From: Pandoraea pnomenusa
Lineage (GTDB): Bacteria; Pseudomonadota; Gammaproteobacteria; Burkholderiales; Burkholderiaceae
Direction of reading: 5' to 3'
Length of the DNA stretch: 64,000 nucleotides
Assembly (NCBI RefSeq): GCF_000767615.3
Contig: NZ_CP009553.3
Location: 4,464,001 to 4,528,000, forward strand
Both the position numbers and the translations under genes were made by a program. Each line of letters opens with the position of its first letter. The first letter of the stretch is position 1. Of this stretch, positions 1 to 64,000 are shown piece after piece. Below the pieces are notes generated by a model, which saw nothing but the letters and a program-made list of their open reading frames with translations, was not told the DNA's origin and made no database searches.

Positions 1-26
1 CGCTTGCAAATCTCGGCAACTTAAAT

Positions 27-45
27 AATAATTATTCTCATTAGT
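27..45. promoter_or_regulatory. Fur box upstream of bfd
   Basis: An AT-rich 19-bp stretch ending in ATTCTCATTAGT matches the classical Fur consensus at about 13 of 19 positions by eye. It lies just upstream of the bfd start, where Fur-Fe(II) would block RNA polymerase. The core AATnATTCTCATT recurs upstream of hemP at 5109-5127, so both genes probably share iron control. Binding itself is inferred. Confidence 0.75.
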
Positions 46-67
46 GTTACATTTTGACGTTTTCATC

Positions 68-328
68 ATGATCGTCTGCGTCTGCAAGTCCGTTTCCGAG
101 CGCCAGATCAAGGCATGCCTCGATGCCGGAGCCACCACCCTGGAAGATCTTCAGATCGACCTGGGCGTTGCGCTGTGCTGCGGCAAGTGCGGCCCGTACG
201 TTCAGGAGATGGTGTCGGGTGTCACGCCGTGCTGCGGTCGGTCGTGCGGTGGCTGCTGTCAATCGGCGCAGGCCGACGCCACGACCGAGGTCGTGTTCAC
301 GCAGCGCGACCTCGCGCTGGCGGCCTGA
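68..328 (+). CDS. bfd: Bacterioferritin-associated ferredoxin (Bfd)
   Basis: This 86-residue [2Fe-2S] protein belongs to the family that donates electrons to bacterioferritin to release stored iron. The expected ligands are visible: C4-x-C6 and C38-x2-C41 (CVC and CGKC). The ATG at 68 is preferred over an upstream GTG at 44 because it places the first ligand cysteine pair at residues 4 and 6, as in known Bfd proteins. The gene follows a Fur box and leads into tonB-exbBD, so it is probably induced by iron starvation. An unusual second cysteine cluster, CCGRSCGGCC at residues 55-64, follows the core domain and is not needed for the standard cluster. Confidence 0.93.
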   Translation: MIVCVCKSVSERQIKACLDAGATTLEDLQIDLGVALCCGKCGPYVQEMVSGVTPCCGRSCGGCCQSAQADATTEVVFTQRDLALAA

Positions 329-470
329 GGCATCCGGCAAGCCCTGACGTCATCCGTTTCGATTTCCCCGTCCCGATGCGGTCTTCACCGCAGCGCGACG
401 CTACGAAGCCAGCCAGGCGTCTCGCGGCGTCATGCGCCAGCCAGCGACCCGTCACCCTCGGAGGTGTCAG

Positions 471-533
471 ATGGAACTCCTGATCGGCTTCGTTTCGACG
501 TTATGTTTATCGTTCTTCCTGTTTCGAAGGTGA
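471..533 (+). CDS. Candidate 20-residue hydrophobic peptide
   Basis: A strong Shine-Dalgarno sequence (GGAGGTG) sits about five bases before an ATG opening a 20-codon frame. The peptide starts MELLIGF and ends FLFRR, with one hydrophobic span and a terminal Arg-Arg, like a single-pass small membrane protein. It lies in the bfd-tonB gap and would be co-transcribed with them. No family is recognised. Expression is not shown, and the frame could be fortuitous. Confidence 0.4.
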   Translation: MELLIGFVSTLCLSFFLFRR

Positions 534-691
534 GTCGGTGCACGGTGCCTGACTCGCTGCATTCGCCGACCGCGCCCCCTGGCGCGGTTTTCCTTTGATC
601 GCACGTCCGGCCATCCCGAACCCCGAGGCTTCGCGCATCGCGCACCACTCGACGTTCATCTGCCGCAAACTAGCGTACCCTAGCCGTTAAC

Positions 692-1414
692 ATGTCGACC
701 GCCGTGCCCCCTGCCGTGACGACTTCCGGTCGTGCGCCCACCTCGATTCGTGACCCGCTGACGTCGCCGCGCGCCATTGTGATCGCGGGCGCGATCGTCG
801 TTCTCCATATCGCCGCCCTGGTCGGTTTGTCGCAGCTGCGCAACGCCCCGGAAAAAGCGACCATCGAACCGACCACCTTCACTGCCACGATCATTCCGCT
901 CACGCCCGCGCCCACGCCGCCGCAACCCGCGCCGCCCAAGCCGCAGCCGGAGCCGCCGAAGCCGCGCGTGACCCCGCCGCCGCCCAAGCCACGCGTGCAG
1001 CCCAGGAATGCCATCACGCAGAAGGCCGAGCCGGTCGCGCCCGCGCCCCAGCCCACGCCGGCCGCCCCGGTGCAGAACGCCGCACCCACCCCGCCGGCGC
1101 CGCCCGCGCCGACACCGGCACCCGCACCGTCCGGTCCGATCGAAGGTCTGGCCGTGAAATGCGAAGAGCCGCGCGTGGTCTATCCGACACAGTCGCGACG
1201 CGTGGGCGAGGAAGGCACGGTCACGCTGCGGCTGGTGATCGACACGCGTGGTGTGGTCGCGAGCGCGAACGTCATCAAGTCGAGCGGCTTCTCGCGGCTG
1301 GATCAGGCCGCCCGCACCGCCGCGCTGGCAATGCGCTGCGCGCCCCCGATGCAAAACGGTCGCGCGGTGGAAGCCGCCGCGACCAAGCCGTTTAACTTCA
1401 ATCTGAACGATTAA
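692..1414 (+). CDS. tonB: Energy transducer TonB
   Basis: This 240-residue periplasm-spanning protein passes proton-motive energy from ExbB-ExbD to outer-membrane siderophore and heme receptors. A cytoplasmic N-terminus is followed by a membrane anchor at about residues 28-47 containing a His, then a long Pro/Ala/Lys-rich spacer at about 70-147. The C-terminal TonB domain from about 160 carries the family signature YPxxSRRxGEEGTVxLR. It opens the tonB-exbB-exbD cluster, 27 bases before exbB, downstream of Fur-controlled bfd. No TonB-dependent receptor is in the window, so the partners are encoded elsewhere. Confidence 0.93.
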   Translation: MSTAVPPAVTTSGRAPTSIRDPLTSPRAIVIAGAIVVLHIAALVGLSQLRNAPEKATIEPTTFTATIIPLTPAPTPPQPAPPKPQPEPPKPRVTPPPPKPRVQPRNAITQKAEPVAPAPQPTPAAPVQNAAPTPPAPPAPTPAPAPSGPIEGLAVKCEEPRVVYPTQSRRVGEEGTVTLRLVIDTRGVVASANVIKSSGFSRLDQAARTAALAMRCAPPMQNGRAVEAAATKPFNFNLND

Positions 1415-1441
1415 CGAACTGGATCTCCCGAGGAACGCAAA

Positions 1442-2182
1442 ATGCAAGAGTATGGTTTGAGCCACGTCTGGGCACAGGGCGATTTCGTCACCCGAGCCAT
1501 CGCGATCGTGCTGCTGGTGATGTCGGTGCTGTCCTGGACGGTCATTATCATCAAGGGCACGCAAGTCTTCCGCCTGAGCCGCCTCACGCGCTCCGCCGAA
1601 CCCGATTTCTGGCATTCGGAGAACTTCTCCGCCGGTTTGCAGAAGCTCGGCGAATCGGGCCAGAACAATCCGTTCCTCGCGCTGGCCCTCGCCGGTCAGG
1701 ACGCCGCCGAGCATCATCGCCAGAGCCAGCCGCATCTGCACGACAAGATGGACGTGAGCGACTGGATCACGCGCGCGCTCAAGAATTCGGTGGACGACAC
1801 GGTCTCGCGCCTGCAAAGCGGCCTGGCCATGCTCGCCTCGATCGGCTCGACGTCGCCGTTCGTGGGATTGTTCGGTACGGTGTGGGGCATCTACCACGCG
1901 CTGCTGGCGATCGGCGCCTCGGGTCAGACGACCATCGACAAGGTGGCAGGCCCGGTGGGCGAAGCCCTCATCATGACCGCGTTCGGTCTGTTCGTCGCCA
2001 TCCCGGCCGTGCTCGGGTTCAACGCGCTCACGCGCGCCAACAAGGGCATCGTCTCGAAGCTCAACCGCTTCGCCCACAGCCTGCACGCCTATTTCCTGAC
2101 CGGCGCGAGCCTGCACTCGACGCAGTTCGCCAGCAACGTCACGCCGGTGCGCAAGCCGTCCACGCCGGCCAGCGCCAGCTAA
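1442..2182 (+). CDS. exbB: ExbB proton channel subunit
   Basis: This 246-residue inner-membrane protein of the MotA/TolQ/ExbB family forms the pentameric channel that powers TonB. Three hydrophobic segments are visible at about residues 18-39, 130-160 and 175-200, with the long cytoplasmic loop between the first two that typifies ExbB. The conserved TSPFVGLFGTVWGI segment is present at the start of the second helix. The gene is preceded by an AGGAA ribosome-binding site and lies between tonB and exbD. TolQ is the main alternative, but the tonB neighbour favours ExbB. Confidence 0.93.
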   Translation: MQEYGLSHVWAQGDFVTRAIAIVLLVMSVLSWTVIIIKGTQVFRLSRLTRSAEPDFWHSENFSAGLQKLGESGQNNPFLALALAGQDAAEHHRQSQPHLHDKMDVSDWITRALKNSVDDTVSRLQSGLAMLASIGSTSPFVGLFGTVWGIYHALLAIGASGQTTIDKVAGPVGEALIMTAFGLFVAIPAVLGFNALTRANKGIVSKLNRFAHSLHAYFLTGASLHSTQFASNVTPVRKPSTPASAS

Positions 2183-2209
2183 GCCGGCGCACGAAACAAG
2201 GAGTTCGCC

Positions 2210-2635
<426 letters not shown>

Positions 2636-2692
2636 TCCGCACGCGTTCCACCGATCCGACGCTTCGCGCAAGTCGAAGCCGTCGCAGTACAC

Positions 2693-2721
2693 AAAGCGCG
2701 GTGCCGGTCACCGCGCTTTTT
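2693..2721 (+). terminator. Rho-independent terminator after exbD
   Basis: An 11-bp perfect stem (AAAGCGCGGTG with CACCGCGCTTT) and a five-base loop run directly into TTTTT. It closes the tonB-exbBD transcript. Confidence 0.85.
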
Positions 2722-2956
2722 CCATCCCCGCCCTTGCCCCGGCGCCGTCACCGCCCGCGCAGACTCGCTCGACTTTCCCGCCTCTCTCCCATCACTTTTC
2801 CGCCATTTCCCGATGAAGTTCACGCATTGTTCCAATCGGGTAACAATGCTTCCAGCGTTACGGGCTACTCCCGGTACCGGCCACCCCGATATAGTGGGGA
2901 CATGACATTGGACGCGTCACGCCGCCCTGGCGCGCGCCCCCACAGGAGATTGCCCC
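2722..2956. other. Intergenic region before the pirin gene
   Basis: No credible coding frame is seen between the exbD terminator and the pirin start. The last 15 bases hold an ACAGGAGAT ribosome-binding site. The sequence must carry the pirin promoter, but no convincing -35/-10 pair or operator stands out. Confidence 0.5.
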
Positions 2957-3859
2957 ATGAGCACCACCTTCGCCCGTCCGGTCGCCCGTGTCTTCACGGC
3001 AGCGCAAACGCAGGAAGGCGCCGGTTTTCACGTCAACCGCCCCTTCCCCACGCGCATGATGATGGACTTCGATCCGTTCCTGCTGCTCGACGAGATGGGT
3101 CCGATGCAGGTGGCCCCCGGCGACGCCAAGGGCGCGCCTGACCATCCGCACCGCGGTTTCGAGACCGTCACGTACCTGCTCGCCGGAGAAATGGAGCACC
3201 GCGACTCGCAAGGGCACGCCGGCAAGCTCACGCCCGGCGACGTGCAATGGATGACGGCCGGTGCGGGTGTGATCCACTCCGAAATGCCGTCGCAGGCCTT
3301 CCAGCAACGCGGCGGCGAAATGCACGGCTTTCAGCTCTGGGTGAACCTGCCGCGCACGGACAAGATGATGACGCCACGCTATCAGGAGCTGCCGGCTGCC
3401 GGCATCCCGAACGCAACGAGCGAAGACGGCAAGGTGTCGGTGCGCGTGATCGCCGGCGAGGCGTTGGGCACACGCGCCGCCATCGAGACGCGCACGCCGA
3501 TCCTGTACCAGCACTTCACGCTGCAACCGCAGGCGCTGCTCGATCATCCCGTGCCCGCCGACTTCAACGTGTTCGCCTACGTGATCGACGGCGAAGGCAA
3601 TTTCGGTGCCGAGCCCGTTGCCGCCAAGGCGCATCAGATGGTCGTGTTCGGCAACGACGGCGAGAGCATTACCGTGCGCAACGATGGCGATCGGCCAGTG
3701 TCGTTCCTGCTGATCGGCGGCAAGCCGCTGGGCGAGCCGGTGGCACGCTACGGCCCGTTCGTGATGAACACCGAGAGCGAGATCCGCCAGGCGATCCTCG
3801 ACTTCCAGGCGGGTCGCATGGGCCGCATCCCGGCCTCGGGCGCGGGCGCGTCTGCCTAA
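2957..3859 (+). CDS. Pirin family protein
   Basis: This 300-residue bicupin belongs to the pirin family, whose bacterial members can show quercetin 2,3-dioxygenase activity. The N-terminal cupin carries the metal ligands at His63, His65, His107 and Glu109, within HPHRGFET and VIHSEM, spaced as in characterised pirins. The C-terminal pirin domain follows from about residue 180. It stands alone between the exbD terminator and a long hairpin before the OsmC gene, so it is probably a single transcription unit. The physiological substrate cannot be read from sequence; a stress or quinone-related role is only family-level inference. Confidence 0.9.
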   Translation: MSTTFARPVARVFTAAQTQEGAGFHVNRPFPTRMMMDFDPFLLLDEMGPMQVAPGDAKGAPDHPHRGFETVTYLLAGEMEHRDSQGHAGKLTPGDVQWMTAGAGVIHSEMPSQAFQQRGGEMHGFQLWVNLPRTDKMMTPRYQELPAAGIPNATSEDGKVSVRVIAGEALGTRAAIETRTPILYQHFTLQPQALLDHPVPADFNVFAYVIDGEGNFGAEPVAAKAHQMVVFGNDGESITVRNDGDRPVSFLLIGGKPLGEPVARYGPFVMNTESEIRQAILDFQAGRMGRIPASGAGASA

Positions 3860-3925
3860 GGGCAGCGTCCCCGGCCGCACGACAGCAGCATCCGGCGCGG
3901 CGCAAGCCGCCCCATCGTTCGCACC

Positions 3926-3991
3926 GGCCCGGCGAATTTGGGTCACAATGACACTCATTGAGTGCATCGTGGCCCATACGTTCGCCGGGCC
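3926..3991 (+). other. Long nested RNA hairpin between pirin and OsmC genes
   Basis: Three stems nest inside one another: GGCCCGGCGAA (3926-3936) with TTCGCCGGGCC (3981-3991), GGGTCAC with GTGGCCC (one G-U pair), and CACTC with GAGTG around a three-base loop. GTTTTC follows. On the + strand it could act as a terminator for the pirin gene or as a leader element of the OsmC gene 30 bases downstream. Confidence 0.5.
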
Positions 3992-4020
3992 GTTTTCATC
4001 CAGCCCCCACAGGAGCCGCC

Positions 4021-4431
4021 ATGGCTGCAGAAGCGATTGTCACCGCCCATCTGGGCGCCGCCGGTTACACCACGCGTCTCTCGGACGGCAAACACGAATG
4101 GATCGCCGACGAGCCCGAAACGCTCGGCGGTGCGGACCTCGGTCCGGCCCCGACGGCGCTGCTGCTCTCGAGCCTGGGCGCATGCACATCGATCACGTTG
4201 CAAATGTATGCGCGCCGCAAGGAGTGGCCGCTCAAGGATGTGAAGGTGACGCTCGCGATGAATCCGGATGGCAAACCGCCGATGGGGACCACGCAGATCA
4301 CGCGCAAGATCGAGCTGGGCGGGGATCTGTCCGAGGAGCAGCGTCAGCGTCTCTTGGAAATCGCCAATGCGTGCCCAATTCACAAGGTGTTGTCGGGCAC
4401 CATCGCCATCGACAGTTCGCTGGTCGAGTAA
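4021..4431 (+). CDS. OsmC family protein
   Basis: This 136-residue protein has the OsmC/Ohr fold, whose members reduce organic peroxides with two cysteines. Cys55 lies in LLSSLGACTSITL at the start of the long central helix and Cys118 in ANACPIHKVL, the two expected redox positions. The ATG at 4021 is chosen because CACAGGAGCC precedes it and it begins at the natural family N-terminus. It is closer to the general YhfA-like OsmC group than to Ohr. A long hairpin immediately upstream may influence its expression. Confidence 0.88.
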   Translation: MAAEAIVTAHLGAAGYTTRLSDGKHEWIADEPETLGGADLGPAPTALLLSSLGACTSITLQMYARRKEWPLKDVKVTLAMNPDGKPPMGTTQITRKIELGGDLSEEQRQRLLEIANACPIHKVLSGTIAIDSSLVE

Positions 4432-4505
4432 GATCCGGCGCGCGCACGGCCTCTCGCTCCATGGCGACGCGAGGCCGGCCGTCATCGATTGAAGGGGAAA
4501 TAGTC

Positions 4506-4976
4506 TTGCAGTACGAACATCTCATCGAGGTCAACGACCTTCTGAATCCGCTGGCCTTCGCGCTGTCCCGCGACCAATTGTGGCGAGGCCTGGTACTGCG
4601 CGCCGAGCAGCCGGAATCCTTTGTGCTGGGGCTGGACAAGTGCATCGTGCACGAACGCACCGACGACACGCTCACCCGCGAGCTGCGCTTCGGCGAGGCG
4701 GTAGTGCGCGATCGCGTGATCTTCGAAGCCCAGCAATCGGTCCGCTACGAGACGGCCGCCACCGACCAGCACGCCGGCGGCTCGCTCACGATGCGAATCG
4801 AAGAGCCCACGCCCACGCATTATTTCGTGCGCTTCACCTACAGCACCACGCTGCCGGAAGACGCCGCGACGGCCGATACCCGCTACAGCGAATTTGTGAA
4901 ATCCGCCTATCGCGAAGCGGACATCGACACGGTGGCCCAGATTCGCGCCCTCGCGGAGCAGGGCGCACTGGGCTGA
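4506..4976 (+). CDS. SRPBCC-fold protein, AtaL-like (DUF1857)
   Basis: This 156-residue protein begins at a TTG with a good GAAGGGGA ribosome-binding site; no ATG exists at the family's N-terminus (QYEHLIEVND). The sequence has the DUF1857/AtaL-like pattern: an N-terminal strand with 'EHLIEVND', a central DRVIFEAQQSVRYET strand pair, and a C-terminal helix with SAYREADIDTVAQIR. The SRPBCC fold binds hydrophobic small molecules, but no ligand or reaction is known for this subgroup. It follows the OsmC gene by 74 bases and may be co-transcribed. Confidence 0.75.
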   Translation: MQYEHLIEVNDLLNPLAFALSRDQLWRGLVLRAEQPESFVLGLDKCIVHERTDDTLTRELRFGEAVVRDRVIFEAQQSVRYETAATDQHAGGSLTMRIEEPTPTHYFVRFTYSTTLPEDAATADTRYSEFVKSAYREADIDTVAQIRALAEQGALG

Positions 4977-5108
4977 ACGCCCGCCCCACAGGGCATTGCC
5001 GGACACCACCGTACGGCGCCGGTCCGATGCCGGTCATCCTTCGGCATCGGACCAATTAGCAAAAATCTATTCCAGAGAATACGACAATAGCCAAATTCAA
5101 ATACAAAT

Positions 5109-5127
5109 GGGAATGATTCTCATTTAA
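5109..5127. promoter_or_regulatory. Fur box upstream of hemP
   Basis: The 19-bp sequence GGGAATGATTCTCATTTAA matches the Fur consensus at about 12 of 19 positions, including the contiguous core AATGAT and TCATT. It lies 27 bases before the hemP start in an AT-rich promoter. The core is shared with the bfd box at 27-45. Confidence 0.75.
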
Positions 5128-5153
5128 TATTCATCTCACAGTCAGCCACACGG

Positions 5154-5411
5154 ATGAGCGAGATGACCGCAAGCCACACCACTGCCCGCCAGACCACGCC
5201 CGCAACGGCGCCGCGCCGCACCCTGTCGGTGTCGACGACGCGCACGCAGGCGGCCAGTCCGGCGGCGGAAAAGCCGGCCAGCCACGCCACGGGACGCGTG
5301 CTCACGAGCGATCACCTGTTGCAGGGCACGCAGTGCGTGAACATCCTGCACAACGGACAGACGTACCAGCTGCGCGCCACGCGCTACGGCAAGTTGATCC
5401 TGACGAAGTAA
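5154..5411 (+). CDS. hemP: Hemin uptake protein HemP
   Basis: This 85-residue protein has a disordered Ala/Thr-rich N-terminus and a C-terminal HemP domain of about 40 residues (RVLTSDHLLQGTQCVNILHNGQ, then YQLRATRYGKLILTK). HemP genes in beta-proteobacteria sit in front of heme receptor genes and respond to Fur; related small proteins have been linked to transcriptional activation of heme uptake. Here a Fur box lies just upstream but no heme receptor, hemin ABC transporter or degradation gene follows, so the gene is an orphan. A second in-frame ATG five codons in (MTASHTT) could also start it. Confidence 0.88.
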   Translation: MSEMTASHTTARQTTPATAPRRTLSVSTTRTQAASPAAEKPASHATGRVLTSDHLLQGTQCVNILHNGQTYQLRATRYGKLILTK

Positions 5412-5682
5412 GCGATTGAATCTGCAAGCATTTTGGCGGTGGCGAGACCACGACCTCGCCGCCACCTTCACCGAGTTTTGTGGGGACCACCTCGCCTAAG
5501 AGGTGTTTGGCAGTAGCCAGCGAACGCAACGCGATCCCATGTAGTTACGGCAAGCCCCTCTCTACCTGCGTTGCGCGCCAGCCAAGCCGCTTTTTTTGTC
5601 CACCCACACGGGTTTCATTGATGTTCTCCTCGCGGCGCCGCCTGCAAGCCTCAGGCACGCCGTCCGGCCTGACAAGCCCTTG
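5412..5682 (+). other. Non-coding, hairpin-rich region downstream of hemP
   Basis: This stretch lacks a convincing gene on either strand. It holds a GGTGGCGAG...CTCGCCGCCACC imperfect inverted repeat near 5433-5466, a clean hairpin CACCTC-GCCTAA-GAGGTG at 5488-5505, and ends at a + strand terminator at 5683. The layout suits a long structured 3' UTR of hemP or a separate small RNA. It could also be a dispersed repeat. Confidence 0.4.
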
Positions 5683-5706
5683 ACCCATCCGCGAGGATGG
5701 GTTTTT
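5683..5706 (+). terminator. Rho-independent terminator
   Basis: An 8-bp stem ACCCATCC-GCGA-GGATGGGT is followed by TTTTTC. The orientation is + strand, so it ends transcription from hemP or from a small RNA in the preceding 270 bases, just before the convergent GlcG-like gene. Confidence 0.8.
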
Positions 5707-5713
5707 CTTTACA

Positions 5714-6121
5714 TCACTTCGCGGTGACGGCAGCAATGCCCGCCCGGGCGATCTGCGCGTCTTGCGCCGACTTCACACCCGAGACGCCGACCGCGCCGAT
5801 CACATCGCCGTTGACAACGATGGGCACGCCGCCTTCGAGCATGGCGGTGTTCGGCGCGCTCAGGAACGCGAAGCGGCCGCCATTGATCATCTCTTCGAAC
5901 GCACCGCTCTCGCGACGGCCGACGGCCGAGGTCTGCGCCTTGCCAAGCGACATCATGGCGGTGCTGGGCGCCGCGCCGTCCATGCGGTGCAGCGACAGCG
6001 CGTGACCGCCGTCGTCGACGATCGTGATGCATACGTTCCAGCCGTTCGCGCTGGCTTCGGCCACGGCGGCGGCGTTGATCTTCTGCACGTCTTCAACAGT
6101 CAGGACTGCTTTCGTCTTCAT
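5714..6121 (-). CDS. GlcG/HbpS family protein (DUF336)
   Basis: This 135-residue protein belongs to the GlcG/HbpS-like family, a small alpha/beta fold with reported heme-binding members. Family features are present in order: an N-terminal helix ALTV-type segment (LTVEDVQKINAAAVAEA), the VCITIVDDGGHALSLHRMDGA strand pair, and the C-terminal GGVPIVVNGDVIGAVGVSG motif. It has no signal peptide, so it is cytoplasmic here. It stands alone downstream of the ydcF-like gene on the same strand. The nearby Fur-controlled hemP makes a heme link tempting, but the two are convergent and separately terminated. Confidence 0.8.
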   Translation of the reverse strand: MKTKAVLTVEDVQKINAAAVAEASANGWNVCITIVDDGGHALSLHRMDGAAPSTAMMSLGKAQTSAVGRRESGAFEEMINGGRFAFLSAPNTAMLEGGVPIVVNGDVIGAVGVSGVKSAQDAQIARAGIAAVTAK

Positions 6122-6151
6122 ACGTCTCTCTCATTCAGGGTTGGCAATTCA

Positions 6152-6176
6152 GGAAGCCGCGCCGGGCGCGGCTTCC
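6152..6176. other. Perfect inverted repeat between ydcF-like and GlcG-like genes
   Basis: GGAAGCCGCGCC and its exact complement flank a single G, giving a very stable hairpin. It lies downstream of the ydcF-like stop on the minus strand, but no T-run follows, so it would be a weak terminator or RNA-stabilising element rather than a canonical terminator. Confidence 0.5.
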
Positions 6177-6235
6177 GCGGAAATCCGCCTGCGACGATGC
6201 CTCCGGCACGTGACATCGCGCAGGCAACGGACCGC

Positions 6236-7033
6236 TCAGTGCCCTACGGCCAGCGCCATCCACTCGCGCAGCGCCTGTCGCGTCCTGCGCAAACCGTCGA
6301 GTGTCGGCCACATGCCGGGCACGGCATCCGGGTCGAGGTTGCTCGCATTGCAGCACGGCGCGGGTACCACCGTGAGTCCAGCGCGCTCGAACTGATCGCG
6401 GGCGCGGCGCATATGCCAGGCACTCGTGACCAGATAGACGCGCGACACGCCGGCGTTGGTCAGCATGCGCGCGCTGAAGATGGCGTTTTGCGCCGTGTTC
6501 AGTGATTGTCCTTCGGTCCAGCGCACCGGCACGCCGAATTCCTCGGTGGCGACCTGCGCCATCAGACGCCCCTCGACCGCCTGTCCGCTCGGGCTGCCGC
6601 CGGACATGAGCACCGGGAGGTGCGTCTCACGGGCGAGAAACGCGCCGTAGCGCACCCGTGCAAGCGTCTCCGTGCTCAGGTCGGCATCCTTGCGCCAGCC
6701 CTTGCTGGCGTATTCGGTAGCGTTGACGCTGGTGCCGCCGCCGAGGATCACCACGGCCTGTGGCAGCGCCGCCGCCGTGGCCGGATGCTGTCGCGCAGCG
6801 TCGTACGCCTTGAGATCGACCGGCTTTCCCACCTCGAGCCCATACGCGATCTGCCGGGCGAACCACGGCATGGCCTGCAGCCAGAGCACCCCGGCCGCGA
6901 GCACGGCCAGCGTCCTCCCGGTGCGCGGCCAGCGCCGCCAGCTCACGAGCGAGAGCACCGCGAGCACAAGCACATTGGCTGGCGGCAGAAACAAGCTGAC
7001 GAGGAGGTTCCGGGCGAGCCAATCGAAGGGCAT
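6236..7033 (-). CDS. YdcF family (DUF218) membrane-anchored protein
   Basis: This 265-residue protein has two N-terminal hydrophobic segments (about residues 10-30 and 40-58) and a large DUF218 domain typical of the YdcF/SanA/ElyC group. Recognisable elements are VILGGGTSVNATEY, LPVLMSGGSPSG, a central WTEGQSLNTAQNAIFSA and VYLVTSAWHMRRA. ElyC relatives affect envelope and peptidoglycan integrity in E. coli; the reaction is unknown. It is divergent from the ThiE-like gene. Confidence 0.85.
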   Translation of the reverse strand: MPFDWLARNLLVSLFLPPANVLVLAVLSLVSWRRWPRTGRTLAVLAAGVLWLQAMPWFARQIAYGLEVGKPVDLKAYDAARQHPATAAALPQAVVILGGGTSVNATEYASKGWRKDADLSTETLARVRYGAFLARETHLPVLMSGGSPSGQAVEGRLMAQVATEEFGVPVRWTEGQSLNTAQNAIFSARMLTNAGVSRVYLVTSAWHMRRARDQFERAGLTVVPAPCCNASNLDPDAVPGMWPTLDGLRRTRQALREWMALAVGH

Positions 7034-7228
7034 CCCGCCAGTCTACTGGACTGCACACGCGAGTGCATCCATTCTCTACGCCAGGGCGCCCACTGGCGCG
7101 CCGCGCACCGTTGCGCGCAAGCTTGCCGGGGCCGGCGTCACGGCACGACTCCACGCCGCAACCCGAAGCGACGCCTCTCCGTACTTTCCTCAGGACGTTC
7201 GCGCCGGCATTCCGGTTACACTTCGCGC

Positions 7229-7867
7229 ATGCCCGACGACCTCACCGCCGACTTGGCCACGCTTCCCCGTCAATTGCTGGTGACGCCCGACGTCACCTCA
7301 CGCACCCAGATCGCCACCTTCGCGTCGCAGCTCGCGCAAGCGCTGGCTCGCGGCATTCGGCTCGTACAACTTCGCAACCGGTCGCTCGACGCCGACGGCT
7401 ATCGCGCCCTTGCGGAGAGCGCGCTGGCCCTGACGCATGCGGCCGGGGCGCAACTCATCCTCAATCCACCGCGCGACGTGGCGGACCTTTGGCTCGACAT
7501 TGCCAGCGGCAAGCATGCCGGCACGGTCCCGCAGGCCGACGGCTGGCACCTGACGAGCGAGCGGCTCATGGCGAGCCAGACGCGTCCAGCGGGCTGGCGA
7601 CGGGTGAGTGCCGCGTGTCATGACGCAGCCCAGCTCGCGCAGGCCGGCCGACTCGAACTCGACTTCGTGACGCTGTCCCCCGTACTCGCCACCGCCACGC
7701 ATCCGGAGGCCACGCCGCTCGGCTGGCCCGCATTCACGGCCCTTGCGGCACAGGCCACGCTGCCGGTGTTCGCGCTCGGCGGCATGCGTGCCGACATGCT
7801 CTCGAACGCGCGCCACGCCGGCGCCTACGGCATCGCCGCGATCCGCGCGTTCTGGCCTACGGCCTGA
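7229..7867 (+). CDS. Thiamine phosphate synthase-like protein (ThiE/TenI family)
   Basis: This 212-residue TIM barrel resembles the ThiE/TenI superfamily. The LVQLRNRSLD segment matches the start of the family's phosphate/HMP-PP binding region, and FVTLSPVLATATHP plus VFALGGMRADMLSNARHAGAYGIAAIRAFW match the C-terminal strands. In many beta-proteobacteria this domain is the C-terminal half of a Nudix (MutT)-ThiE-like fusion; here it stands alone. Key thiazole-binding residues are not all evident, so it may have a different role from true ThiE. The ATG at 7229 is selected as the first at the family N-terminus; the upstream frame is low-complexity. Confidence 0.72.
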   Translation: MPDDLTADLATLPRQLLVTPDVTSRTQIATFASQLAQALARGIRLVQLRNRSLDADGYRALAESALALTHAAGAQLILNPPRDVADLWLDIASGKHAGTVPQADGWHLTSERLMASQTRPAGWRRVSAACHDAAQLAQAGRLELDFVTLSPVLATATHPEATPLGWPAFTALAAQATLPVFALGGMRADMLSNARHAGAYGIAAIRAFWPTA

Positions 7868-7884
7868 GGCCCCCTCAAAACGAC

Positions 7885-7908
7885 AAAGGGGCGGATTCAA
7901 TCCGCCCC
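7885..7908 (-). terminator. Likely terminator for katA
   Basis: An 8-bp stem GGGGCGGA-TTCAA-TCCGCCCC lies 60 bases beyond the katA stop. On the minus strand it is followed by TTTGTCGTTTT, an interrupted T-run. It may also serve the convergent ThiE-like gene. Confidence 0.6.
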
Positions 7909-7966
7909 CGGGTGCGCGCCGCCGATGGCGTCGCAGTACCGCTGACTCCCTGATCGCCGGCGTCGC

Positions 7967-9415
7967 TTACCCGGCGAGCGCCTTGCGAGCCGCGATCACG
8001 CCCTGCGCGTAAGTCGGGTCGATCTTCTCGAAGTGCGCGATCTGACGCGCCGACACGTCGTCCGGCACGCCCTGCATCGAGGCGGCGATGTTGCCGAACA
8101 GTCGGCCCTTCTGCCCGTCGTCGAACAACTGGAACAGCGCGCGTGGCTGCGAGTAATAATCGTCGTCTTCGCGATGATCATAGCGATCGGCCAGGGCGCC
8201 CACTGCTTGCGGCGGCTCGCGGAATTCCGGCTGCTCCGCGAATGCGCCGTAGCGATTCGGCTCGTAATTCGTCGTGCCACCCAGATTGCCGTCCACGCGC
8301 ATCGCGCCATCGCGGTGGAAGCTGTGATGGAACGGGCACTTCGGCGCATTGACCGGAATGGCACTGTGATTCACGCCAAGACGGTAACGCTGCGTGTCGC
8401 CGTACGAGAACAGGCGCCCTTGCAACATGCGGTCGGGCGAGAAGCCGATGCCCGGCACCACGTTGGCCGGATTGAACGCTGCCTGCTCGACGTCGGCGAA
8501 GTAATTCTCCGGATTGCGATTGAGTTCGAGCACGCCCACGTCGATGAGCGGGTAGTCCGCGTGCGGCCACACCTTCGTCAGATCGAACGGGTTGATGCGA
8601 TAGGTTGCCGCGTCGGCCTCCGGCATCACCTGCACCTGCATGCGCCAGCGCGGGAAGTTGCCGGCCTCGATCGCCTCGAACAGGTCGCGTTGCGCGCTTT
8701 CCCGATCGCCGGCGACCACCTGTGCCGCCTGCGCGTTCGTCAGGTTCTCGATGCCCTGCATCGACTTGAAGTGGAACTTCACCCAGAAGCGTTCGTTGGC
8801 CGCGTTGATGAAGCTGAATGTGTGCGAGCCGAAGCCGTGTTGCTGGCGGTAGTTCGCCGGCAGGCCGCGATCGCTCATGAGAATCGTGACCTGATGCAGA
8901 GATTCGGGGTGACGCGACCAGAAGTCCCACGCAGCCGTCGGATTGCGCAGGTTTGTCTTCGGATCACGCTTTTGCGTGTGGATGAAGTCGGGGAACTTGA
9001 GCGGATCGCGCACGAAGAACACTGGCGTGTTGTTGCCCACGAGATCCCAGTTGCCTTCGTCGGTGTAGAACTTCAGCGCGAAGCCGCGCACGTCGCGCTC
9101 CGCATCGGCCGCACCGCGCTCGCCGGCCACCGTCGAGAAGCGCAGGAACACCGGCGTTTCCTTGCCGATGGCCTCGAACACGCGCGCCCGGCTGTACTTC
9201 GTGATGTCGTGCGTGACGGTGAGCTTGCCGAACGCACCGGAGCCCTTCGCGTGCACGCGACGCTCCGGAATCACTTCCCGGTCGAAGTGCGCGAGCTTTT
9301 CGAGGAACCACACGTCCTGCAGCAGGGCTGGGCCGCGCGGGCCGGCGGTGAGCGTGTTCTGGTTGTCGGGCACCGGGGCTCCGGCGGCGGTCGTGAGTTT
9401 TTTCGTATCTGACAT
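7967..9415 (-). CDS. katA: Catalase (monofunctional, small-subunit clade)
   Basis: This 482-residue heme catalase converts hydrogen peroxide to water and oxygen. The distal His55 lies in [12 protein letters not shown], the distal Asn in [11 protein letters not shown] near residue 128, and the proximal heme-ligand Tyr338 in [10 protein letters not shown]. Length and lack of a C-terminal flavodoxin-like domain fit the small-subunit (clade 3) type. The ATG giving MSDTKKL follows a GGAGAG ribosome-binding site; the upstream in-frame extension lacks homology. The oxyR gene lies on the same strand upstream, so peroxide induction by OxyR is the likely control. Confidence 0.97.
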
Positions 9416-9456
9416 GTGACGCTCTCCTGTTTCCTGATCGGGCAATCTCGCCGGAC

Positions 9457-9540
9457 TCATGCGCCCATCTGCGCAAAGTCGGCGAGCACGTGTTCCAGCG
9501 TGGTTTCGATGTCGTGCCAATAGGCTTTGAATGGGGTCAT
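9457..9540 (-). CDS. Candidate 27-residue peptide upstream of katA
   Basis: A GGAGAGG ribosome-binding site about nine bases before an ATG opens a 27-codon frame (begins [10 protein letters not shown], ends FAQMGA) that stops 41 bases before katA. It is amphipathic and mildly acidic. It could be a leader peptide or small protein of the katA transcript. No homologue is recognised and translation is unproven. Confidence 0.3.
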
Positions 9541-9853
9541 CGTCGGCGCCTCTCCGGGCATGGGGTGGCTCGGGCAATCGTCGCGTCGGTGGGCGGTGGC
9601 CTGCTGGCAGTGCCCGTTGCCAACGCGTGCCGTCAGATTAAATATTTTTATCGAAATCGTAAAATTGATCGTTTTTATATATTCAATAGACAAAAGCAAT
9701 ACGCCGCGGCTCGGCGCAGCGGCGGCGGCATGACAGTCGGAAGGACCTGGAGGAAAAAGCGGAAGGGAAAAAGCGCGAGGGGAAGACGGGGAAGCGCCGA
9801 CAAGCGGCGGGGGCGGAATGCGGTGACCTGTCGGCCGCGCCCGCCCCGGCCGC
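9541..9853. other. AT-rich control region between oxyR and katA
   Basis: The segment at about 9635-9690 is far more AT-rich than its surroundings (TTAAATATTTTTATCG...TTTTTATATATTC) and contains imperfect inverted ATCG/CGAT elements. It is the natural place for the katA promoter and an OxyR site, though the full ATAG/CTAT tetrad pattern is not clear. The rest, 9700-9853, is GC-rich without a convincing gene. Confidence 0.45.
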
Positions 9854-10798
9854 TCAGTTCGACGTGGCCGGAAGATCCAGCGGAATCACACCCGGCAGGT
9901 GGCATTTGGCAATGGCTTGCGCCACGGCGTCGATGGCCGGCAGGCGCGTGAAGCTCTTGCGCCAGGCGAGCACCACGCGGCGGTCGGGCACGGGGGCCGA
10001 GAACGGCACGTAGCGCAACAGGCTGTCGGGTGCCTGCGTGTCGGGCACGGACGTCTTCGGCAGCACGGTGATGCCCACGCCACTCGCGACCATGTGGCGA
10101 ATCGTCTCCAGCGACGAGCCTTCGAACGTCTTCTGGATGCCGTCGGCGTTCTGCGAGAAGCGCATCAGTTCGGGGCATACGCCCAGCACGTGATCGCGGA
10201 AGCAGTGACCGCTGCCGAGCAGCAGCATGGTTTCCTGCTTGAGATCGCCCGCGTCGATCTGCTCGCGCGTGGCCCACGGGTGCGAGCGCGGCAGTGCCAC
10301 CACGAACGGCTCATCGTAGAGCGGACGCACCATCAGACCGCTCTCCGGGAACGGCAGCGCCATGATGGCCGCATCGATCTCGCCCTGCTTGAGCAGTTCG
10401 ATGAGCTTGAGGGTGTAATTCTCCTGCAGCATGAGCGGCATCTGCGGCGTCGTCTCGATCATCTGCTTGACGAGTGCCGGCAACAGATACGGGCCGATGG
10501 TGTAAATCACGCCCAGGCGCAACGGTCCCGCGAGCGGATCGCGGCCCTGCTTGGCAATTTCCTTGATGGCGATGGTCTGCTCGAGCACGCGCTGCGCCTG
10601 CGCGACGATCTGCTCGCCGAGCGGCGTCACGCTCACTTCCGCGGCGCCACGCTCGAAAATCTGTACGTTCAGCTCGTCTTCGAGCTTCTTGATGGCCACC
10701 GAGAGCGTCGGCTGGCTGACGAAACAGGCTTCCGCCGCGCGACCGAAATGGCGTTCTCGCGCCACCGCCACGATGTACTTGAGTTCCGTGAGGGTCAT
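9854..10798 (-). CDS. oxyR: Hydrogen-peroxide-sensing LysR-type regulator OxyR
   Basis: This 314-residue LysR-family activator has an N-terminal winged HTH (residues 1-60, FGRAAEACFVSQPTLSVAIKKLE) and a substrate-like sensor domain. Cys199 and Cys208, in GSGHCFRDHVLGVCPE, fall at exactly the E. coli redox-switch positions that form the activating disulfide. These make OxyR rather than a generic LysR call secure. It lies between recG and katA on the same strand, the common oxyR-katA and recG-oxyR arrangement in this group, and katA is the obvious target. Confidence 0.97.
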   Translation of the reverse strand: MTLTELKYIVAVARERHFGRAAEACFVSQPTLSVAIKKLEDELNVQIFERGAAEVSVTPLGEQIVAQAQRVLEQTIAIKEIAKQGRDPLAGPLRLGVIYTIGPYLLPALVKQMIETTPQMPLMLQENYTLKLIELLKQGEIDAAIMALPFPESGLMVRPLYDEPFVVALPRSHPWATREQIDAGDLKQETMLLLGSGHCFRDHVLGVCPELMRFSQNADGIQKTFEGSSLETIRHMVASGVGITVLPKTSVPDTQAPDSLLRYVPFSAPVPDRRVVLAWRKSFTRLPAIDAVAQAIAKCHLPGVIPLDLPATSN

Positions 10799-10975
10799 GT
10801 CGTCCTAACCTGTGTAAATTAATCGAACAACGGCAGTCGATAGATTTTCTTTTTTATAGCACAATCGGGCGGCAATTGCCCGTTTTCAGGCGACGCTCCC
10901 GTCGGCACCGCGCTCCCCCTGCCACCGACCGCCGCACCGGCGTCGAGTACCGTCCTGCCGGCCCGGCACCCGGGG

Positions 10976-13339
10976 TCATGCCTTCAGATAGTCTTCGCGC
11001 GCGCCGAGCCATCGCTCCAGATGCGCCGCCACCGCGCCTGGATGCGATTTGAGCAACCGGTCGGCCGCCTCCTGCGCGCCCGGAATCATCCAAGCGTCCT
11101 CGTTGAGGTCGACGAAGCGCAGCATGGCGGCGCCCGACTGCCGTGCACCGAGGAATTCTCCCGGGCCGCGAATCTCCAGATCTCGCCGCGCGATGACGAA
11201 GCCGTCGGTGGTCTCGCGCATCGTCTGCAATCGCGCCTTGGCGCCCATCGACAGCGGCGAGGCATATATCAGCAGGCACACCGATTCGGCCGAGCCGCGC
11301 CCGACGCGTCCTCGCAATTGATGGAGCTGCGCGAGACCGAAGCGCTCGGCATGCTCGATGACCATCAGCGACGCATTGGGCACGTCCACGCCCACTTCGA
11401 TGACCGTGGTCGCCACGAGCAGATGCGTGTCGCCGCGCGAGAAGTCGTCCATCACGGCGGCCTTCTCCGCCGGCGAGAGCCGACCGTGAACGAGGCCCAC
11501 GCGCAATTCGGGCAGCGCCGCCACCAGTTGCGCATGCGTGTCGACGGCCGTCTGCAATTGCAGGGCCTCGCTCTCCTCGATCAGCGGGCACACCCAGTAC
11601 ACCTGACGGCCGGCCAGCGCGGCCGCGCGAACCCGGTCGATGACCTCGGGACGCCGCGTGTCGCTGACGAGCTTCGTCACGACCGGACTGCGCCCGGGCG
11701 GCAGCTCGTCGATGACGGAGACGTCGAGATCGGCGTAGTAGGTCATGGCAAGCGTGCGCGGAATCGGCGTGGCGCTCATCATCAGTTGGTGCGGCATGGC
11801 GTCGTCGCCCATGCCGGCGGTCTGCATCTTGCTGCGCAGCGCCAGACGTTGGGCGACGCCGAATCGATGCTGTTCGTCGACGACGGCCATCCCCAGCCGC
11901 GCGAACACGACCGTGTCCTGAATGATGGCGTGCGTGCCAATGACGAGTTGCGCCTCGCCGCTGGCCACGCGGGCCAGCGCCTCGCGCTTTTCCTTCGCCT
12001 TCATGCTGCCGGCAAGCCACGCGAGCGTCACGCCCAATGGCGCGAGCCATGCGGAGAGCTTGCGCAGATGCTGCTCGGCCAGAATTTCGGTCGGCGCCAT
12101 GATTGCGGCCTGGTAGCCCGCGTCGATGGCCTGCGCGGCGGCAAGCGCCGCGATGATCGTCTTGCCGCTGCCCACGTCGCCCTGCAGCAGCCGCTGCATC
12201 GGATGCGGCTCGGCCAGGTCGGCGCGAATCTCCGCCCAGACGCGTTGCTGCGCGCCTGTCAGACGAAACGGCAGCGCCGCCTCGAAGCGTTCCAGCAGGC
12301 CACCGGGCACGCGCGCGCCCAAGGCCGGTGCGGCGAGTCGCCGGCGCGCGGCCTGCGCACGCTTGAGCGACAACTGCTGCGCCAGAAGCTCCTCGCACTT
12401 GATGCGCAACCACGCGGGATGCGAACGCTCGATGAGCGCCGTCTCCGACACGTTCGGCGGCGGTGCGTGCAGCAGGTGCACGGCGTCGGACAACGCAGGC
12501 AGCGGATGATCGGGGCCGATGGCGTCCTGGAGCAGACCCGGCGGCAGCAGTTCCGGGAGCGGCGTGCGCGCCATCGCGTTGTGGATGGCCTTGCGAAGAT
12601 ACGCCTGCGACAGGCCCGCCGCACTCGGATACACCGGCGTGAGCGACTCGGGCAACGGCGCGGCGGCGTCCTGCACCACGCGATATGCGGGGTGCACCAT
12701 CTCCAGCCCGAAGAATCCGCCCCGTACTTCGCCGCGCACACGCACACGCGTGCCAATGGCGAGCTGCTTCTGCTGGCTGCCGTAGAAATTCAGAAAACGC
12801 AGCACGAGTTCGTGCCCATCGTCCGCAATGCGTACGACCCACTGGCGGCGCGGCCGATAGGCGACTTCGCTGGACGTCACCACGCCTTCGACCTGCGCCA
12901 GCTCGCTCGGAAGCACCTCGCCGATCTTGCGCAGCGTGGTTTCGTCCTCGTAGCGCATGGGCAAGTGCAGGATGAGGTCGATGTCGCGCTTCAGGCCGAG
13001 TTTGGCGAGCTTGTCGGCGCTGCCGGCTCCGGCCTTGCTGGCTGCGGGCCTGGTGGCCTTGGTGGCCTTGGTGGCCTTGGTGGCCTTGGCGGGCCCTGAT
13101 GCGCCGGAGGATTGGCCGGACTTGTCGGAATGGCTTGTCCCCGCGTCCGTCGGGGGGTTGGCGGACTTCGCCGATGCCGGCGCGGCGCTATCGGCAGCGG
13201 CGGCCCCGGAGCGACGCGCGCCGCGCCTGGCGGCCACGCGCGGCGAGGCGTCGGCCTGCGCGCCTGCGGCATCGGCAAGGTCCACGAGGTCGGCAGGGGC
13301 GTCGTCGGGCGCGGTGGCGGACATTCTGCGTTCGGTCAT
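10976..13339 (-). CDS. recG: ATP-dependent DNA helicase RecG
   Basis: RecG remodels stalled replication forks and Holliday junctions. The wedge/OB domain follows a long N-terminal extension; the helicase core carries Walker A GDVGSGKT, the DEQH box and HxRGRVGRG motif VI (LHQLRGRVGRG). About the first 100 residues are Ala/Ser/Lys-rich and include four tandem Lys-Ala-Thr units, so the extension is probably disordered. The start is uncertain: a TTG at 13363 and ATGs at 13339 and 13324 are in frame, none with a strong ribosome-binding site. The gene is divergent from queA with under 60 bases between starts. Confidence 0.95.
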   Translation of the reverse strand: MTERRMSATAPDDAPADLVDLADAAGAQADASPRVAARRGARRSGAAAADSAAPASAKSANPPTDAGTSHSDKSGQSSGASGPAKATKATKATKATRPAASKAGAGSADKLAKLGLKRDIDLILHLPMRYEDETTLRKIGEVLPSELAQVEGVVTSSEVAYRPRRQWVVRIADDGHELVLRFLNFYGSQQKQLAIGTRVRVRGEVRGGFFGLEMVHPAYRVVQDAAAPLPESLTPVYPSAAGLSQAYLRKAIHNAMARTPLPELLPPGLLQDAIGPDHPLPALSDAVHLLHAPPPNVSETALIERSHPAWLRIKCEELLAQQLSLKRAQAARRRLAAPALGARVPGGLLERFEAALPFRLTGAQQRVWAEIRADLAEPHPMQRLLQGDVGSGKTIIAALAAAQAIDAGYQAAIMAPTEILAEQHLRKLSAWLAPLGVTLAWLAGSMKAKEKREALARVASGEAQLVIGTHAIIQDTVVFARLGMAVVDEQHRFGVAQRLALRSKMQTAGMGDDAMPHQLMMSATPIPRTLAMTYYADLDVSVIDELPPGRSPVVTKLVSDTRRPEVIDRVRAAALAGRQVYWVCPLIEESEALQLQTAVDTHAQLVAALPELRVGLVHGRLSPAEKAAVMDDFSRGDTHLLVATTVIEVGVDVPNASLMVIEHAERFGLAQLHQLRGRVGRGSAESVCLLIYASPLSMGAKARLQTMRETTDGFVIARRDLEIRGPGEFLGARQSGAAMLRFVDLNEDAWMIPGAQEAADRLLKSHPGAVAAHLERWLGAREDYLKA
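13052..13087. repeat. Four tandem 9-bp repeats inside recG
   Basis: The unit GGTGGCCTT repeats exactly four times and encodes Lys-Ala-Thr on the minus strand, within the linker-like N-terminal part of RecG. As a multiple of three it can change copy number without breaking the frame. Confidence 0.9.
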
Positions 13340-13397
13340 GCAGTCGCGAATCTGGCGTTCCAAGTAAAATGGCGGTTGCTACGCATTGTAAACGCTG

Positions 13398-14480
13398 ATG
13401 TATACCCTCTCCGATTTCGATTTCGACCTGCCGCCCGAGCTCATCGCGCAGACCGCTCTCGCCGAGCGCACCGCCAGCCGCTTGCTGGAGGTCGACGGCA
13501 GTGTCACGCCACCGCATCTGTACGACCGCCGCTTCGCCGACCTGCCCGGTCTGCTCGCCCCCGGCGACCTGCTCGTCTTCAACGACACGCGCGTCATCAA
13601 GGCGCGCCTGTTCGGCCAGAAGGCAAGCGGCGGCAAGATCGAGGTGCTCGTCGAGCGCGTGATCGACAGCCGCACCGCGCTGGCCCAGATCCGCGCCAGC
13701 AAGCGTCCCGGCCCGGGCACCGTGCTTCGCCTGGCGGATGCCTTCGACGTGACGGTCGGCGAGCGCGTCGAGCCGTTCTACACACTTCATTTCCCGGACG
13801 ACTGCTACACGCTGCTCGAGACGTATGGCCGCCTGCCGCTGCCACCTTATATCGAGCACGACGCCGACGCCGCCGACGAGACACGCTACCAAACGGTCTA
13901 CGCCCGCAATCCGGGCGCCGTGGCGGCCCCCACGGCCGGCCTGCACTTCGACGACAGCTTGTTCGCCCGTCTCGACGCACTCGGCGTGCAACGCGCCACG
14001 CTCACCCTGCACGTGGGCGCCGGCACCTTCCAGCCGGTGCGCGTGGAGAACATCGACGAGCACAAGATGCACGCAGAGTGGTACGAAATCACGCCGGAGC
14101 TCGTGCAGGCCATCGCCGCCACCCGCGCCCGCGGCGGGCGAGTGATCGCCGTGGGCACGACGTCGATGCGGGCGCTCGAATCGGCCGCGCAGGCCGCGCT
14201 CGTCGCCGGAGACGCACCGGGAACGCTTCGCCCGGGCAGCGCCGAGACGGACATCTTCATCACGCCCGGATACCGGTTCCAGGTGGTCGATCGCCTGATC
14301 ACCAACTTCCACCTGCCCAAGTCGACACTGCTCATGCTGGTGTCGGCTTTCTCGGGCATGGAGACGATCCGCGCGGCCTATCGGCACGCAATCGAGCAGC
14401 GCTACCGCTTCTTCAGCTATGGCGACGCGATGATCCTCTCGCGCGTGGAAATGCACGACGCCCCCCTGGCCGCGGCCTGA
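13398..14480 (+). CDS. queA: tRNA preQ1(34) S-adenosylmethionine ribosyltransferase-isomerase QueA
   Basis: This 360-residue enzyme transfers and isomerises the ribosyl part of SAM onto preQ1 in tRNA to make epoxyqueuosine. Family signatures include [16 protein letters not shown] N-terminus ([24 protein letters not shown]), [21 protein letters not shown] and [10 protein letters not shown]. Full family length. It precedes tgt on the same strand, the enzyme acting one step earlier in the pathway. The gene starts 58 bases from the divergent recG start. Confidence 0.97.
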
Positions 14481-14698
14481 GAGACGCGATATGCGCGGCG
14501 GGCCGCCGCGCGCGGGCGGGCGCGTCGGCCGCCGATCGGGGCCCATCGCATGCGTGGGCCGTCGCACCCGGCCCCGCCGGCCGGTGGGGCGTTCTCATCG
14601 AGCGCCATTCGACCCGGTACAATGGCGCCTTGGCCGCGCATGGGGCGCTGGCCGCTTTTTGACGCCCCCGCGCGTGCGCCGGCTTGTTTTGCCGGTAG

Positions 14699-15847
<1,149 letters not shown>

Positions 15848-16012
15848 CGGCCCGGGGCTCCGCAACGGGCACCGAATCCCCGTGGAAGGCGCTCGGGCAG
15901 TGGTAAAATGCCGGGCTTGGATCCTGAATCCTCGCACCGAAACACACGCCGCGCGTGTCCGGGTCACCGGCCACACGCGGCTTTTACACGTCTTACATAA
16001 GGAGAACCGAAC

Positions 16013-16339
16013 GTGCTGATTTCCGATGCTTTCGCTCAGACGGCTGGCGCCGCCAGCCCGACCAGCAACCTGATGAGCTTCCTGCCGCTCGTTCTGATGT
16101 TCGTGGTGCTGTACTTCATCATGATCCGTCCGCAGATGAAGCGTCAGAAGGAAACCCGCAACATGCTCGCGGCCCTCGCCAAGGGCGACGAAGTCGTGAC
16201 CTCGGGTGGTCTGGCCGGTCGCATCTCGAAGGTCGGTGAGACCTTCGTGACCATCGAGATCGCGGAGAACGTCGAAATCAACGTGCAAAAGGGTGCGATC
16301 ACGACCCTGCTGCCGAAGGGCACCATCAAGGCGCTCTGA
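16013..16339 (+). CDS. yajC: Preprotein translocase subunit YajC
   Basis: This 108-residue single-pass membrane protein is part of the SecDF-YajC accessory complex. The N-terminal hydrophobic segment (about residues 21-38, FLPLVLMFVVLYFIMIRPQ) is followed by the conserved RPQMKRQKE and GDEVVTSGGLAGRI. The start is a GTG with a strong AAGGAG ribosome-binding site. It lies in the standard queA-tgt-yajC-secD-secF order. Confidence 0.96.
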   Translation: MLISDAFAQTAGAASPTSNLMSFLPLVLMFVVLYFIMIRPQMKRQKETRNMLAALAKGDEVVTSGGLAGRISKVGETFVTIEIAENVEINVQKGAITTLLPKGTIKAL

Positions 16340-16473
16340 TCCTTCGCGCAACCGCATGCGGCCGCCCTCCCAGGCGGCCGCAATGCATGGCGGCGCGGGT
16401 CTGGCGACCTGCGTTGCCTTGCCAGCCGGTCTGAAGCACGGTTTGCCACGAGGCATCACCCTAGCCCGCCGCT

Positions 16474-18366
16474 ATGAATCGCTATCCTCTCTGGAAATAC
16501 ATCATCATTCTGGTGGCGCTCGCCATCGGGGTGCTTTACACGCTGCCAAACCTGTTCGGTGAAACGCCGGCGGTACAGATTTCCAGCGTCAAGGCGACCG
16601 TCAAGGTCGACCCCTCGACGCTCGCGCGCGCCGAAGACGCGCTCAAGGCACAGAACATTGCCTACAACGGTGCCGTGTTCGACAGCACGGGCAACAACCC
16701 GAGCGTGCGCATTCGCTTCTCCGACACCGACACGCAGCTGCGCGCCAAGGATCTGCTCCAGACCGCGCTGAACACCGATCCGACCGACCCGACCTACGTC
16801 GTGGCGCTCAACCTGCTCTCGGCCTCGCCGGACTGGCTCACCAGGATTCATGCGCTGCCGATGTACCTCGGCCTCGACCTGCGCGGCGGTGTCCACTTCC
16901 TGCTGCAAGTCGACATGGCCGGTGCCATCACCAAGCGTCTGGATGCATCGGCCGCCGACGCCCGTACGCTGCTGCGCGACAAGAACATCCGTCACAACGG
17001 CGTGACGCGCACGGACAATGGCATCGAAGCGGCCTTCAGCACGCAGGAAGACGCCGATCGCGCCCGTGGCGCGCTCACCGACGGCCTGCCCGATCTGTCC
17101 TACACGACGCAGCCCGGCCCGAACGGGACGTTCAAGGTGGTGGGCACGTTCACGGAAGCCGCCCGGCGCTCCGTGCAGGACAACGCCGTCAAGCAGAACA
17201 TCGTGACGCTGCATAACCGGGTGAACGAGCTTGGCGTGTCCGAGCCCGTGATCCAGCAGGAAGGCCCGGACCGCATCGTCGTGCAGTTGCCCGGCGTGCA
17301 GGACACCGCCAAGGCGAAGGACATCATCGGCCGCACCGCGACGCTCGAAGCGCGCCTGGCCGATCCGGACGCGCCCCGCTTCGTCACGGCCGATACGCCG
17401 GTCCCGCCGCAGGACGAGCTGTTCCTGCACGGCAACGGCGCACCGGTCATGCTCAAGCGTCAGGTGATCTTCAGCGGCGATCGCATCACGAGCGCCTCGG
17501 CCGGCTTCGACGACCACCAGCAGCCCTCGGTCAACATCAAGCTCGATGCCGCCGGCGGTCGCGTCCTGCGCGACGTGTCACGCGACAACATCGGCAAGCC
17601 GATGGCGATCGTACTGTTCGAAAAGGGCAAGGGCGAAGTGCTGACGGTGGCGAACATCCGCAGCGAACTCGGTCAGAGCTTCCAGATCACCGGCATGGGC
17701 TCGGCGCAGGCCGCCAACGATCTGGCGCTGCTGCTGCGCGCCGGTTCGCTCGCCGCGCCGATGGAAATCATCGAAGAGCGCACGATCGGCCCGAGCCTCG
17801 GCGCGGATAACGTGCAAAAGGGTGTCGACTCGGTGATGTACGGCCTGATCGCCATCGCCGTATTCATGATGCTGTATTACATGCTCTTCGGCGTGTTCTC
17901 GGTCATCGCCCTGCTGTTCAACCTGCTGCTGCTCGTGGCCGTGCTCTCGATGATGCAGGCCACGCTCACGCTGCCGGGTATCGCCGCCATCGCGCTCACG
18001 CTCGGCATGGCCATCGATGCCAACGTGCTGATCAACGAACGTATCCGCGAGGAACTGCGTGCGGGTGCGTCGGCACAGAAGGCAATTTCGCTGGGCTTCG
18101 AGCATGCGTGGGCCACGATTCTCGACTCGAACGTGACCACGCTGATCGCCGGCCTGGCACTGCTGGCTTTCGGGTCGGGCCCGGTGCGCGCGTTTGCCGT
18201 GGTGCACTGCCTGGGTATCCTGACCTCGATGTTCTCGGCCGTGTTCTTCTCGCGCGGTCTGGTCAACCTGTGGTACGGCGGCCGCCGCAAGCTCAAGACG
18301 CTGGCGATCGGTCAGGTCTGGCGCCCGGACGGTGCGAAGAACGCACCCGACGCAGGCGAGCAATAA
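16474..18366 (+). CDS. secD: Protein translocase subunit SecD
   Basis: This 630-residue RND-family inner-membrane protein uses proton flow to pull secreted proteins across the membrane with SecF. It has one N-terminal helix (residues 7-26), a large periplasmic P1 domain with the LGLDLRGGVHFLLQVD motif, and five C-terminal helices after GPSLGADNVQKGVDS. The conserved MAIDANVLINERIREEL loop is intact. It is 135 bases after yajC and 24 bases before secF. Confidence 0.97.
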   Translation: MNRYPLWKYIIILVALAIGVLYTLPNLFGETPAVQISSVKATVKVDPSTLARAEDALKAQNIAYNGAVFDSTGNNPSVRIRFSDTDTQLRAKDLLQTALNTDPTDPTYVVALNLLSASPDWLTRIHALPMYLGLDLRGGVHFLLQVDMAGAITKRLDASAADARTLLRDKNIRHNGVTRTDNGIEAAFSTQEDADRARGALTDGLPDLSYTTQPGPNGTFKVVGTFTEAARRSVQDNAVKQNIVTLHNRVNELGVSEPVIQQEGPDRIVVQLPGVQDTAKAKDIIGRTATLEARLADPDAPRFVTADTPVPPQDELFLHGNGAPVMLKRQVIFSGDRITSASAGFDDHQQPSVNIKLDAAGGRVLRDVSRDNIGKPMAIVLFEKGKGEVLTVANIRSELGQSFQITGMGSAQAANDLALLLRAGSLAAPMEIIEERTIGPSLGADNVQKGVDSVMYGLIAIAVFMMLYYMLFGVFSVIALLFNLLLLVAVLSMMQATLTLPGIAAIALTLGMAIDANVLINERIREELRAGASAQKAISLGFEHAWATILDSNVTTLIAGLALLAFGSGPVRAFAVVHCLGILTSMFSAVFFSRGLVNLWYGGRRKLKTLAIGQVWRPDGAKNAPDAGEQ

Positions 18367-18390
18367 CCGCAGGCGCGAGAGGAAACAGTC

Positions 18391-19368
18391 ATGGAATTTT
18401 TCCGCATCAAGAAAGACGTGCCGTTCATGCGGCACGCCCTGATCTTCAACATCATCTCGGCGCTCACGTTCGTGGCGGCGGTGTTCTTCCTGCTCACGCG
18501 GGGCCTGCACCTGTCGATCGAGTTCACCGGCGGCACGGTCATGGAAGTGGCCTACTCGCAGGCGGCCGATCTCGAGAAGATCCGGGGCGAAGTGGGCAAG
18601 CTCGGCTATCGCGACGTGCAGGTGCAGAGCTTCGGCACCTCGCGCGACGTCATGATCCGCCTGCCGATCCAGAGCGGCGCCGACGGCAAGCAGGTGACCA
18701 GCGCGCAACAGAGCGACGCCGTGATGACCGCGCTCAAGGCCGACGCCCCCGACGTGCAGCTGCGTCGCGTGGAATTCGTCGGCCCGCAGATCGGTCACGA
18801 GCTGTTCACCGACGGCCTGCTGGCGCTGACCTTCGTGGTCGTGGGCATCATCATCTATCTGTCGTTCCGCTTCGAATGGAAATTCGCCGTGGCCGGCGTG
18901 ATCGCCAACCTGCATGACGTGGTGATCATTCTCGGCTTCTTCGCATTCTTCCAGTGGGAGTTCTCGCTGGCGGTGCTCGCGGGGGTGCTGGCCGTGCTCG
19001 GCTACTCGGTGAACGAATCGGTCGTGATCTTCGACCGGATTCGCGAGACCTTCCGAAAGATGCGCAAGGCAACGGTGCAGGAAGTGATCGACCACGCCAT
19101 CACGACGACCATGTCGCGTACGATCATCACGCACGCGAGTACGGAAATGATGGTGCTGTCGATGTTCTTCTTCGGCGGTCAGACGCTGCACTACTTCGCA
19201 CTGGCGCTGACCGTGGGTATTCTGTTCGGTATCTACTCGTCGGTGTTCGTGGCGGCCGCGCTCGCGATGTGGTTCGGTGTGAAGCGCGAGGACCTCATCA
19301 AGCATGGTGGCAAGGACGACGAACCAGGGGTCGATCGCAACGACCCGAACTTCGGCGCCCGTGTCTGA
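18391..19368 (+). CDS. secF: Protein translocase subunit SecF
   Basis: This 325-residue partner of SecD has the same six-helix RND layout. The first helix (about residues 17-37) is followed by SIEFTGGTVMEV, then VGPQIGHELFTDGLLAL opens the membrane half, and YSVNESVVIFDRIRETFRK is the conserved cytoplasmic loop. It shares an operon with secD and ends at a strong terminator. Confidence 0.97.
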   Translation: MEFFRIKKDVPFMRHALIFNIISALTFVAAVFFLLTRGLHLSIEFTGGTVMEVAYSQAADLEKIRGEVGKLGYRDVQVQSFGTSRDVMIRLPIQSGADGKQVTSAQQSDAVMTALKADAPDVQLRRVEFVGPQIGHELFTDGLLALTFVVVGIIIYLSFRFEWKFAVAGVIANLHDVVIILGFFAFFQWEFSLAVLAGVLAVLGYSVNESVVIFDRIRETFRKMRKATVQEVIDHAITTTMSRTIITHASTEMMVLSMFFFGGQTLHYFALALTVGILFGIYSSVFVAAALAMWFGVKREDLIKHGGKDDEPGVDRNDPNFGARV

Positions 19369-19390
19369 CACGCGCGACATGATGTGAAGA

Positions 19391-19419
19391 AACCGCCGGC
19401 TCGCCCGGCGGTTTTTTTT
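19391..19419 (+). terminator. Rho-independent terminator after secF
   Basis: A 9-bp stem AACCGCCGG/CCGGCGGTT with a five-base loop is followed by eight T. It closes the yajC-secD-secF transcript. Confidence 0.92.
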
Positions 19420-19519
19420 CGTGTGTCGCCGTCACGCGGTGCGGTACGGTGTGACGCGTGCAGGCGCGGCGGGCTTGCGGTAATCTCGCGAAGTTCGCCA
19501 ATTTCGACATTTCACGCCA

Positions 19520-20206
19520 ATGAAGTCCGTCCGCATCTGGGATCTGCCCACTCGTCTGTTTCACTGGTCGTTCGTCGTGCTGGCGGTGGCGGCCTACGTC
19601 ACGGCCAAAACAGGCGGCAACGCGATGATCTACCACTTCTGGTGCGGCTACGCCGTGCTCGCGCTGCTGCTGTTCCGGCTGGTGTGGGGCATCGCCGGGC
19701 CGCGCTATGCCCGCTTCGGGGCGTTCATCGCCCGCCCGGCAACGTTCCTGCGCTCGCTGCGCGATACATCGGACACCGACGCCCGCTTCGCCGGTCACAC
19801 GCCCCTCGGCGGTCTGTCGGTGATGGCGATGCTGTTGTTCTTCGCGATCCAGGCCGGTCTGGGCCTGTTCTCGAACGACGACATCTTCAACGACGGCCCG
19901 CTCGTGAAGTTCATCGACAAGGACACCAGCGACATGCTCACTGGCTGGCATCTGCGCAACCAATGGGTACTGGTCGCACTCGTCGCGCTGCACGTGCTGG
20001 CGATTCTCTATTACCGCGTGATCCGCAGGAAGGATCTGATCAAGCCGATGATCGTGGGGGACAAGCACACCGCCGCGCCCGTGCATCCGGCGCGCGACGA
20101 CTGGCGGGTGCGCGTGGGCGCACTGGTGCTGATCGTGCTGGCCTCGGCGCTCGTGTATCGGGTCGTCAACCTGACCCCGGCCGTGGCAGCCTTGCCGTCG
20201 TATTGA
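19520..20206 (+). CDS. Cytochrome b/b6 domain protein (Ni/Fe-hydrogenase b-type)
   Basis: This 228-residue integral membrane protein belongs to the prokaryotic cytochrome b561/HyaC-like family that binds two b hemes. It starts with the typical VRIWDLPTRLFHWSFV, giving an axial-ligand His in the first helix, and has four to five helices with further His residues in TGWHLRNQWV and ALHVLAILYYR. No hydrogenase is nearby. A c-type cytochrome (20287-20736) lies convergent across a shared terminator, and such pairs may form one electron-transfer unit, but that is inference. Confidence 0.85.
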   Translation: MKSVRIWDLPTRLFHWSFVVLAVAAYVTAKTGGNAMIYHFWCGYAVLALLLFRLVWGIAGPRYARFGAFIARPATFLRSLRDTSDTDARFAGHTPLGGLSVMAMLLFFAIQAGLGLFSNDDIFNDGPLVKFIDKDTSDMLTGWHLRNQWVLVALVALHVLAILYYRVIRRKDLIKPMIVGDKHTAAPVHPARDDWRVRVGALVLIVLASALVYRVVNLTPAVAALPSY

Positions 20207-20229
20207 CGGCGCGATCTCGACGTCCATGA

Positions 20230-20257
20230 AAAAAGCCGGTCGGATGACCGGCTTTTT
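20230..20257. terminator. Bidirectional terminator between the two cytochrome genes
   Basis: A 12-bp perfect stem AAAAAGCCGGTC-GGAT-GACCGGCTTTTT gives a U-tract on both strands, so it can serve the + strand cytochrome b gene and the minus-strand cytochrome c gene. Confidence 0.9.
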
Positions 20258-20286
20258 CGCAGGCGTGGCCAGCGTGCGAGACGCGC

Positions 20287-20736
20287 TTACTTGGCGCGGA
20301 AGCTGTCGTGGCAGCTCTTGCAGGTTTGCGCCGCCTCGCCGAAGGCCGTCTTGATCGAGGCGAGGTCCCCGCCCTTGGCCACGGTGTTGAGCTTGGCCAC
20401 CGCGGTTTCCATCTTCTCGGCAGCTTGCTGGAACTTCGCCTTGTCGGAGAACACCTCCGGCTTCGCCTTGCTCCTTGCCGTGGTCTGACCGCCCTCGAAC
20501 GCGGGCCACGGCAGCTTGGAAAGCGTGGCGACGAGTTCGGCGTTCTTGATCACGTCGTCCTTGTTGAACGGTGCGTCACCCTTGACCACGGCACCGATAC
20601 GACCGAAATGGTTGCCGAGCAGGAAGAGGGCCGATTGACGGTATTCCACGGCGTCGTCGGCCTTGGCGAACTGAGCCTGTGCGAATGCCGGCACGACGGC
20701 GGCGGCAAGCGCTGCAACTGCGAGGGTAAGCTTCAT
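20287..20736 (-). CDS. Cytochrome c-prime/c556-type protein
   Basis: This 149-residue periplasmic cytochrome has a signal peptide (MKLTLAVAALAAAVVPAFAQA, cleavage about residue 20) and a four-helix bundle domain ending in the heme motif C139-K-S-C142-H143, placed near the C-terminus as in cytochrome c-prime and c556. The start follows an AGGAGAACC ribosome-binding site. Proteins of this class bind NO/CO or carry electrons; which applies is not readable. It faces the cytochrome b gene across a bidirectional terminator. Confidence 0.9.
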   Translation of the reverse strand: MKLTLAVAALAAAVVPAFAQAQFAKADDAVEYRQSALFLLGNHFGRIGAVVKGDAPFNKDDVIKNAELVATLSKLPWPAFEGGQTTARSKAKPEVFSDKAKFQQAAEKMETAVAKLNTVAKGGDLASIKTAFGEAAQTCKSCHDSFRAK

Positions 20737-20792
20737 CGGTGGGGTTCTCCTTATGGGTTGTGCGGCTATGATACACAGCAACCCGGCACCGT

Positions 20793-20824
20793 AAAAAACG
20801 AAACGGGCCGCAAAAGCGGCCCGT
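20793..20824 (-). terminator. Rho-independent terminator after purB
   Basis: On the minus strand a 9-bp stem ACGGGCCGC/GCGGCCCGT with a four-base loop runs into TTTCGTTTTTTAC, 57 bases past the purB stop. It separates purB from the downstream cytochrome c gene. Confidence 0.85.
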
Positions 20825-20881
20825 CGGGTCGACGCGGGCGCCAGATGCCGCGAGTCGAGGGGTCTTCGGTAGTTCGGAGGC

Positions 20882-22321
<1,440 letters not shown>

Positions 22322-22395
22322 TTACCATTCCCCGGGGACGGCCATCCCGCACGTTATACTCTCCCCCGCGCTATCGCGATATATCAAGGATTCAC

Positions 22396-23007
22396 ATGAA
22401 GTTGATCGGTGCCCTCGCCAGTCCGTATGTTCGCAAAGTCCGCATCGTGCTGGCCGAGAAAAAGCTCGACTACAAGCTCGAGCTCGAGAACGTGTGGGGC
22501 GACGACACCCGCATCCAGCAGTCCAACCCGCTGGGCAAGGTACCCTGCCTCGTCATGGAAGACGGCGAGGCGGTGTTCGACTCGCGGGTGATCTGCGAAT
22601 ACCTCGACACCCTGTCGCCCGTGGGCAAGCTGATTCCGCCGTCGGGGCGCGAGCGCGCCGAAGTGCGTTGCTGGGAGGCCCTGGCCGACGGCCTGACCGA
22701 CGCCGCCGTGCAGATCCGCGTCGAAATGATGTTTCACGACGAGGCATCGCGCTCGCAGCGGCTCGTCGACCGTCAGCTCGGCAAGATCGATGCCGGACTT
22801 CAGGCCATGGCAAGCGGTCTCGGCGATCGCCAGTGGTGCGCGGGCAATCGCCTGACGCTGGCCGACGTGGCGCTCGTATGCTCGCTTGGCTATCTCGATT
22901 TCCGCTTTCCCGATATCCAGTGGCGTGACGCCCATCCCAATCTTGCCCGCCACTTCGAGCGCATGAGCACGCGCGCCTCGGTGACCGACACCGTCCCCAC
23001 GCTCTAG
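22396..23007 (+). CDS. Glutathione S-transferase family protein
   Basis: This 203-residue protein has the thioredoxin-like GST N-domain (MKLIGALASPYVRKVRIVLAEKKL, with Ser9 at the catalytic-residue position and the cis-Pro in NPLGKVPCLV) and the all-helical C-domain with NRLTLADVALV. It resembles the YibF subgroup. It is divergent from purB and convergent with the T3SS-linked transglycosylase, which ends seven bases away. Substrate unknown. Confidence 0.9.
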   Translation: MKLIGALASPYVRKVRIVLAEKKLDYKLELENVWGDDTRIQQSNPLGKVPCLVMEDGEAVFDSRVICEYLDTLSPVGKLIPPSGRERAEVRCWEALADGLTDAAVQIRVEMMFHDEASRSQRLVDRQLGKIDAGLQAMASGLGDRQWCAGNRLTLADVALVCSLGYLDFRFPDIQWRDAHPNLARHFERMSTRASVTDTVPTL

Positions 23008-23014
23008 GCGCGCC

Positions 23015-24016
23015 TCACCCGCCCCGCCCGGCGGACTGTGCCGTGGCGCCGACCGGGCGCTCGTACATGACCGCGGGACGGTCGCGCCGCCGCTTTCGCT
23101 CGGCCTCGGCCGACGGACTGCGCGTCACCAGCACGCCCAGATCCCGTAGCAAGCGCCACGCGCCAGACGCGTCGGCGCCGTCCGTGCGCGCGGCGGGCAC
23201 CGGCGAGGCCGTCTGTACGTGTGCGGGCAAAGGACGCGCGGCGTCAGACGATTTACCTGCCGCGTCCTTGCCTGCGGCACCGACAGTGGCAACCGAATCG
23301 TAGGGATCGGAGGACTCCATGGAATCCCTGGGCACGCCCGCGACGAAGGGGGCGGCCGAGCCGACGGCATCGACCCGCTTCCGCGAGGAAGGAGCCACCG
23401 CCTCGCCCGACGCTCCGGAGTCTTGCAGGCGCGAATAGGCGTCCATCACGCGCTGGACGAAGCGCCGCGTCTCGGCGAACGGCGGCACCCGTCGCCCATG
23501 GCGCAGCACCGCGCCTTCGCCGGCATTGTAGGCGGCGAGCACGAGACGCAGGTCGCCATCGAATCGGGAGAGCAGCCAGCGCACGTACGCCGCGCCCGCC
23601 CGAAGATTTTCCGCAGGGTCCTCCAGACGTCGGACGCCGAAACGCTGCCCCGTGCGCGGCAGAATCTGCATCAGCCCGATCGCACCTCGCTCGGACACGG
23701 CGGTCGGATCGTATCCCGACTCCGTGTCGATGATCGCATGCAGCAGCGCCGCGTCGACGTCGGTGACAAGCGCCGTGCGGCGCACCAGCGCGTCGAACGG
23801 CGGCGCGGCCGACGCCGGACCTGGCGAGCGTTCAGCGCGCGCCTGCGCCTGCGCCTGCGCCAACGGTGGCGGCGCACGCCACGGTTCCGCCACGGCGGTC
23901 GGTGGGGTGGGCACCGCCAGTTGAGCGTCCTCCACGCGAGGATGGTGGGGCAATAAGGCCGCCGGCGCGACCGGTGCGGCAAGTGCCGCGAGCACGAGCG
24001 CGACACCCCGCTTCAC
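23015..24016 (-). CDS. Lytic transglycosylase at the end of the T3SS operon
   Basis: This 333-residue protein has an N-terminal signal-like segment, a Pro/Ala/Gln-rich spacer and an SLT domain at about residues 75-195. The catalytic glutamate lies in AIIDTESGYDP, followed by GAIGLMQILP, NLRAGAAYVRWLL and AAYNAGEGAV. It overlaps the sctU stop by ATGA, so it is the last gene of the T3SS operon and fits the IagB/IpgF-type role of opening peptidoglycan for the apparatus. The C-terminal 130 residues are low-complexity and longer than in IagB-like proteins. Confidence 0.85.
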   Translation of the reverse strand: MKRGVALVLAALAAPVAPAALLPHHPRVEDAQLAVPTPPTAVAEPWRAPPPLAQAQAQARAERSPGPASAAPPFDALVRRTALVTDVDAALLHAIIDTESGYDPTAVSERGAIGLMQILPRTGQRFGVRRLEDPAENLRAGAAYVRWLLSRFDGDLRLVLAAYNAGEGAVLRHGRRVPPFAETRRFVQRVMDAYSRLQDSGASGEAVAPSSRKRVDAVGSAAPFVAGVPRDSMESSDPYDSVATVGAAGKDAAGKSSDAARPLPAHVQTASPVPAARTDGADASGAWRLLRDLGVLVTRSPSAEAERKRRRDRPAVMYERPVGATAQSAGRGG

Positions 24017-25236
24017 GCGCCACCTCCCGGTTCGTCGCGTCCAGCGTCTTCAATCGACTCGCCGGCGTCACCGTCGTCATCGCGCCCGCCGCCGCCCTCT
24101 ACGGCCTCCATGCCCTCTCCGCCGCTTCCGACCTGTCCGCCTTCGTTGCCCTCGCCGTCATCATCGACCTTCTCGCCAGTCTCCTGCGCCCTCACCTCGT
24201 ATGGCAGATCGAGCGCCAGGCGCAGAATCGCGGCCACGGCGTCGAACAGATCTGGCGGAATCGGGGCGTCGATCTCCACTTCGTCCATCAGGCGCCGCGC
24301 GACAGGCACGTGTTCGACAACGGGCACGCCCGCCCGCTCGGCCAGCCGCACGATGGTGCGCGCGCGTGCGTCGCGCCCCTTCTCGATGACCAGCGGCACG
24401 GCCGTCTCGCCCGGCACGTAACGCAGGCACACGGCGAGGCGCGTAGGATTGCGCACCACCGCGGTGGAACGGTTCACGTTGTCGGAAAGGCTCCCGCTCT
24501 CGATCGTCTCGCGGTGAATGTCGCGCCGCCGGGTCTTGATTTCCCGATTGCCCTCCACCTCCTTCGACTCGCGCCTGACCTCGTCGAACGACATCATCAA
24601 CTGCTTGCGCAACTGGTACTTCTGGTACGCGAAGTCCAGCGCGCCGAACACCACGTACGCCACGACCAGCACAGCCATCAGCCAAAACAGCAATCGCGCC
24701 GTGAGCGCGAGTCCGCATGACGGCCCGCACATGGGCAACGACGCGAGCGAGGGGGTGTATTGCCGGATCAGATAAAAGAACACCACGCCAAGCACGCCCA
24801 CCTTGACGAGCGACTTGCCGAACTCGAACAGCGACTGCATCGAAAACAGCTGTCTGGCCTTCGCCACGGGATCGATACGTTCATATTTCGGCCGTATCGC
24901 CTCCGGCGCCACGAGTACGCCGACCTGCAACACCATCGCGAGCCAGGTCGTGACCACCAGCAACGCGGCGAGCCCGCCCGCGAAACGCGCGAGCAGCAGC
25001 ATCGACGGGCCCAGCATGCCCTGCACGGCCACATCGACCGGATCGCGCAGCACTTGCAACATGCGCGAGACCAGCGCGACGAGCGCGTCGTGCAGCGCTG
25101 GGCCTTCGAACGTCAGCCACGCCAGCGTCGTGCCGAGTTGCATGCATACGGCCAGATCGGCGCTCTTGGCCACACGCCCCTTCCGTCGCTCATCCGCGAC
25201 CTTCTTGGGCGTGGGCGGCAGGGTCTTTTCGCTCAT
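24013..25236 (-). CDS. sctU: T3SS export-apparatus switch protein SctU
   Basis: This 407-residue member of the FlhB/YscU/SsaU family is the substrate-specificity switch of the export gate. The N-terminus (MSEKTLPPTPKKVADERRKG) and four membrane helices (about 30-200) are followed by the cytoplasmic autocleavage domain. The cleavage site normally reads NPTH; here it is N263-P264-T265-R266 (VRNPTRLAV). Asn and Pro, which carry out the cleavage chemistry, are kept but His is replaced by Arg. The last 50 residues are a Gly/Asp/Glu-rich tail. ATGA overlap with the transglycosylase gene. Confidence 0.95.
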   Translation of the reverse strand: MSEKTLPPTPKKVADERRKGRVAKSADLAVCMQLGTTLAWLTFEGPALHDALVALVSRMLQVLRDPVDVAVQGMLGPSMLLLARFAGGLAALLVVTTWLAMVLQVGVLVAPEAIRPKYERIDPVAKARQLFSMQSLFEFGKSLVKVGVLGVVFFYLIRQYTPSLASLPMCGPSCGLALTARLLFWLMAVLVVAYVVFGALDFAYQKYQLRKQLMMSFDEVRRESKEVEGNREIKTRRRDIHRETIESGSLSDNVNRSTAVVRNPTRLAVCLRYVPGETAVPLVIEKGRDARARTIVRLAERAGVPVVEHVPVARRLMDEVEIDAPIPPDLFDAVAAILRLALDLPYEVRAQETGEKVDDDGEGNEGGQVGSGGEGMEAVEGGGGRDDDGDAGESIEDAGRDEPGGGA

Positions 25237-25243
25237 CCCGGCC

Positions 25244-26086
25244 TCACGAAGCCGGCTGCGCCAGCGCGACCCATGCGTGAAACACGTCGGGCAGGCGATA
25301 CCAGCCGGCAAGCGGCACGGCAACGGCGAACGGCAGGCTCGCCACGGTCACGAGCAGCGCCATGGCACTCTTGACGGGCATGGCCAGGAAGAACACATTG
25401 AGCTGCTGCGCCGCGCGATTGACGAAGCCCATCGACATGTCGACCAGTACCATCACGACCATCGCGGGCAGCGCCACGGCCAGGCACATGACCTGCATCG
25501 CCTGCCACAACGACAACACCCACGCCTGGCCGCCGCCGTGCCACTGCCAGGGCAGACCGACCGGCAGGGCGAGGTAAGAGTCGTAGAGCGTGGCGAGCAG
25601 CATGTGTGCCGCGGGCGTGATGAAGAACAGGACGCAGAGCATCTGCGTGAAGGCCGTGCCGAAGATCGACGACTGTGCGCCCATCAACGGATTGAGCACG
25701 CTCGCCATGGACGCCCCGCGCATCGTGTCGATCACGTAGCCCGTCATATCGACCGCCCAGAACGGCAGCGCGGCGGCGAAACCCAGCAGGCCGCCAACGC
25801 AGAGTTCACGCACGATCACCATGCTCCAGCCCCCCCAATGTGCCGGGATCTCAGGAGCCGCGTGAACGAGCGGCACCACCGGCAACGCAAGGGCGAGCAC
25901 GAGAGCGTTGCGCAACAGGCCGGCACCGAGCATCCCCACCGAGAGCACCGGCAACAGCATGGCAAGGCCCAGCGGGCGCAACATGGCCACGCCCCACGCC
26001 AGGCACCATTCGAACAAGCCTGACCCGGCCGAAGAGAGCAGGCCGCCGAGTGTGGCGTCGGCGCCGCCAAGGAAGGAAGTGTCCAT
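25244..26086 (-). CDS. sctT: T3SS export-apparatus protein SctT
   Basis: This 280-residue multi-helix inner-membrane protein of the FliR/YscT/SsaT family completes the SctRST export gate. Hydrophobic helices are spread along its length, with the conserved VIDTMRGASMASVLNPLMGAQSS segment near the middle and KSAMALLVTVASLPFAV near the end. It includes an in-frame seven-base homopolymer at about 25830 (His-Trp-Gly-Gly-Trp), so the frame is sound there. It lies four bases after sctS and seven before sctU. Confidence 0.94.
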   Translation of the reverse strand: MDTSFLGGADATLGGLLSSAGSGLFEWCLAWGVAMLRPLGLAMLLPVLSVGMLGAGLLRNALVLALALPVVPLVHAAPEIPAHWGGWSMVIVRELCVGGLLGFAAALPFWAVDMTGYVIDTMRGASMASVLNPLMGAQSSIFGTAFTQMLCVLFFITPAAHMLLATLYDSYLALPVGLPWQWHGGGQAWVLSLWQAMQVMCLAVALPAMVVMVLVDMSMGFVNRAAQQLNVFFLAMPVKSAMALLVTVASLPFAVAVPLAGWYRLPDVFHAWVALAQPAS

Positions 26087-26090
26087 GCGC

Positions 26091-26357
26091 TCATGCCATC
26101 CGGCTGATCTGTTCGAACGTGCTGCCCGCGTAGTTGAGCAGCACATGGCCCATCCACGCGTACGTGGCCGCGAGCGTGACCGACACCGCGACCAGCTTGA
26201 TGAGGAACTGCACCGTCTGGTCCTGCACCTGCGTGAGCGCCTGAATCAGCGAGACCAGCACCCCGACGACCGACGCGACCACCACGGTCGGCAACGACAT
26301 CAGCAGCGTGAGCCAGAGCATTTCGCTCGTGAGATTGACGACGATCGCTTCGCTCAT
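26091..26357 (-). CDS. sctS: T3SS export-apparatus protein SctS
   Basis: This 88-residue two-helix protein belongs to the FliQ/YscS/SsaS family of the export gate. The helices at about residues 15-40 and 52-73 flank the conserved SLIQALTQVQDQTVQFLIK loop. Full family length. Positioned between sctR and sctT as in every Ssa-Esc type locus. Confidence 0.95.
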   Translation of the reverse strand: MSEAIVVNLTSEMLWLTLLMSLPTVVVASVVGVLVSLIQALTQVQDQTVQFLIKLVAVSVTLAATYAWMGHVLLNYAGSTFEQISRMA

Positions 26358-26375
26358 GATGTTGCCCCCCGGCCG

Positions 26376-27026
26376 TCATGCGTAGGAGAGCATCAACTGG
26401 CGCACCAGTTGTTCCCAGCCGTTCATCATCACGAAGATCAGCAGCTTGAAGGGCAATGCGATGGTCATCGGCGAGACCATCATCATGCCCATGGCGAGCA
26501 GGATGTTCGAGATCACCAGATCGATCACGACGAACGGCAGGTAAAGCAGCAGCCCGATCTTGAACGCCTCGGCAAGCTGGCTCAACGCGAAGGCCGGCAT
26601 CAGCACGAGCAGCGAATCGGCGCCCAGCCGGTCGCGATGCGCCTCGGGCCACGTCCGGCCGCCGATCCCTGCGAAGAAGTCGCGCTGGCGCGGATCGGTG
26701 TGTCGGGTGAGGAAAGCGCGATATGGCGCCAGTACGCCGGCATCGACGTCGGCAACGAAATCCTTCGACGACAGCGACACCGGGCGCGCCGCCAGATTCG
26801 CTTCGATATCGAACGCGACGGGCGCCATGATGAAACAGGTGAGAACGAGCGATAGTCCGTAGATGGCAATATTCGGCGGAATCTGCTGCGTACCTAGGGC
26901 ATTGCGAAGCAGTGCGAAGACGACGGCCAGCTTCAGGAACGCAGTCCCCAGTACCACCAGCAACGGCAAGATCGAGAGCAGCGAAAGCAGTACGACGAGC
27001 TGCACCGGATGATCGAGCAGGGACAT
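26376..27026 (-). CDS. sctR: T3SS export-apparatus protein SctR
   Basis: This 216-residue FliP/YscR/SsaR family protein forms the core of the export gate. Signature regions include TAFLKLAVVFALLRNALGTQQIPPN, SQLAEAFKIGLLLYLPFVVIDLVISNILLAMGMMMVSP and PFKLLIFVMMNGWE. The ATG at 27026 gives the standard N-terminus MSLLDHPVQLV. It begins 57 bases after the sctQ stop, the largest gap inside this operon apart from the sctO-sctP junction. Confidence 0.96.
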   Translation of the reverse strand: MSLLDHPVQLVVLLSLLSILPLLVVLGTAFLKLAVVFALLRNALGTQQIPPNIAIYGLSLVLTCFIMAPVAFDIEANLAARPVSLSSKDFVADVDAGVLAPYRAFLTRHTDPRQRDFFAGIGGRTWPEAHRDRLGADSLLVLMPAFALSQLAEAFKIGLLLYLPFVVIDLVISNILLAMGMMMVSPMTIALPFKLLIFVMMNGWEQLVRQLMLSYA

Positions 27027-27082
27027 GCGAACTCCAGGAATGACGTGGCGCGAAAGCAAGGCGCGGCAAAGGCCGAGCGATG

Positions 27083-28138
27083 TTAGGTGGACGTCGGATA
27101 TACGCCCATCGGGTCACCACCCGAAATCGGGATGGCCTCATCGCCTGAGGCGTCGGTGCCACCCTCGTCGTTCGAATCCGGTATCGGACCGGCAGCCGGT
27201 CCGATCGCGTCGATCTGCACGCCGAGGCGCCCGTCGCCGAAACGCAGGAGTTGCCCGCTGGACCAGGGTGCGCCGTCGCGCCACATCGTCAGGCAGGCAG
27301 CGGCGTGCACATTCGATGCGCCGGCGGGCGGCGACACGGCCGGCTCGCCGGCAAGCCACGCCATGAGCGCCGGAATGGGAATCGGCCTTTTCGCGATCAC
27401 CACGTCGAGGCAGGTCACGGCATCGGTTCGCATGCGCTCCACCGCGCCCCGGCCGGACGGTTGACCGTCGCGCATCGGGATGGCGTAGTCGCCGTCGATC
27501 AGCCAGTACTCACCGCTCGCGATGTCCGCCGTCACGTCGAGCAGGACGGTGTCGCCCTTGCACAGCGCGTCGCATTGCGCAACGCCGAGCGTGGCCCACC
27601 CCACCGCCAACGTGCACGGGCGCGCCGGCAGCCCTGCGGGGTCGAGCGGTTCGTCGCACGGCGTGGCCAGTCGACAGCGCTCGCGTAGCCACGATGCCGC
27701 GCCGTCGAGATACGTCAGCGCCAATCGGTGCGCGCCGCGCTGCAGGACGATGCCGATACGCCAGTCCGTCGTCACGCTCCCGGGTGTCAGATCGACGGCC
27801 TGCGGCCAGGTCGCATCGACTGCGGCGCCGCCAGGCGAAAGCGTAAGCGCCGCCGCACTCGCACGCCACGCTTGCGGTAGCGCTTCCCACGAGGGCACCG
27901 GCAGCTCCGCCGCGAGCCAGTCGGCCCACTGACGCGCGTCGCACCAGAAGCGCGTCCGGCCCGGCCCCGCCTCGTTGACGCGCGCTGTGACGATCAATCC
28001 TTCGCCGCCGATGAGAAGCCAACCGACCCGAACCTGCGTGTCGCCTTCCTGAAACATCAGACTGCCGCCGCCGGCGAGCAGGTCGTCCAACATTTGACGG
28101 TCGTCGCCCGAATACGCCGCGCAAAGGTCACGGGACAT
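27083..28138 (-). CDS. sctQ: T3SS cytoplasmic ring protein SctQ
   Basis: This 351-residue SsaQ/YscQ-like protein forms the sorting-platform pods with SctK and SctL. The C-terminal SpoA/SpoB-like domain is at about residues 250-320 (LDVVIAKRPIPIPALMAWLAGE and GQLLRFGDGRLGVQID). The N-terminal half is divergent, as usual. The last 30 residues are an acidic extension. It overlaps sctP by 11 bases. SPI-2 ssaQ also makes a short C-terminal product from an internal start; candidate internal ATGs exist here but none is certain. Confidence 0.88.
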   Translation of the reverse strand: MSRDLCAAYSGDDRQMLDDLLAGGGSLMFQEGDTQVRVGWLLIGGEGLIVTARVNEAGPGRTRFWCDARQWADWLAAELPVPSWEALPQAWRASAAALTLSPGGAAVDATWPQAVDLTPGSVTTDWRIGIVLQRGAHRLALTYLDGAASWLRERCRLATPCDEPLDPAGLPARPCTLAVGWATLGVAQCDALCKGDTVLLDVTADIASGEYWLIDGDYAIPMRDGQPSGRGAVERMRTDAVTCLDVVIAKRPIPIPALMAWLAGEPAVSPPAGASNVHAAACLTMWRDGAPWSSGQLLRFGDGRLGVQIDAIGPAAGPIPDSNDEGGTDASGDEAIPISGGDPMGVYPTST

Positions 28139-28610
28139 AGCGCGCCTCGACTTCGACCGTGACAGGCAGCTTCATGCGCGCGGTCAGCGCCCGGGAGAAT
28201 TGCCCGCGACGCGCCAGCAAGCGCCGGAACATCGTGAGCCGCACGCAGAGCAGACTGACGGTGATCCCCAGCCGCCCCCGACGGGCTTCGACGACCAGCG
28301 TGTCGAGCACTCCGCCATGCACGACCACGCGCAATGCGCTGGCGCCGTCCCAATTGACCTCCTGCCGTGCATGCCACACGCGCAGCCAGCGCAGCACGTC
28401 GGCCGGGCCGCTCACGCGCGCGACATGCTCGCCGGTCAGCGAGAACGTGCGCTCGCCGCCTTCGCTGCCAATGTTGTCGTTGCTGCCGTGGCTGCCGTCA
28501 CAGCGGCGTTCAAAGCGACTCGTCGCGCCTTCGCGCCGCCGCGGTGACGATCTGTCTTGCGGACTGACGACGGGATCGGCACACAGGCCGCTGCGGTGGG
28601 TGATGTTCAT
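28128..28610 (-). CDS. sctP: T3SS needle-length regulator SctP (SsaP-like)
   Basis: This 160-residue protein sits at the position of ssaP. The N-terminal third is Ser/Arg/Gly-rich and disordered-looking, and the C-terminal half is a compact domain (GVLDTLVVEARRGRLGITVSLL, then LTARMKLPVTVEVEARYVP) like the substrate-switch domain of YscP/SsaP proteins. SctP proteins vary greatly in length and sequence, so the call rests mostly on position between sctO and sctQ. The ATG at 28610 (MNITHRSG) is favoured over a frame extension. Confidence 0.72.
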   Translation of the reverse strand: MNITHRSGLCADPVVSPQDRSSPRRREGATSRFERRCDGSHGSNDNIGSEGGERTFSLTGEHVARVSGPADVLRWLRVWHARQEVNWDGASALRVVVHGGVLDTLVVEARRGRLGITVSLLCVRLTMFRRLLARRGQFSRALTARMKLPVTVEVEARYVP

Positions 28611-28671
28611 CGTGAAGTCCTCATCATGGCGTGGTGAAGAAAACCATTCGTGCAATCGCCGTGTCTCTCGG

Positions 28672-29106
28672 TCAACGGCGGTATAACTTCGATAGCTCGC
28701 GAAATTTTTCCTGCTTGCGGGCGTTCGCTTGCAGTTGCTCGTGCAGTCGAATCACATCCGTCCGCGCCTGCTGCGCATGCGCGAGGGCCGCCGCGTGCCG
28801 CGACGCGGCATCGCCGAGCGCGACGCGCGCCGCCTCCACGCGGCGCAAGGCTTCGACCGCCTCGCGGCGCGCATAGACGCCGCCTCGCGACAGGCACTCA
28901 CGCCAACGGCGACGCTGCGTCTCGCAGGCCTGCTCGCACGTCCTCACCGCTGCCTCGGCATCGTGGGCATCGGCCTGCGCGCGGCGCATCGCGGCACGCA
29001 GGCCAACGTCGCGGTGCCTCGCCAGCGCGACCAGTTCGGCGAGCGCCGTCGATTCGACCTGCACCCGGCCGCCCGTGGTCTTCAGTTCGCGAGATGTTCG
29101 AGCCAT
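28672..29106 (-). CDS. sctO: T3SS ATPase stalk protein SctO
   Basis: This 144-residue protein is almost entirely predicted helical coiled coil, rich in Ala, Arg and Glu with heptad-like spacing, as in YscO/SsaO/FliJ. Those proteins form the central stalk that couples the ATPase to the export gate. It overlaps the end of sctN by 25 bases and precedes sctP, exactly the SPI-2 order. Sequence identity to SsaO is low, which is normal for the family. Confidence 0.82.
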   Translation of the reverse strand: MARTSRELKTTGGRVQVESTALAELVALARHRDVGLRAAMRRAQADAHDAEAAVRTCEQACETQRRRWRECLSRGGVYARREAVEALRRVEAARVALGDAASRHAAALAHAQQARTDVIRLHEQLQANARKQEKFRELSKLYRR

Positions 29107-30446
29107 GCGCAGGTATCGTCGAAAGGCGCCACGTCGTGTTGCGCCTGACACAGGAACTGGCGGATGTCAGGCGCGCGCGCCAACGCGTCGTCCGTGTCCG
29201 GATCGTTGCCCGCCTGGTACTCGCCAACGCGCACCAGCAGCTCGACCTCCGCCGCGAGCGCCATCGCGCGCCTCACGCGTGTCGCGTTGTCCACATGCCG
29301 CGCCTGGGCGACCTGCGTCATCACGCGCGAGAGGCTTGCCGGTATATCAATGGCGGGGTAGTGGTTTTCCTGCGCCAGACGGCGCGAAAGCACGATGTGG
29401 CCGTCGACGATGGACCGGACCTCGTCGGCCAGCGGTTCATCGAGGTTGTCGCCCTCGACGAGTACCGTATAGAACGCCGTGATGCTCCCTCGCTCGCCAT
29501 TGCCGGCGCGTTCGAGCAAACGGGGCAAACGGGCATAGAAGCTGGGCGGCAAGCCGCTCGCGGCGCCGAGTGGTTCCCCGGCCGCCACGCCGATATCGCG
29601 AACCGCCCTGCCGAAGCGGGTCAGCGAATCCATGAGCAGCAGCACGTGCTTGCCTTCGTCGCGAAACGCTTCGGCAATCGCGGTGGCGGTATAGGCCGCC
29701 TTCATGCGTTCGAGTGCGGGACGATCCGACGTTGCGACCACGCACACCGTGCGCGCACGCGCCTCGGCGGTAAGGGCCTGCTCGAGGAACTCACGCACTT
29801 CGCGACCGCGCTCGCCGATGAGCGCGAGCACGATCACGTCGGCCTGCGCGCCGGCGCACATCATGGCAAGCAACGTGCTTTTTCCGCCGCCGGCCGCGGC
29901 GAAAATGCCCAGCCGTTGCCCACGACCACACGTGAGCAGGCCATCGATGGCGCGAATGCCGATGGGCAACGGCGTCGAGACGAGGCACCGCGTGAGCGCG
30001 CCGGGTGGTTCGGCGTCGAGCGAGCGCCAGATCACATCGGTCGGCACGTCGTGCGGAATCGGTGCCCCCGCCGACAGCGAACGACCGAGTCCGTCCAGCA
30101 CCTGTCCGATCAACCGGTCTCCGACCGCCACGCGTGAATCCGTGCCCAACGCCCGTACGAGCGCGCCGTTGGCAACGCCGTTCGGCTGCGCGTACGGCGC
30201 GAGCCAGACATGTCGCCCTTCGACCGCGATGACTTCCGCATCGAGCAACGGCGACATGACGCGGCATTGCTCGCCCAGCGCCGCACCGGGCAGCCGCGCG
30301 CGCATCGCGTTCGAGGTGACCTTGTCGATGCGCCCATGGCGGACTTCGGCCGACGACGTGCGGCGCCAGTCGTCACACGCCTTGCGCTGTCCGTCGAGCA
30401 CTCGGCGCAATCCGTTGGCAATGCGGGACGCATCGGGGCGGCGCAT
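29082..30446 (-). CDS. sctN: T3SS ATPase SctN
   Basis: This 454-residue hexameric ATPase of the FliI/YscN/SsaN family releases chaperones and unfolds substrates. The Walker A loop AAAGGGKST is at about residues 183-191, Walker B is HVLLLMDSLTRFGRA, and the family segment GLPPSFYARLPRLLERAGN is intact. The ATG at 30446 sits one base past the sctV stop; an N-terminal extension in the same frame has no homology. Confidence 0.97.
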   Translation of the reverse strand: MRRPDASRIANGLRRVLDGQRKACDDWRRTSSAEVRHGRIDKVTSNAMRARLPGAALGEQCRVMSPLLDAEVIAVEGRHVWLAPYAQPNGVANGALVRALGTDSRVAVGDRLIGQVLDGLGRSLSAGAPIPHDVPTDVIWRSLDAEPPGALTRCLVSTPLPIGIRAIDGLLTCGRGQRLGIFAAAGGGKSTLLAMMCAGAQADVIVLALIGERGREVREFLEQALTAEARARTVCVVATSDRPALERMKAAYTATAIAEAFRDEGKHVLLLMDSLTRFGRAVRDIGVAAGEPLGAASGLPPSFYARLPRLLERAGNGERGSITAFYTVLVEGDNLDEPLADEVRSIVDGHIVLSRRLAQENHYPAIDIPASLSRVMTQVAQARHVDNATRVRRAMALAAEVELLVRVGEYQAGNDPDTDDALARAPDIRQFLCQAQHDVAPFDDTCAWLEHLAN

Positions 30447-30447
30447 G

Positions 30448-32541
30448 TCAGTGCGCTCCCTGCAGGTCGATCGTGCCGAGCACGCGCACATGCGGCTCGT
30501 CCGCCACTTCCTGGAACGACAGCACCGGCAGGTCGGCGCGCTCGCGCTCGATCAGCTTGCGCACGAAGCGCCGCACATCCATCGCGGTGAGGAGCACCGC
30601 GGGCGTGCCGTCATGCGCCTGCATCGCACCGTCGAGCGCTTCCAGAATCGCGTCGGTCTGCTCGTGGCTCAGGTCGGCGTACGAACCCGACGACGTTTGC
30701 CTCACCGCCGCCCGCACCGTGTCCTCGATGCCGCGGCCCACGTTCCATCCGGTAATGTGTTCGGCGCCCCGGCGAAAACGCCGCGTGATATGGCGGCGCA
30801 GACTCAGCCGCACATACTCCGTCAGCATGATCTGATCGCGCTCGCGCGGCGCCCATTCGATCAGCGCTTCGAACACCCGCCGAAGATCGCGGATCGAGAC
30901 GCCTTCGGCCACCAGGCGCTGCAGCACTTCCGCCGTCCGGCTGATCGGCAGTTGCCGTTGCAGCTCCTTGACCAGCTCGCCGTAGCGATCTTCCATGCCG
31001 TCCATCAGATAGCGCGCCTCCTGCACGCCCAGAAAGTCCGCCGCGTGCGCGTCGATCACCAGCGAGACGCAGTGCGCCACGCGATCGGCGCCCTCGAGCA
31101 CCGCGCCCCCCTGTCCCCGCCACGCGTCGCGCTGCGCGTCGTCGAGCCAGAACAACACCTGGCCGCCGAACGGCAGCGGCGTCTCGCGCGGCGCGCCCGC
31201 GGCAAGATTGCGCAGTGCCGGGATCGGATGCGAAACATCGTGGCGCGCCAGCGCCTCGCCGGGCATCACCTCGAGCGTCATCACGCTCTCGTGATACAGC
31301 TGGATGTCCAACGTGCCGTCGGCGAGCGCGGCATCGACGACGACCGCCACCTCCGGCATCGGCACGCCGAACTGCTCGAACTTCTCGTGACGCAAGGCGT
31401 CGATGCGCGCGGCCAGTGTCGCGACACCGCCCTCCGGGTCCGCCAGTCCCGCGCCGACACGCGCCAGCAGCGGTTGCGCTCCAGGACGTCCGCCGTTGGC
31501 GTTCGGCGTGCTTCCCGGGTCGGCATGCGCCGCCGCGGCCGCGCGCTGACCGCGCCCGACCCACCAGGCGCCGCTACCGGCGAGCGCGGCGAGCAGCAGG
31601 AAGTAATGCATCGGAAAGCCCGGGATCAGGCCGAAGAGCAGCATGACCACCGCGGCGAGTGTCAGCGAACGCGGCTGGGCCGCCAGTTGATCGGTCAACT
31701 CGCGCGCGAGGTTGCGGCGGTGCTCGCCCGGCACGCGCGTCACGATGATGCCGGCCGTCACCGAGATCAGCAGCGCCGGAATCTGCGAGACAAGCCCGTC
31801 GCCGATGGAAAGAATGGCGTAGATCGCGGCCGCGTCTCCGGCGCTCATGCCGCGCATGAAAACGCCCACGCCGATGCCGCCGAGGAGATTGACCACGATG
31901 ATGACGAGCCCCGCGATGGCGTCGCCCTTGACGAACTTCATCGCCCCGTCCATCGCACCGTAGAACTGGCTCTCCTTTTGCACGACGCGTCGCAGGCGCT
32001 TGGCTTCGCCAGCGTCGATGGTGCCCGCGCGCAGATCGCCGTCGATGCTCATCTGCTTGCCGGGCATGCCGTCGAGCGAGAAACGGGCACCGACTTCGGC
32101 CACCCGCTCCGAGCCTTTCGTGATCACGATGAAGTTCACGATGGTGATGATGAGAAACACGATCATGCCCACGACGATGTTACCGCCCGCCGCGAAGTCG
32201 CCGAAGGTGTAGACGATATCGCCCGCGTCGGCGTGCAGCAGGATCAGGCGACTCGTGCTGATCGTGAGGCCGAGGCGGAACAGCGTGGTCATCAGCAGCA
32301 CGGACGGGAATGCGGAGAAGTCCAGGGGCTCGTTGATGTAGAGCGCCACCATCAGCAGCAACAGCGATACGCCGAGATTGAGCGCGATGAGCAGATCCAT
32401 CACCGACGGCGGCATCGGGATGATGATCATCAGTACGGTCACGAGCAGCAGCGCGGCCAGGACGATATCCTGTCGCCCCGCGGCGGCGCGAAGCCAGTCG
32501 CTCACCCGTCGCGTGCGGTTCATTCGGCCCATGCGGCTCAT
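30448..32541 (-). CDS. sctV: T3SS export-gate protein SctV
   Basis: This 697-residue FHIPEP-family protein (FlhA/LcrD/SsaV) forms the nonameric export-gate ring. Seven to eight helices occupy the first 320 residues, with the conserved LLMTTLFRLGLTISTSRLIL and the FHIPEP loop SLDGMPGKQMSIDGDLRAG. The C-terminal half is the cytoplasmic ring domain (VSIRDLRRVFEALIEWAPRER). The ATG at 32541 overlaps the stop of the restored ssaM-like frame as ATGA; alternative ATGs at 32532 and 32523 exist. Confidence 0.96.
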   Translation of the reverse strand: MSRMGRMNRTRRVSDWLRAAAGRQDIVLAALLLVTVLMIIIPMPPSVMDLLIALNLGVSLLLLMVALYINEPLDFSAFPSVLLMTTLFRLGLTISTSRLILLHADAGDIVYTFGDFAAGGNIVVGMIVFLIITIVNFIVITKGSERVAEVGARFSLDGMPGKQMSIDGDLRAGTIDAGEAKRLRRVVQKESQFYGAMDGAMKFVKGDAIAGLVIIVVNLLGGIGVGVFMRGMSAGDAAAIYAILSIGDGLVSQIPALLISVTAGIIVTRVPGEHRRNLARELTDQLAAQPRSLTLAAVVMLLFGLIPGFPMHYFLLLAALAGSGAWWVGRGQRAAAAAHADPGSTPNANGGRPGAQPLLARVGAGLADPEGGVATLAARIDALRHEKFEQFGVPMPEVAVVVDAALADGTLDIQLYHESVMTLEVMPGEALARHDVSHPIPALRNLAAGAPRETPLPFGGQVLFWLDDAQRDAWRGQGGAVLEGADRVAHCVSLVIDAHAADFLGVQEARYLMDGMEDRYGELVKELQRQLPISRTAEVLQRLVAEGVSIRDLRRVFEALIEWAPRERDQIMLTEYVRLSLRRHITRRFRRGAEHITGWNVGRGIEDTVRAAVRQTSSGSYADLSHEQTDAILEALDGAMQAHDGTPAVLLTAMDVRRFVRKLIERERADLPVLSFQEVADEPHVRVLGTIDLQGAH

Positions 32542-32920
32542 GCGTGCCCCGCACGGTGCCGACGGGCATCGACGCGTTCGAGCAGCCGGCGCATACGAGA
32601 AAGGCATCCGAACCATGCAAGGGCCTGCAATCGGGCCGGCGGTGTCGCAACGAGCATTGCGCCCCCTGCGCCACGCAGGCACGCACCGGAATGCCGGGCG
32701 TCCACTCCGGCGCACACGCTTGCAACAGCAACGGCAGGCACCGCACCGCGTGCCCGTCCGGCTGCGGCAGCGCGAGCGTCAACGTAATGCCGTAAGCATC
32801 GACGTCGGTCATCAGCCAACATGGCGCAAGCGGCACCCGCATGCGCCATGCGATCCGCCGCGGCGGCAGCGACAACAATTCGAAGAGCTGTTCGAGCTTG
32901 CGTTGGGTCTGGGTGTCCAT
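32538..32920 (-). pseudogene. SsaM/CesL-like T3SS gatekeeper partner, frameshifted
   Basis: The gene starts at 32920 (MDTQTQRKLEQLFELL) at the ssaM position before sctV. The first frame matches SsaM until about IPVR near residue 85, then homology moves to the -1 frame, which ends ...LLERVDARRHRAGHA and stops in an ATGA overlap with sctV. SsaM has the parallel IPQR...RDGLAM...FLESQCVHG pattern. Restoring one base gives 127 residues against 122 for SsaM. A G5 tract (C5 on + at 32662-32666) lies at the transition, and one more G would repair it. Uncorrected, translation runs out of frame about 360 bases into sctV. SsaM works with SsaL to hold back effectors until translocators are secreted. Confidence 0.75.
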
Positions 32921-33033
32921 CGTCGGCAGACGTTGACGTTCGGCGTGGTTGGGCGAGGTTCGATGGCGACGCGTCGCCACCGTGCCGGCATGTCGGCGTG
33001 TCGACCCACCGAAGTGCCGATGGACCGTCACGG

Positions 33034-33051
33034 CGGCATGCCGGCATGCCG
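33034..33051. repeat. Perfect 18-bp palindrome between ssrB-like and ssaM-like genes
   Basis: CGGCATGCCGGCATGCCG is its own reverse complement. It sits in the 237-bp non-coding gap, about 115 bases before the ssaM-like start, where the promoter of the sctM-to-sctU operon should be. A related partial copy (TGCCGGCATGTCGGCGTG) lies near 32987. It could be an operator or a terminator-like hairpin of the regulator gene; no T-run follows. Confidence 0.6.
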
Positions 33052-33157
33052 ATACGTTGATATGTGCAGGGTTCGGGAAGCGGGCATGGTCGCGCACTCC
33101 GCGCGCACGCGGCTATCCGGTGCAGACCTGAACTTGGCCCCCGGCGCCGGCTTTCGC

Positions 33158-33816
33158 TCACAGCATCATTCTCAGGCGATAGGCCCAATTCACGATGTCG
33201 GCCACGTTGTGCGCGCCAAGCTTTCGCATCATGTTCAGCCGATGCGTCTCCACGGTCTTCACGCTGATCGACAACAACTGCGCGATGTCGCGATTGCGCT
33301 GCCCCTCCGCCACGAGCTTGAGCACCTGGCGCTCGCGTAGCGTGAGCAGCCGCTCGGGCTTCTCGACAGTGCCCAGCGCCGGCGGACGCGGTGCGTTCGC
33401 CGGATCGAGCGCGCCGCCGCAAACCGCCGGATCGACGTAGCGATCCCCCGCATTGCCTGAATTGCCGCCTGAACCAGTGTCTCGCGCGGACTGCTTTTGA
33501 GGACGAACGCCGAGGCGCCGGCTTCGAGCGACAGACGCGCGCGTTCGCTGTCGTCGCTGGCCGAATTGACCACGATGCGCAACTCGGGCCAGCGTTGCGC
33601 GCATTGCCGGATCACGTCGACACCGTCCATGCCCGGCAGCCCGAGGTCCAGCATCATCAGCGTCGGTGCGTGAATCACGCAGGCACGGTATACGTCCAGC
33701 CCGTTGGCGACTCTGGCCAGCACGCACCATCCAAGACGCTCTTCGAGCAGACGGCAAAGCCCGTCGGCCAGCAATTCATGATCCTCGACAACGATGACAC
33801 CGATACCCCCCGTCAT
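33158..33816 (-). pseudogene. SsrB-like LuxR/NarL response regulator, frameshifted
   Basis: The receiver domain (VIVVEDHELLADGL, phospho-acceptor Asp in MMLDLGLPGMDG, Lys in FVLKSSPRETL) is in one frame, and the DNA-binding domain (LTLRERQVLKLVAEGQRNRD...SVKTVETHRLNMMRKL) is in the -1 frame. The switch falls at ATGCGGGGGATC (C5 on + at 33445-33449): a sixth G gives MRGDRYVDP, matching RYIDP of SsrB, and a 219-residue protein against 212 in Salmonella. The HTH resembles SsrB strongly, so this is the probable master activator of the locus. As written the product ends after about 185 residues without an HTH. A GAGGAG ribosome-binding site precedes the ATG. No sensor kinase is adjacent. Confidence 0.88.
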
Positions 33817-34142
33817 TCGCGGCTCCTCGACAGTTGATCATTAGCATTCATGCGGATTTTTGTTCACTCTCTTTCGACTTCGGTCCCGCGGCGCGAATCT
33901 TGCGCCTTCGCCTGATCCTCGACATGGGAAAACGCCGCAAACCCGACGCCCTCGCGACAACTTCAGGTCTGCGCCGTATGGCGTCGCGCACGCGGCGCCC
34001 GATAATGACCGTCCTCGCTCGCCGATCGACGGCCGACGCCCATTCACGAACGTGGACCGTATCCTCGCCGGAGATCGGTGTTGCGGCGCCTCCCCGACTT
34101 CGGCTCTCCCGTTCCACCGCATTCCCGACTCCACTTCCGTCC
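33817..34142. other. Divergent promoter region, ssrB-like and ssaB-like genes
   Basis: These 326 bases separate the regulator from the plus-strand ssaB-sctCD operon. The part at 33828-33880 is AT-rich relative to its surroundings (TTGATCATTAGCATTCATGCGGATTTTTG) and is the likely promoter zone. The remainder is open in the ssaB frame but has no recognisable protein sequence, so ssaB could start further upstream than annotated. Confidence 0.4.
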
Positions 34143-34640
34143 ATGCGCCTGCCGTTCGCCCTTGCCTCGCTCGACTGGATCGCTCCCTGCGACATTCAGG
34201 GCTCGCGCATCGTCCTCGAACTCGACGGCCAGCGCGGCTGGACCTGCGCGGCCGGCGACGGCTACTGCGTGGCCACGAACGTCACGCCGGCGGCTGCCGT
34301 CGAGACCCCGGGCCGGCCGCCGCTGGCGAGCGCGTTCCGCGACGACGCCGCGCTCGCCCACTGGCTCGCTCGCCTCACGCTCGCGCTCGCCGCCGAGCCG
34401 GCGTTGCGCGATGACAGTCTGTGCCTCGCGACCGACGCACTCTGGTGGGTTCACCGCTTCGATAACTCGGCCCCGGCCGCACAGGTCGAGGCCCATCTGC
34501 GCAGACAGTTGCTCGCCTGCGCGATGGCTGTCGCATGGGACGCGGACAGCACGCCACGCCCCGGGCGTCCGTCGACGAGCACGCCACGAGACGGCATCGC
34601 CGCGGCCGACTTCCGGCGCCGGCCGCCGCGACAGCGCTGA
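34143..34640 (+). CDS. SsaB/SpiC-like T3SS protein
   Basis: This 165-residue protein begins MRLPFALASLDW and occupies the ssaB (spiC) position before sctC. The central part LARLTLALAAEP...LATDALWWVHRFD...LRRQLLACAMA aligns with SpiC LAYVTLLLAAHP...LTADGGWLNGYY...LALTCIL by eye, with the same spacing and length. In Salmonella SpiC acts with SsaL and SsaM in ordering secretion of translocators before effectors. A Pro/Arg-rich tail of about 35 residues is extra. The start is uncertain because no strong ribosome-binding site is seen. It ends two bases before sctC. Confidence 0.62.
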   Translation: MRLPFALASLDWIAPCDIQGSRIVLELDGQRGWTCAAGDGYCVATNVTPAAAVETPGRPPLASAFRDDAALAHWLARLTLALAAEPALRDDSLCLATDALWWVHRFDNSAPAAQVEAHLRRQLLACAMAVAWDADSTPRPGRPSTSTPRDGIAAADFRRRPPRQR

Positions 34641-34642
34641 CC

Positions 34643-36273
34643 ATGCGTGTCGAGTTCTCGCGCCGTCTGGCGCCCTCCCTCCCGTGGCATGCGCTGCTTG
34701 CCATCGTGCTGGCGCTCGCCCCCGCCGTTGGAGCGACGATCACGCCCGTCTGGCGCGGCGGGCCGTTCGTCTTTCAGAGCACCGGAACCCCGTTGGTCGA
34801 ACTGCTGCGCGACTTCGGGGCGCATCACGGCATGCCCACTGTCGTGAGCGAGCAAGTCGACGATCGTTTCATCGGAACGTTACCTGCGGGGTCTGCACAG
34901 GCGACGCTCGATGCACTTTCGGAACGTTATCGGCTTTCGTGGTACTTCAACGGCCAGACGCTGAACATCTATAAGTCCAGCGAGGCGGCGCGACGCGTGG
35001 TGCCGCTGCGTTTCGCGTCGACCGGCGACTTGCTCGGGCACCTTCGGGAGGCGGGCGTGCTGCACCCGCGGCACTGCGTGGCGCGGGCGATTCCGGCAAC
35101 GCACGCGCTCGAGATCACGGGCGTGCCGGCCTGTCTGGAGACCGTGTCCATGCTCGCCGATTACGTCGAGCGCGACGCGCGCGACCAGCAGGAAAGCGAA
35201 GAGACCATCAAGATATTTCCCCTGAAATTCGCGACGGCGGACGACACCAGGTACTCTTATCGCGGGCAGGAAGTCGTCATCCCGGGCGTCGTCAGCGTAC
35301 TCAAGGAGCTTGTTCTCGGCGCCGGCCCGCTGACCGCGACGGCGACCGGCGACGCGTCCACCGAGGGCATCGGCAATGCGATGACGGCCGGCGCGGGCGC
35401 GTCGCTGTCGGCCGCCGCGCGCAGCAGCACGCCACGCTTCTCGGCCGACCCACGCCGCAATGCGGTGATCGTGCGGGAGCGAAGACGCAACCTGCCGATC
35501 TACGGCGATCTCATCTCGCAACTCGATATCCCGCCGCGCCTGGTCGATATTTCCGTCGCCATCATCGACGTCAACGCCAGCGACATTGCCGAGCTCGGCG
35601 TCGATTTCTCGGGAAGCGCGCGAATTGGCGGGTTCGGTGCGGTTGCGCTGAACGGTCAGATGCACGAGGGCGACGGCGGCACGTTCACGACCGTCGTCGG
35701 GGATACCAACAAGTTCATGATCAACCTGAGTGCGCTCGAAAGAAACTCCAAGGCACGCGTGTTGTCCCGGCCGTCGATCGTCACCCTGGACAACATGCAG
35801 GCAGTGCTCGATCGCAGCGTGACGTTCTACACGAAGGTCTCCGGCGAGAAGGTGGCCAGGCTCGAGAGCGTGACGTCAGGCTCGCTGCTGCGCGTGACAC
35901 CGCGCCTCGTTCCGGGCGTTGGAGGTACCGGGAACCAGGGGAGCGCACGAGACGCCCCCGCGCCCGAGCAGGTGATGCTCACGCTCAACATCGAAGATGG
36001 CGGCGAGGTGCGCAGCGAACGCAATACGCGCGACGAAGTGCCGACGATCCGCAACTCGTCGATCTCCACCCATGCCACGTTGCAGGCGGGGCAAAGCCTG
36101 CTTCTCGGGGGTTCGTCCAGGACGCGCAGCGCGAGCACGAGCGCAAGATCCCGCTGCTGGGCGACCTGCCGCTCATCGGCCGCCTCTTCAGTTCCACGAG
36201 CAACCGGAGCGACAGCGTCATGCGCCTGTTCCTGATCAAGGCCGAGCCGGCCCAAGGCATGCCCAGTCCGTGA
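34643..36273 (+). pseudogene. sctC: T3SS outer-membrane secretin SctC, C-terminus frameshifted
   Basis: A signal peptide (about 1-32) is followed by N0/N1 ring domains (TPLVELLRDFGAHHGMPTVVSE) and the secretin domain (VDISVAIIDVNASDIAELGVDFS, KARVLSRPSIVTLDNMQA). At GQSLLLGG the frame fails: the G5 tract at 36107-36111 is followed by nonsense ending at 36235. In the -1 frame, which needs one more G, the sequence continues FVQDAQREHERK then IPLLGDLPLIGRLF, the secretin C-terminal signature, to a stop at 36273, two bases before sctD. Restored length is 543 residues. Without it the protein would lose the last beta-barrel strands and part of the C-terminal region and probably could not assemble. 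Confidence 0.92.
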
Positions 36274-36275
36274 CC

Positions 36276-37673
36276 ATGCTGACGATGACCTTGCTCGATG
36301 GTCCACTCGCCGGACGTCCGATGCCGCTGCCCGCAGGCATGCTCACCATCGGCGACGCCGATTCGGATATCGCCGTGACGCTCGAGCACGGCGCGCGTGT
36401 CACGCTGAGCGTGGACGACGACGGCGTGCGCTTGCTGACGGCCGCGCCGCTCTGGGTGGACGGTGTACCTGTCGCGTCCCCCGACGACAATTGGTGCGAC
36501 GACGGCGACGGCGACGGCGCCGCAGCCCGGCCACCCTCGGCACCCGACACGTCCTGCCTGCCGCTGCATGCCGTCATCGACCTGGCCGGCATGGCCTTTC
36601 GGCTCGACGATGGCAGCGATCCAACACCCTGCCCGATGCCGCCGCGTCCGGCACGTCGACCGGCGGCGCCGCGCTCGCTTGCGCCGTCCCACAAGCCCCA
36701 GGTCGCGCGGCGGTCCCTCGCCTCGCCCGACGCCCGCGCCGCTCGTCGCCCTCGCCGTCACCGCGGGTCACTTCCGTGGATCGCCGTCGCGGGCGTATCT
36801 TCGCTGATCGTCGCCGCAGGCGCCGCGATGTGGCGCACCGGCTCTACCGGTCAGGCCCCGGGCGCGCCGGAACCGGACGCGTTATCGGCACTCGCGGCGC
36901 GCATCGCACCCAACGTCGTGCTCGCCAATCGCGATGGCGCCGTCCGTCTCACTGGCGGCTGCATCGACGACGATGCGCGCGCCCGGCTGCGCGCCGAAGC
37001 CCGGTGGCTGGGCAAGACGGTGAGCGACGAGACCTGGTGCCCGGCGAACGCCATCGAGACCACGAGGACGGTGTTGCGATTGCATGGCTTTGCGACGGCG
37101 CACGTGGAAGCCGCACCGGACGGCGAGATCGTCGTCAGCGGCCCGTTCGTGGCGGATGCCCGCTGGCGAGCCGCCTCCGACGCCCTCGACGCGCTCGCGT
37201 TGCCATACGGCTGGCGCGTGGCCGAGGGGTCGGCCGACGCGTTGGACAGGCTGGTGAGAACGCTGCGCAACGCCGGTCAACTGCGGGGCCTCGACATTTC
37301 GCGCGATCGCCGCGGTTGGCGCCTCACCGGCGCCCTGCCGCCCGGCCGGCAAGCGGCGCTCAAGGGCATCGTCGACACATGGAACCGCTCAGCAGACGCA
37401 TCGCCCGCGCGCATCGAACCGTTGCCGCCCACGATCCCGACACTGGCCGAGACGGGATTCTCCGCGCCGCTCGTGAGCATCGGCGGCTCGCCCGAAGCGC
37501 CCTCGCTCACGCTCGCCGACGGCACACGTCTCGCCCAGGGGGTACGCCTGCCCGGTGGCACGCGCATCGTCGCCATTTACGCCGACGGCGTGTCAATCGG
37601 TGCACCGGACCGGCTCTACTACCTTCCCCTGACTCCGGAGACCCATCTTGGCGACGCACCTGACGCAGCTTGA
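36276..37673 (+). CDS. sctD: T3SS inner-membrane ring protein SctD
   Basis: This 465-residue protein of the PrgH/YscD/SsaD family forms the outer of the two inner-membrane rings. A cytoplasmic FHA-like domain (about 1-110, LLDGPLAGRPMPLPAGMLTIGDADSDIAV) is followed by an Arg/Pro-rich linker, one membrane helix at about 167-185, and a long periplasmic part with repeated ring-building modules (GEIVVSGPFVADARWRAASDAL, WRLTGALPPGRQAALKGIV). The last segment overlaps the ssaE-like gene by 26 bases. Reads in a single frame from start to end. Confidence 0.88.
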   Translation: MLTMTLLDGPLAGRPMPLPAGMLTIGDADSDIAVTLEHGARVTLSVDDDGVRLLTAAPLWVDGVPVASPDDNWCDDGDGDGAAARPPSAPDTSCLPLHAVIDLAGMAFRLDDGSDPTPCPMPPRPARRPAAPRSLAPSHKPQVARRSLASPDARAARRPRRHRGSLPWIAVAGVSSLIVAAGAAMWRTGSTGQAPGAPEPDALSALAARIAPNVVLANRDGAVRLTGGCIDDDARARLRAEARWLGKTVSDETWCPANAIETTRTVLRLHGFATAHVEAAPDGEIVVSGPFVADARWRAASDALDALALPYGWRVAEGSADALDRLVRTLRNAGQLRGLDISRDRRGWRLTGALPPGRQAALKGIVDTWNRSADASPARIEPLPPTIPTLAETGFSAPLVSIGGSPEAPSLTLADGTRLAQGVRLPGGTRIVAIYADGVSIGAPDRLYYLPLTPETHLGDAPDAA

Positions 37674-37887
37674 GGATCGTCTGGCCGTCGCGCCCGCTGC
37701 GGTTGCCCGCGAGGTTTCGTCGACGCTCGACGCCGCACGCGCGACGCTGGCACGAGCGGCACGAACACCGCTCACGCCCGCCGAGCACGCACAGGTGCGA
37801 CTTCAGCAACGTGCCGTCGACGCCGCCGGAGCGATTCTCGAAAGCCTGGCACGCCGCTACGGCACATCGTACGGAGCTTCGGCGTGA
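37648..37887 (+). CDS. SsaE/EscE/YscE-family small T3SS protein
   Basis: This 79-residue helical protein starts at a TTG with a CGGAGA ribosome-binding site inside the end of sctD. The N-terminus THLTQLEDRL closely resembles SsaE (TTLTRLEDLL), and the C-terminus AAGAILESLARRYG matches the second helix of the family. YscE/EscE proteins are co-chaperones that cap the needle subunit with an SctG partner, and the SctG-like gene lies at 42310-42723 in the other operon. Confidence 0.78.
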   Translation: MATHLTQLEDRLAVAPAAVAREVSSTLDAARATLARAARTPLTPAEHAQVRLQQRAVDAAGAILESLARRYGTSYGASA

Positions 37888-38104
37888 CGGTCCGGATAGT
37901 TGCGACTGCTGCGACTGAGGCGATCACGGCGACCGCGATGAAGGCGGCGGCGCGCCAGGCGTGCGCAGAAGCGACAACCCTGCACCGACGACCAAAGTCG
38001 AGATCGACGGCGCATGGGAACCTTCGGCATCGCGCGGCGCGCGCGGCGACCGGTCGCACGCCACGCCGATGCGCCTTCGATTTCCTCATCACTTCACGCA
38101 CATC

Positions 38105-38518
38105 ATGCCCAGTTACGACCTCGCGCAAACGCTCGTCGAAGCCCTGAAGTTGATCGGCTGCGATCCCAGCAAGATCGACGCCGTCGACAATCATTCGCCC
38201 ATCGAGCTGACGTTCAACGCTTCGCCCAGCATCATCGTCGAAACCCTCGAGAATCAGGTGTGCAGCATTCACGCGGTCGTGGCCACCGACGAAGCGGCGC
38301 GATTGCACCGGGCCAACAGCGAGCGGCTGCTGCAATTCCTGATCGAGCCCGCCGAATGGGCCGTCACCGGACACGTGCAATTGCGCGAGCGCGACAACCG
38401 CTTGATTCTTCACGCACAGGTCAGGGAAGACGCCGCGGCAGAACCGGAACCCTTCGCGCAAGCGCTAACCGACTTCTATGACCGGATCAAGCTCTGCCGC
38501 GAACATCTGCGCGCGTGA
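38105..38518 (+). CDS. InvB/SpaK-family class IB T3SS chaperone
   Basis: This 137-residue acidic protein matches the InvB/SpaK family of effector chaperones by eye: DLAQTLVEALKLIGCDPSKIDAVDNHSPIELTF parallels SpaK [33 protein letters not shown], and the end PFAQALTDFYDRIKLCREHL parallels VFAEILHEFYQRMEIL. These chaperones belong to SPI-1/Mxi-type systems, whereas this locus is SPI-2-like. No effector gene is adjacent. The ATG giving MPSYDLAQ is chosen from family alignment; no good ribosome-binding site is seen. The 217 bases separating it from the ssaE-like gene hold no other gene. Confidence 0.78.
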   Translation: MPSYDLAQTLVEALKLIGCDPSKIDAVDNHSPIELTFNASPSIIVETLENQVCSIHAVVATDEAARLHRANSERLLQFLIEPAEWAVTGHVQLRERDNRLILHAQVREDAAAEPEPFAQALTDFYDRIKLCREHLRA

Positions 38519-38655
38519 TCCTCGCGATCTTCTCCATTCCGCTTTCCGGCCCCCCGCCTCGCCCCCCTGTACATCCTGCGCTCGCCCCCCGCGCGCCGTA
38601 GCGCACCCAATGGGCGCCCCCGCCCCTCGCTGCCGCCCAGCCACCCACACCACCG

Positions 38656-39789
38656 CTATCGCGTCTCGTCGCCCTCGCGGGCGAGCTCCGTCCTCCATGC
38701 ATCGAGCGCCTCGTCGAGTGCCTCGCGTTGCGTTTCGTCGCGGAAGCACCCGTCATGTGCCGACTTCACCAGGCCGGTGAGTTCGCGCGCGAACGCATAT
38801 CGTATTCGCGGCGTCGCGATGCCCAGATAGTGCGCCCGCTGCGACAGCCATTCGACGCCCGCCCACGACTGATCGAGCAACGTGAGCGTCTCGGAGATCA
38901 TGGTGTCGGTCTCGAACGTACGGCAGCCCGCCGCGCGCATCGTCGTTGCCGACGCCTCGCACGAAGCCTCCAATGAGAGGAACAGCACAACGCGGCGCAA
39001 ATCGTCGACGACCTCCGCCAGGCGCCGCACGTCGGCATCCGCGTGCGTCGCGCCGAGCTCCATGCCGAGGGCTTGCATCAGCGCGCGCAAGCGTGCGCGT
39101 CGCTGCGGAAATCGTCGACATGTATCGAACCATTGCGTCAGCGACTGCTGCGGTCCCTGCGACTGACGATAGAGCGACTTGAGTTGTTGCAGCAACGCGG
39201 CGCCCGGACGGCGGCCGCCGCCGCACTCCAGCGCGGCAAACGCCTCGATCGCCCAGGTCTGCGTATCCGTCAGCACTTCCAGCGTCTTTCGCAATCGGGA
39301 GCGCGTCGGGTGGTCAAGGCCGCTCTCGGCCAGCCAGGCCGCAACGACCAACGCCGCGTGGCCGCCCGACAACTGCGCCTGTCGAATCCGTTGGAGCGGA
39401 TCGGGAACGAACGGCAGATCGCGCAGTTGCTCGCGAATCGTTTCGAACTGCGCACCGTGCACGCGCGCGTAGCGAATCATCTGTTGCTCGAAGAGCGCCC
39501 GCGCACGCTGCTTGTCGTCGCGAATGTCGCGCAGGCCTGTGCGTCGAAAGCGCACACCAAGCGCGAAACTGAGGTTCTCCTGAGACTCGGCGACAGCGGC
39601 TTTGTCGTTCTGCGCGATCGCCGCTTCGATCAACGCGACATGCCCGGGCACGTCGGTCGTCGGGTCGTGCGACAGACGCGCATGCCCCTCCAACGCCAGC
39701 CACGCCTGCGCATCGGGGGGCTCGGCGGTACTGCCCGCCTGCGCGGACCCGGCCTCCGTAGGCATCGACGAACGCACGCGCTCAACCAT
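38656..39789 (-). CDS. sctW: T3SS gatekeeper SctW (SsaL/SepL-like)
   Basis: This 377-residue protein sits where ssaL lies in SPI-2, after sctL. It has an unstructured N-terminus of about 50 residues, a HrpJ/YopN-like helical middle (ENLSFALGVRFRRTG, LTDTQTWAIEAFAALECGG) and a C-terminal TyeA-like domain (TLTLLDQSWAGVEWLSQRAHYLGIATPRIRYAFARELTGLVKS), fused in one chain as in SsaL/SepL/InvE. It orders translocator and effector export with the SsaM and SpiC homologues. A six-base C run near 39715 reads in frame. It overlaps sctL by eight bases. Confidence 0.88.
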   Translation of the reverse strand: MVERVRSSMPTEAGSAQAGSTAEPPDAQAWLALEGHARLSHDPTTDVPGHVALIEAAIAQNDKAAVAESQENLSFALGVRFRRTGLRDIRDDKQRARALFEQQMIRYARVHGAQFETIREQLRDLPFVPDPLQRIRQAQLSGGHAALVVAAWLAESGLDHPTRSRLRKTLEVLTDTQTWAIEAFAALECGGGRRPGAALLQQLKSLYRQSQGPQQSLTQWFDTCRRFPQRRARLRALMQALGMELGATHADADVRRLAEVVDDLRRVVLFLSLEASCEASATTMRAAGCRTFETDTMISETLTLLDQSWAGVEWLSQRAHYLGIATPRIRYAFARELTGLVKSAHDGCFRDETQREALDEALDAWRTELAREGDETR

Positions 39790-40471
39790 AGGCGACCTCC
39801 AGTCCGGGGCCGGGATGCAGGCGCGCCAGGATCGCCGCCAGATCGGCGTCGAGGTCCAGGCAAACAGTGACCCACTCGCTTTCGATGCGCGCCTGACGCC
39901 CGCTCAGCGCCGGGTCTGGCACGCACGCCAGCACGATGTCCGCCGCTCGCAGCGCGTGCGCCACGACATCGCGATGCGCGGGTGGAACCCGCAGCGTGAG
40001 CGCGCCCTCCCTTACGAGATCGGGCAATGCACGCGCAACACGCAGTGCGTAGCGCTCGCCCACTTCCATCGCATCGACGAAACTCGACAGCGCGACACCC
40101 ATCGCATCGGCCACGCGCCGCTCCAGCGAACGAACGATGTCGCGCTCCAGCGCGGCTTCTCCGGCCAGCCATTCGACGGCTTGCATCACGGCGTCGTGAC
40201 GCGCCGCCTCCGCCATCGCCGCCGCCTCCTGCCCGGCCTGCTCGCGCGCCTGCGCCAGCCACGTCTCGCGCAAGGCCTGCGCATCGCGCCGCGCCTGCTC
40301 GCGCTCCGCCAGCGCGGCGTCGCGCTCGGCCTGCGCCTGCGCCATCCACTGCACCCGCTGGTCCGACTGGCCGCGCAGACGTGCGAGTGCGTCAGCGCAA
40401 ACCACGGGCCCCGCCGGCGCGGGGCCCTCGATCGTCGTGATCGCCGTCAATGCGATTTCGATGACATACAT
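39782..40471 (-). CDS. sctL: T3SS ATPase regulator SctL
   Basis: This 229-residue protein of the FliH/YscL/SsaK family is the spoke linking the ATPase to the sorting platform. A long Glu/Arg/Ala-rich coiled coil at about residues 40-110 precedes the conserved C-terminal domain (SLERRVADAMGVALSSFVDAMEVGERYALRVARAL...LRVPPAHRDVV). The ATG is within sctK, giving a 25-base overlap. Confidence 0.86.
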   Translation of the reverse strand: MYVIEIALTAITTIEGPAPAGPVVCADALARLRGQSDQRVQWMAQAQAERDAALAEREQARRDAQALRETWLAQAREQAGQEAAAMAEAARHDAVMQAVEWLAGEAALERDIVRSLERRVADAMGVALSSFVDAMEVGERYALRVARALPDLVREGALTLRVPPAHRDVVAHALRAADIVLACVPDPALSGRQARIESEWVTVCLDLDADLAAILARLHPGPGLEVAYG

Positions 40472-41109
40472 AGCATCCTCTCGAGCGCCGCGAGGCGCGC
40501 CCACATGTCGTCGTCGGCCACGCCATCGGCGATGCCCCCACCCGCCTCGGCGGCATCGTGCGCCGGTGGCAGCAAAATGCGGGCCGCAGTGACGATCGTT
40601 GCCAGGTCGGCCGCATCCGGCATCGCGACGGCATCGAGGCATCGCCCGGTGCGGCGCATTGCCGCCGCCACGATCCGATCGGGCGGACAGGTCGCCCGCG
40701 CGGGCCATTCGGCACATGCGAGCAGCAGGCGGTCGCATTGCCAGGCGTCGAGCCATGGCGACAGCGCGCGACGATACGCGCCGAGCAACAGATAGTCGGG
40801 GCACCCCATCGTTCGCAATCCATACGCCACCGCCACGCGGCGCAGCGTCGGCAGACGCCGCAATCGCGCTTTTGCGGCTTCGCTGCATGGGGGTACCGCG
40901 TGCGGCCCCCGTGCCTCACGAACGGCAGGCCAACCGCGGCGCACGATCAGTTGCGCGTCGATGGATGCGCGACATGCAGGATGTCGACGGTAGGCGTCTC
41001 GCCATGGCGTCATCTCGAAGGCATGCCACCACCCTTCGTCCATCTGTCCTCCCGGCTGCCAGATCAGCCTTGCGAGTCGGACCGCACCCGTGTCGCCGCG
41101 CGCCGTCAT
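40447..41109 (-). CDS. sctK: T3SS sorting-platform protein SctK
   Basis: This 220-residue protein lies between sctJ and sctL, the position of sctK (unnamed ORF STM1410 in SPI-2). It has the SctK-type pattern of helical repeats with LRRLPTLRRVAVAYGLRTMGCPDYLLLGAYRRAL in the middle. SctK connects the SctQ pods to the inner-membrane ring. The ATG overlaps the sctJ stop as ATGA, showing translational coupling. Confidence 0.78.
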   Translation of the reverse strand: MTARGDTGAVRLARLIWQPGGQMDEGWWHAFEMTPWRDAYRRHPACRASIDAQLIVRRGWPAVREARGPHAVPPCSEAAKARLRRLPTLRRVAVAYGLRTMGCPDYLLLGAYRRALSPWLDAWQCDRLLLACAEWPARATCPPDRIVAAAMRRTGRCLDAVAMPDAADLATIVTAARILLPPAHDAAEAGGGIADGVADDDMWARLAALERMLCMSSKSH

Positions 41110-41960
41110 GCGGGCTTGCCCGCGCGCCGACGCAGCCATCGTCCCCACACCGCACGCCTGCGCCATGCCATCGCGCCGCCCACGGACAGCACGGTGCCCG
41201 CGAGCGCCAGGCTGGTCCATTGCAGCACCGGACGCCAGCGCGCAGCGCCGCCGACCGACGGTGGGACCGCTCCCGAACGTGTCTCGATTGCCGCACGCGG
41301 CAGGCGATAGTCGGCCGGCTGGAGCACGACGCTGATGCGCTCCGGCGTCACGCCGGGCACACTGTCATGCACGAGGCTGCGGATGTCGGTTATGCGTTGC
41401 GTCATGTTGATCTCCGGGCTGTATTTCACGAAGACGGCAACGCCCGGCGGCAAGGTCGCGCGCCCGGCCGAATCCACGGGCACCTGCGCGATGGAGACCT
41501 CGGCCACCATGACACCATCGAGCGCCGCGAGCATGCGTTCGAGCCGTTGCTCCTTGAGAAAATTGAGCTTCGCCTGCTCCTGCACCGGCGAGCTGACGAG
41601 TTGTCCTGGCGGGAAGACGTCCTCCACCGATGCACGCTTCTGGCGCGGCAGCCCATGCTGGCGCAGCACCTCCACCCCGCGGACGAAGTCGCTGCGCTCG
41701 ATGCGAACGGTCATGCCCGACGTATCGGCGCGCTTGTCCGCCTGGAGCCCCGATACGAGCAGCAATGCGAGCATCTGATTCGCCTCGGTCTCGCTCAATG
41801 CACGATGCAGTTCGACCTTGCAGCCTGCGAGCGCAAGGACCAGCGCGCCGCCAACGCACCAATGCGCACAGCGGCACACGCGCCGACGTATACGTTCGCA
41901 CCCGGCCACCGACATCGCACCCGGGCGAACGGGACGGGCGATGCCAACACCGTGCGTCAT
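41106..41960 (-). CDS. sctJ: T3SS inner-membrane ring lipoprotein SctJ
   Basis: This 284-residue YscJ/PrgK/SsaJ lipoprotein forms the inner ring of the basal body. A lipobox LALAGC places the modified cysteine at residue 47; the leader is long, and an ATG 15 codons in (MSVAGCERIRRR) may be the real start. The two RBM modules follow (ALSETEANQMLALLLVSGLQADK, FVKYSPEINMTQRITDIRSLVHDSVPGV), then a C-terminal membrane helix at about 240-262. ATGA overlaps join it to both sctI and sctK. Confidence 0.93.
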   Translation of the reverse strand: MTHGVGIARPVRPGAMSVAGCERIRRRVCRCAHWCVGGALVLALAGCKVELHRALSETEANQMLALLLVSGLQADKRADTSGMTVRIERSDFVRGVEVLRQHGLPRQKRASVEDVFPPGQLVSSPVQEQAKLNFLKEQRLERMLAALDGVMVAEVSIAQVPVDSAGRATLPPGVAVFVKYSPEINMTQRITDIRSLVHDSVPGVTPERISVVLQPADYRLPRAAIETRSGAVPPSVGGAARWRPVLQWTSLALAGTVLSVGGAMAWRRRAVWGRWLRRRAGKPA

Positions 41961-42313
41961 TGCATGTGCACCAGCTTGTTGACCCCTTGCGTGGCCGCGC
42001 CCGCCACCTTGGCCACGAACTCCAGCGAGAGTACGCGTTCCGTCAGATCGCGCTGCGCGGCGAGCAGACGCACCGGGTCGTTGCGCGTGCCCGCCTGCGC
42101 CGTGATTCGCTCCGCCAGGCGTTCCGTATCGCCCGCGAGCCTGCCTGCCGCATTCAGCAGATGGTGTTCCGGCAATCCGGGCGCGTTTGCCATGGCTTGC
42201 GCGAAGCCGACGGCGTCGGCTTCGCCGGCATGGGTCGTTGCGAGCGCCGCGTTGGTGGGCGACGCCGTGTCCACCGCCTGGGCAGCGACTTCGAAGAGTC
42301 GGGAAAGCGTCAT
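41957..42313 (-). CDS. sctI: T3SS inner rod protein SctI
   Basis: This 118-residue protein matches the EscI/YscI/SsaI inner-rod family in length and in its C-terminal helix (VRLLAAQRDLTERVLSLEFVAKVAGAATQGVNKLVHMQ), the part that polymerises and anchors the needle. The N-terminal half is variable. It is joined to sctG and sctJ by ATGA overlaps. Confidence 0.82.
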   Translation of the reverse strand: MTLSRLFEVAAQAVDTASPTNAALATTHAGEADAVGFAQAMANAPGLPEHHLLNAAGRLAGDTERLAERITAQAGTRNDPVRLLAAQRDLTERVLSLEFVAKVAGAATQGVNKLVHMQ

Positions 42314-42723
42314 GATCGGGAAGTGTGGAAGATGTCGGAAGTTCGGGATGCGGCAACCGGCGTCGGGGCGATCGGTGCATCCGGTGCGACCCGCCCGCCC
42401 GCCGAAGGACGTGAAGCCGCCCAGCACGCGAGGGCATCGGCCGTCGCGTCCGCGGCCGGCGCGCCGTTGCGCGCTTCGGCCAGCAAGCCGCCGGCCGCCA
42501 CGGTGTCGCCAAGCGCGATCGACAGCGCCGCCTGCAACCAGCGACACGTATCGGGATCCGGCACCAGCGACGGCAATGCGGTCAGAATCGTGCGAGCCTC
42601 GTGCGCCATGCCGTGATGCGCGCCCGCCAGCGCGAGCTCCACGAGGCATTGCCGTACGGAAGCGTCGAGCCACTGACGACCCGCATCGCCGTCGGCCGGC
42701 GTGGCGTGCGTCATGTCTGTCAT
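42310..42723 (-). CDS. SctG-like needle chaperone (SsaH/EscG position)
   Basis: This 137-residue helical protein has TPR-like repeats (LVELALAGAHHGMAHEARTILTALPSLVPDPDTCRWLQAALSIALGDTVAAGGLLAEA), as in YscG/EscG chaperones that hold the needle subunit with the YscE/SsaE partner. It directly follows sctF, as ssaH follows ssaG. The last 40 residues are Ala/Pro-rich. ATGA overlaps on both sides. Confidence 0.75.
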   Translation of the reverse strand: MTDMTHATPADGDAGRQWLDASVRQCLVELALAGAHHGMAHEARTILTALPSLVPDPDTCRWLQAALSIALGDTVAAGGLLAEARNGAPAADATADALACWAASRPSAGGRVAPDAPIAPTPVAASRTSDIFHTSRS

Positions 42724-42938
42724 GCGATCTTGGCAATGATGCCCATCAGCGTGTCCTTGATGAGCTTGATGGCCGCACTGTGCAACCCGACCATCGTCGA
42801 GTACTGCTGCAGGCGGAACTGCACGTCGAGCATATGTCGCGGATCGTTGACCTCCTGCGTGCGCACGGCCTGCGTGGCTTCGTCCGACATTCGGCGCACG
42901 CCTTCCGACATGCCGCGGTGCACTTCCTCGACGTTCAT
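42720..42938 (-). CDS. sctF: T3SS needle subunit SctF
   Basis: This 72-residue protein is the size of needle subunits (SsaG 71, EscF 73). It is two helices joined by a turn (NDPRHMLDVQFRLQQYSTMVGLHSAAIKLIKDTLMGIIAKIA), with the conserved C-terminal LIKDTLMGIIAKI. A GGGAGGTG ribosome-binding site precedes the ATG, which overlaps the araC stop as ATGA. Confidence 0.9.
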   Translation of the reverse strand: MNVEEVHRGMSEGVRRMSDEATQAVRTQEVNDPRHMLDVQFRLQQYSTMVGLHSAAIKLIKDTLMGIIAKIA

Positions 42939-43735
42939 TGCACACCTCCCTCGGCGACCGCCCCCTGCCCGGCCACCAGATCGGCACGCAGCGCGGCGTA
43001 GGCCTCGGCGCGCGGCGTCGCCACCCGGCGGGCGCCGCGCATCGGCGGGGCACCGAGCCGGATCTCGGTGGGTGCGCAGTCGAACCGCTTGCGGAAGGTG
43101 TCGGTGAAATGCGCGTGATTGGTGAAGCCGCACTCGAGCGCGATGTCGAGCACCTTGTGACGCGTGGAGAGCAGCAGGTCTCGGGCGAGTCTCAGCCGCC
43201 GCTCCAGCAGCCACTGCTTGGCAGGCATGCCGTACGTCTGCTGAAAGAGGTAGCGGAACTTGCGCAGCGGCATGCCGAACTCTTCGGCCAGACGCCCCAC
43301 CGGCCACGGTCGGTGAAAGTTGGCCTCGACAAAATCGAACAACGAGTGGCTGCCGGCGATGGTCTGGCGCAACATCGCGGAAAAGTAGCGTTGATCGCGG
43401 CACAGGCAATAGACGTAGAAGAAGCGCAGCATCGCCATGCGGTCGACGTCCTGCAACGCCATCGCCACGTCGACCATGCTCGGTTCGAGGATCAGCGTGC
43501 GCGCCGCCTGCCGATGGAAGACGCCAAGCGGTCGACGGTCGAGCAGGTCGACGACATCCGGGTAAAGCGCCTGCAGATCGCAGGCATGAAAGTCATGCGA
43601 CACCACGGGCCCCTGGGCGTCCATCGTGGCGTCCGAACTGGTCGCCGTCATGCTGCCGGCGGGAAGGGTATGCACGAGACCGTTCACGATCAGTTTCACG
43701 TCGTGGCGGCTGATCAGAAATCGCACCGTACTCAT
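42935..43735 (-). CDS. AraC-family regulator at the head of the sctF operon
   Basis: This 266-residue protein has a C-terminal double-HTH AraC domain (about residues 145-245: WPVGRLAEEFGMPLRKFRYLFQQTYGMPAKQWLLERRLRLARDLL, then VLDIALECGFTNHAHFTDTFRKRF) and an N-terminal domain without recognised ligand motifs. AraC regulators such as InvF, MxiE and ExsA control many T3SS, though not SPI-2 itself. Its stop overlaps the sctF start, so it is co-transcribed with the structural genes and could form a positive feedback loop. The ATG follows a GAGGAGGAGC ribosome-binding site. Confidence 0.88.
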   Translation of the reverse strand: MSTVRFLISRHDVKLIVNGLVHTLPAGSMTATSSDATMDAQGPVVSHDFHACDLQALYPDVVDLLDRRPLGVFHRQAARTLILEPSMVDVAMALQDVDRMAMLRFFYVYCLCRDQRYFSAMLRQTIAGSHSLFDFVEANFHRPWPVGRLAEEFGMPLRKFRYLFQQTYGMPAKQWLLERRLRLARDLLLSTRHKVLDIALECGFTNHAHFTDTFRKRFDCAPTEIRLGAPPMRGARRVATPRAEAYAALRADLVAGQGAVAEGGVQ

Positions 43736-43890
43736 TGGCTCCTCCTCTGACGGCATTCCGTCTGCGGGATGACAAAATCGAAGGCCCAACGATAGGCGAG
43801 TCCGCGCACGGGCATCATCCGGTGGACACCTTAATGTCGCGCGCGGCGCCCTGCCGTTTTGGTTTTTGGGAAGAAAACTGTCGGAAAAAC

Positions 43891-43920
43891 AAAAAACCCG
43901 ATGCCCCATCGCATCGGGTT
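43891..43920 (-). terminator. Rho-independent terminator between FMN glutamate synthase-like gene and T3SS locus
   Basis: A 10-bp stem AACCCGATGC/GCATCGGGTT with a six-base loop is followed on the minus strand by TTTTTTGTTTTTCC. It ends the glutamate-synthase-like transcript just upstream of the T3SS araC gene, insulating the locus. Confidence 0.9.
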
Positions 43921-43966
43921 CCGGAAGCGGACGCCACGCCGTCGTGCGTGACGTGCGGCCAACGCG

Positions 43967-45568
43967 TCAGGCGATCGCCGCCGGCGAAAAGCTGTCGGCG
44001 CGCGCCATGGGCCAGTACGTCTCGTAGAGCTGATAGCGGAACTGGCCGCGCAGCAGATCGCCGGGCGCGAGATACTTCAGCGACTCCGACATCAGGCGAA
44101 TCTCGTTGGACGACACCCGCCGCACGATGTGATGCGCGCGCAACTCCGACGGATGCGAGAGTCCCGCGGCCTGAATCAATTCCTGAAGCGCATGCAGCGT
44201 CTGCGAGTGGAACTGGTGCACGCGCTGCGCCTTGTCGGGCACCACGAGCGCGCGCTGACGCAACGGGTCTTGCGTCGCGACACCGGTCGGACACCGGTCG
44301 GTATGGCACTTCTGCGACTGAATGCAACCGATCGCGAACATGAAGCCACGCGCGGAATTGCACCAGTCGGCGCCAATGGCCAGCGTGCGGGCGATGTCGA
44401 ACGCCGTCACGATCTTGCCGGACGCGCCGATACGGATCCTGTCGCGCAGCCCGGCGCCCACGAGCGTGTTGTGCACAAGCAGCAGACCTTCCTGCAGCGG
44501 CGCGCCCACGTGATCGGTGAACTCCAGCGGCGCGGCGCCCGTGCCGCCTTCCGAGCCGTCCACGACGATGAAGTCGGGCAGGATGCCGCTCTCGAGCATC
44601 GCCTTGACGATGCCGAAGAATTCCCACGGATGGCCGATGCAGAGCTTGAAGCCGGTCGGCTTGCCGCCCGAGAGCGTGCGCAAGCGGTCAATGAACTGAA
44701 GCAGGCCGAGCGGTGTCGAGAATTCGCTGTGACGCGACGGCGAGATGCAGTCCTGGCCCATCGGCACGCCGCGCGTGGCCGAAATCTCGGGGGTGATCTT
44801 CGCGGCCGGCAACACACCGCCGTGCCCCGGCTTGGCGCCTTGCGAGAGCTTCACCTCGATCATCTTCACCTGAGGCGTGGTGGCCTGCGCCGCGAACTTC
44901 TCGGCATTGAACGTGCCGTCGTCGTTGCGACAGCCGAAGTACCCCGACGCCACTTCCCAGATCAGGTCGCCGCCCTGCTCGCGATGGTGCGGCGAGATGG
45001 ACCCCTCGCCGGTATCGTGCACGAAGTTGCCGAGCTTTGCGCCCCGGTTGAGCGCGCGAATCGCGTTGGCCGACAGCGCGCCGAAACTCATCGCGGAAAT
45101 GTTGAAGATCGAAGCGGAATAAGGTTGCGCGCGATCCGGGCCGATGGTGATGCGAAAGTCGTGACCGTCAAGGACCGTGGGCGCGAGCGAATGGGCGATC
45201 CACTCGTACCCCGTTGCCTTGACGTCGAGTTCGGTGCCGAAGGGTCGACTGTCGACGTCCCCCTTCGCGCGTTGATAGACGATGCTGCGCTGCGCGCGCG
45301 AGAACGGCGTCTCGGAGGTGTCGTCCTCAACGAAATACTGACGGATCTCCGGCCGGATGAATTCGAACAGAAATCGGAAATGTCCCCAGAGCGGGTAGTT
45401 GCGCAGCACGGCGTGACGCTGCTGCACGACATCCCACACGCCGAGCGCGACGAGTGCGGCAAACGGAAGCGGCCACAGCGGATGCCAGCCGTCGACGAGC
45501 ACCAGGGCGAGCGTTGCCACCAGCAACGCGACCGCCAGCCAGAGAGCCAGGAATCGGCGCGAAAACAT
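43967..45568 (-). CDS. FMN-binding glutamate synthase family protein
   Basis: This 533-residue protein is the membrane-anchored type of GltS-domain protein. Two N-terminal hydrophobic segments (about residues 7-45) precede the FMN/Fe-S synthase barrel: SASIFNISAMSFGALSANAIRALN, GTGEGSISPHH-like DTGEGSISPHHREQGGDLIWEV, IEVKLSQGAKPGHGG, VDGSEGGTGAAPLEFTDH and the iron-sulfur cysteines in CIQSQKCHTDRCPTGVATQ. It lacks the glutamine amidotransferase domain of GltB, so it is not a complete glutamate synthase; the reaction is unknown. The ATG at 45568 follows a AAGGAGG ribosome-binding site. Confidence 0.88.
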   Translation of the reverse strand: MFSRRFLALWLAVALLVATLALVLVDGWHPLWPLPFAALVALGVWDVVQQRHAVLRNYPLWGHFRFLFEFIRPEIRQYFVEDDTSETPFSRAQRSIVYQRAKGDVDSRPFGTELDVKATGYEWIAHSLAPTVLDGHDFRITIGPDRAQPYSASIFNISAMSFGALSANAIRALNRGAKLGNFVHDTGEGSISPHHREQGGDLIWEVASGYFGCRNDDGTFNAEKFAAQATTPQVKMIEVKLSQGAKPGHGGVLPAAKITPEISATRGVPMGQDCISPSRHSEFSTPLGLLQFIDRLRTLSGGKPTGFKLCIGHPWEFFGIVKAMLESGILPDFIVVDGSEGGTGAAPLEFTDHVGAPLQEGLLLVHNTLVGAGLRDRIRIGASGKIVTAFDIARTLAIGADWCNSARGFMFAIGCIQSQKCHTDRCPTGVATQDPLRQRALVVPDKAQRVHQFHSQTLHALQELIQAAGLSHPSELRAHHIVRRVSSNEIRLMSESLKYLAPGDLLRGQFRYQLYETYWPMARADSFSPAAIA

Positions 45569-45640
45569 GAAACCTCCTTGCTTTTGGGGGGACCGGCACC
45601 GGCGCACGGCCGGGTGTTCCCCCGGCGAGCGCCGACGGCG

Positions 45641-46840
45641 TCAGTGCGAGTTGAGGATGGTGTGCTTGCGCTTCGCGTCGCGCGTCGGCGGTTCGGTGCG
45701 GACCGACGCAGGCGACGCCTGCGACACGGACGCCGAGGTGTCCGGCGTGGCGGGGGTGGTCGCGGCGATGATGCCGCCGCCGAGGCAGATCTCGCCGTCG
45801 TACAGCACGGCCGACTGTCCGGGCGTGACGGCCCATTGGGCCTCCGGGAACGACAGCGTAAGCGCCTGCGAGCCATCGGCGCGCACGACCTCGCAGGCGG
45901 CATCCGCCTGGCGGTAGCGAGTCTTGGCGCCGCAGCGGGTGCCCTCGGCGGGCGGCTCGCCCGCGACCCAGGACAGGTCCTCGGCGTCGAGCGTGGCCGA
46001 GAGCAGCCACGGATGGTCGTGCCCCTGCACCACGTACAGCGTGTTGCTCGCCATGTCCTTGCGGGCGACGAACCACGGCTCGCCGGAACCGTCGCGGCTA
46101 CCGCCCAGGCCGATGCCCTTGCGCTGACCGAGCGTGTAGAACGCCAGGCCCACGTGCTCGCCCACGACAGCGCCGTCGGGCGTCTTCATCGGCCCCGGCG
46201 TCGTGGGGAGGTAGCGATTGAGGAAGTCGCGAAACGGACGCTCGCCGATGAAGCAAATGCCGGTCGAATCCTTCTTCTTCGCGTTGGGCAAGCCGATCTG
46301 CGCGGCGATCTCGCGAACCTTCGTCTTGGGCATTTCGCCGAGCGGGAACATCGTGCGCGAGAGTTGCGCCTGATTGAGCCGATGCAGGAAATAGCTCTGG
46401 TCCTTCGTGTGGTCGAAGGCCTTGAGCAACTCGAAGCGTCCGTCGTGCTCACGCACGCGCGCGTAGTGCCCCGTCGCGATGGTCTCGCCGCCGAGCGCCA
46501 CCGCATGGTCGAGAAATGCCTTGAACTTGATCTCGGCATTGCATAGCACGTCCGGATTGGGCGTGCGTCCCGCCGAATACTCCCGCAGGAACTCCGCGAA
46601 CACGCGGTCCTTGTATTCGGCGGCGAAATTCACGGCCTCGACGTCGATGCCGATCAGATCGGCGACCGACACCACGTCGATCCAGTCCTGCCGGGTCGAA
46701 CAGTACTCGCTGTCGTCATCGTCTTCCCAGTTCTTCATGAACAGGCCGACGACGTCGTAACCTTGCTGCTTGAGCAGCCATGCCGTGACCGACGAATCGA
46801 CGCCGCCCGACATGCCCACCACTACGCGTTTTTGACTCAT
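45641..46840 (-). CDS. mnmA: tRNA-specific 2-thiouridylase MnmA
   Basis: This 399-residue enzyme thiolates U34 of Lys, Glu and Gln tRNAs. The PP-loop is [21 protein letters not shown] at residues 6-26; the catalytic cysteines are in [14 protein letters not shown] and [12 protein letters not shown]; and the family segments TGHYARV and [13 protein letters not shown] are present. The last 40 residues, Ser/Thr/Ala/Pro-rich, extend past the usual end and read as a disordered tail. The ATG overlaps the Nudix stop as ATGA. Confidence 0.96.
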
Positions 46841-47313
46841 GTATTGCCTTGCCCACCGGTCGTGACCGGATGGGACTGAAGTATGGCGAGGTCGTAACGT
46901 ACCCCACGCAGGTAATCGTCCATGCAGCGCTCCAGAATCGGTGACCGGTGGCGTGCGCGCTGGGCGCGCACTTCGTCCGGTGTGAGCCACAGCGTGCCGA
47001 CGATGCCGTCGTCGAGCGTGCGCGAGGCGTCGAACTCGCCGAGCGTGCCGGTGAAGGTGAAGCGCAGGTACGCGATGTCGTCCGGCCCGGGCGCAAGATA
47101 AATCCCCACCAGATGCCTCGGCTCGAACCGGTATGCCGTCTCTTCCAGCACCTCGCGGCGCACGGCGTCGACGATCGACTCGCCCGGCTCCAGATGGCCG
47201 GCGGGTTGATTGATCAGCAGCCCGGCACGCTTTTGCTCTTCGACAAACAGAAAACGGCCGTCGCGTTCGACGACCGCCGCCACCGTCACGTTGGGCTTCC
47301 AGCGTGCATCCAT
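46837..47313 (-). CDS. Nudix hydrolase, NudJ-like
   Basis: This 158-residue protein carries a complete Nudix box [23 protein letters not shown] (GX5EX7REVLEETAY form, residues about 39-61) and the NudJ-type N-terminus [22 protein letters not shown]. NudJ-like enzymes hydrolyse phosphorylated thiamine precursors and nucleotides; substrate here is unproven. It is translationally coupled to mnmA by an ATGA overlap, a pairing seen widely in beta-proteobacteria. Confidence 0.9.
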
Positions 47314-47735
47314 GCGACTTCCTCGCGAGAGACGGGTCGCCCGGCTCACCCGGGACACCGCCCGGAAGTTACCTCGCGGACGTGATCCCCGATAAAAACG
47401 TCATTTTACCGTCTGGCGGGGTTTGCCGCAGGCGACGCGCCAGTCGAACGACCGACCGGTCGGTTGGCGTTAGCCGCGATTATCCCGCGTTCGCGGCATA
47501 TTGATATGCCGTTTGGTGCAATAGGCGCATCTGTAATCTTCGGGTAAGCTTCGAGCACCAGCAGTGTGCAGTGGCAGTACCGCATCACCGGTTTTTGCAG
47601 TAGTTCGTTTGCAGTGGTTTGTGCAGGACTAATGTCATCAGCGGCGAAACAGGTAACGCGCCTGCCCCGGCAGCGCACGCGCTGCGGCTCCTTGGCCGTT
47701 GATGAGATCAGTTCACAAACCCAAGGAGAGACACA
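47314..47735. other. Divergent control region upstream of pntAA
   Basis: This 422-bp gap has no credible gene. It contains a 14-bp perfect palindrome ACCGACCGGTCGGT at 47450-47463 and, at 47561-47621, a cluster of GCAGT motifs. An AAGGAGAG ribosome-binding site precedes pntAA. The motifs suggest regulator binding, but none is recognised. Confidence 0.5.
47594..47621. repeat. 14-bp tandem direct repeat upstream of pntAA
   Basis: TTTGCAGTAGTTCG and TTTGCAGTGGTTTG lie head to tail, differing at three positions. GCAGT occurs three more times at 47561, 47568 and 47574. A helical-repeat-spaced array in a promoter region suits cooperative regulator binding. Confidence 0.55.
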
Positions 47736-48866
47736 ATGAAAATCGGCATTCCCGCCGAGACGCTTGCCGGAGAATCCCGTGTCGCGGCCACGCCCGAGAC
47801 GGTGAAGAAACTGGTCGCGTCGGGACACCAGGTCGTGATCGGGCATGGCGCCGGCAACGCCGCCAGCGTACCCGATGCCGCCTTCGAGGCTGCCGGCGCC
47901 ACACTGGGCAGCGCAGCCGACGCCCTTGGCGCCGAGCTCGTACTCAAGGTACGTGCGCCGTCGCCGGAAGAACTCGCTCAGATTCCGCGCGGCAGCGTCG
48001 TGGTCGGCATGCTCAATCCGTTCGATGCCGAGAACAACGCGCGCATGGCGGCGGCCGGCGTGACCGCCTTCGCCCTGGAAGCCGCCCCGCGCACCACGCG
48101 TGCGCAAAGCATGGATGTCTTGTCCTCGCAGGCCAACATCGCCGGCTACAAGGCCGTGATGCTCGCGGCCAACCTCTATCAACGCTTCATGCCGATGCTC
48201 ATGACGGCCGCGGGCACCGTGAAGGCGGCGCGCCTGGTCGTGCTCGGCGCCGGTGTGGCGGGCTTGCAGGCGATCGCCACCGCCAAGCGTCTGGGCGCCG
48301 TGATCGAAGCCTCGGATGTGCGCCCGGCCGTGCGCGAGCAGATCGAATCGCTCGGCGCCAAGTTCATCGACGTGCCGTTCGAGACCGACGAAGAGCGCGA
48401 GATCGCCAAGGGCGTGGGCGGCTACGCGCGCCCGATGCCCGCCGCATGGCTCGCGCGTCAGGCGCAACTGGTGCACACGCGCCTCACACAGGCCGACATC
48501 GTGATCTCCACCGCCCTGATCCCGGGGCGCGCGGCGCCCACGCTGATCGCTGAAGACACCGTCAAGGCCATGAAGCCCGGCTCGGTGATCATCGATCTGG
48601 CGGCCGGACGCGGCGCGAACGGCGGCGGCAACTGCCCGCTGTCGGTGGCCGACGAAGTCGTCAAGGTCCACGGCGTGACCATCGCCGGCTACACCAATCT
48701 GGCGGGCATGGTTGCGGCCGATGCGTCCGCGCTGTACGCGCGTAACGTGCTCGACTTCCTGAAGCTGGTGATCGACAAGGAAGGCAAGCTCGTCATCGAT
48801 ACCAACGACGACATCGTCAGCGCGTGCCTGATGTGCCGCGACGGTCAAGTGCTGCGTGCGGCTTAA
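47736..48866 (+). CDS. pntAA: NAD(P) transhydrogenase subunit alpha, part 1 (PntAA)
   Basis: This 376-residue soluble subunit binds NAD(H) and passes hydride to NADP(H) in subunit beta, driven by protons. The N-terminus MKIGIPAETLAGESRVAATPE is typical, the dinucleotide fold is VVLGAGVAGLQAIATAKRLGAVIEASDVRP-like (GAGVAGLQAIATAKRLG), and RGANGGGNCPLS is near the end. The alpha subunit is split: membrane helices are in the next gene. The three genes form a tight operon of 15-bp and 1-bp gaps. Confidence 0.95.
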   Translation: MKIGIPAETLAGESRVAATPETVKKLVASGHQVVIGHGAGNAASVPDAAFEAAGATLGSAADALGAELVLKVRAPSPEELAQIPRGSVVVGMLNPFDAENNARMAAAGVTAFALEAAPRTTRAQSMDVLSSQANIAGYKAVMLAANLYQRFMPMLMTAAGTVKAARLVVLGAGVAGLQAIATAKRLGAVIEASDVRPAVREQIESLGAKFIDVPFETDEEREIAKGVGGYARPMPAAWLARQAQLVHTRLTQADIVISTALIPGRAAPTLIAEDTVKAMKPGSVIIDLAAGRGANGGGNCPLSVADEVVKVHGVTIAGYTNLAGMVAADASALYARNVLDFLKLVIDKEGKLVIDTNDDIVSACLMCRDGQVLRAA

Positions 48867-48881
48867 GGGGGAGCGGACATC

Positions 48882-49226
48882 ATGGAAATGATCAATCACA
48901 CGGTGATCAATCTGATCATCTTCGTGCTGGCGGTGTACGTCGGCTATCACGTGGTGTGGAACGTCACGCCGGCACTGCACACGCCGCTCATGGCGGTGAC
49001 CAATGCGATCTCGGCCATCGTGATCGTGGGGGCCATGCTGGCGGCGGGCCTCACTGAAGGCGCGCTCGGCAAGACGATGGGCGTGGTCGCCGTGGCGCTG
49101 GCCGCGGTGAACGTGTTCGGGGGCTTCCTCGTCACGCAGCGCATGCTGGAGATGTTCAAGAAAAAAGACAAGGCCCCGGCGAAGACGGCGGCCAACGACG
49201 AAGCCGCGGCAAAGGGAGCGCACTGA
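48882..49226 (+). CDS. pntAB: NAD(P) transhydrogenase subunit alpha, part 2 (PntAB)
   Basis: This 114-residue protein supplies the alpha-subunit membrane helices: three hydrophobic spans at about residues 8-28, 36-56 and 64-86 ([58 protein letters not shown]). A Lys/Ala-rich tail closes it. The stop is one base before the pntB start. Confidence 0.94.
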
Positions 49227-49227
49227 C

Positions 49228-50670
49228 ATGAGCATGAATCTTGTGACGCTGTTGTACCTGGTCGCGTCGATCTGTTTCATTCAGGCGCTCAAGGGCCTGT
49301 CGAATCCAAAGATGGCGCGCCGGGGCAATGCCTTCGGCATGATCGGCATGACGATCGCCGCGCTTACCACTGTGGCGCTGATCTTCGAGTTGCGCAAGCT
49401 CTCGAACGGCAATTTCTCGGGCCTCGGCCTGATTCTGGCGGGGCTGGTCGTCGGTGGCGGCATCGGCGCATTCGTCGCCCGCAAGGTCGAGATGACGAAG
49501 ATGCCGGAGCTGGTCGCGGCAATGCACTCGCTGATCGGTCTGGCGGCCGTGTGCATCGCGGTGGCCGCCGTGGCGGAACCGGCTGCATTCGGCATCGTGC
49601 CGGCCGGCGAGACGCTGCTGCCGCCGGGCAACCGCATTGAGCTGTTCATCGGCACGTTCGTGGGCGCGATCACGTTCTCGGGCTCGGTCATCGCCTTCGG
49701 CAAGCTCTCGGGCAAGTACAAGTTCCGACTGTTCCAGGGCGCGCCGGTACAGTTCACGGGGCAGCACACCGTGAACCTGCTGCTCGCGATCGCGATGATC
49801 GGCTTCGGCGTGATCTTCTTCCTGTCGCAAAGCTGGCTGCCGTTCATCCTGATGACGGCCATCGCCTTCGTGCTCGGCGTGCTCATCATCATCCCGATCG
49901 GCGGCGCGGACATGCCGGTGGTCGTATCGATGCTGAACTCCTACTCGGGCTGGGCGGCCGCGGGGATCGGCTTCTCGCTGAACAATCCGATGCTCATCAT
50001 CGCGGGATCGCTGGTGGGGTCCTCGGGCGCGATTCTGTCGTACATCATGTGCCGCGCGATGAACCGCTCGTTTTTCAACGTGATCCTCGGCGGCTTCGGC
50101 GCGGCGCCAGGCGCGAGCGCCGCCGGCGGCGAGCAGCAGCAACGCCCGGTCAAGTCGGGCTCGCCCGACGACGCCGCGTTCCTCATGAGCAACGCCGAAT
50201 CGCTGGTGATCGTGCCGGGATACGGCCTCGCCGTGGCGCGCGCCCAGCACGCCCTCAAGGAACTGACCGACAAGCTGGTGGAGAAGGGCGTGAACGTGCG
50301 CTACGCGATTCACCCGGTCGCGGGCCGCATGCCGGGACACATGAACGTGCTGCTGGCCGAGGCCGAGGTGCCGTACGACCAGGTGCTCGAGATGGACGAG
50401 ATCAACGGCGAGTTCGGGCAGACGGACGTGGTGCTGGTGCTTGGAGCGAACGACGTGGTGAACCCTGCCGCGAAGAACGATCCGCAGTCCCCGATCGCGG
50501 GCATGCCGATTCTCGAGGCGTACAAGGCCAAGACGATCATCGTGAACAAGCGCTCGATGGCTGCTGGCTACGCCGGTCTGGATAACGAACTGTTCTATCT
50601 CGACAAGACCATGATGGTGTTCGGCGACGCGAAGAAGGTCGTCGAGGAGATGGTCAAGGCAGTCGAATGA
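49228..50670 (+). CDS. pntB: NAD(P) transhydrogenase subunit beta (PntB)
   Basis: This 480-residue subunit carries the proton channel and the NADP(H) domain. About nine helices fill the first 270 residues; the C-terminal domain holds SLVIVPGYGLAVARAQHALKEL, RYAIHPVAGRMPGHMNVLLAEA, and LVLGANDVVNPAAKNDPQSPIAGMPILEAYKA, the standard dIII loops. Ends before a stable hairpin at 50706. Confidence 0.97.
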   Translation: MSMNLVTLLYLVASICFIQALKGLSNPKMARRGNAFGMIGMTIAALTTVALIFELRKLSNGNFSGLGLILAGLVVGGGIGAFVARKVEMTKMPELVAAMHSLIGLAAVCIAVAAVAEPAAFGIVPAGETLLPPGNRIELFIGTFVGAITFSGSVIAFGKLSGKYKFRLFQGAPVQFTGQHTVNLLLAIAMIGFGVIFFLSQSWLPFILMTAIAFVLGVLIIIPIGGADMPVVVSMLNSYSGWAAAGIGFSLNNPMLIIAGSLVGSSGAILSYIMCRAMNRSFFNVILGGFGAAPGASAAGGEQQQRPVKSGSPDDAAFLMSNAESLVIVPGYGLAVARAQHALKELTDKLVEKGVNVRYAIHPVAGRMPGHMNVLLAEAEVPYDQVLEMDEINGEFGQTDVVLVLGANDVVNPAAKNDPQSPIAGMPILEAYKAKTIIVNKRSMAAGYAGLDNELFYLDKTMMVFGDAKKVVEEMVKAVE

Positions 50671-50705
50671 TCGCTTGCGGCCTGGCCGCTCTCGCTTGAC
50701 CCGAT

Positions 50706-50729
50706 GCGGGGCTGCCACGGCAGCCCCGC
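50706..50729 (+). other. GC-rich hairpin after pntB
   Basis: GCGGGGCTGCC and GGCAGCCCCGC form a perfect inverted repeat around two bases. No T-run follows, so termination would be weak; the following TACAAT at about 50732 could be a -10 element of mtnN. Confidence 0.5.
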
Positions 50730-50769
50730 GCTACAATGCGCGCTTCTCATTGTCCTCCGAGACCGCGCC

Positions 50770-51531
50770 ATGACCCTCGGCATCGTCGCCGCACTCCATG
50801 AAGAAATCGCCGACCTGCTCGCCGAGATGGCCCCCGGGGCGCATGTCGAGCATGTCGGCATGCGCGACTATCACGTCGGAACCCTGCACGGTCACGACTG
50901 TGTCATCGTGCTTGCCCGCGTGGGGAAGGTGGCGGCCGCGGCGACCACGGCAGCCCTGATCCATCGCTTCGATGTCGGCGAAATCGTGTTCACTGGCGTG
51001 GCGGGCGGCCTCGCGCATGGCCTGTCGGTCGGCGATGTGGTGGTCGCCGACACGCTCGTGCAGCACGACATGGACGCCAGCCCCATCTTCCCCCGGTTCG
51101 AGATTCCGCTGCTCGGACGCCATGCGTTCGACACCGAGACGCCCCTGCGCGACGCGCTCGCGCAGGCCGCCCGCGAGTGGCTGGCCACCGACATGGCCGA
51201 CGAGGTGCCGGCATCGCTGCGCGCACAGTGGCACATGCATGCACCGCGCGTTCATGTGGGACAGATCGCCAGCGGCGACCGGTTCGTCTCCAGCGCGGCG
51301 GAAGTCACGCGCCTGCGCGACGCCCTGCCCCGAACGCTTGCCGTCGAAATGGAAGGCGCCGCCGTGGCGCAGGTGTGCCATGAGTACGGGGTGCCGTTCG
51401 CGGTGATGCGAACATTGTCCGATGCCGCCGACGACGATGCGCACGTCGACTTTCCGCGCTTTCTGCGCGAAGTGGCCAGCCACTACTCGCACGGCATTCT
51501 GCGGCGTTTTCTGCTCTCGCGGCACGCATGA
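50770..51531 (+). CDS. mtnN: 5'-methylthioadenosine/S-adenosylhomocysteine nucleosidase
   Basis: This 253-residue member of the PNP/UDP phosphorylase fold cleaves the toxic SAM by-products MTA and SAH. Motifs are GIVAALHEEIADLL at the N-terminus, FTGVAGGLAHGLSVGDVVVA, SGDRFVSS, the EMEGAAVAQVCHEYGVPFAVMRTLSDAADDDA stretch with the catalytic Asp near the end. The ATG at 50770 gives the family N-terminus MTLGIVAAL. A terminator follows at 51566. Confidence 0.93.
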   Translation: MTLGIVAALHEEIADLLAEMAPGAHVEHVGMRDYHVGTLHGHDCVIVLARVGKVAAAATTAALIHRFDVGEIVFTGVAGGLAHGLSVGDVVVADTLVQHDMDASPIFPRFEIPLLGRHAFDTETPLRDALAQAAREWLATDMADEVPASLRAQWHMHAPRVHVGQIASGDRFVSSAAEVTRLRDALPRTLAVEMEGAAVAQVCHEYGVPFAVMRTLSDAADDDAHVDFPRFLREVASHYSHGILRRFLLSRHA

Positions 51532-51565
51532 TCGCGCGCGCCAAAGCTCCGGGCAAAGGACCATG

Positions 51566-51594
51566 AAAAAGACCGGCCAGTGGCCGGTCTTTTT
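51566..51594. terminator. Bidirectional terminator between mtnN and rlmL
   Basis: AAAAAGACCGGCCA and TGGCCGGTCTTTTT are exact complements around one base, giving a U-tract on both strands. It can end both mtnN (+) and the convergent methyltransferase gene (minus). Confidence 0.92.
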
Positions 51595-51619
51595 CGTGAC
51601 GCCGGAGCGATGGCGGGGC

Positions 51620-52924
51620 TTACGCCTGCGGCGCGCCTTCGTCCGCCTTGCCCTCGCGCTTGCGCACCGAGCCCGCGATCAGGTCGAAACGGAAAAGGCG
51701 GCATTCGAGTGCGCCGTTGTACAGCGGCGTGCGTCGCGATTCGCGCAGACGCATTTGCCCCGGCAGGCTCATGTCGGCGGTCAGCAGAAATGCGCTCCAC
51801 CCGGTAAAGCGTTGCTTGAGCACGTCGCCGAACGCGCGGAAGAACGCCGCGTCGACGCCATCGGGCTGATTACGCTGGAAACCGCCGCGATTGCCCTGCA
51901 CGTCGGGCGAATCGCCATCGTCGGCATCGCGCGAGGGGCGTCGGCCGCGCACTTCGATACGTTCGCCGTACGGCGGGTTGGCCACGATGATGCCCGGCCG
52001 ATCCACCGGCGGCGACATGTCGCGGGCGTCCACCTGTTTCAGGCCGATGTCGCCTACGCCGGCGCGCTCCAGATTGGCGCGTGCCTTGACCAGCATGTCG
52101 CCGGAAATGTCGCTGCCGAAGATGGTCGGGGGCACACCGCGCACGCGCGCGTCGCGCTGCGCGTCCATGGCCTGCACTTTCAGCGTTTGCCAGGCCGTGA
52201 TGTCGTAACCCTTGAGCTTCTCGAACCCGAAACGTCGCCCGGCACCCGCCGGCACGCCCAACGCGATCTGCGCGGCCTCGGCGAGAAACGTGCCGCTGCC
52301 GCACATCGGGTCGTAGAGCACCATGTCGGCGGCCGTGTCCGTGCGCCAGCCGGCCAGTCGCAGGATCCCGGCAGCGAGGTTCTCGCGCAGCGGGGCGGCG
52401 CCCTTGTCCAGGCGCCAGCCGCGCTTGAACAACGCTTCGCCGGAGGTATCGAGATAGAGCGTGACGTCGGTCGCCGTCAGGAACGCGAACACGCGCACGT
52501 CGGGTTGGGCGGTATCGATGTTCGGGCGCGCGCCGGTCTTCTCGCGCAAACGGTCGCAAACGGCGTCCTTGATGCGCAGCGTGACGAATTCGAGACTGCG
52601 CACCGGGGCCTTGATGCCCGTGACGTCCACACGCAACGTCTGCTGATAGCCGAACCAGTCTTCCCAGCGCTGCGACAGCGCGAAGGCGTAAATGTCCTGT
52701 TCGGTGCGGTAGCCCTGCTGGGCCACGCGCAGCAGCACGCGGCTTGCAATGCGCGAATGCAGGTTGGCCGCCATGCCGGCCGCCCACGGACCGGCGAAAT
52801 GCACGCCACCGGGCACCTGTTTGCCCACCGAGACGGGCGCCAGACGGCCCAGTTCAGCCAGTTCGGCGGCAAGCGCCTCTTCCAGTCCGCGAGGACAGGG
52901 CGCGAAGAATTCGAAGGAAGCCAT
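51620..52924 (-). CDS. rlmL: THUMP-domain 23S rRNA guanine methyltransferase (RlmL-like)
   Basis: This 434-residue protein has the RlmL N-terminal half: a THUMP domain (about residues 45-155, ending FLTATDVTLYLDTSG) and a Rossmann methyltransferase with DPMCGSGTFLAEAA for SAM and the N2-guanine catalytic motif NPPYGERI. It corresponds to the m2G2445 half of E. coli RlmKL without the RlmK domain, usual in beta-proteobacteria. The start at 52924 gives MASFEFFAPCPRGLE. An insert between NPPY and the C-terminus (RPSRDADDGDSPDVQGNRGG) is low-complexity. Confidence 0.9.
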   Translation of the reverse strand: MASFEFFAPCPRGLEEALAAELAELGRLAPVSVGKQVPGGVHFAGPWAAGMAANLHSRIASRVLLRVAQQGYRTEQDIYAFALSQRWEDWFGYQQTLRVDVTGIKAPVRSLEFVTLRIKDAVCDRLREKTGARPNIDTAQPDVRVFAFLTATDVTLYLDTSGEALFKRGWRLDKGAAPLRENLAAGILRLAGWRTDTAADMVLYDPMCGSGTFLAEAAQIALGVPAGAGRRFGFEKLKGYDITAWQTLKVQAMDAQRDARVRGVPPTIFGSDISGDMLVKARANLERAGVGDIGLKQVDARDMSPPVDRPGIIVANPPYGERIEVRGRRPSRDADDGDSPDVQGNRGGFQRNQPDGVDAAFFRAFGDVLKQRFTGWSAFLLTADMSLPGQMRLRESRRTPLYNGALECRLFRFDLIAGSVRKREGKADEGAPQA

Positions 52925-52973
52925 TTCGATGCGTACGGCCGGCACATGACGTGCCGGCGCAGGGAATAAACCG

Positions 52974-53507
52974 CTATTGTACGCGTGCCGCGCCGGCCGA
53001 CATCAGCGGCGCGCCGCCCGGGCAGGCGGCGAGTTTGTGCAGCAGCGTCTCGACGATGGCGTCGGGCGATTCACGGATGTCGATGATCAGCGCGTCGCGC
53101 GGTTCTTCCAGCGTGTCGAACTGACTTTGCAGCAAGGCAGGGTCGAAAAAATGCCCCGAGCGCGACGCCAGCCGCTCGCCGATCACCTCGGGGGCGCCCT
53201 TCAGGTAGACGAACACCACGTCGCCGTCGTGCTCGCCGAGCACGTCGCGATAGCGCGAGCGCAGTGCCGAGCAGGCGAACACGTGATGACGCCCCGCCAG
53301 CCGGCGCGCCACGATCGCTTCACGGATCGCCGCAAGCCACGGCGCACGATCGTTGTCGTTGAGCGCCTCGCCGCGGCGCATCTTCTCGATGTTCGCGGGG
53401 CTGTGAAACGAATCCGCGTCCGAAAAACCGCAGCCCAGCCGGTCGGCCAGCCTCTGCCCGACCGTACTCTTGCCGCTGCCCGATACGCCCATCACCACGA
53501 CGATCAT
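52974..53507 (-). CDS. gntK: Gluconokinase
   Basis: This 177-residue P-loop kinase makes 6-phosphogluconate, feeding the Entner-Doudoroff dehydratase encoded upstream. The Walker A GVSGSGKST is at residues 7-15, with FSDADSFHSPANIEKMRRGEALNDNDRAPWL and CSALRSRYRDVL as family motifs. The ATG at 53507 follows an AGGAGGCG ribosome-binding site; it is last in the edd-eda-gntP-gntK series. Confidence 0.94.
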   Translation of the reverse strand: MIVVVMGVSGSGKSTVGQRLADRLGCGFSDADSFHSPANIEKMRRGEALNDNDRAPWLAAIREAIVARRLAGRHHVFACSALRSRYRDVLGEHDGDVVFVYLKGAPEVIGERLASRSGHFFDPALLQSQFDTLEEPRDALIIDIRESPDAIVETLLHKLAACPGGAPLMSAGAARVQ

Positions 53508-53577
53508 GGCTCGCCTCCTTGTCACCTGCCGACTTGCGTCGGCGTGTTGCCGGTGTTGCCCGCCCTGCATCGCGACC

Positions 53578-54933
53578 TCAGACCACCGTCGAGAGGCCAA
53601 GCGTGAGCAGCAACGCCACTACCGAAATGATCGTCTCGCAAACCGTCCAGGTCTTGAAGGTCTGCGGCACGGTCATGTTGAAATATTCCTTCACCAGCCA
53701 GAAGCCGCCGTCGTTCACGTGCGAGAGGATCAGCGATCCCGCGCCCGTGGCGAGCACCATGAGCTCCGGCTTCACCGTGACACCCGCGGCGGCCGCGATC
53801 GGGGCGACGATGCCGCACGCCGTGGTCATGGCCACCGTGGCCGAGCCCGTCGCGATACGGATCAGCACGGCCACCAGCCAGCCCAGCAGCAGCGGCGAGA
53901 GGTGGGCATTGTTGGCCACATCGACGATCGCCTTCGACACGCCGCTGTCCATCAGGATACGCCCGAAACCGCCACCGGCTCCCACCACCAGCGTGATCGT
54001 GGCGATGGGCGCGAGACACTCGTTCGTGAACTTCAGGATCTGGTCGCGATTGAAGCCGCGCTGCTTGCCGAACGTGAAGAAACTCACCAGCGTGGCGATG
54101 AGCAGCGCCATCACCGAGTTGCCGATCAGGCGCAGGAAGTCGTTGGCGAACGTCTTAGGCGCGAAGATCAGGTCGGCCCAGCTCCCGAGCAGCATCAGGA
54201 TGACCGGCAGCAGGATCGTGAACAGCGTGATGCCGAAACCCGGCAGACGATCCATCGGACGATCGGCCTCGACGAATTGCGCAAGCAGCGGATTGTCCGG
54301 GTTGGGCACCACGTGGCGCGCCATGAGCTTCGCGAACAGCGGACCGGCGATGGCCGCCGTCGGAATGCCCACGATCAGGGCGTACATGATGGTGTGCCCG
54401 ATGTCGGCGTTGTAGGCGGTCACGGCCAGCAGCGCCGCCGGGTGCGGCGGAATCAGACCGTGCACGACCGACAGGCCCGCGACCATCGGAATGCCCACGA
54501 GCACCATCGACGTGCCGGTGCGCTTGGCCACGTTGAAGGCGATCGGAATGAGCAGCACGAAGCCGACCTCGAAAAACACCGGCAGACCGACGATGAACGC
54601 GATCACGACCATCGCCCAATGCACGTTCTTCTCACCGAAGAATCCGATGAGCGTGCGCGCAATGCGCTCCGCCCCGCCGGACTCGGCCATCATCTTGCCG
54701 AGCATCGTGCCAAGCCCCACCACGAGCGCGATGTGCCCCAGCGTGTTGCCCACGCCCGTCTCGAACGCCTTGACGATGCCGCCCATGGGCATGCCCACGG
54801 CCAGCCCGAGCACCAGAGAGACGACGATCAGCGTGATGAACGGATTCAGTTTGAAGCGCGCGATCAGCAGAATCAGCGCGATTACCGCGACAAGCGCGTA
54901 CACCAGCAGCAAGTTGCCTTGCACCGCGACCAT
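53578..54933 (-). CDS. gntP: Gluconate:proton symporter GntP family
   Basis: This 451-residue membrane protein has 12-14 hydrophobic segments and GntP-family signatures: GLAVGMPMGGIVKAFETGVGNTLGHIALVVGLGTMLGKMM, GLIPPHPAALLAV, and LTLVVGAGGGFGRIL. Lying between eda and gntK it most probably imports gluconate. The first ATG follows a GGAGACTCCC ribosome-binding region. Confidence 0.93.
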   Translation of the reverse strand: MVAVQGNLLLVYALVAVIALILLIARFKLNPFITLIVVSLVLGLAVGMPMGGIVKAFETGVGNTLGHIALVVGLGTMLGKMMAESGGAERIARTLIGFFGEKNVHWAMVVIAFIVGLPVFFEVGFVLLIPIAFNVAKRTGTSMVLVGIPMVAGLSVVHGLIPPHPAALLAVTAYNADIGHTIMYALIVGIPTAAIAGPLFAKLMARHVVPNPDNPLLAQFVEADRPMDRLPGFGITLFTILLPVILMLLGSWADLIFAPKTFANDFLRLIGNSVMALLIATLVSFFTFGKQRGFNRDQILKFTNECLAPIATITLVVGAGGGFGRILMDSGVSKAIVDVANNAHLSPLLLGWLVAVLIRIATGSATVAMTTACGIVAPIAAAAGVTVKPELMVLATGAGSLILSHVNDGGFWLVKEYFNMTVPQTFKTWTVCETIISVVALLLTLGLSTVV

Positions 54934-55062
54934 GGGGGAGTCTCCTCGTTTGGCTAGTTGGGCGAATGCCCGAGGGGCTTGCGCCCGATTATTGGAATCC
55001 TGCTTCCTGTTATTCGATACATCAATGCGGCGAGTCGATTCGCGCCGCCCGTCAGCCGCTCG

Positions 55063-55689
55063 TCAGCCGCGCGGCAGCGCGCTCGCGGCGCGTGCCAGGC
55101 GCGTAATGCCATCCCAGTCCTTCGCGTCGACGAGTGCCTTGGGCGTCAACCACGAACCGCCCACGCACACCACGTTCGGCTGAGCCAGGTACGACGGCGC
55201 CGACTCCGCGCTGATGCCGCCCGTCGGGCAGAACCGCACGTCACGGAAGGGGCCGTAAAGCGCCTTGAGCATCGGCACGCCGCCTGACGGCTCGGCCGGG
55301 AAGAACTTCACCGTGTCGTAGCCGTCGGCCAGCGCCGCGAGAATGTCGGACGGCGTGACCACGCCGGGCAGCAGCGGCAGGCCGGCCGCCCTGGCGGCCG
55401 CGCCCAGCGCGGGCGTGTAACCGGGCGAGACGCCAAAGCGTGCGCCCGCGGCCACGGCCCGCGCCATCTCTTCCGGGCGCGTAAGCGTGCCCACGCCCAC
55501 GATCAGTTCGTCGGACAGCCCGGCCACATGGCGAATGACGTCCATCGCCGCCGGGGTCCGCAGCGTGATCTCGAGCACCCGTACGCCGCCGGCAAGCAGC
55601 GCGCGCGAGACCTGCTCGCCCTGCTCGATGTTGTCGAACTGGAGCACCGGAACCACGGGGCCGGCACGAACGATGTCATTGATGTCCAT
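55063..55689 (-). CDS. eda: KDPG aldolase (2-dehydro-3-deoxyphosphogluconate aldolase)
   Basis: This 208-residue class I aldolase splits KDPG to pyruvate and glyceraldehyde 3-phosphate. The Schiff-base Lys128 is in YDTVKFFPAE and the catalytic Glu40 in VRVLEITLRTPAA, at positions equivalent to the E. coli enzyme. It follows edd by 36 bases on the same strand, completing the Entner-Doudoroff pair. Confidence 0.97.
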   Translation of the reverse strand: MDINDIVRAGPVVPVLQFDNIEQGEQVSRALLAGGVRVLEITLRTPAAMDVIRHVAGLSDELIVGVGTLTRPEEMARAVAAGARFGVSPGYTPALGAAARAAGLPLLPGVVTPSDILAALADGYDTVKFFPAEPSGGVPMLKALYGPFRDVRFCPTGGISAESAPSYLAQPNVVCVGGSWLTPKALVDAKDWDGITRLARAASALPRG

Positions 55690-55725
55690 TACGTTTTCCT
55701 TGAATGCAGCGACGTGCCCCGCACG

Positions 55726-57561
55726 TCACTCGGTACCGAAGAACACGGAAGCGCCGGTCTCCGCCGCGCCGACGGCGGCGCGCATGTGACCGAAGAGCAG
55801 ACGTCCGGTGTCGTCACCCGAGACCGGCACCGGTGCCGCCTCGCGCGCCGACCATGCCTGCGGGGCCACTTCCGCGTGCAGCATGCCTGCGTTCGCATCC
55901 AGCACGATCAGATCGCCGTCGCGCACCCGGCCGAGCGGGCCGTCGGCGGCAGCCTCGGGCGACACATGAATCACGGCCGGCACCTTGCCCGACGCGCCCG
56001 ACATCCGGCCGTCGGTCACGAGCGCCACGGCAAACCCTTCATCCTGCAAGACGCCCAGCAGCGGGGTAAGGCGATGCAGCTCGGGCATGCCATTCGCGCG
56101 CGGCCCCTGGCCACGCAGCACCACGACCACGTCGCGATGCAGTTCGCCTGCATCGAACGCGGCCTGAACCGCTTCCTGCGAAGTAAATACGCGCGCCGTT
56201 GCGGCCACGCGCCGATGCTCCGGCTTGACCGCCGACACCTTGATGACGCCGCGCCCCAGATTGCCGTGCATGAGCCGCAGTCCGCCATCGGGGGCGAACG
56301 GCTCGGCATGACCGCGCAACACGTCACGATCACCACTGTAGGCGCTCCCTGCGCGCCACGCCAGCCCCTCGGGCGAGAGCCACGGTTCGGCACGGTAGCG
56401 CGCCAGGCCCGGGCCGGCCACGGTCCGCACATCGGCATGCAGCAGTCCCGCGTCGAGCAGTTCGCCGATCAGGAAGCCCATGCCGCCGGCCGCGTGAAAG
56501 TGGTTCACGTCGGCCTTGCCGTTCGGGTAGACGCGCGCCATGAGGGGCACCACGGCCGACAGCGCGTCGAAGTCGTCCCAGTCGATGACGATGCCCGCGG
56601 CACGCGCCATGGCCACGAGGTGCAGCGTGTGATTGGTCGAGCCCCCCGTGGCCAGCAGGCCGACGATGCCGTTGACGACGGCCCGCTCGTCGACCACATG
56701 GCCGATGGGGGTGTACTCGGCCGTGTCCGCGCCGATGGCCAGCACGCGCGCCAGGGCCGCATCGGTGAGCGCGTCGCGCAAGGGCGTGTGTGGGTGCACG
56801 AACGCCGCGCCGGGAAGATGCAGGCCCATGATTTCCATGAGCAGCTGGTTGCTGTTGGCGGTGCCGTAGAACGTGCAGGTGCCGGCGCTGTGATACGCCT
56901 TCGATTCGGCGTCGAGCAGCGCGTCGCGCCCAACCTTGCCGGTCGCGTACAACTGCCGGATCTTCGCCTTGTCGTCATTCGACAGGCCGCTGGCCATTGG
57001 GCCGGCCGGCACGAAAATCGTTGGCAAATGGCCAAATTGCAGCGCGCCGATAACGAGGCCCGGCACGATCTTGTCGCAGACGCCGAGCATCAGCGCGGCG
57101 TCGAACATGTTGTGCGAGAGTGCCACGGCCGTGCTCATCGCGATGACCTCGCGCGAGAACAGCGACAGCTCCATGCCCGCATTGCCCTGCGTGACGCCAT
57201 CGCACATGGCCGGCACGCCGCCCGCGACCTGCGCCGTGGCGCCCAGCCGGCGGGCCGCTTCGCGCAGGCGCGCCGGGTACTGCTCGTACGGCTGGTGCGC
57301 CGAGAGCATGTCGTTGTACGCCGTGACGATGCCAACGTTCGGGCGACGCTGCTCGCGCAGCATCAGCTTGTCGTTGGCGGGCATGGCGGCGAAACCGTGC
57401 GCCAGGTTCGCGCAGGACAGCGCGCCACGCTGCGGAAAGCGGCCAGCGCTCGCGTCGATGCGGGCGAGATAAGCCGCACGGCTGTCACGACTGCGCGCCG
57501 CAATGCGCGCCGTAACGGCCATCACGGCCGGGTGCAGGGGCTTCGTTTGCTCAGACGTCAT
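55726..57561 (-). CDS. edd: Phosphogluconate dehydratase
   Basis: This 611-residue Fe-S enzyme of the IlvD/Edd family dehydrates 6-phosphogluconate to KDPG. Cluster and family motifs include [62 protein letters not shown] and [23 protein letters not shown]. First gene of the edd-eda-gntP-gntK operon; two HexR-like operators lie upstream toward the divergent hexR. Confidence 0.97.
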
Positions 57562-57615
57562 GCCGATGGGGCGGTGCGATGCACTCAGGGTAGGGGCGAT
57601 TGGGAGCGGAGTTTA

Positions 57616-57628
57616 GTAGAAATTCTAC
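57616..57628. promoter_or_regulatory. Candidate HexR operator near edd
   Basis: GTAGAAATTCTAC is a perfect palindrome around a central base and, with flanks TTAGTAGAAATTCTACAC, resembles the HexR consensus (TGTARnnnnnnYTACA type). It lies 55 bases upstream of the edd start. Confidence 0.65.
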
Positions 57629-57743
57629 ACACCATCAATCAAAAGCCATCCGCATTCGGGGTTATACCGATTATTTTCTTGTATTTACCTATCTTTTTGC
57701 CGTATTGAGAAATAAACATCCACAATATGAAATTGCAAATTTA

Positions 57744-57758
57744 TGTAGTTTTTGTACA
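57744..57758. promoter_or_regulatory. Second candidate HexR operator
   Basis: TGTAGTTTTTGTACA has TGTA and TACA half-sites as in HexR boxes and lies in the middle of the AT-rich edd-hexR intergenic region. KDPG-released HexR repression of edd and perhaps of hexR itself is the expected circuit. Confidence 0.6.
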
Positions 57759-57948
57759 ACTTCAGGGCAATGCCGACGGAATTCCGCGTCGGGATACGGT
57801 GCGGCGCCACGCCGCACGGGTGCTATAGTGGTCGCCAGACGCCGGACCCGCCGCGCGCCCAGACGGCGCTCGACCTCACGGCGAAACGGGGAAATGGCGC
57901 GTGGCGACGTTCCAACGTCTCACGCGCCTGCTTTTGTTGGTGCCTGCC

Positions 57949-58818
57949 ATGCTGAACCGAATTGAAGCCACGCTGACCCAGTTGCGTCCGTCCGAGCGCA
58001 AGCTCGCGACCTACGTGCTCGACGCGCCGCGCGAAGTCGTCGACCTGTCGATGAACGAACTCGCCGAGCGCGCCAACGTGAGCCAGCCGACGATCGCGCG
58101 CTTTTGCCAGGCGGTCGGTTGCAGCGGGTACCGGGAATTCAAGATCCGCCTGGCGCAGGGCATCGCCCAGGGCGTGCCTTTCGTGCACCGCGACGTGCGG
58201 CCCGACGAGCCGGTGCCCGGCATTGCCGGCAAGGTGCTCGATCGCACCATCGGCAGCCTGATGCAGGTGCGCAACAATCTCTCGCCCGACAGCATCGGGC
58301 AAGCCATCGATCTGCTCGCCCGCGCGCGCCGCATCGAGTTCTATGGCGCGGGTGCGTCGGGCATCGCCGCGCAGGACATGCAGCACAAGTTCTTCCGTCT
58401 CGGCGTGCCCTCGGTGGCCTACAACGACCCGCACGTCTACGGCATGTCCGCCGCGCTGCTCGGCGAAGGCGATGTGGTCGTGGCGATCTCCAACACGGGG
58501 CGCACGCAGGATCTGCTCGAAGCCGTCGGGCTCGCGCGCGCGGCCGGTGCCAGCGTGATCGCGATCACGCACAGCAATTCGCCGCTTGCGCGTCAGGCGA
58601 GCGTGGCGCTGTTCGCGGACGTCGATGAAGACACGGACGTGTATTCGCCGCTCACGTCGCGCATCTCGCATCTGGCCATCGGCGATGTGCTGGCGGTGGG
58701 CATGGCATTGCGCCTGGGCGACCGCCTGCCGTCGCAGCTCGCGCGCGCGAAGGAAGTGATCAACCGGCGTCGCACTGCCGTCGACGGCAACCCATCCACG
58801 GCGCGCGGCGGCACCTGA
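57949..58818 (+). CDS. hexR: HexR-type RpiR/MurR regulator
   Basis: This 289-residue repressor has an N-terminal RpiR HTH (residues 1-77, LRPSERKLATYVLDAPREVVDLSMNELAERANVSQPTIARFCQAVGCSGYREFKIRLAQ) and a C-terminal SIS sugar-phosphate domain (about 125-255, RIEFYGAGASGIAAQDMQHKF, VVVAISNTGRTQDLLEAV). HexR controls Entner-Doudoroff genes in response to KDPG. Its divergence from edd fixes the assignment. The ATG at 57949 is favoured over one 16 codons upstream because it gives the family N-terminus MLNRIEATL. Confidence 0.93.
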   Translation: MLNRIEATLTQLRPSERKLATYVLDAPREVVDLSMNELAERANVSQPTIARFCQAVGCSGYREFKIRLAQGIAQGVPFVHRDVRPDEPVPGIAGKVLDRTIGSLMQVRNNLSPDSIGQAIDLLARARRIEFYGAGASGIAAQDMQHKFFRLGVPSVAYNDPHVYGMSAALLGEGDVVVAISNTGRTQDLLEAVGLARAAGASVIAITHSNSPLARQASVALFADVDEDTDVYSPLTSRISHLAIGDVLAVGMALRLGDRLPSQLARAKEVINRRRTAVDGNPSTARGGT

Positions 58819-58876
58819 AACGTCGCGACGCCGATGATCCGAGCGCACGGCGCTGGAAGGGCAAGTCGTACCGGCG

Positions 58877-58910
58877 GGGCTGGGTTTCGTATTGCACGGA
58901 ACCCAGCCCT
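58877..58910 (+). other. Hairpin downstream of hexR
   Basis: GGGGCTGGGTT and AACCCAGCCCT form a stem around 12 bases, followed by TCGCGTTTGC rather than a clean T-run. It could be a weak terminator for hexR. Confidence 0.5.
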
Positions 58911-58960
58911 TCGCGTTTGCAAGCCTGCCGGCGAGATACCGGCGGCGAATGCGGCCGTCG

Positions 58961-59050
58961 AATTCCGGGTCACGCCGGGTCACGCCGGGTCACGCCGGGT
59001 TACGCCGGGTTACGCCGGGTTACACCGGGTTACAGCGGATCACGCCGGAT
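58961..59050. repeat. Tandem 10-bp repeat array
   Basis: The unit CACGCCGGGT (with TACGCCGGGT and end variants) repeats about nine times head to tail in the hexR-to-hydroxyacid dehydrogenase gap; the three central copies are identical and drift appears at both ends. No spacers, so it is not a CRISPR. It ends eight bases before the minus-strand stop at 59058. A similar but degenerate run (CACGGCATCACGGCATGACGG) lies near 60126, on the other side of that gene. Confidence 0.95.
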
Positions 59051-59057
59051 CGAGTAT

Positions 59058-60038
59058 TCAGCCTTGCCGCGCCTGCGGGTTGACCGCATTGCGCAGCGAC
59101 CTGCCGCCGAGCGCGGCGATCAGGTTGTCGGCGGCGCAAGACGCCATTGCATGGCGCGTCTCGTGCGTGGCGGAGCCAATGTGGGGCAGCGCCACCACAT
59201 TTTTCATTGTCAGCAGCGGCGAATCGACCGGCACCGGCTCTCGTTCGAAGACATCCAGGCCTGCGGCGCGCAAATGTCCCGACGCGAGCGCCCCGATCAA
59301 CGCCGCTTCGTCGATCACCTTGCCGCGCGCCGCGTTGATGAAGATCGCCCCGCGCTTCATTTGCGCAAACTCGTTCGCCCCGATCAGGCGCTCCGTCGCA
59401 GGCGACAGCGGCACGAGCGTCACGACGAAGTCGGCTTGCGCGAGCAAGTCGGGCAACGCCCGATGTTCGGCGCCGTAGGCCGCTTCCGCGGCCTCGTTGC
59501 GCGATCGGTTGCTGTACAGCACCTTCATGCCGAAGCCGAGCGCGGCGCGGCGCGCCACGGCGCCGCCGATGCGCCCCATGCCGACGATGCCCAGCGTCTT
59601 GCCGTGCACGTCGGTGCCGAAATGCGCTTCGCCCAGACTTGCCTTCCAGCCGCCCGCCTTCACCAGCTCGGCGAGCTCGACCACGCGTCGCGCGCTCGAC
59701 AGGATCAGCGAGAAGACGGTATCCGCCGTCGTCTCGGTGAGCACGTCGGGCGTATTCGTGAGCACGATGCCGCGGCGCGTGAGATCGGCCACGTCGAACT
59801 GATCGTAGCCCACCGAAATGGTCGCCCACGCCTTGAGCCGGGGCGCCGCATCGAGCAACGCGGGCCCGACGTTCAGGCCAACGCCGATGGCACCGTCCGC
59901 ATGGCCGAGCGCCGCCATGAACGCGGCGCGATTCCCATCGTTCACACCATCGAATTCCGTGAGCGAGAACGCCTCGGCCAAACGGGCCCGCACATCCGGA
60001 GGGACGCCCTTGTACAACACCACTTCCGCACGACTCAT
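59058..60038 (-). CDS. D-isomer 2-hydroxyacid dehydrogenase (2-ketogluconate/glyoxylate reductase type)
   Basis: This 326-residue NAD(P)H enzyme has the GhrB/TkrA-like layout: ISVGYDQFDVADLTRRGIVLTNTPDVLTETTAD, the Rossmann motif GIVGMGRIGGAVARRA, the Arg/Glu/His catalytic trio in NAARGKVIDEAAL, LDVFEREPVPV and LPHIGSATHETR. Placed beside the gluconate/Entner-Doudoroff cluster it may reduce 2-ketogluconate, but glyoxylate and hydroxypyruvate are alternatives. The ATG at 60038 follows a CAGGAGTGA ribosome-binding site. Confidence 0.9.
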   Translation of the reverse strand: MSRAEVVLYKGVPPDVRARLAEAFSLTEFDGVNDGNRAAFMAALGHADGAIGVGLNVGPALLDAAPRLKAWATISVGYDQFDVADLTRRGIVLTNTPDVLTETTADTVFSLILSSARRVVELAELVKAGGWKASLGEAHFGTDVHGKTLGIVGMGRIGGAVARRAALGFGMKVLYSNRSRNEAAEAAYGAEHRALPDLLAQADFVVTLVPLSPATERLIGANEFAQMKRGAIFINAARGKVIDEAALIGALASGHLRAAGLDVFEREPVPVDSPLLTMKNVVALPHIGSATHETRHAMASCAADNLIAALGGRSLRNAVNPQARQG

Positions 60039-60231
60039 CGTGTTCACTCCTGGGGAAGATTGCCGCCGAACGCCACGGGCGACATGGCCGGCAGACCCGC
60101 TCGGCGCGACCGGCACGCGGCGGCCTCACGGCATCACGGCATGACGGCGTCACGCCGGTGCGACACTACCGCACCACTAAGAAAACATCACAGCGACGCG
60201 ACGGCGGGATTCCCACGTCGCGACGGTACGA

Positions 60232-60846
60232 TTACGCGCCACGGGCCTCGGCGAACGCACGCTCGAGAAAATCGAGACGGTCCTGCCCCCAATAGGGCTG
60301 GCCCTCGAAGACGAACCACGGCGCGCCGAATACGCCGCCACTCGCCGCTTCCTCGGTATTGGCGTCGTAGGCGGCCTGCACGCTCGCCCCGTTGGACGCC
60401 GCAAGCAGCGACTTGCCGTCGAACTTCAGCGCGTCGGCAATCGCCTGCAGCGTGGCATCGTCGGCAATGTTGCGCTCCTCGACCCAGAGCGCCTTAGAAA
60501 TGGCGCCCGTCAGCGCCAGCGCCTTGTCCGTGCCGAGCGCCAGTTGCGTCGCCACGATCAGCCGCGCCGCCGGGTCGCCCGCGACAGGGAAGAACTTGGG
60601 CTGGAGATTGAGCGGCATGCCGAGATATTTCGACCAGCGCGCCAGCTCGACGAGGCGATACGCCTGTCGCTGCGGCGCGCGCTTGGCCAGCGGCAGACCG
60701 CCGGAGCCGGCGAAGACGCGCCCCAGGTCCATCGGCTTGAGTTGAATCTGCACGTCGTAGCGGCGCGCGAGGTCGATAAACCGCGCGTGCCCCAGATACA
60801 CGTAAGGCGACGGCGGTGACACAAAGTAGTCGCAGGTCAGGCTCAC
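60232..60846 (-). CDS. 2-hydroxychromene-2-carboxylate isomerase (DsbA-fold, kappa-GST like)
   Basis: This 204-residue protein has the HCCA isomerase pattern: CDYFVSPPSPYVYLGHARF with Ser at the glutathione-contact position, RAPQRQAYRLVELARWSKYLGMPLNLQPKFFPV, and the C-terminal TEEAASGGVFGAPWFVFEGQPYWGQDRLDFLERA with the cis-Pro loop. HCCA isomerases act in naphthalene degradation, but no such pathway is near, so the physiological substrate may differ. Confidence 0.9.
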   Translation of the reverse strand: MSLTCDYFVSPPSPYVYLGHARFIDLARRYDVQIQLKPMDLGRVFAGSGGLPLAKRAPQRQAYRLVELARWSKYLGMPLNLQPKFFPVAGDPAARLIVATQLALGTDKALALTGAISKALWVEERNIADDATLQAIADALKFDGKSLLAASNGASVQAAYDANTEEAASGGVFGAPWFVFEGQPYWGQDRLDFLERAFAEARGA

Positions 60847-61036
60847 GTCAGACTCCTCTCGACAGTCGGTGAATCGCGCCCTATCGGCGCGCGAAATGGG
60901 TCACAACACGGGTAACACGACAGGCACTACGACGAATCGGGCGTCGAACGAGACAGCATGCGACGCCGAGCACGACGCAGGGCCCTATGCCGACGCAACG
61001 CATCGGTGACGACACTCCCGCCACCGACGTGGCGCA

Positions 61037-61453
61037 TCAGAACGGCTTGACCACGGCGAGGATCACCGCGCCCAGCAACCCGAGCACCGGGAATTCGTTG
61101 AAGTAGCGATACCAGCGGTGCGAGTGCGTATTGCGCCCGGTCTCGAACTTGCGCAACAGGCGGCCGCAGGCGTGGTGATAGCCGAGCAGCAGCACCACGA
61201 TCAGCAGCTTGGCGTGCAACCAGCCGCCGTGACGACCGATGCCGTAGTACAGCCAGAGAATCAGACCGAAGGCGAGCGCGGGCACCGCGAGGATCGTCAT
61301 GAAGCGGTAGAGCTTGCGCGCCATGAGCAGAAGACGTTGCGTGGCCGCGGGATCGCTCTCCATCGCCAGGTTGACGAAGATGCGCGGCAGATAGAACAAA
61401 CCGGCGAACCACGAGGCGACGAAAACGATATGAAACGCTTTGATCCAGAGCAT
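61037..61453 (-). CDS. hemJ: Protoporphyrinogen oxidase HemJ (CopD-like)
   Basis: This 138-residue protein has four hydrophobic helices and the HemJ signature: [24 protein letters not shown] with the conserved His8, [28 protein letters not shown], and [24 protein letters not shown]. HemJ oxidises protoporphyrinogen IX in the heme pathway of many bacteria lacking HemG. The ATG at 61453 gives the standard N-terminus. The 190-base gap after it holds no clear gene. Confidence 0.9.
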
Positions 61454-61797
61454 CGGGGACGGGGCGGCCCGCACGCAGGCCGTCGAATATTTTGAACAGC
61501 AAGCAATGTACAACAATCCGTCACATCGCGAGACGCACCCTCGCGCCGGACCAGCCGGGCGCGCTGCGGCAAATCGACGCGATCCCGTTCGGCGGGGGCT
61601 CGCACCCCGCGCCTTGCCCTCGCCTGCCCGCCGCCCCGCCTCCGAGGCGGGTGCCTCGTTGCGTCTCGCCCGCCAAAACATCCCTCCCGCGCCGCTGCCG
61701 CCGGTTTCGGCAACGCCCACGCACGCCTGTGCCAGAATACGGACCATATTGGTTTTTCCGCCCCCATCGGCGTCACGCGCCGGTCACTGGCTCCCGC
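61454..61797. other. Divergent region between hemJ and ruvC
   Basis: These 344 bases are GC-rich with no convincing gene. A frame continues upstream of the ruvC ATG but has low-complexity Arg/Pro composition. Promoters for both genes must be here; none is obvious. Confidence 0.4.
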
Positions 61798-62340
61798 ATG
61801 AGAATTCTTGGCATCGACCCCGGACTGCGCGTCACCGGCTTTGGCGTACTCGAAAAGCACGGCAACCGTCTCCAATATGTGACGAGCGGCGTCATTCGTA
61901 CCGGCGAAGGCACGTTGCCCGCGCGGCTGCGCATCATCTTCGAGAGCGTGGCGGAACTCGTCGACACCTACCGGCCCGATCAGGCCGCCATCGAAAAGGT
62001 GTTCGTCAACGTCAACCCGCAATCCACGCTGTTGCTCGGGCAAGCGCGCGGCGCGGCCATCACCGCGCTGTCGGTCGGCGGTCTCGAGGTGTTCGAATAC
62101 ACGCCGATGCAGCTCAAGCAGGCGGTGGTCGGCTACGGACGCGCCCGCAAGGAACAAGTGCAGGAAATGGTCACGCGACTGCTCACCCTGTCCGGCACCC
62201 CGGGGAAAGACGCGTCCGATGCGCTCGGCGTGGCGATCTGCCACGCCCACAGCGGCGAAACCTTCTCGGCCCTGGCCGACGTCTCCCCCGCACTCGCGGC
62301 GAAGGGCCTGCGCGTGCGGCGCGGGCGGCTCGTCGGCTAG
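61798..62340 (+). CDS. ruvC: Holliday junction resolvase RuvC
   Basis: This 180-residue nuclease cuts Holliday junctions. The acidic active site is Asp7 ([17 protein letters not shown]), Glu in [26 protein letters not shown], and the pair in [17 protein letters not shown] at 61798 matches the family N-terminus. It precedes ruvB; ruvA is not present between them, so it lies elsewhere or upstream of a different partner. Confidence 0.96.
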
Positions 62341-62421
62341 GCGTCGCAGGCCCGACATGCCTCGCAGGCCGCCCGGTCGTCCCGCCCCGGCAAGCCACGC
62401 CTGAAGCGCTACAATGCAGCC

Positions 62422-63492
62422 ATGATCGAAACCGACAAACTCGCCGCCGAGCGCATCATCGCGCCGACCCCGGCCTCGCCCAACGAGGAAGCCTTCGAGC
62501 GCGCGCTGCGCCCCAAGCTGCTCGACGAATACGTCGGCCAGCGCAAGGTGCGCGAACAGCTGGAAATTTTCATCGAGGCGGCGCGCAAGCGCGCGGAGCC
62601 GCTCGACCATGTGCTGCTGTTCGGCCCGCCCGGCCTTGGCAAGACGACGCTCGCGCATATCGTCGCCCGTGAAATGGGCGTGCATTTGCGTCAGACATCG
62701 GGCCCCGTGCTCGAACGTCCGGGCGACCTGGCCGCGCTCCTGACCAACCTCGAAGCCAACGACGTCCTCTTCATCGACGAAATCCACCGGCTCTCGCCGG
62801 TCGTCGAGGAAATCCTGTATCCGGCGCTCGAGGACTACCAGATCGACATCATGATCGGCGAGGGCCCCGCCGCGCGCAGCGTCAAGCTCGACCTGCAACC
62901 GTTCACCCTCGTGGGTGCGACCACCCGGGCGGGCATGCTGACCAACCCGTTGCGCGATCGCTTCGGGATCGTGGCGCGCCTGGAGTTCTATACGGCCGAC
63001 GAACTGGCCGGCATCGTGCGTCGCTCCGCCGGACTGCTCGGCGCCGCCATCGTCGACGACGGCGCCTTCGAGATCGCCCGTCGCGCGCGCGGCACGCCGC
63101 GAATCGCCAACCGCCTGCTGCGCCGCGTTCGCGATTACGCCGAGGTGAAGGCCGACGGCCGCATTACCGCGGCGGTCGCCGACGCCGCCCTGTCCATGCT
63201 CGACGTCGATCCGGTCGGCTTTGACGTGATGGACCGCAAGCTGCTGGAAGCCGTGCTCCACAAGTTCGACGGCGGCCCGGTCGGTGTGGACAACCTCGCC
63301 GCGGCCATCGGTGAAGAGCGCGACACCATCGAAGACGTGATCGAGCCGTTTCTGATTCAGCAAGGCTTTCTGCAACGCACGCCGCGCGGACGGGTGGCCA
63401 CCCTGGCGGCCTACCGCCACTTCGGACTGGCCGCCCCCGGCAGCCTGCCGGACACCGGCTCGCTCTGGTCGCAGGACGCCGACGGCAAGTAA
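62422..63492 (+). CDS. ruvB: Holliday junction helicase subunit RuvB
   Basis: This 356-residue AAA+ motor drives branch migration with RuvA. It begins [13 protein letters not shown] and holds [18 protein letters not shown], Walker [15 protein letters not shown], Walker [22 protein letters not shown], the [18 protein letters not shown] sensor 1 and the C-terminal winged helix ([19 protein letters not shown]). The usual ruvA gene is missing from the 81-base gap between ruvC and ruvB. A TACAAT hexamer at about 62410 lies just before the start. Confidence 0.98.
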
Positions 63493-63535
63493 CGCGCCGC
63501 ACACATCCCGCCATCTCCCTCACCCCGACAGCCGC

Positions 63536-64000
63536 ATGTCCCTGCACGACGACCTGCCCACCCCGCCGCCATCCACGCCGTTGCGGCCCGCCGGACCGGT
63601 CGTTGGCGTGTCGGGACGCGTGCGACATGCCATCGCCATGCGCCTCGTGAGCCTGACGTCGGGGCCCGGTGCGCCGCGCCTGAATTACGACACACCGCCT
63701 GGCGATCCCGGCCTGTTCGGCCCCGACGCGGCCTGCTGGCAGGTACACGGCGACTTCACCTCGATGATGATCGGCGGCATCAGCGCGTTGCTCCTGCAAT
63801 CGCTGCATCCGCTCGCGATGGCGGGGGTCTGGGACCACTCGACGTTCCGGCAGGACGTGATAGGCCGCCTGCGCCGCACCGCCACCTTCATCGGCGGCAC
63901 CACGTACGGCAACACGGCCGACGCGCAGGCGCTGCTCGAACGCGTGCGTCGCATCCACCTCCAGGTCACGGGCATCGCGCCGGACGGCCGCCCGTACGCG
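63536..64000 (+). CDS. Oxygenase MpaB family protein (DUF2236), truncated by window end
   Basis: The first 155 codons are visible, open at the window edge. The DUF2236/MpaB motifs are DAACWQVHGDFTSMMIGGISALLLQSLHPLAMAGVWDHSTFRQDVIGRLRRTATFIGGTTYG, including the His that aligns with heme or metal contacts in the family. Members include latex-clearing-protein relatives and the mycophenolic acid MpaB enzyme; the bacterial subgroup has no assigned substrate. It starts 44 bases after ruvB. Confidence 0.85.
   Translation, partial: MSLHDDLPTPPPSTPLRPAGPVVGVSGRVRHAIAMRLVSLTSGPGAPRLNYDTPPGDPGLFGPDAACWQVHGDFTSMMIGGISALLLQSLHPLAMAGVWDHSTFRQDVIGRLRRTATFIGGTTYGNTADAQALLERVRRIHLQVTGIAPDGRPYA

What the first reader, a model, noticed from the sequence alone, without database searches (positions are those of the whole stretch)
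32538..36273. Three frameshifts within 3.6 kb, each one G short of six, while longer runs elsewhere are correct
The regulator, SsaM-like and SctC genes each require G6 but have G5. By contrast, a C7 in sctT, C6 in sctW, purB and queA are all in frame, so general homopolymer undercalling does not explain the pattern simply. Options are local assembly error, loss under selection, short-tract phase variation, or an expression mechanism based on slippage that would gate regulator, gatekeeper partner and secretin together. The three genes are functionally distinct control points.
Basis: partly seen in the sequence, partly recalled or inferred. Interest (0 to 1): 0.88.

Follow-up and report, generated by a model that had tools for sequence, protein, structure and literature searches.

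The report
Three frame breaks in a secretion-system locus
Three neighbouring genes of a bacterial type III secretion system are out of frame in this genome sequence but in one frame in nearly all relatives compared; the likeliest cause is leftover long-read sequencing error, or a very recent loss in this strain, rather than a new switch.

Summary
An SsaM-like gene, an SsrB-like response regulator and the secretin gene sctC each change frame at a five-base G tract (coding strand), within 3.45 kb. The genome length equals that published for Pandoraea pnomenusa DSM 16536T, a PacBio/HGAP assembly with no short-read polishing described. Near-identical intact proteins exist for SctC (cluster of 29) and the regulator (cluster of 7). 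Other Pandoraea genomes keep one frame in 26 of 26 (regulator), 25 of 25 (SsaM-like) and 25 of 26 (sctC; the exception is another lesion), with no G run above four at the junctions, so no slippery tract is conserved. mutS and mutL are open. In 567 kb of surveyed coding sequence I accepted one other homopolymer break. The clustering is tighter than uniform error would give, so the cause must be local: a badly called stretch of assembly, or a recent loss of this T3SS in the strain. The data cannot separate these. Phase variation and programmed slippage are poorly supported. Most likely an artefact, ordinary in either case.

The parts
32660..32920 (-).
   Evidence: 86% identical to P0241, which continues past the break
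32662..32666 (-). five-base tract at the frame break of the SsaM-like gene
32538..32648 (-). SsaM-like gene, last part in another frame (36 codons and stop)
   Evidence: 81% identical to P0241 residues 92-127
33439..33816 (-). SsrB-like response regulator, receiver part (126 codons as they stand)
   Evidence: Pfam Response_reg; 99% identical to P0121 over 124 residues
33445..33449 (-). five-base tract at the frame break of the regulator
33158..33433 (-). SsrB-like response regulator, LuxR/GerE DNA-binding part in another frame (91 codons and stop)
   Evidence: Pfam GerE; 100% identical to P0121 residues 129-219
34643..36106 (+). sctC secretin, first 488 codons
   Evidence: NCBIfam TIGR02516 over cut-off; 99.6% identical to P0001
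36107..36111 (+). five-base tract at the frame break of sctC
36112..36273 (+). sctC secretin, last part in another frame (53 codons and stop)
   Evidence: 100% identical to P0001 residues 491-543
23018..32532 (-). rest of the T3SS cluster, left block: lytic transglycosylase-like, SctU, T, S, R, Q, P-like, O-like, N, V
   Evidence: each matches 10 of 10 named Pandoraea loci; SctU, T, V over NCBIfam cut-offs, SctN and SctQ below their Sct-specific ones; SctS, R, P-like and O-like named by position and recall
36276..42628 (.). rest of the T3SS cluster, right block: SctD, SctE, SpaK-type chaperone (+), SctW, L, K, J, I (-)
   Evidence: each matches 10 of 10 named loci; families; SctL below cut-off, SctK named by position

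Best explanation
The three breaks are most likely residual homopolymer-length errors left in a PacBio-only assembly of Pandoraea pnomenusa DSM 16536T, grouped because one short stretch of the assembly was called badly. On this reading the strain carries a complete SPI-2-type T3SS with an SsrB-like regulator, an SsaM-like protein and a secretin, as its relatives do. Shown: three frame breaks at G/C homopolymers, intact near-identical proteins for two of the three genes, no further break detected in the rest of the cluster, and a published assembly method in which no short-read polishing is described. Inferred: that this record is that strain (from its length), that its reads would show continuous frames, and that the grouping comes from a weak stretch of assembly, for instance where the circle was closed. 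DnaA lies at the very end of the deposited sequence, so the sequence was probably turned to it and the original contig end lies at an unknown internal place.
For: All three breaks sit at G/C homopolymers. Genome length 5,389,285 equals that published for DSM 16536T; methods: PacBio RS II P5C3, HGAP v3, 244.62-fold coverage, one overlapping end removed, no short reads described (PMC4744841, parts 1 and 2 of 3 read). A high-GC PacBio/HGAP assembly at 262-fold, Quiver-polished, still held 205 indels, nearly all in G or C homopolymers (PMC4832174, passages). Both halves of SctC and of the regulator are 99.2-100% identical to intact proteins P0001 (29 members) and P0121 (7 members), taken as the same species from the identity since their source is not shown; so little decay has followed the breaks. 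In one search, 19 of 20 further genes matched 10 of 10 named loci (the AraC-like one lay beyond their flanks); six whose C-terminus was not reached in every locus were rechecked from the relatives' side and showed no further piece in another frame, except 1 of 14 relative frames for SctQ. A fourth homopolymer break lies in a carbamoyltransferase-like gene about 385 kb away. mutS and mutL are open. DnaA lies at 5387762-5389273 of 5389285.
Against: Clustering: one other homopolymer break was accepted among 575 genes (567,021 coding bases, 89 in-gene G/C runs of six or more), so a uniform error process gives this cluster with probability about 0.0003-0.014 (10-44 errors); 3 of 4 against 1 of 74 runs gives Fisher p = 0.0002 (the 73 unbroken runs are, and the grouping was chosen after seeing the data). 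A fourth run in the same stretch (33806-33811, at the regulator's start) is six long. The homopolymer spectrum is ordinary. The paper does speak of a 'polished assembly'. All three genes belong to one presumably dispensable system. The survey did not recover the SsaM-like break, found, so it undercounts. No reads were available. For the SsaM-like gene no same-species copy was seen.
Confidence: 0.57

Rival explanations
1. Real, recent, strain-specific loss of the T3SS: replication slippage at G tracts broke the regulator, the SsaM-like gene and sctC in this strain, under relaxed selection in culture or chronic infection.
For: The three breaks fall in one accessory system and in 3.45 kb. Intact near-identical copies of two of the genes exist, so the loss would be recent. 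Another species, P. anhela (L040), has an independent sctC lesion at another place, and its annotated protein is 433 aa. The strain is a cystic fibrosis isolate obtained from a collection.
Against: Three lesions of one type with no further break detected in the rest of the cluster; mutS and mutL open; a fourth break of the same type in an unrelated gene.
Confidence: 0.34
2. Short-tract phase variation, as for the C6/C7 tract in bvgS of Bordetella pertussis: the genes switch on and off by reversible tract-length change.
For: In bvgS a six-base C tract changes length and switches a virulence regulator (PMC1891110, passages). Broken and intact forms of two of the genes both exist at about 99% identity.
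Against: Loci of other Pandoraea have no G run above four at any of the three junctions: 53 of 53, 51 of 51 and 27 of 27 loci (some genomes counted twice). Three tracts would have to be short in one culture at once.
Confidence: 0.06
3. Programmed expression by transcriptional slippage or ribosomal frameshifting that gates three genes together.
For: Slippage is discussed for Shigella T3SS genes (search listing only; details recalled).
Against: Continuous frames in other Pandoraea genomes: 26 of 26 (regulator), 25 of 25 (SsaM-like), 25 of 26 (sctC; the exception is a different lesion). The slippage study held concerns A/T runs with a typical length of nine (PMC1088944, passages; it allows that other repeats may slip); five G is far shorter.
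Confidence: 0.02

Closest known systems
Residual G/C homopolymer indels in PacBio assemblies (example PMC4832174)
   Same: long-read assembly of a high-GC genome; breaks at G/C homopolymers; intact near-identical copies elsewhere
   Different: here three fall within 3.45 kb on a low background
bvgS C6/C7 frameshift of Bordetella pertussis (PMC1891110)
   Same: short G/C tract; a virulence regulator is among the genes hit
   Different: no such tract at the same places in other species; no evidence of both states in one culture; three genes at once
Strain-specific pseudogenes of T3SS genes
   Same: one accessory system hit; P. anhela sctC has an independent lesion
   Different: all lesions of one type and no further decay detected
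SPI-2-type T3SS (ssa/ssr) of Salmonella
   Same: matches to the SsaJ, SsaK and SsaI models; relatives of the regulator are named SsrB by one source
   Different: the scores for those three models lie below their curated cut-offs; no sensor kinase gene was noticed beside the regulator (not searched for)

Membership tests
residual long-read homopolymer error | break sits at a homopolymer | tested here: met
   3 of 3 sites
residual long-read homopolymer error | assembly made without short-read polishing | tested here: met
   through the genome length matched to PMC4744841, whose methods describe only PacBio/HGAP; the identity of the record is inferred
residual long-read homopolymer error | independent sequences of the species are intact | tested here: met
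   for 2 of 3 genes, P0001 and P0121, same species inferred from identity; not seen for the SsaM-like gene
residual long-read homopolymer error | errors scattered over the genome | tested here: inconclusive
   one other accepted in 575 genes; clustering unexpected under uniformity
residual long-read homopolymer error | reads of the strain disagree with the consensus | not testable with these tools
   no reads held
phase-variable contingency tract | tract kept in relatives | tested here: not met
   longest G run at the junctions 2-4 in 53, 51 and 27 loci
phase-variable contingency tract | both states within one clone | not testable with these tools
   needs deep amplicon reads
programmed slippage or frameshifting | out-of-frame arrangement conserved | tested here: not met
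   same frame in 26/26, 25/25 and 25/26 genomes
programmed slippage or frameshifting | long A/T slippery run | tested here: not met
   five-base G/C runs against nine A/T in PMC1088944 (passages)
type III secretion system, SPI-2-like | core apparatus genes present | tested here: met
   SctU, T, V, C, D, J over NCBIfam cut-offs, SctI and SctW by domain models over cut-off; SctN, L, Q below their Sct-specific cut-offs; SctS, R, K not shown by a family model
type III secretion system, SPI-2-like | membership of the SPI-2 branch | tested here: inconclusive
   SsaJ, SsaK and SsaI models matched below their cut-offs; no tree was built

The most novel reading that the evidence does not exclude
The type strain carries a coordinated off-state of its T3SS, made of three independent short-tract contractions in a regulator, a gatekeeper partner and the secretin, which could be reversible and would be a multi-locus short-tract contingency switch.
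Probability: 0.04. Interest if true: 0.7.

Novelty: not a real feature. Interest (0 to 1): 0.16.

Why it matters
If an artefact, the reference genome of a species isolated from cystic fibrosis patients wrongly shows a dead T3SS, which would mislead comparative work. If real, the type strain is a natural T3SS loss and should not be used to judge the system. A reversible three-gene switch would be unusual, but the evidence does not favour it.

Tried and rejected
Genome-wide undercalling: rejected, since G/C run counts are ordinary (6/5 ratio 0.177 in G000 against 0.161 and 0.198 in two relatives). Mutator strain: mutS and mutL open; other repair genes not tested. Conserved slippery tract: not found. 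First frame surveys gave many candidate breaks, most of them from shadow reading frames or overlong starts; they were replaced. Controls: one break in G020 (127 intact, 4 partial, 22 absent, 23 of low identity) and three in G004 (126 intact, 1 partial, 9 absent, 7 of low identity); all four lie within the first 25-61 residues of the query and I judged them overlong starts. In one search, six candidates in G000: two are T3SS genes, one the carbamoyltransferase-like gene, and three were dropped (4462421 and 4920939 as N-terminal over-extension by judgement, 4564302 as a shadow frame). Controls: G020 had 11 candidates in 562 genes (three near a five-base G/C run, two of them deep in the gene), G004 two in 270 (neither near a run). 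Candidate 4811651 was dropped as two adjacent genes. Same-species DNA could not be reached: the plasmid collection had no match, and the genome collection may leave out near records.

Full report
What is in the sequence. The window lies in a closed 5,389,285-base genome. Loci with the same secretion gene at about 79-88% identity are Pandoraea. The length equals that published for Pandoraea pnomenusa DSM 16536T (PMC4744841, parts 1 and 2 of 3 read), so I take the record to be that strain; this is an inference. Between about 23 and 43 kb lies a type III secretion cluster. NCBIfam models over their cut-offs give SctU, T, V, C, D and J, domain models give SctI and SctW, and Pfam gives SctE; SctN, Q and L match below their Sct-specific cut-offs.

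The breaks. The SsaM-like gene, the SsrB-like response regulator and sctC each have two halves in different frames that meet at a five-base G tract on the coding strand. The regulator's halves carry the receiver and the LuxR-type DNA-binding domains. A test with 143 core genes shared by two relatives found 134 intact, 3 partial, 3 absent and 3 broken in 464 kb of this genome; the three broken ones were exactly these. The same test gave one and three breaks in the two relatives, all within the first 25-61 residues of the query, which I judge to be overlong starts.

Relatives. Both halves are in the same frame in 26 of 26 genomes (regulator), 25 of 25 (SsaM-like) and 25 of 26 (sctC) (by loci 53 of 53, 51 of 51 and 26 of 27, some genomes counted twice). 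The exception is P. anhela (L040), whose sctC has another lesion at another place. The longest G run at the junction is two to four bases in every locus, so the tract itself is not shared. P0001 (cluster of 29 sequences) is an intact SctC, 99.6% and 100% identical to the two halves; P0121 (cluster of 7) is an intact regulator, 99.2% and 100% identical. Their source is not shown; I take them as the same species from the identity. For the SsaM-like gene the nearest protein is intact but only 86% and 81% identical.

The rest of the cluster. Nineteen of 20 further genes matched 10 of 10 named loci; the AraC-like gene lay beyond their flanks. The end of the gene was not reached in every locus for six of them (SctU in none of 10, SctQ in 6, the gene at 34144 in 4, the transglycosylase in 8, SctK and SctJ in 9). 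Rechecked from the relatives' side, these six showed no further piece in another frame, except 1 of 14 relative frames for SctQ.

The background. G/C run lengths are ordinary. In a wider survey of 575 genes (567,021 coding bases, 89 G/C runs of six or more inside them), six candidate frame changes appeared. Two are T3SS genes, one is a carbamoyltransferase-like gene split at a six-base G/C run, and three were dropped as false. That survey did not recover the SsaM-like break, so it undercounts. The carbamoyltransferase-like gene matches in one open frame of at least 355 codons in 26 of 31 other Pandoraea genomes (four of them with a stop flagged inside the match), is in two pieces in G020, and has only distant matches in the other four. 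The same survey gave 11 candidates in 562 genes of G020, two of them deep in a gene beside a five-base G/C run, and two in 270 genes of G004, neither beside a run. mutS and mutL are open in this genome.

Weighing. The type of lesion, the absence of further decay, the intact near-identical copies and the PacBio assembly point to residual homopolymer error; a comparable PacBio assembly held 205 indels, nearly all in G/C homopolymers, before short-read correction (PMC4832174, passages). Against this stands the grouping: with the low background seen here, uniform errors would rarely place three in 3.45 kb. A local weakness of the assembly is therefore needed, for instance near the place where the circle was closed. 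DnaA lies at the end of the deposited sequence, so it was probably turned to dnaA and that place is internal and unknown. The alternative is a real and recent loss of this T3SS in the strain, for which the grouping in one system and the independent P. anhela lesion speak. I give 0.57 to artefact, 0.34 to real loss, 0.06 to phase variation and 0.02 to programmed slippage.

Literature. PMC4744841 reports 508 pseudogenes in its table, and a genome length there (5,395,224) that differs from its text; its virulence section does not mention a T3SS. Searches for Pandoraea with 'type III secretion' (45 papers, 15 listed), with 'pathogenicity island' and 'pnomenusa' (one paper), for P. pnomenusa with 'complete genome' and 'PacBio' (15 papers, 12 listed) and with 'frameshift' (four papers) listed no title or abstract start about these breaks. 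Of those hits I read parts of PMC4744841 and passages of PMC4556143 and PMC5635052 and no other full text.

Noticed in passing
G000 4882453-4883618 (locus L198): A carbamoyltransferase-like gene is split into its two domains (PF02729, PF00185) in different frames at a six-base G/C run; the homologue in G020 is in two pieces at another place, while 26 other Pandoraea genomes have one long open frame (four with a stop flagged in the match).
   Followed up: partly
L040 (Pandoraea anhela), about 6303-6444: The sctC gene of P. anhela has an independent frame lesion, not at the site of this window; its annotated protein is 433 aa.
   Followed up: partly
G000 4329497-4331560, 5227422-5229488 and 109660-111750: Three further SctV/FlhA-like genes at 38-47% identity (the second with one stop flagged inside the match), so the genome probably carries more T3SS-type loci.
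   Followed up: no
G020 780025 region: A gene in another closed Pandoraea genome changes frame beside a five-base G/C run, suggesting such breaks are not special to this assembly.
   Followed up: no
PMC4744841, Table 1: The genome paper gives two lengths (5,389,285 in the text, 5,395,224 in the table) and 508 pseudogenes (10.45% of genes), while few broken genes turned up in the survey here.
   Followed up: partly
window 42938-43909, - strand: An AraC-type regulator gene flanks the T3SS cluster; it lay beyond the flanks of the ten named relative loci compared.
   Followed up: no
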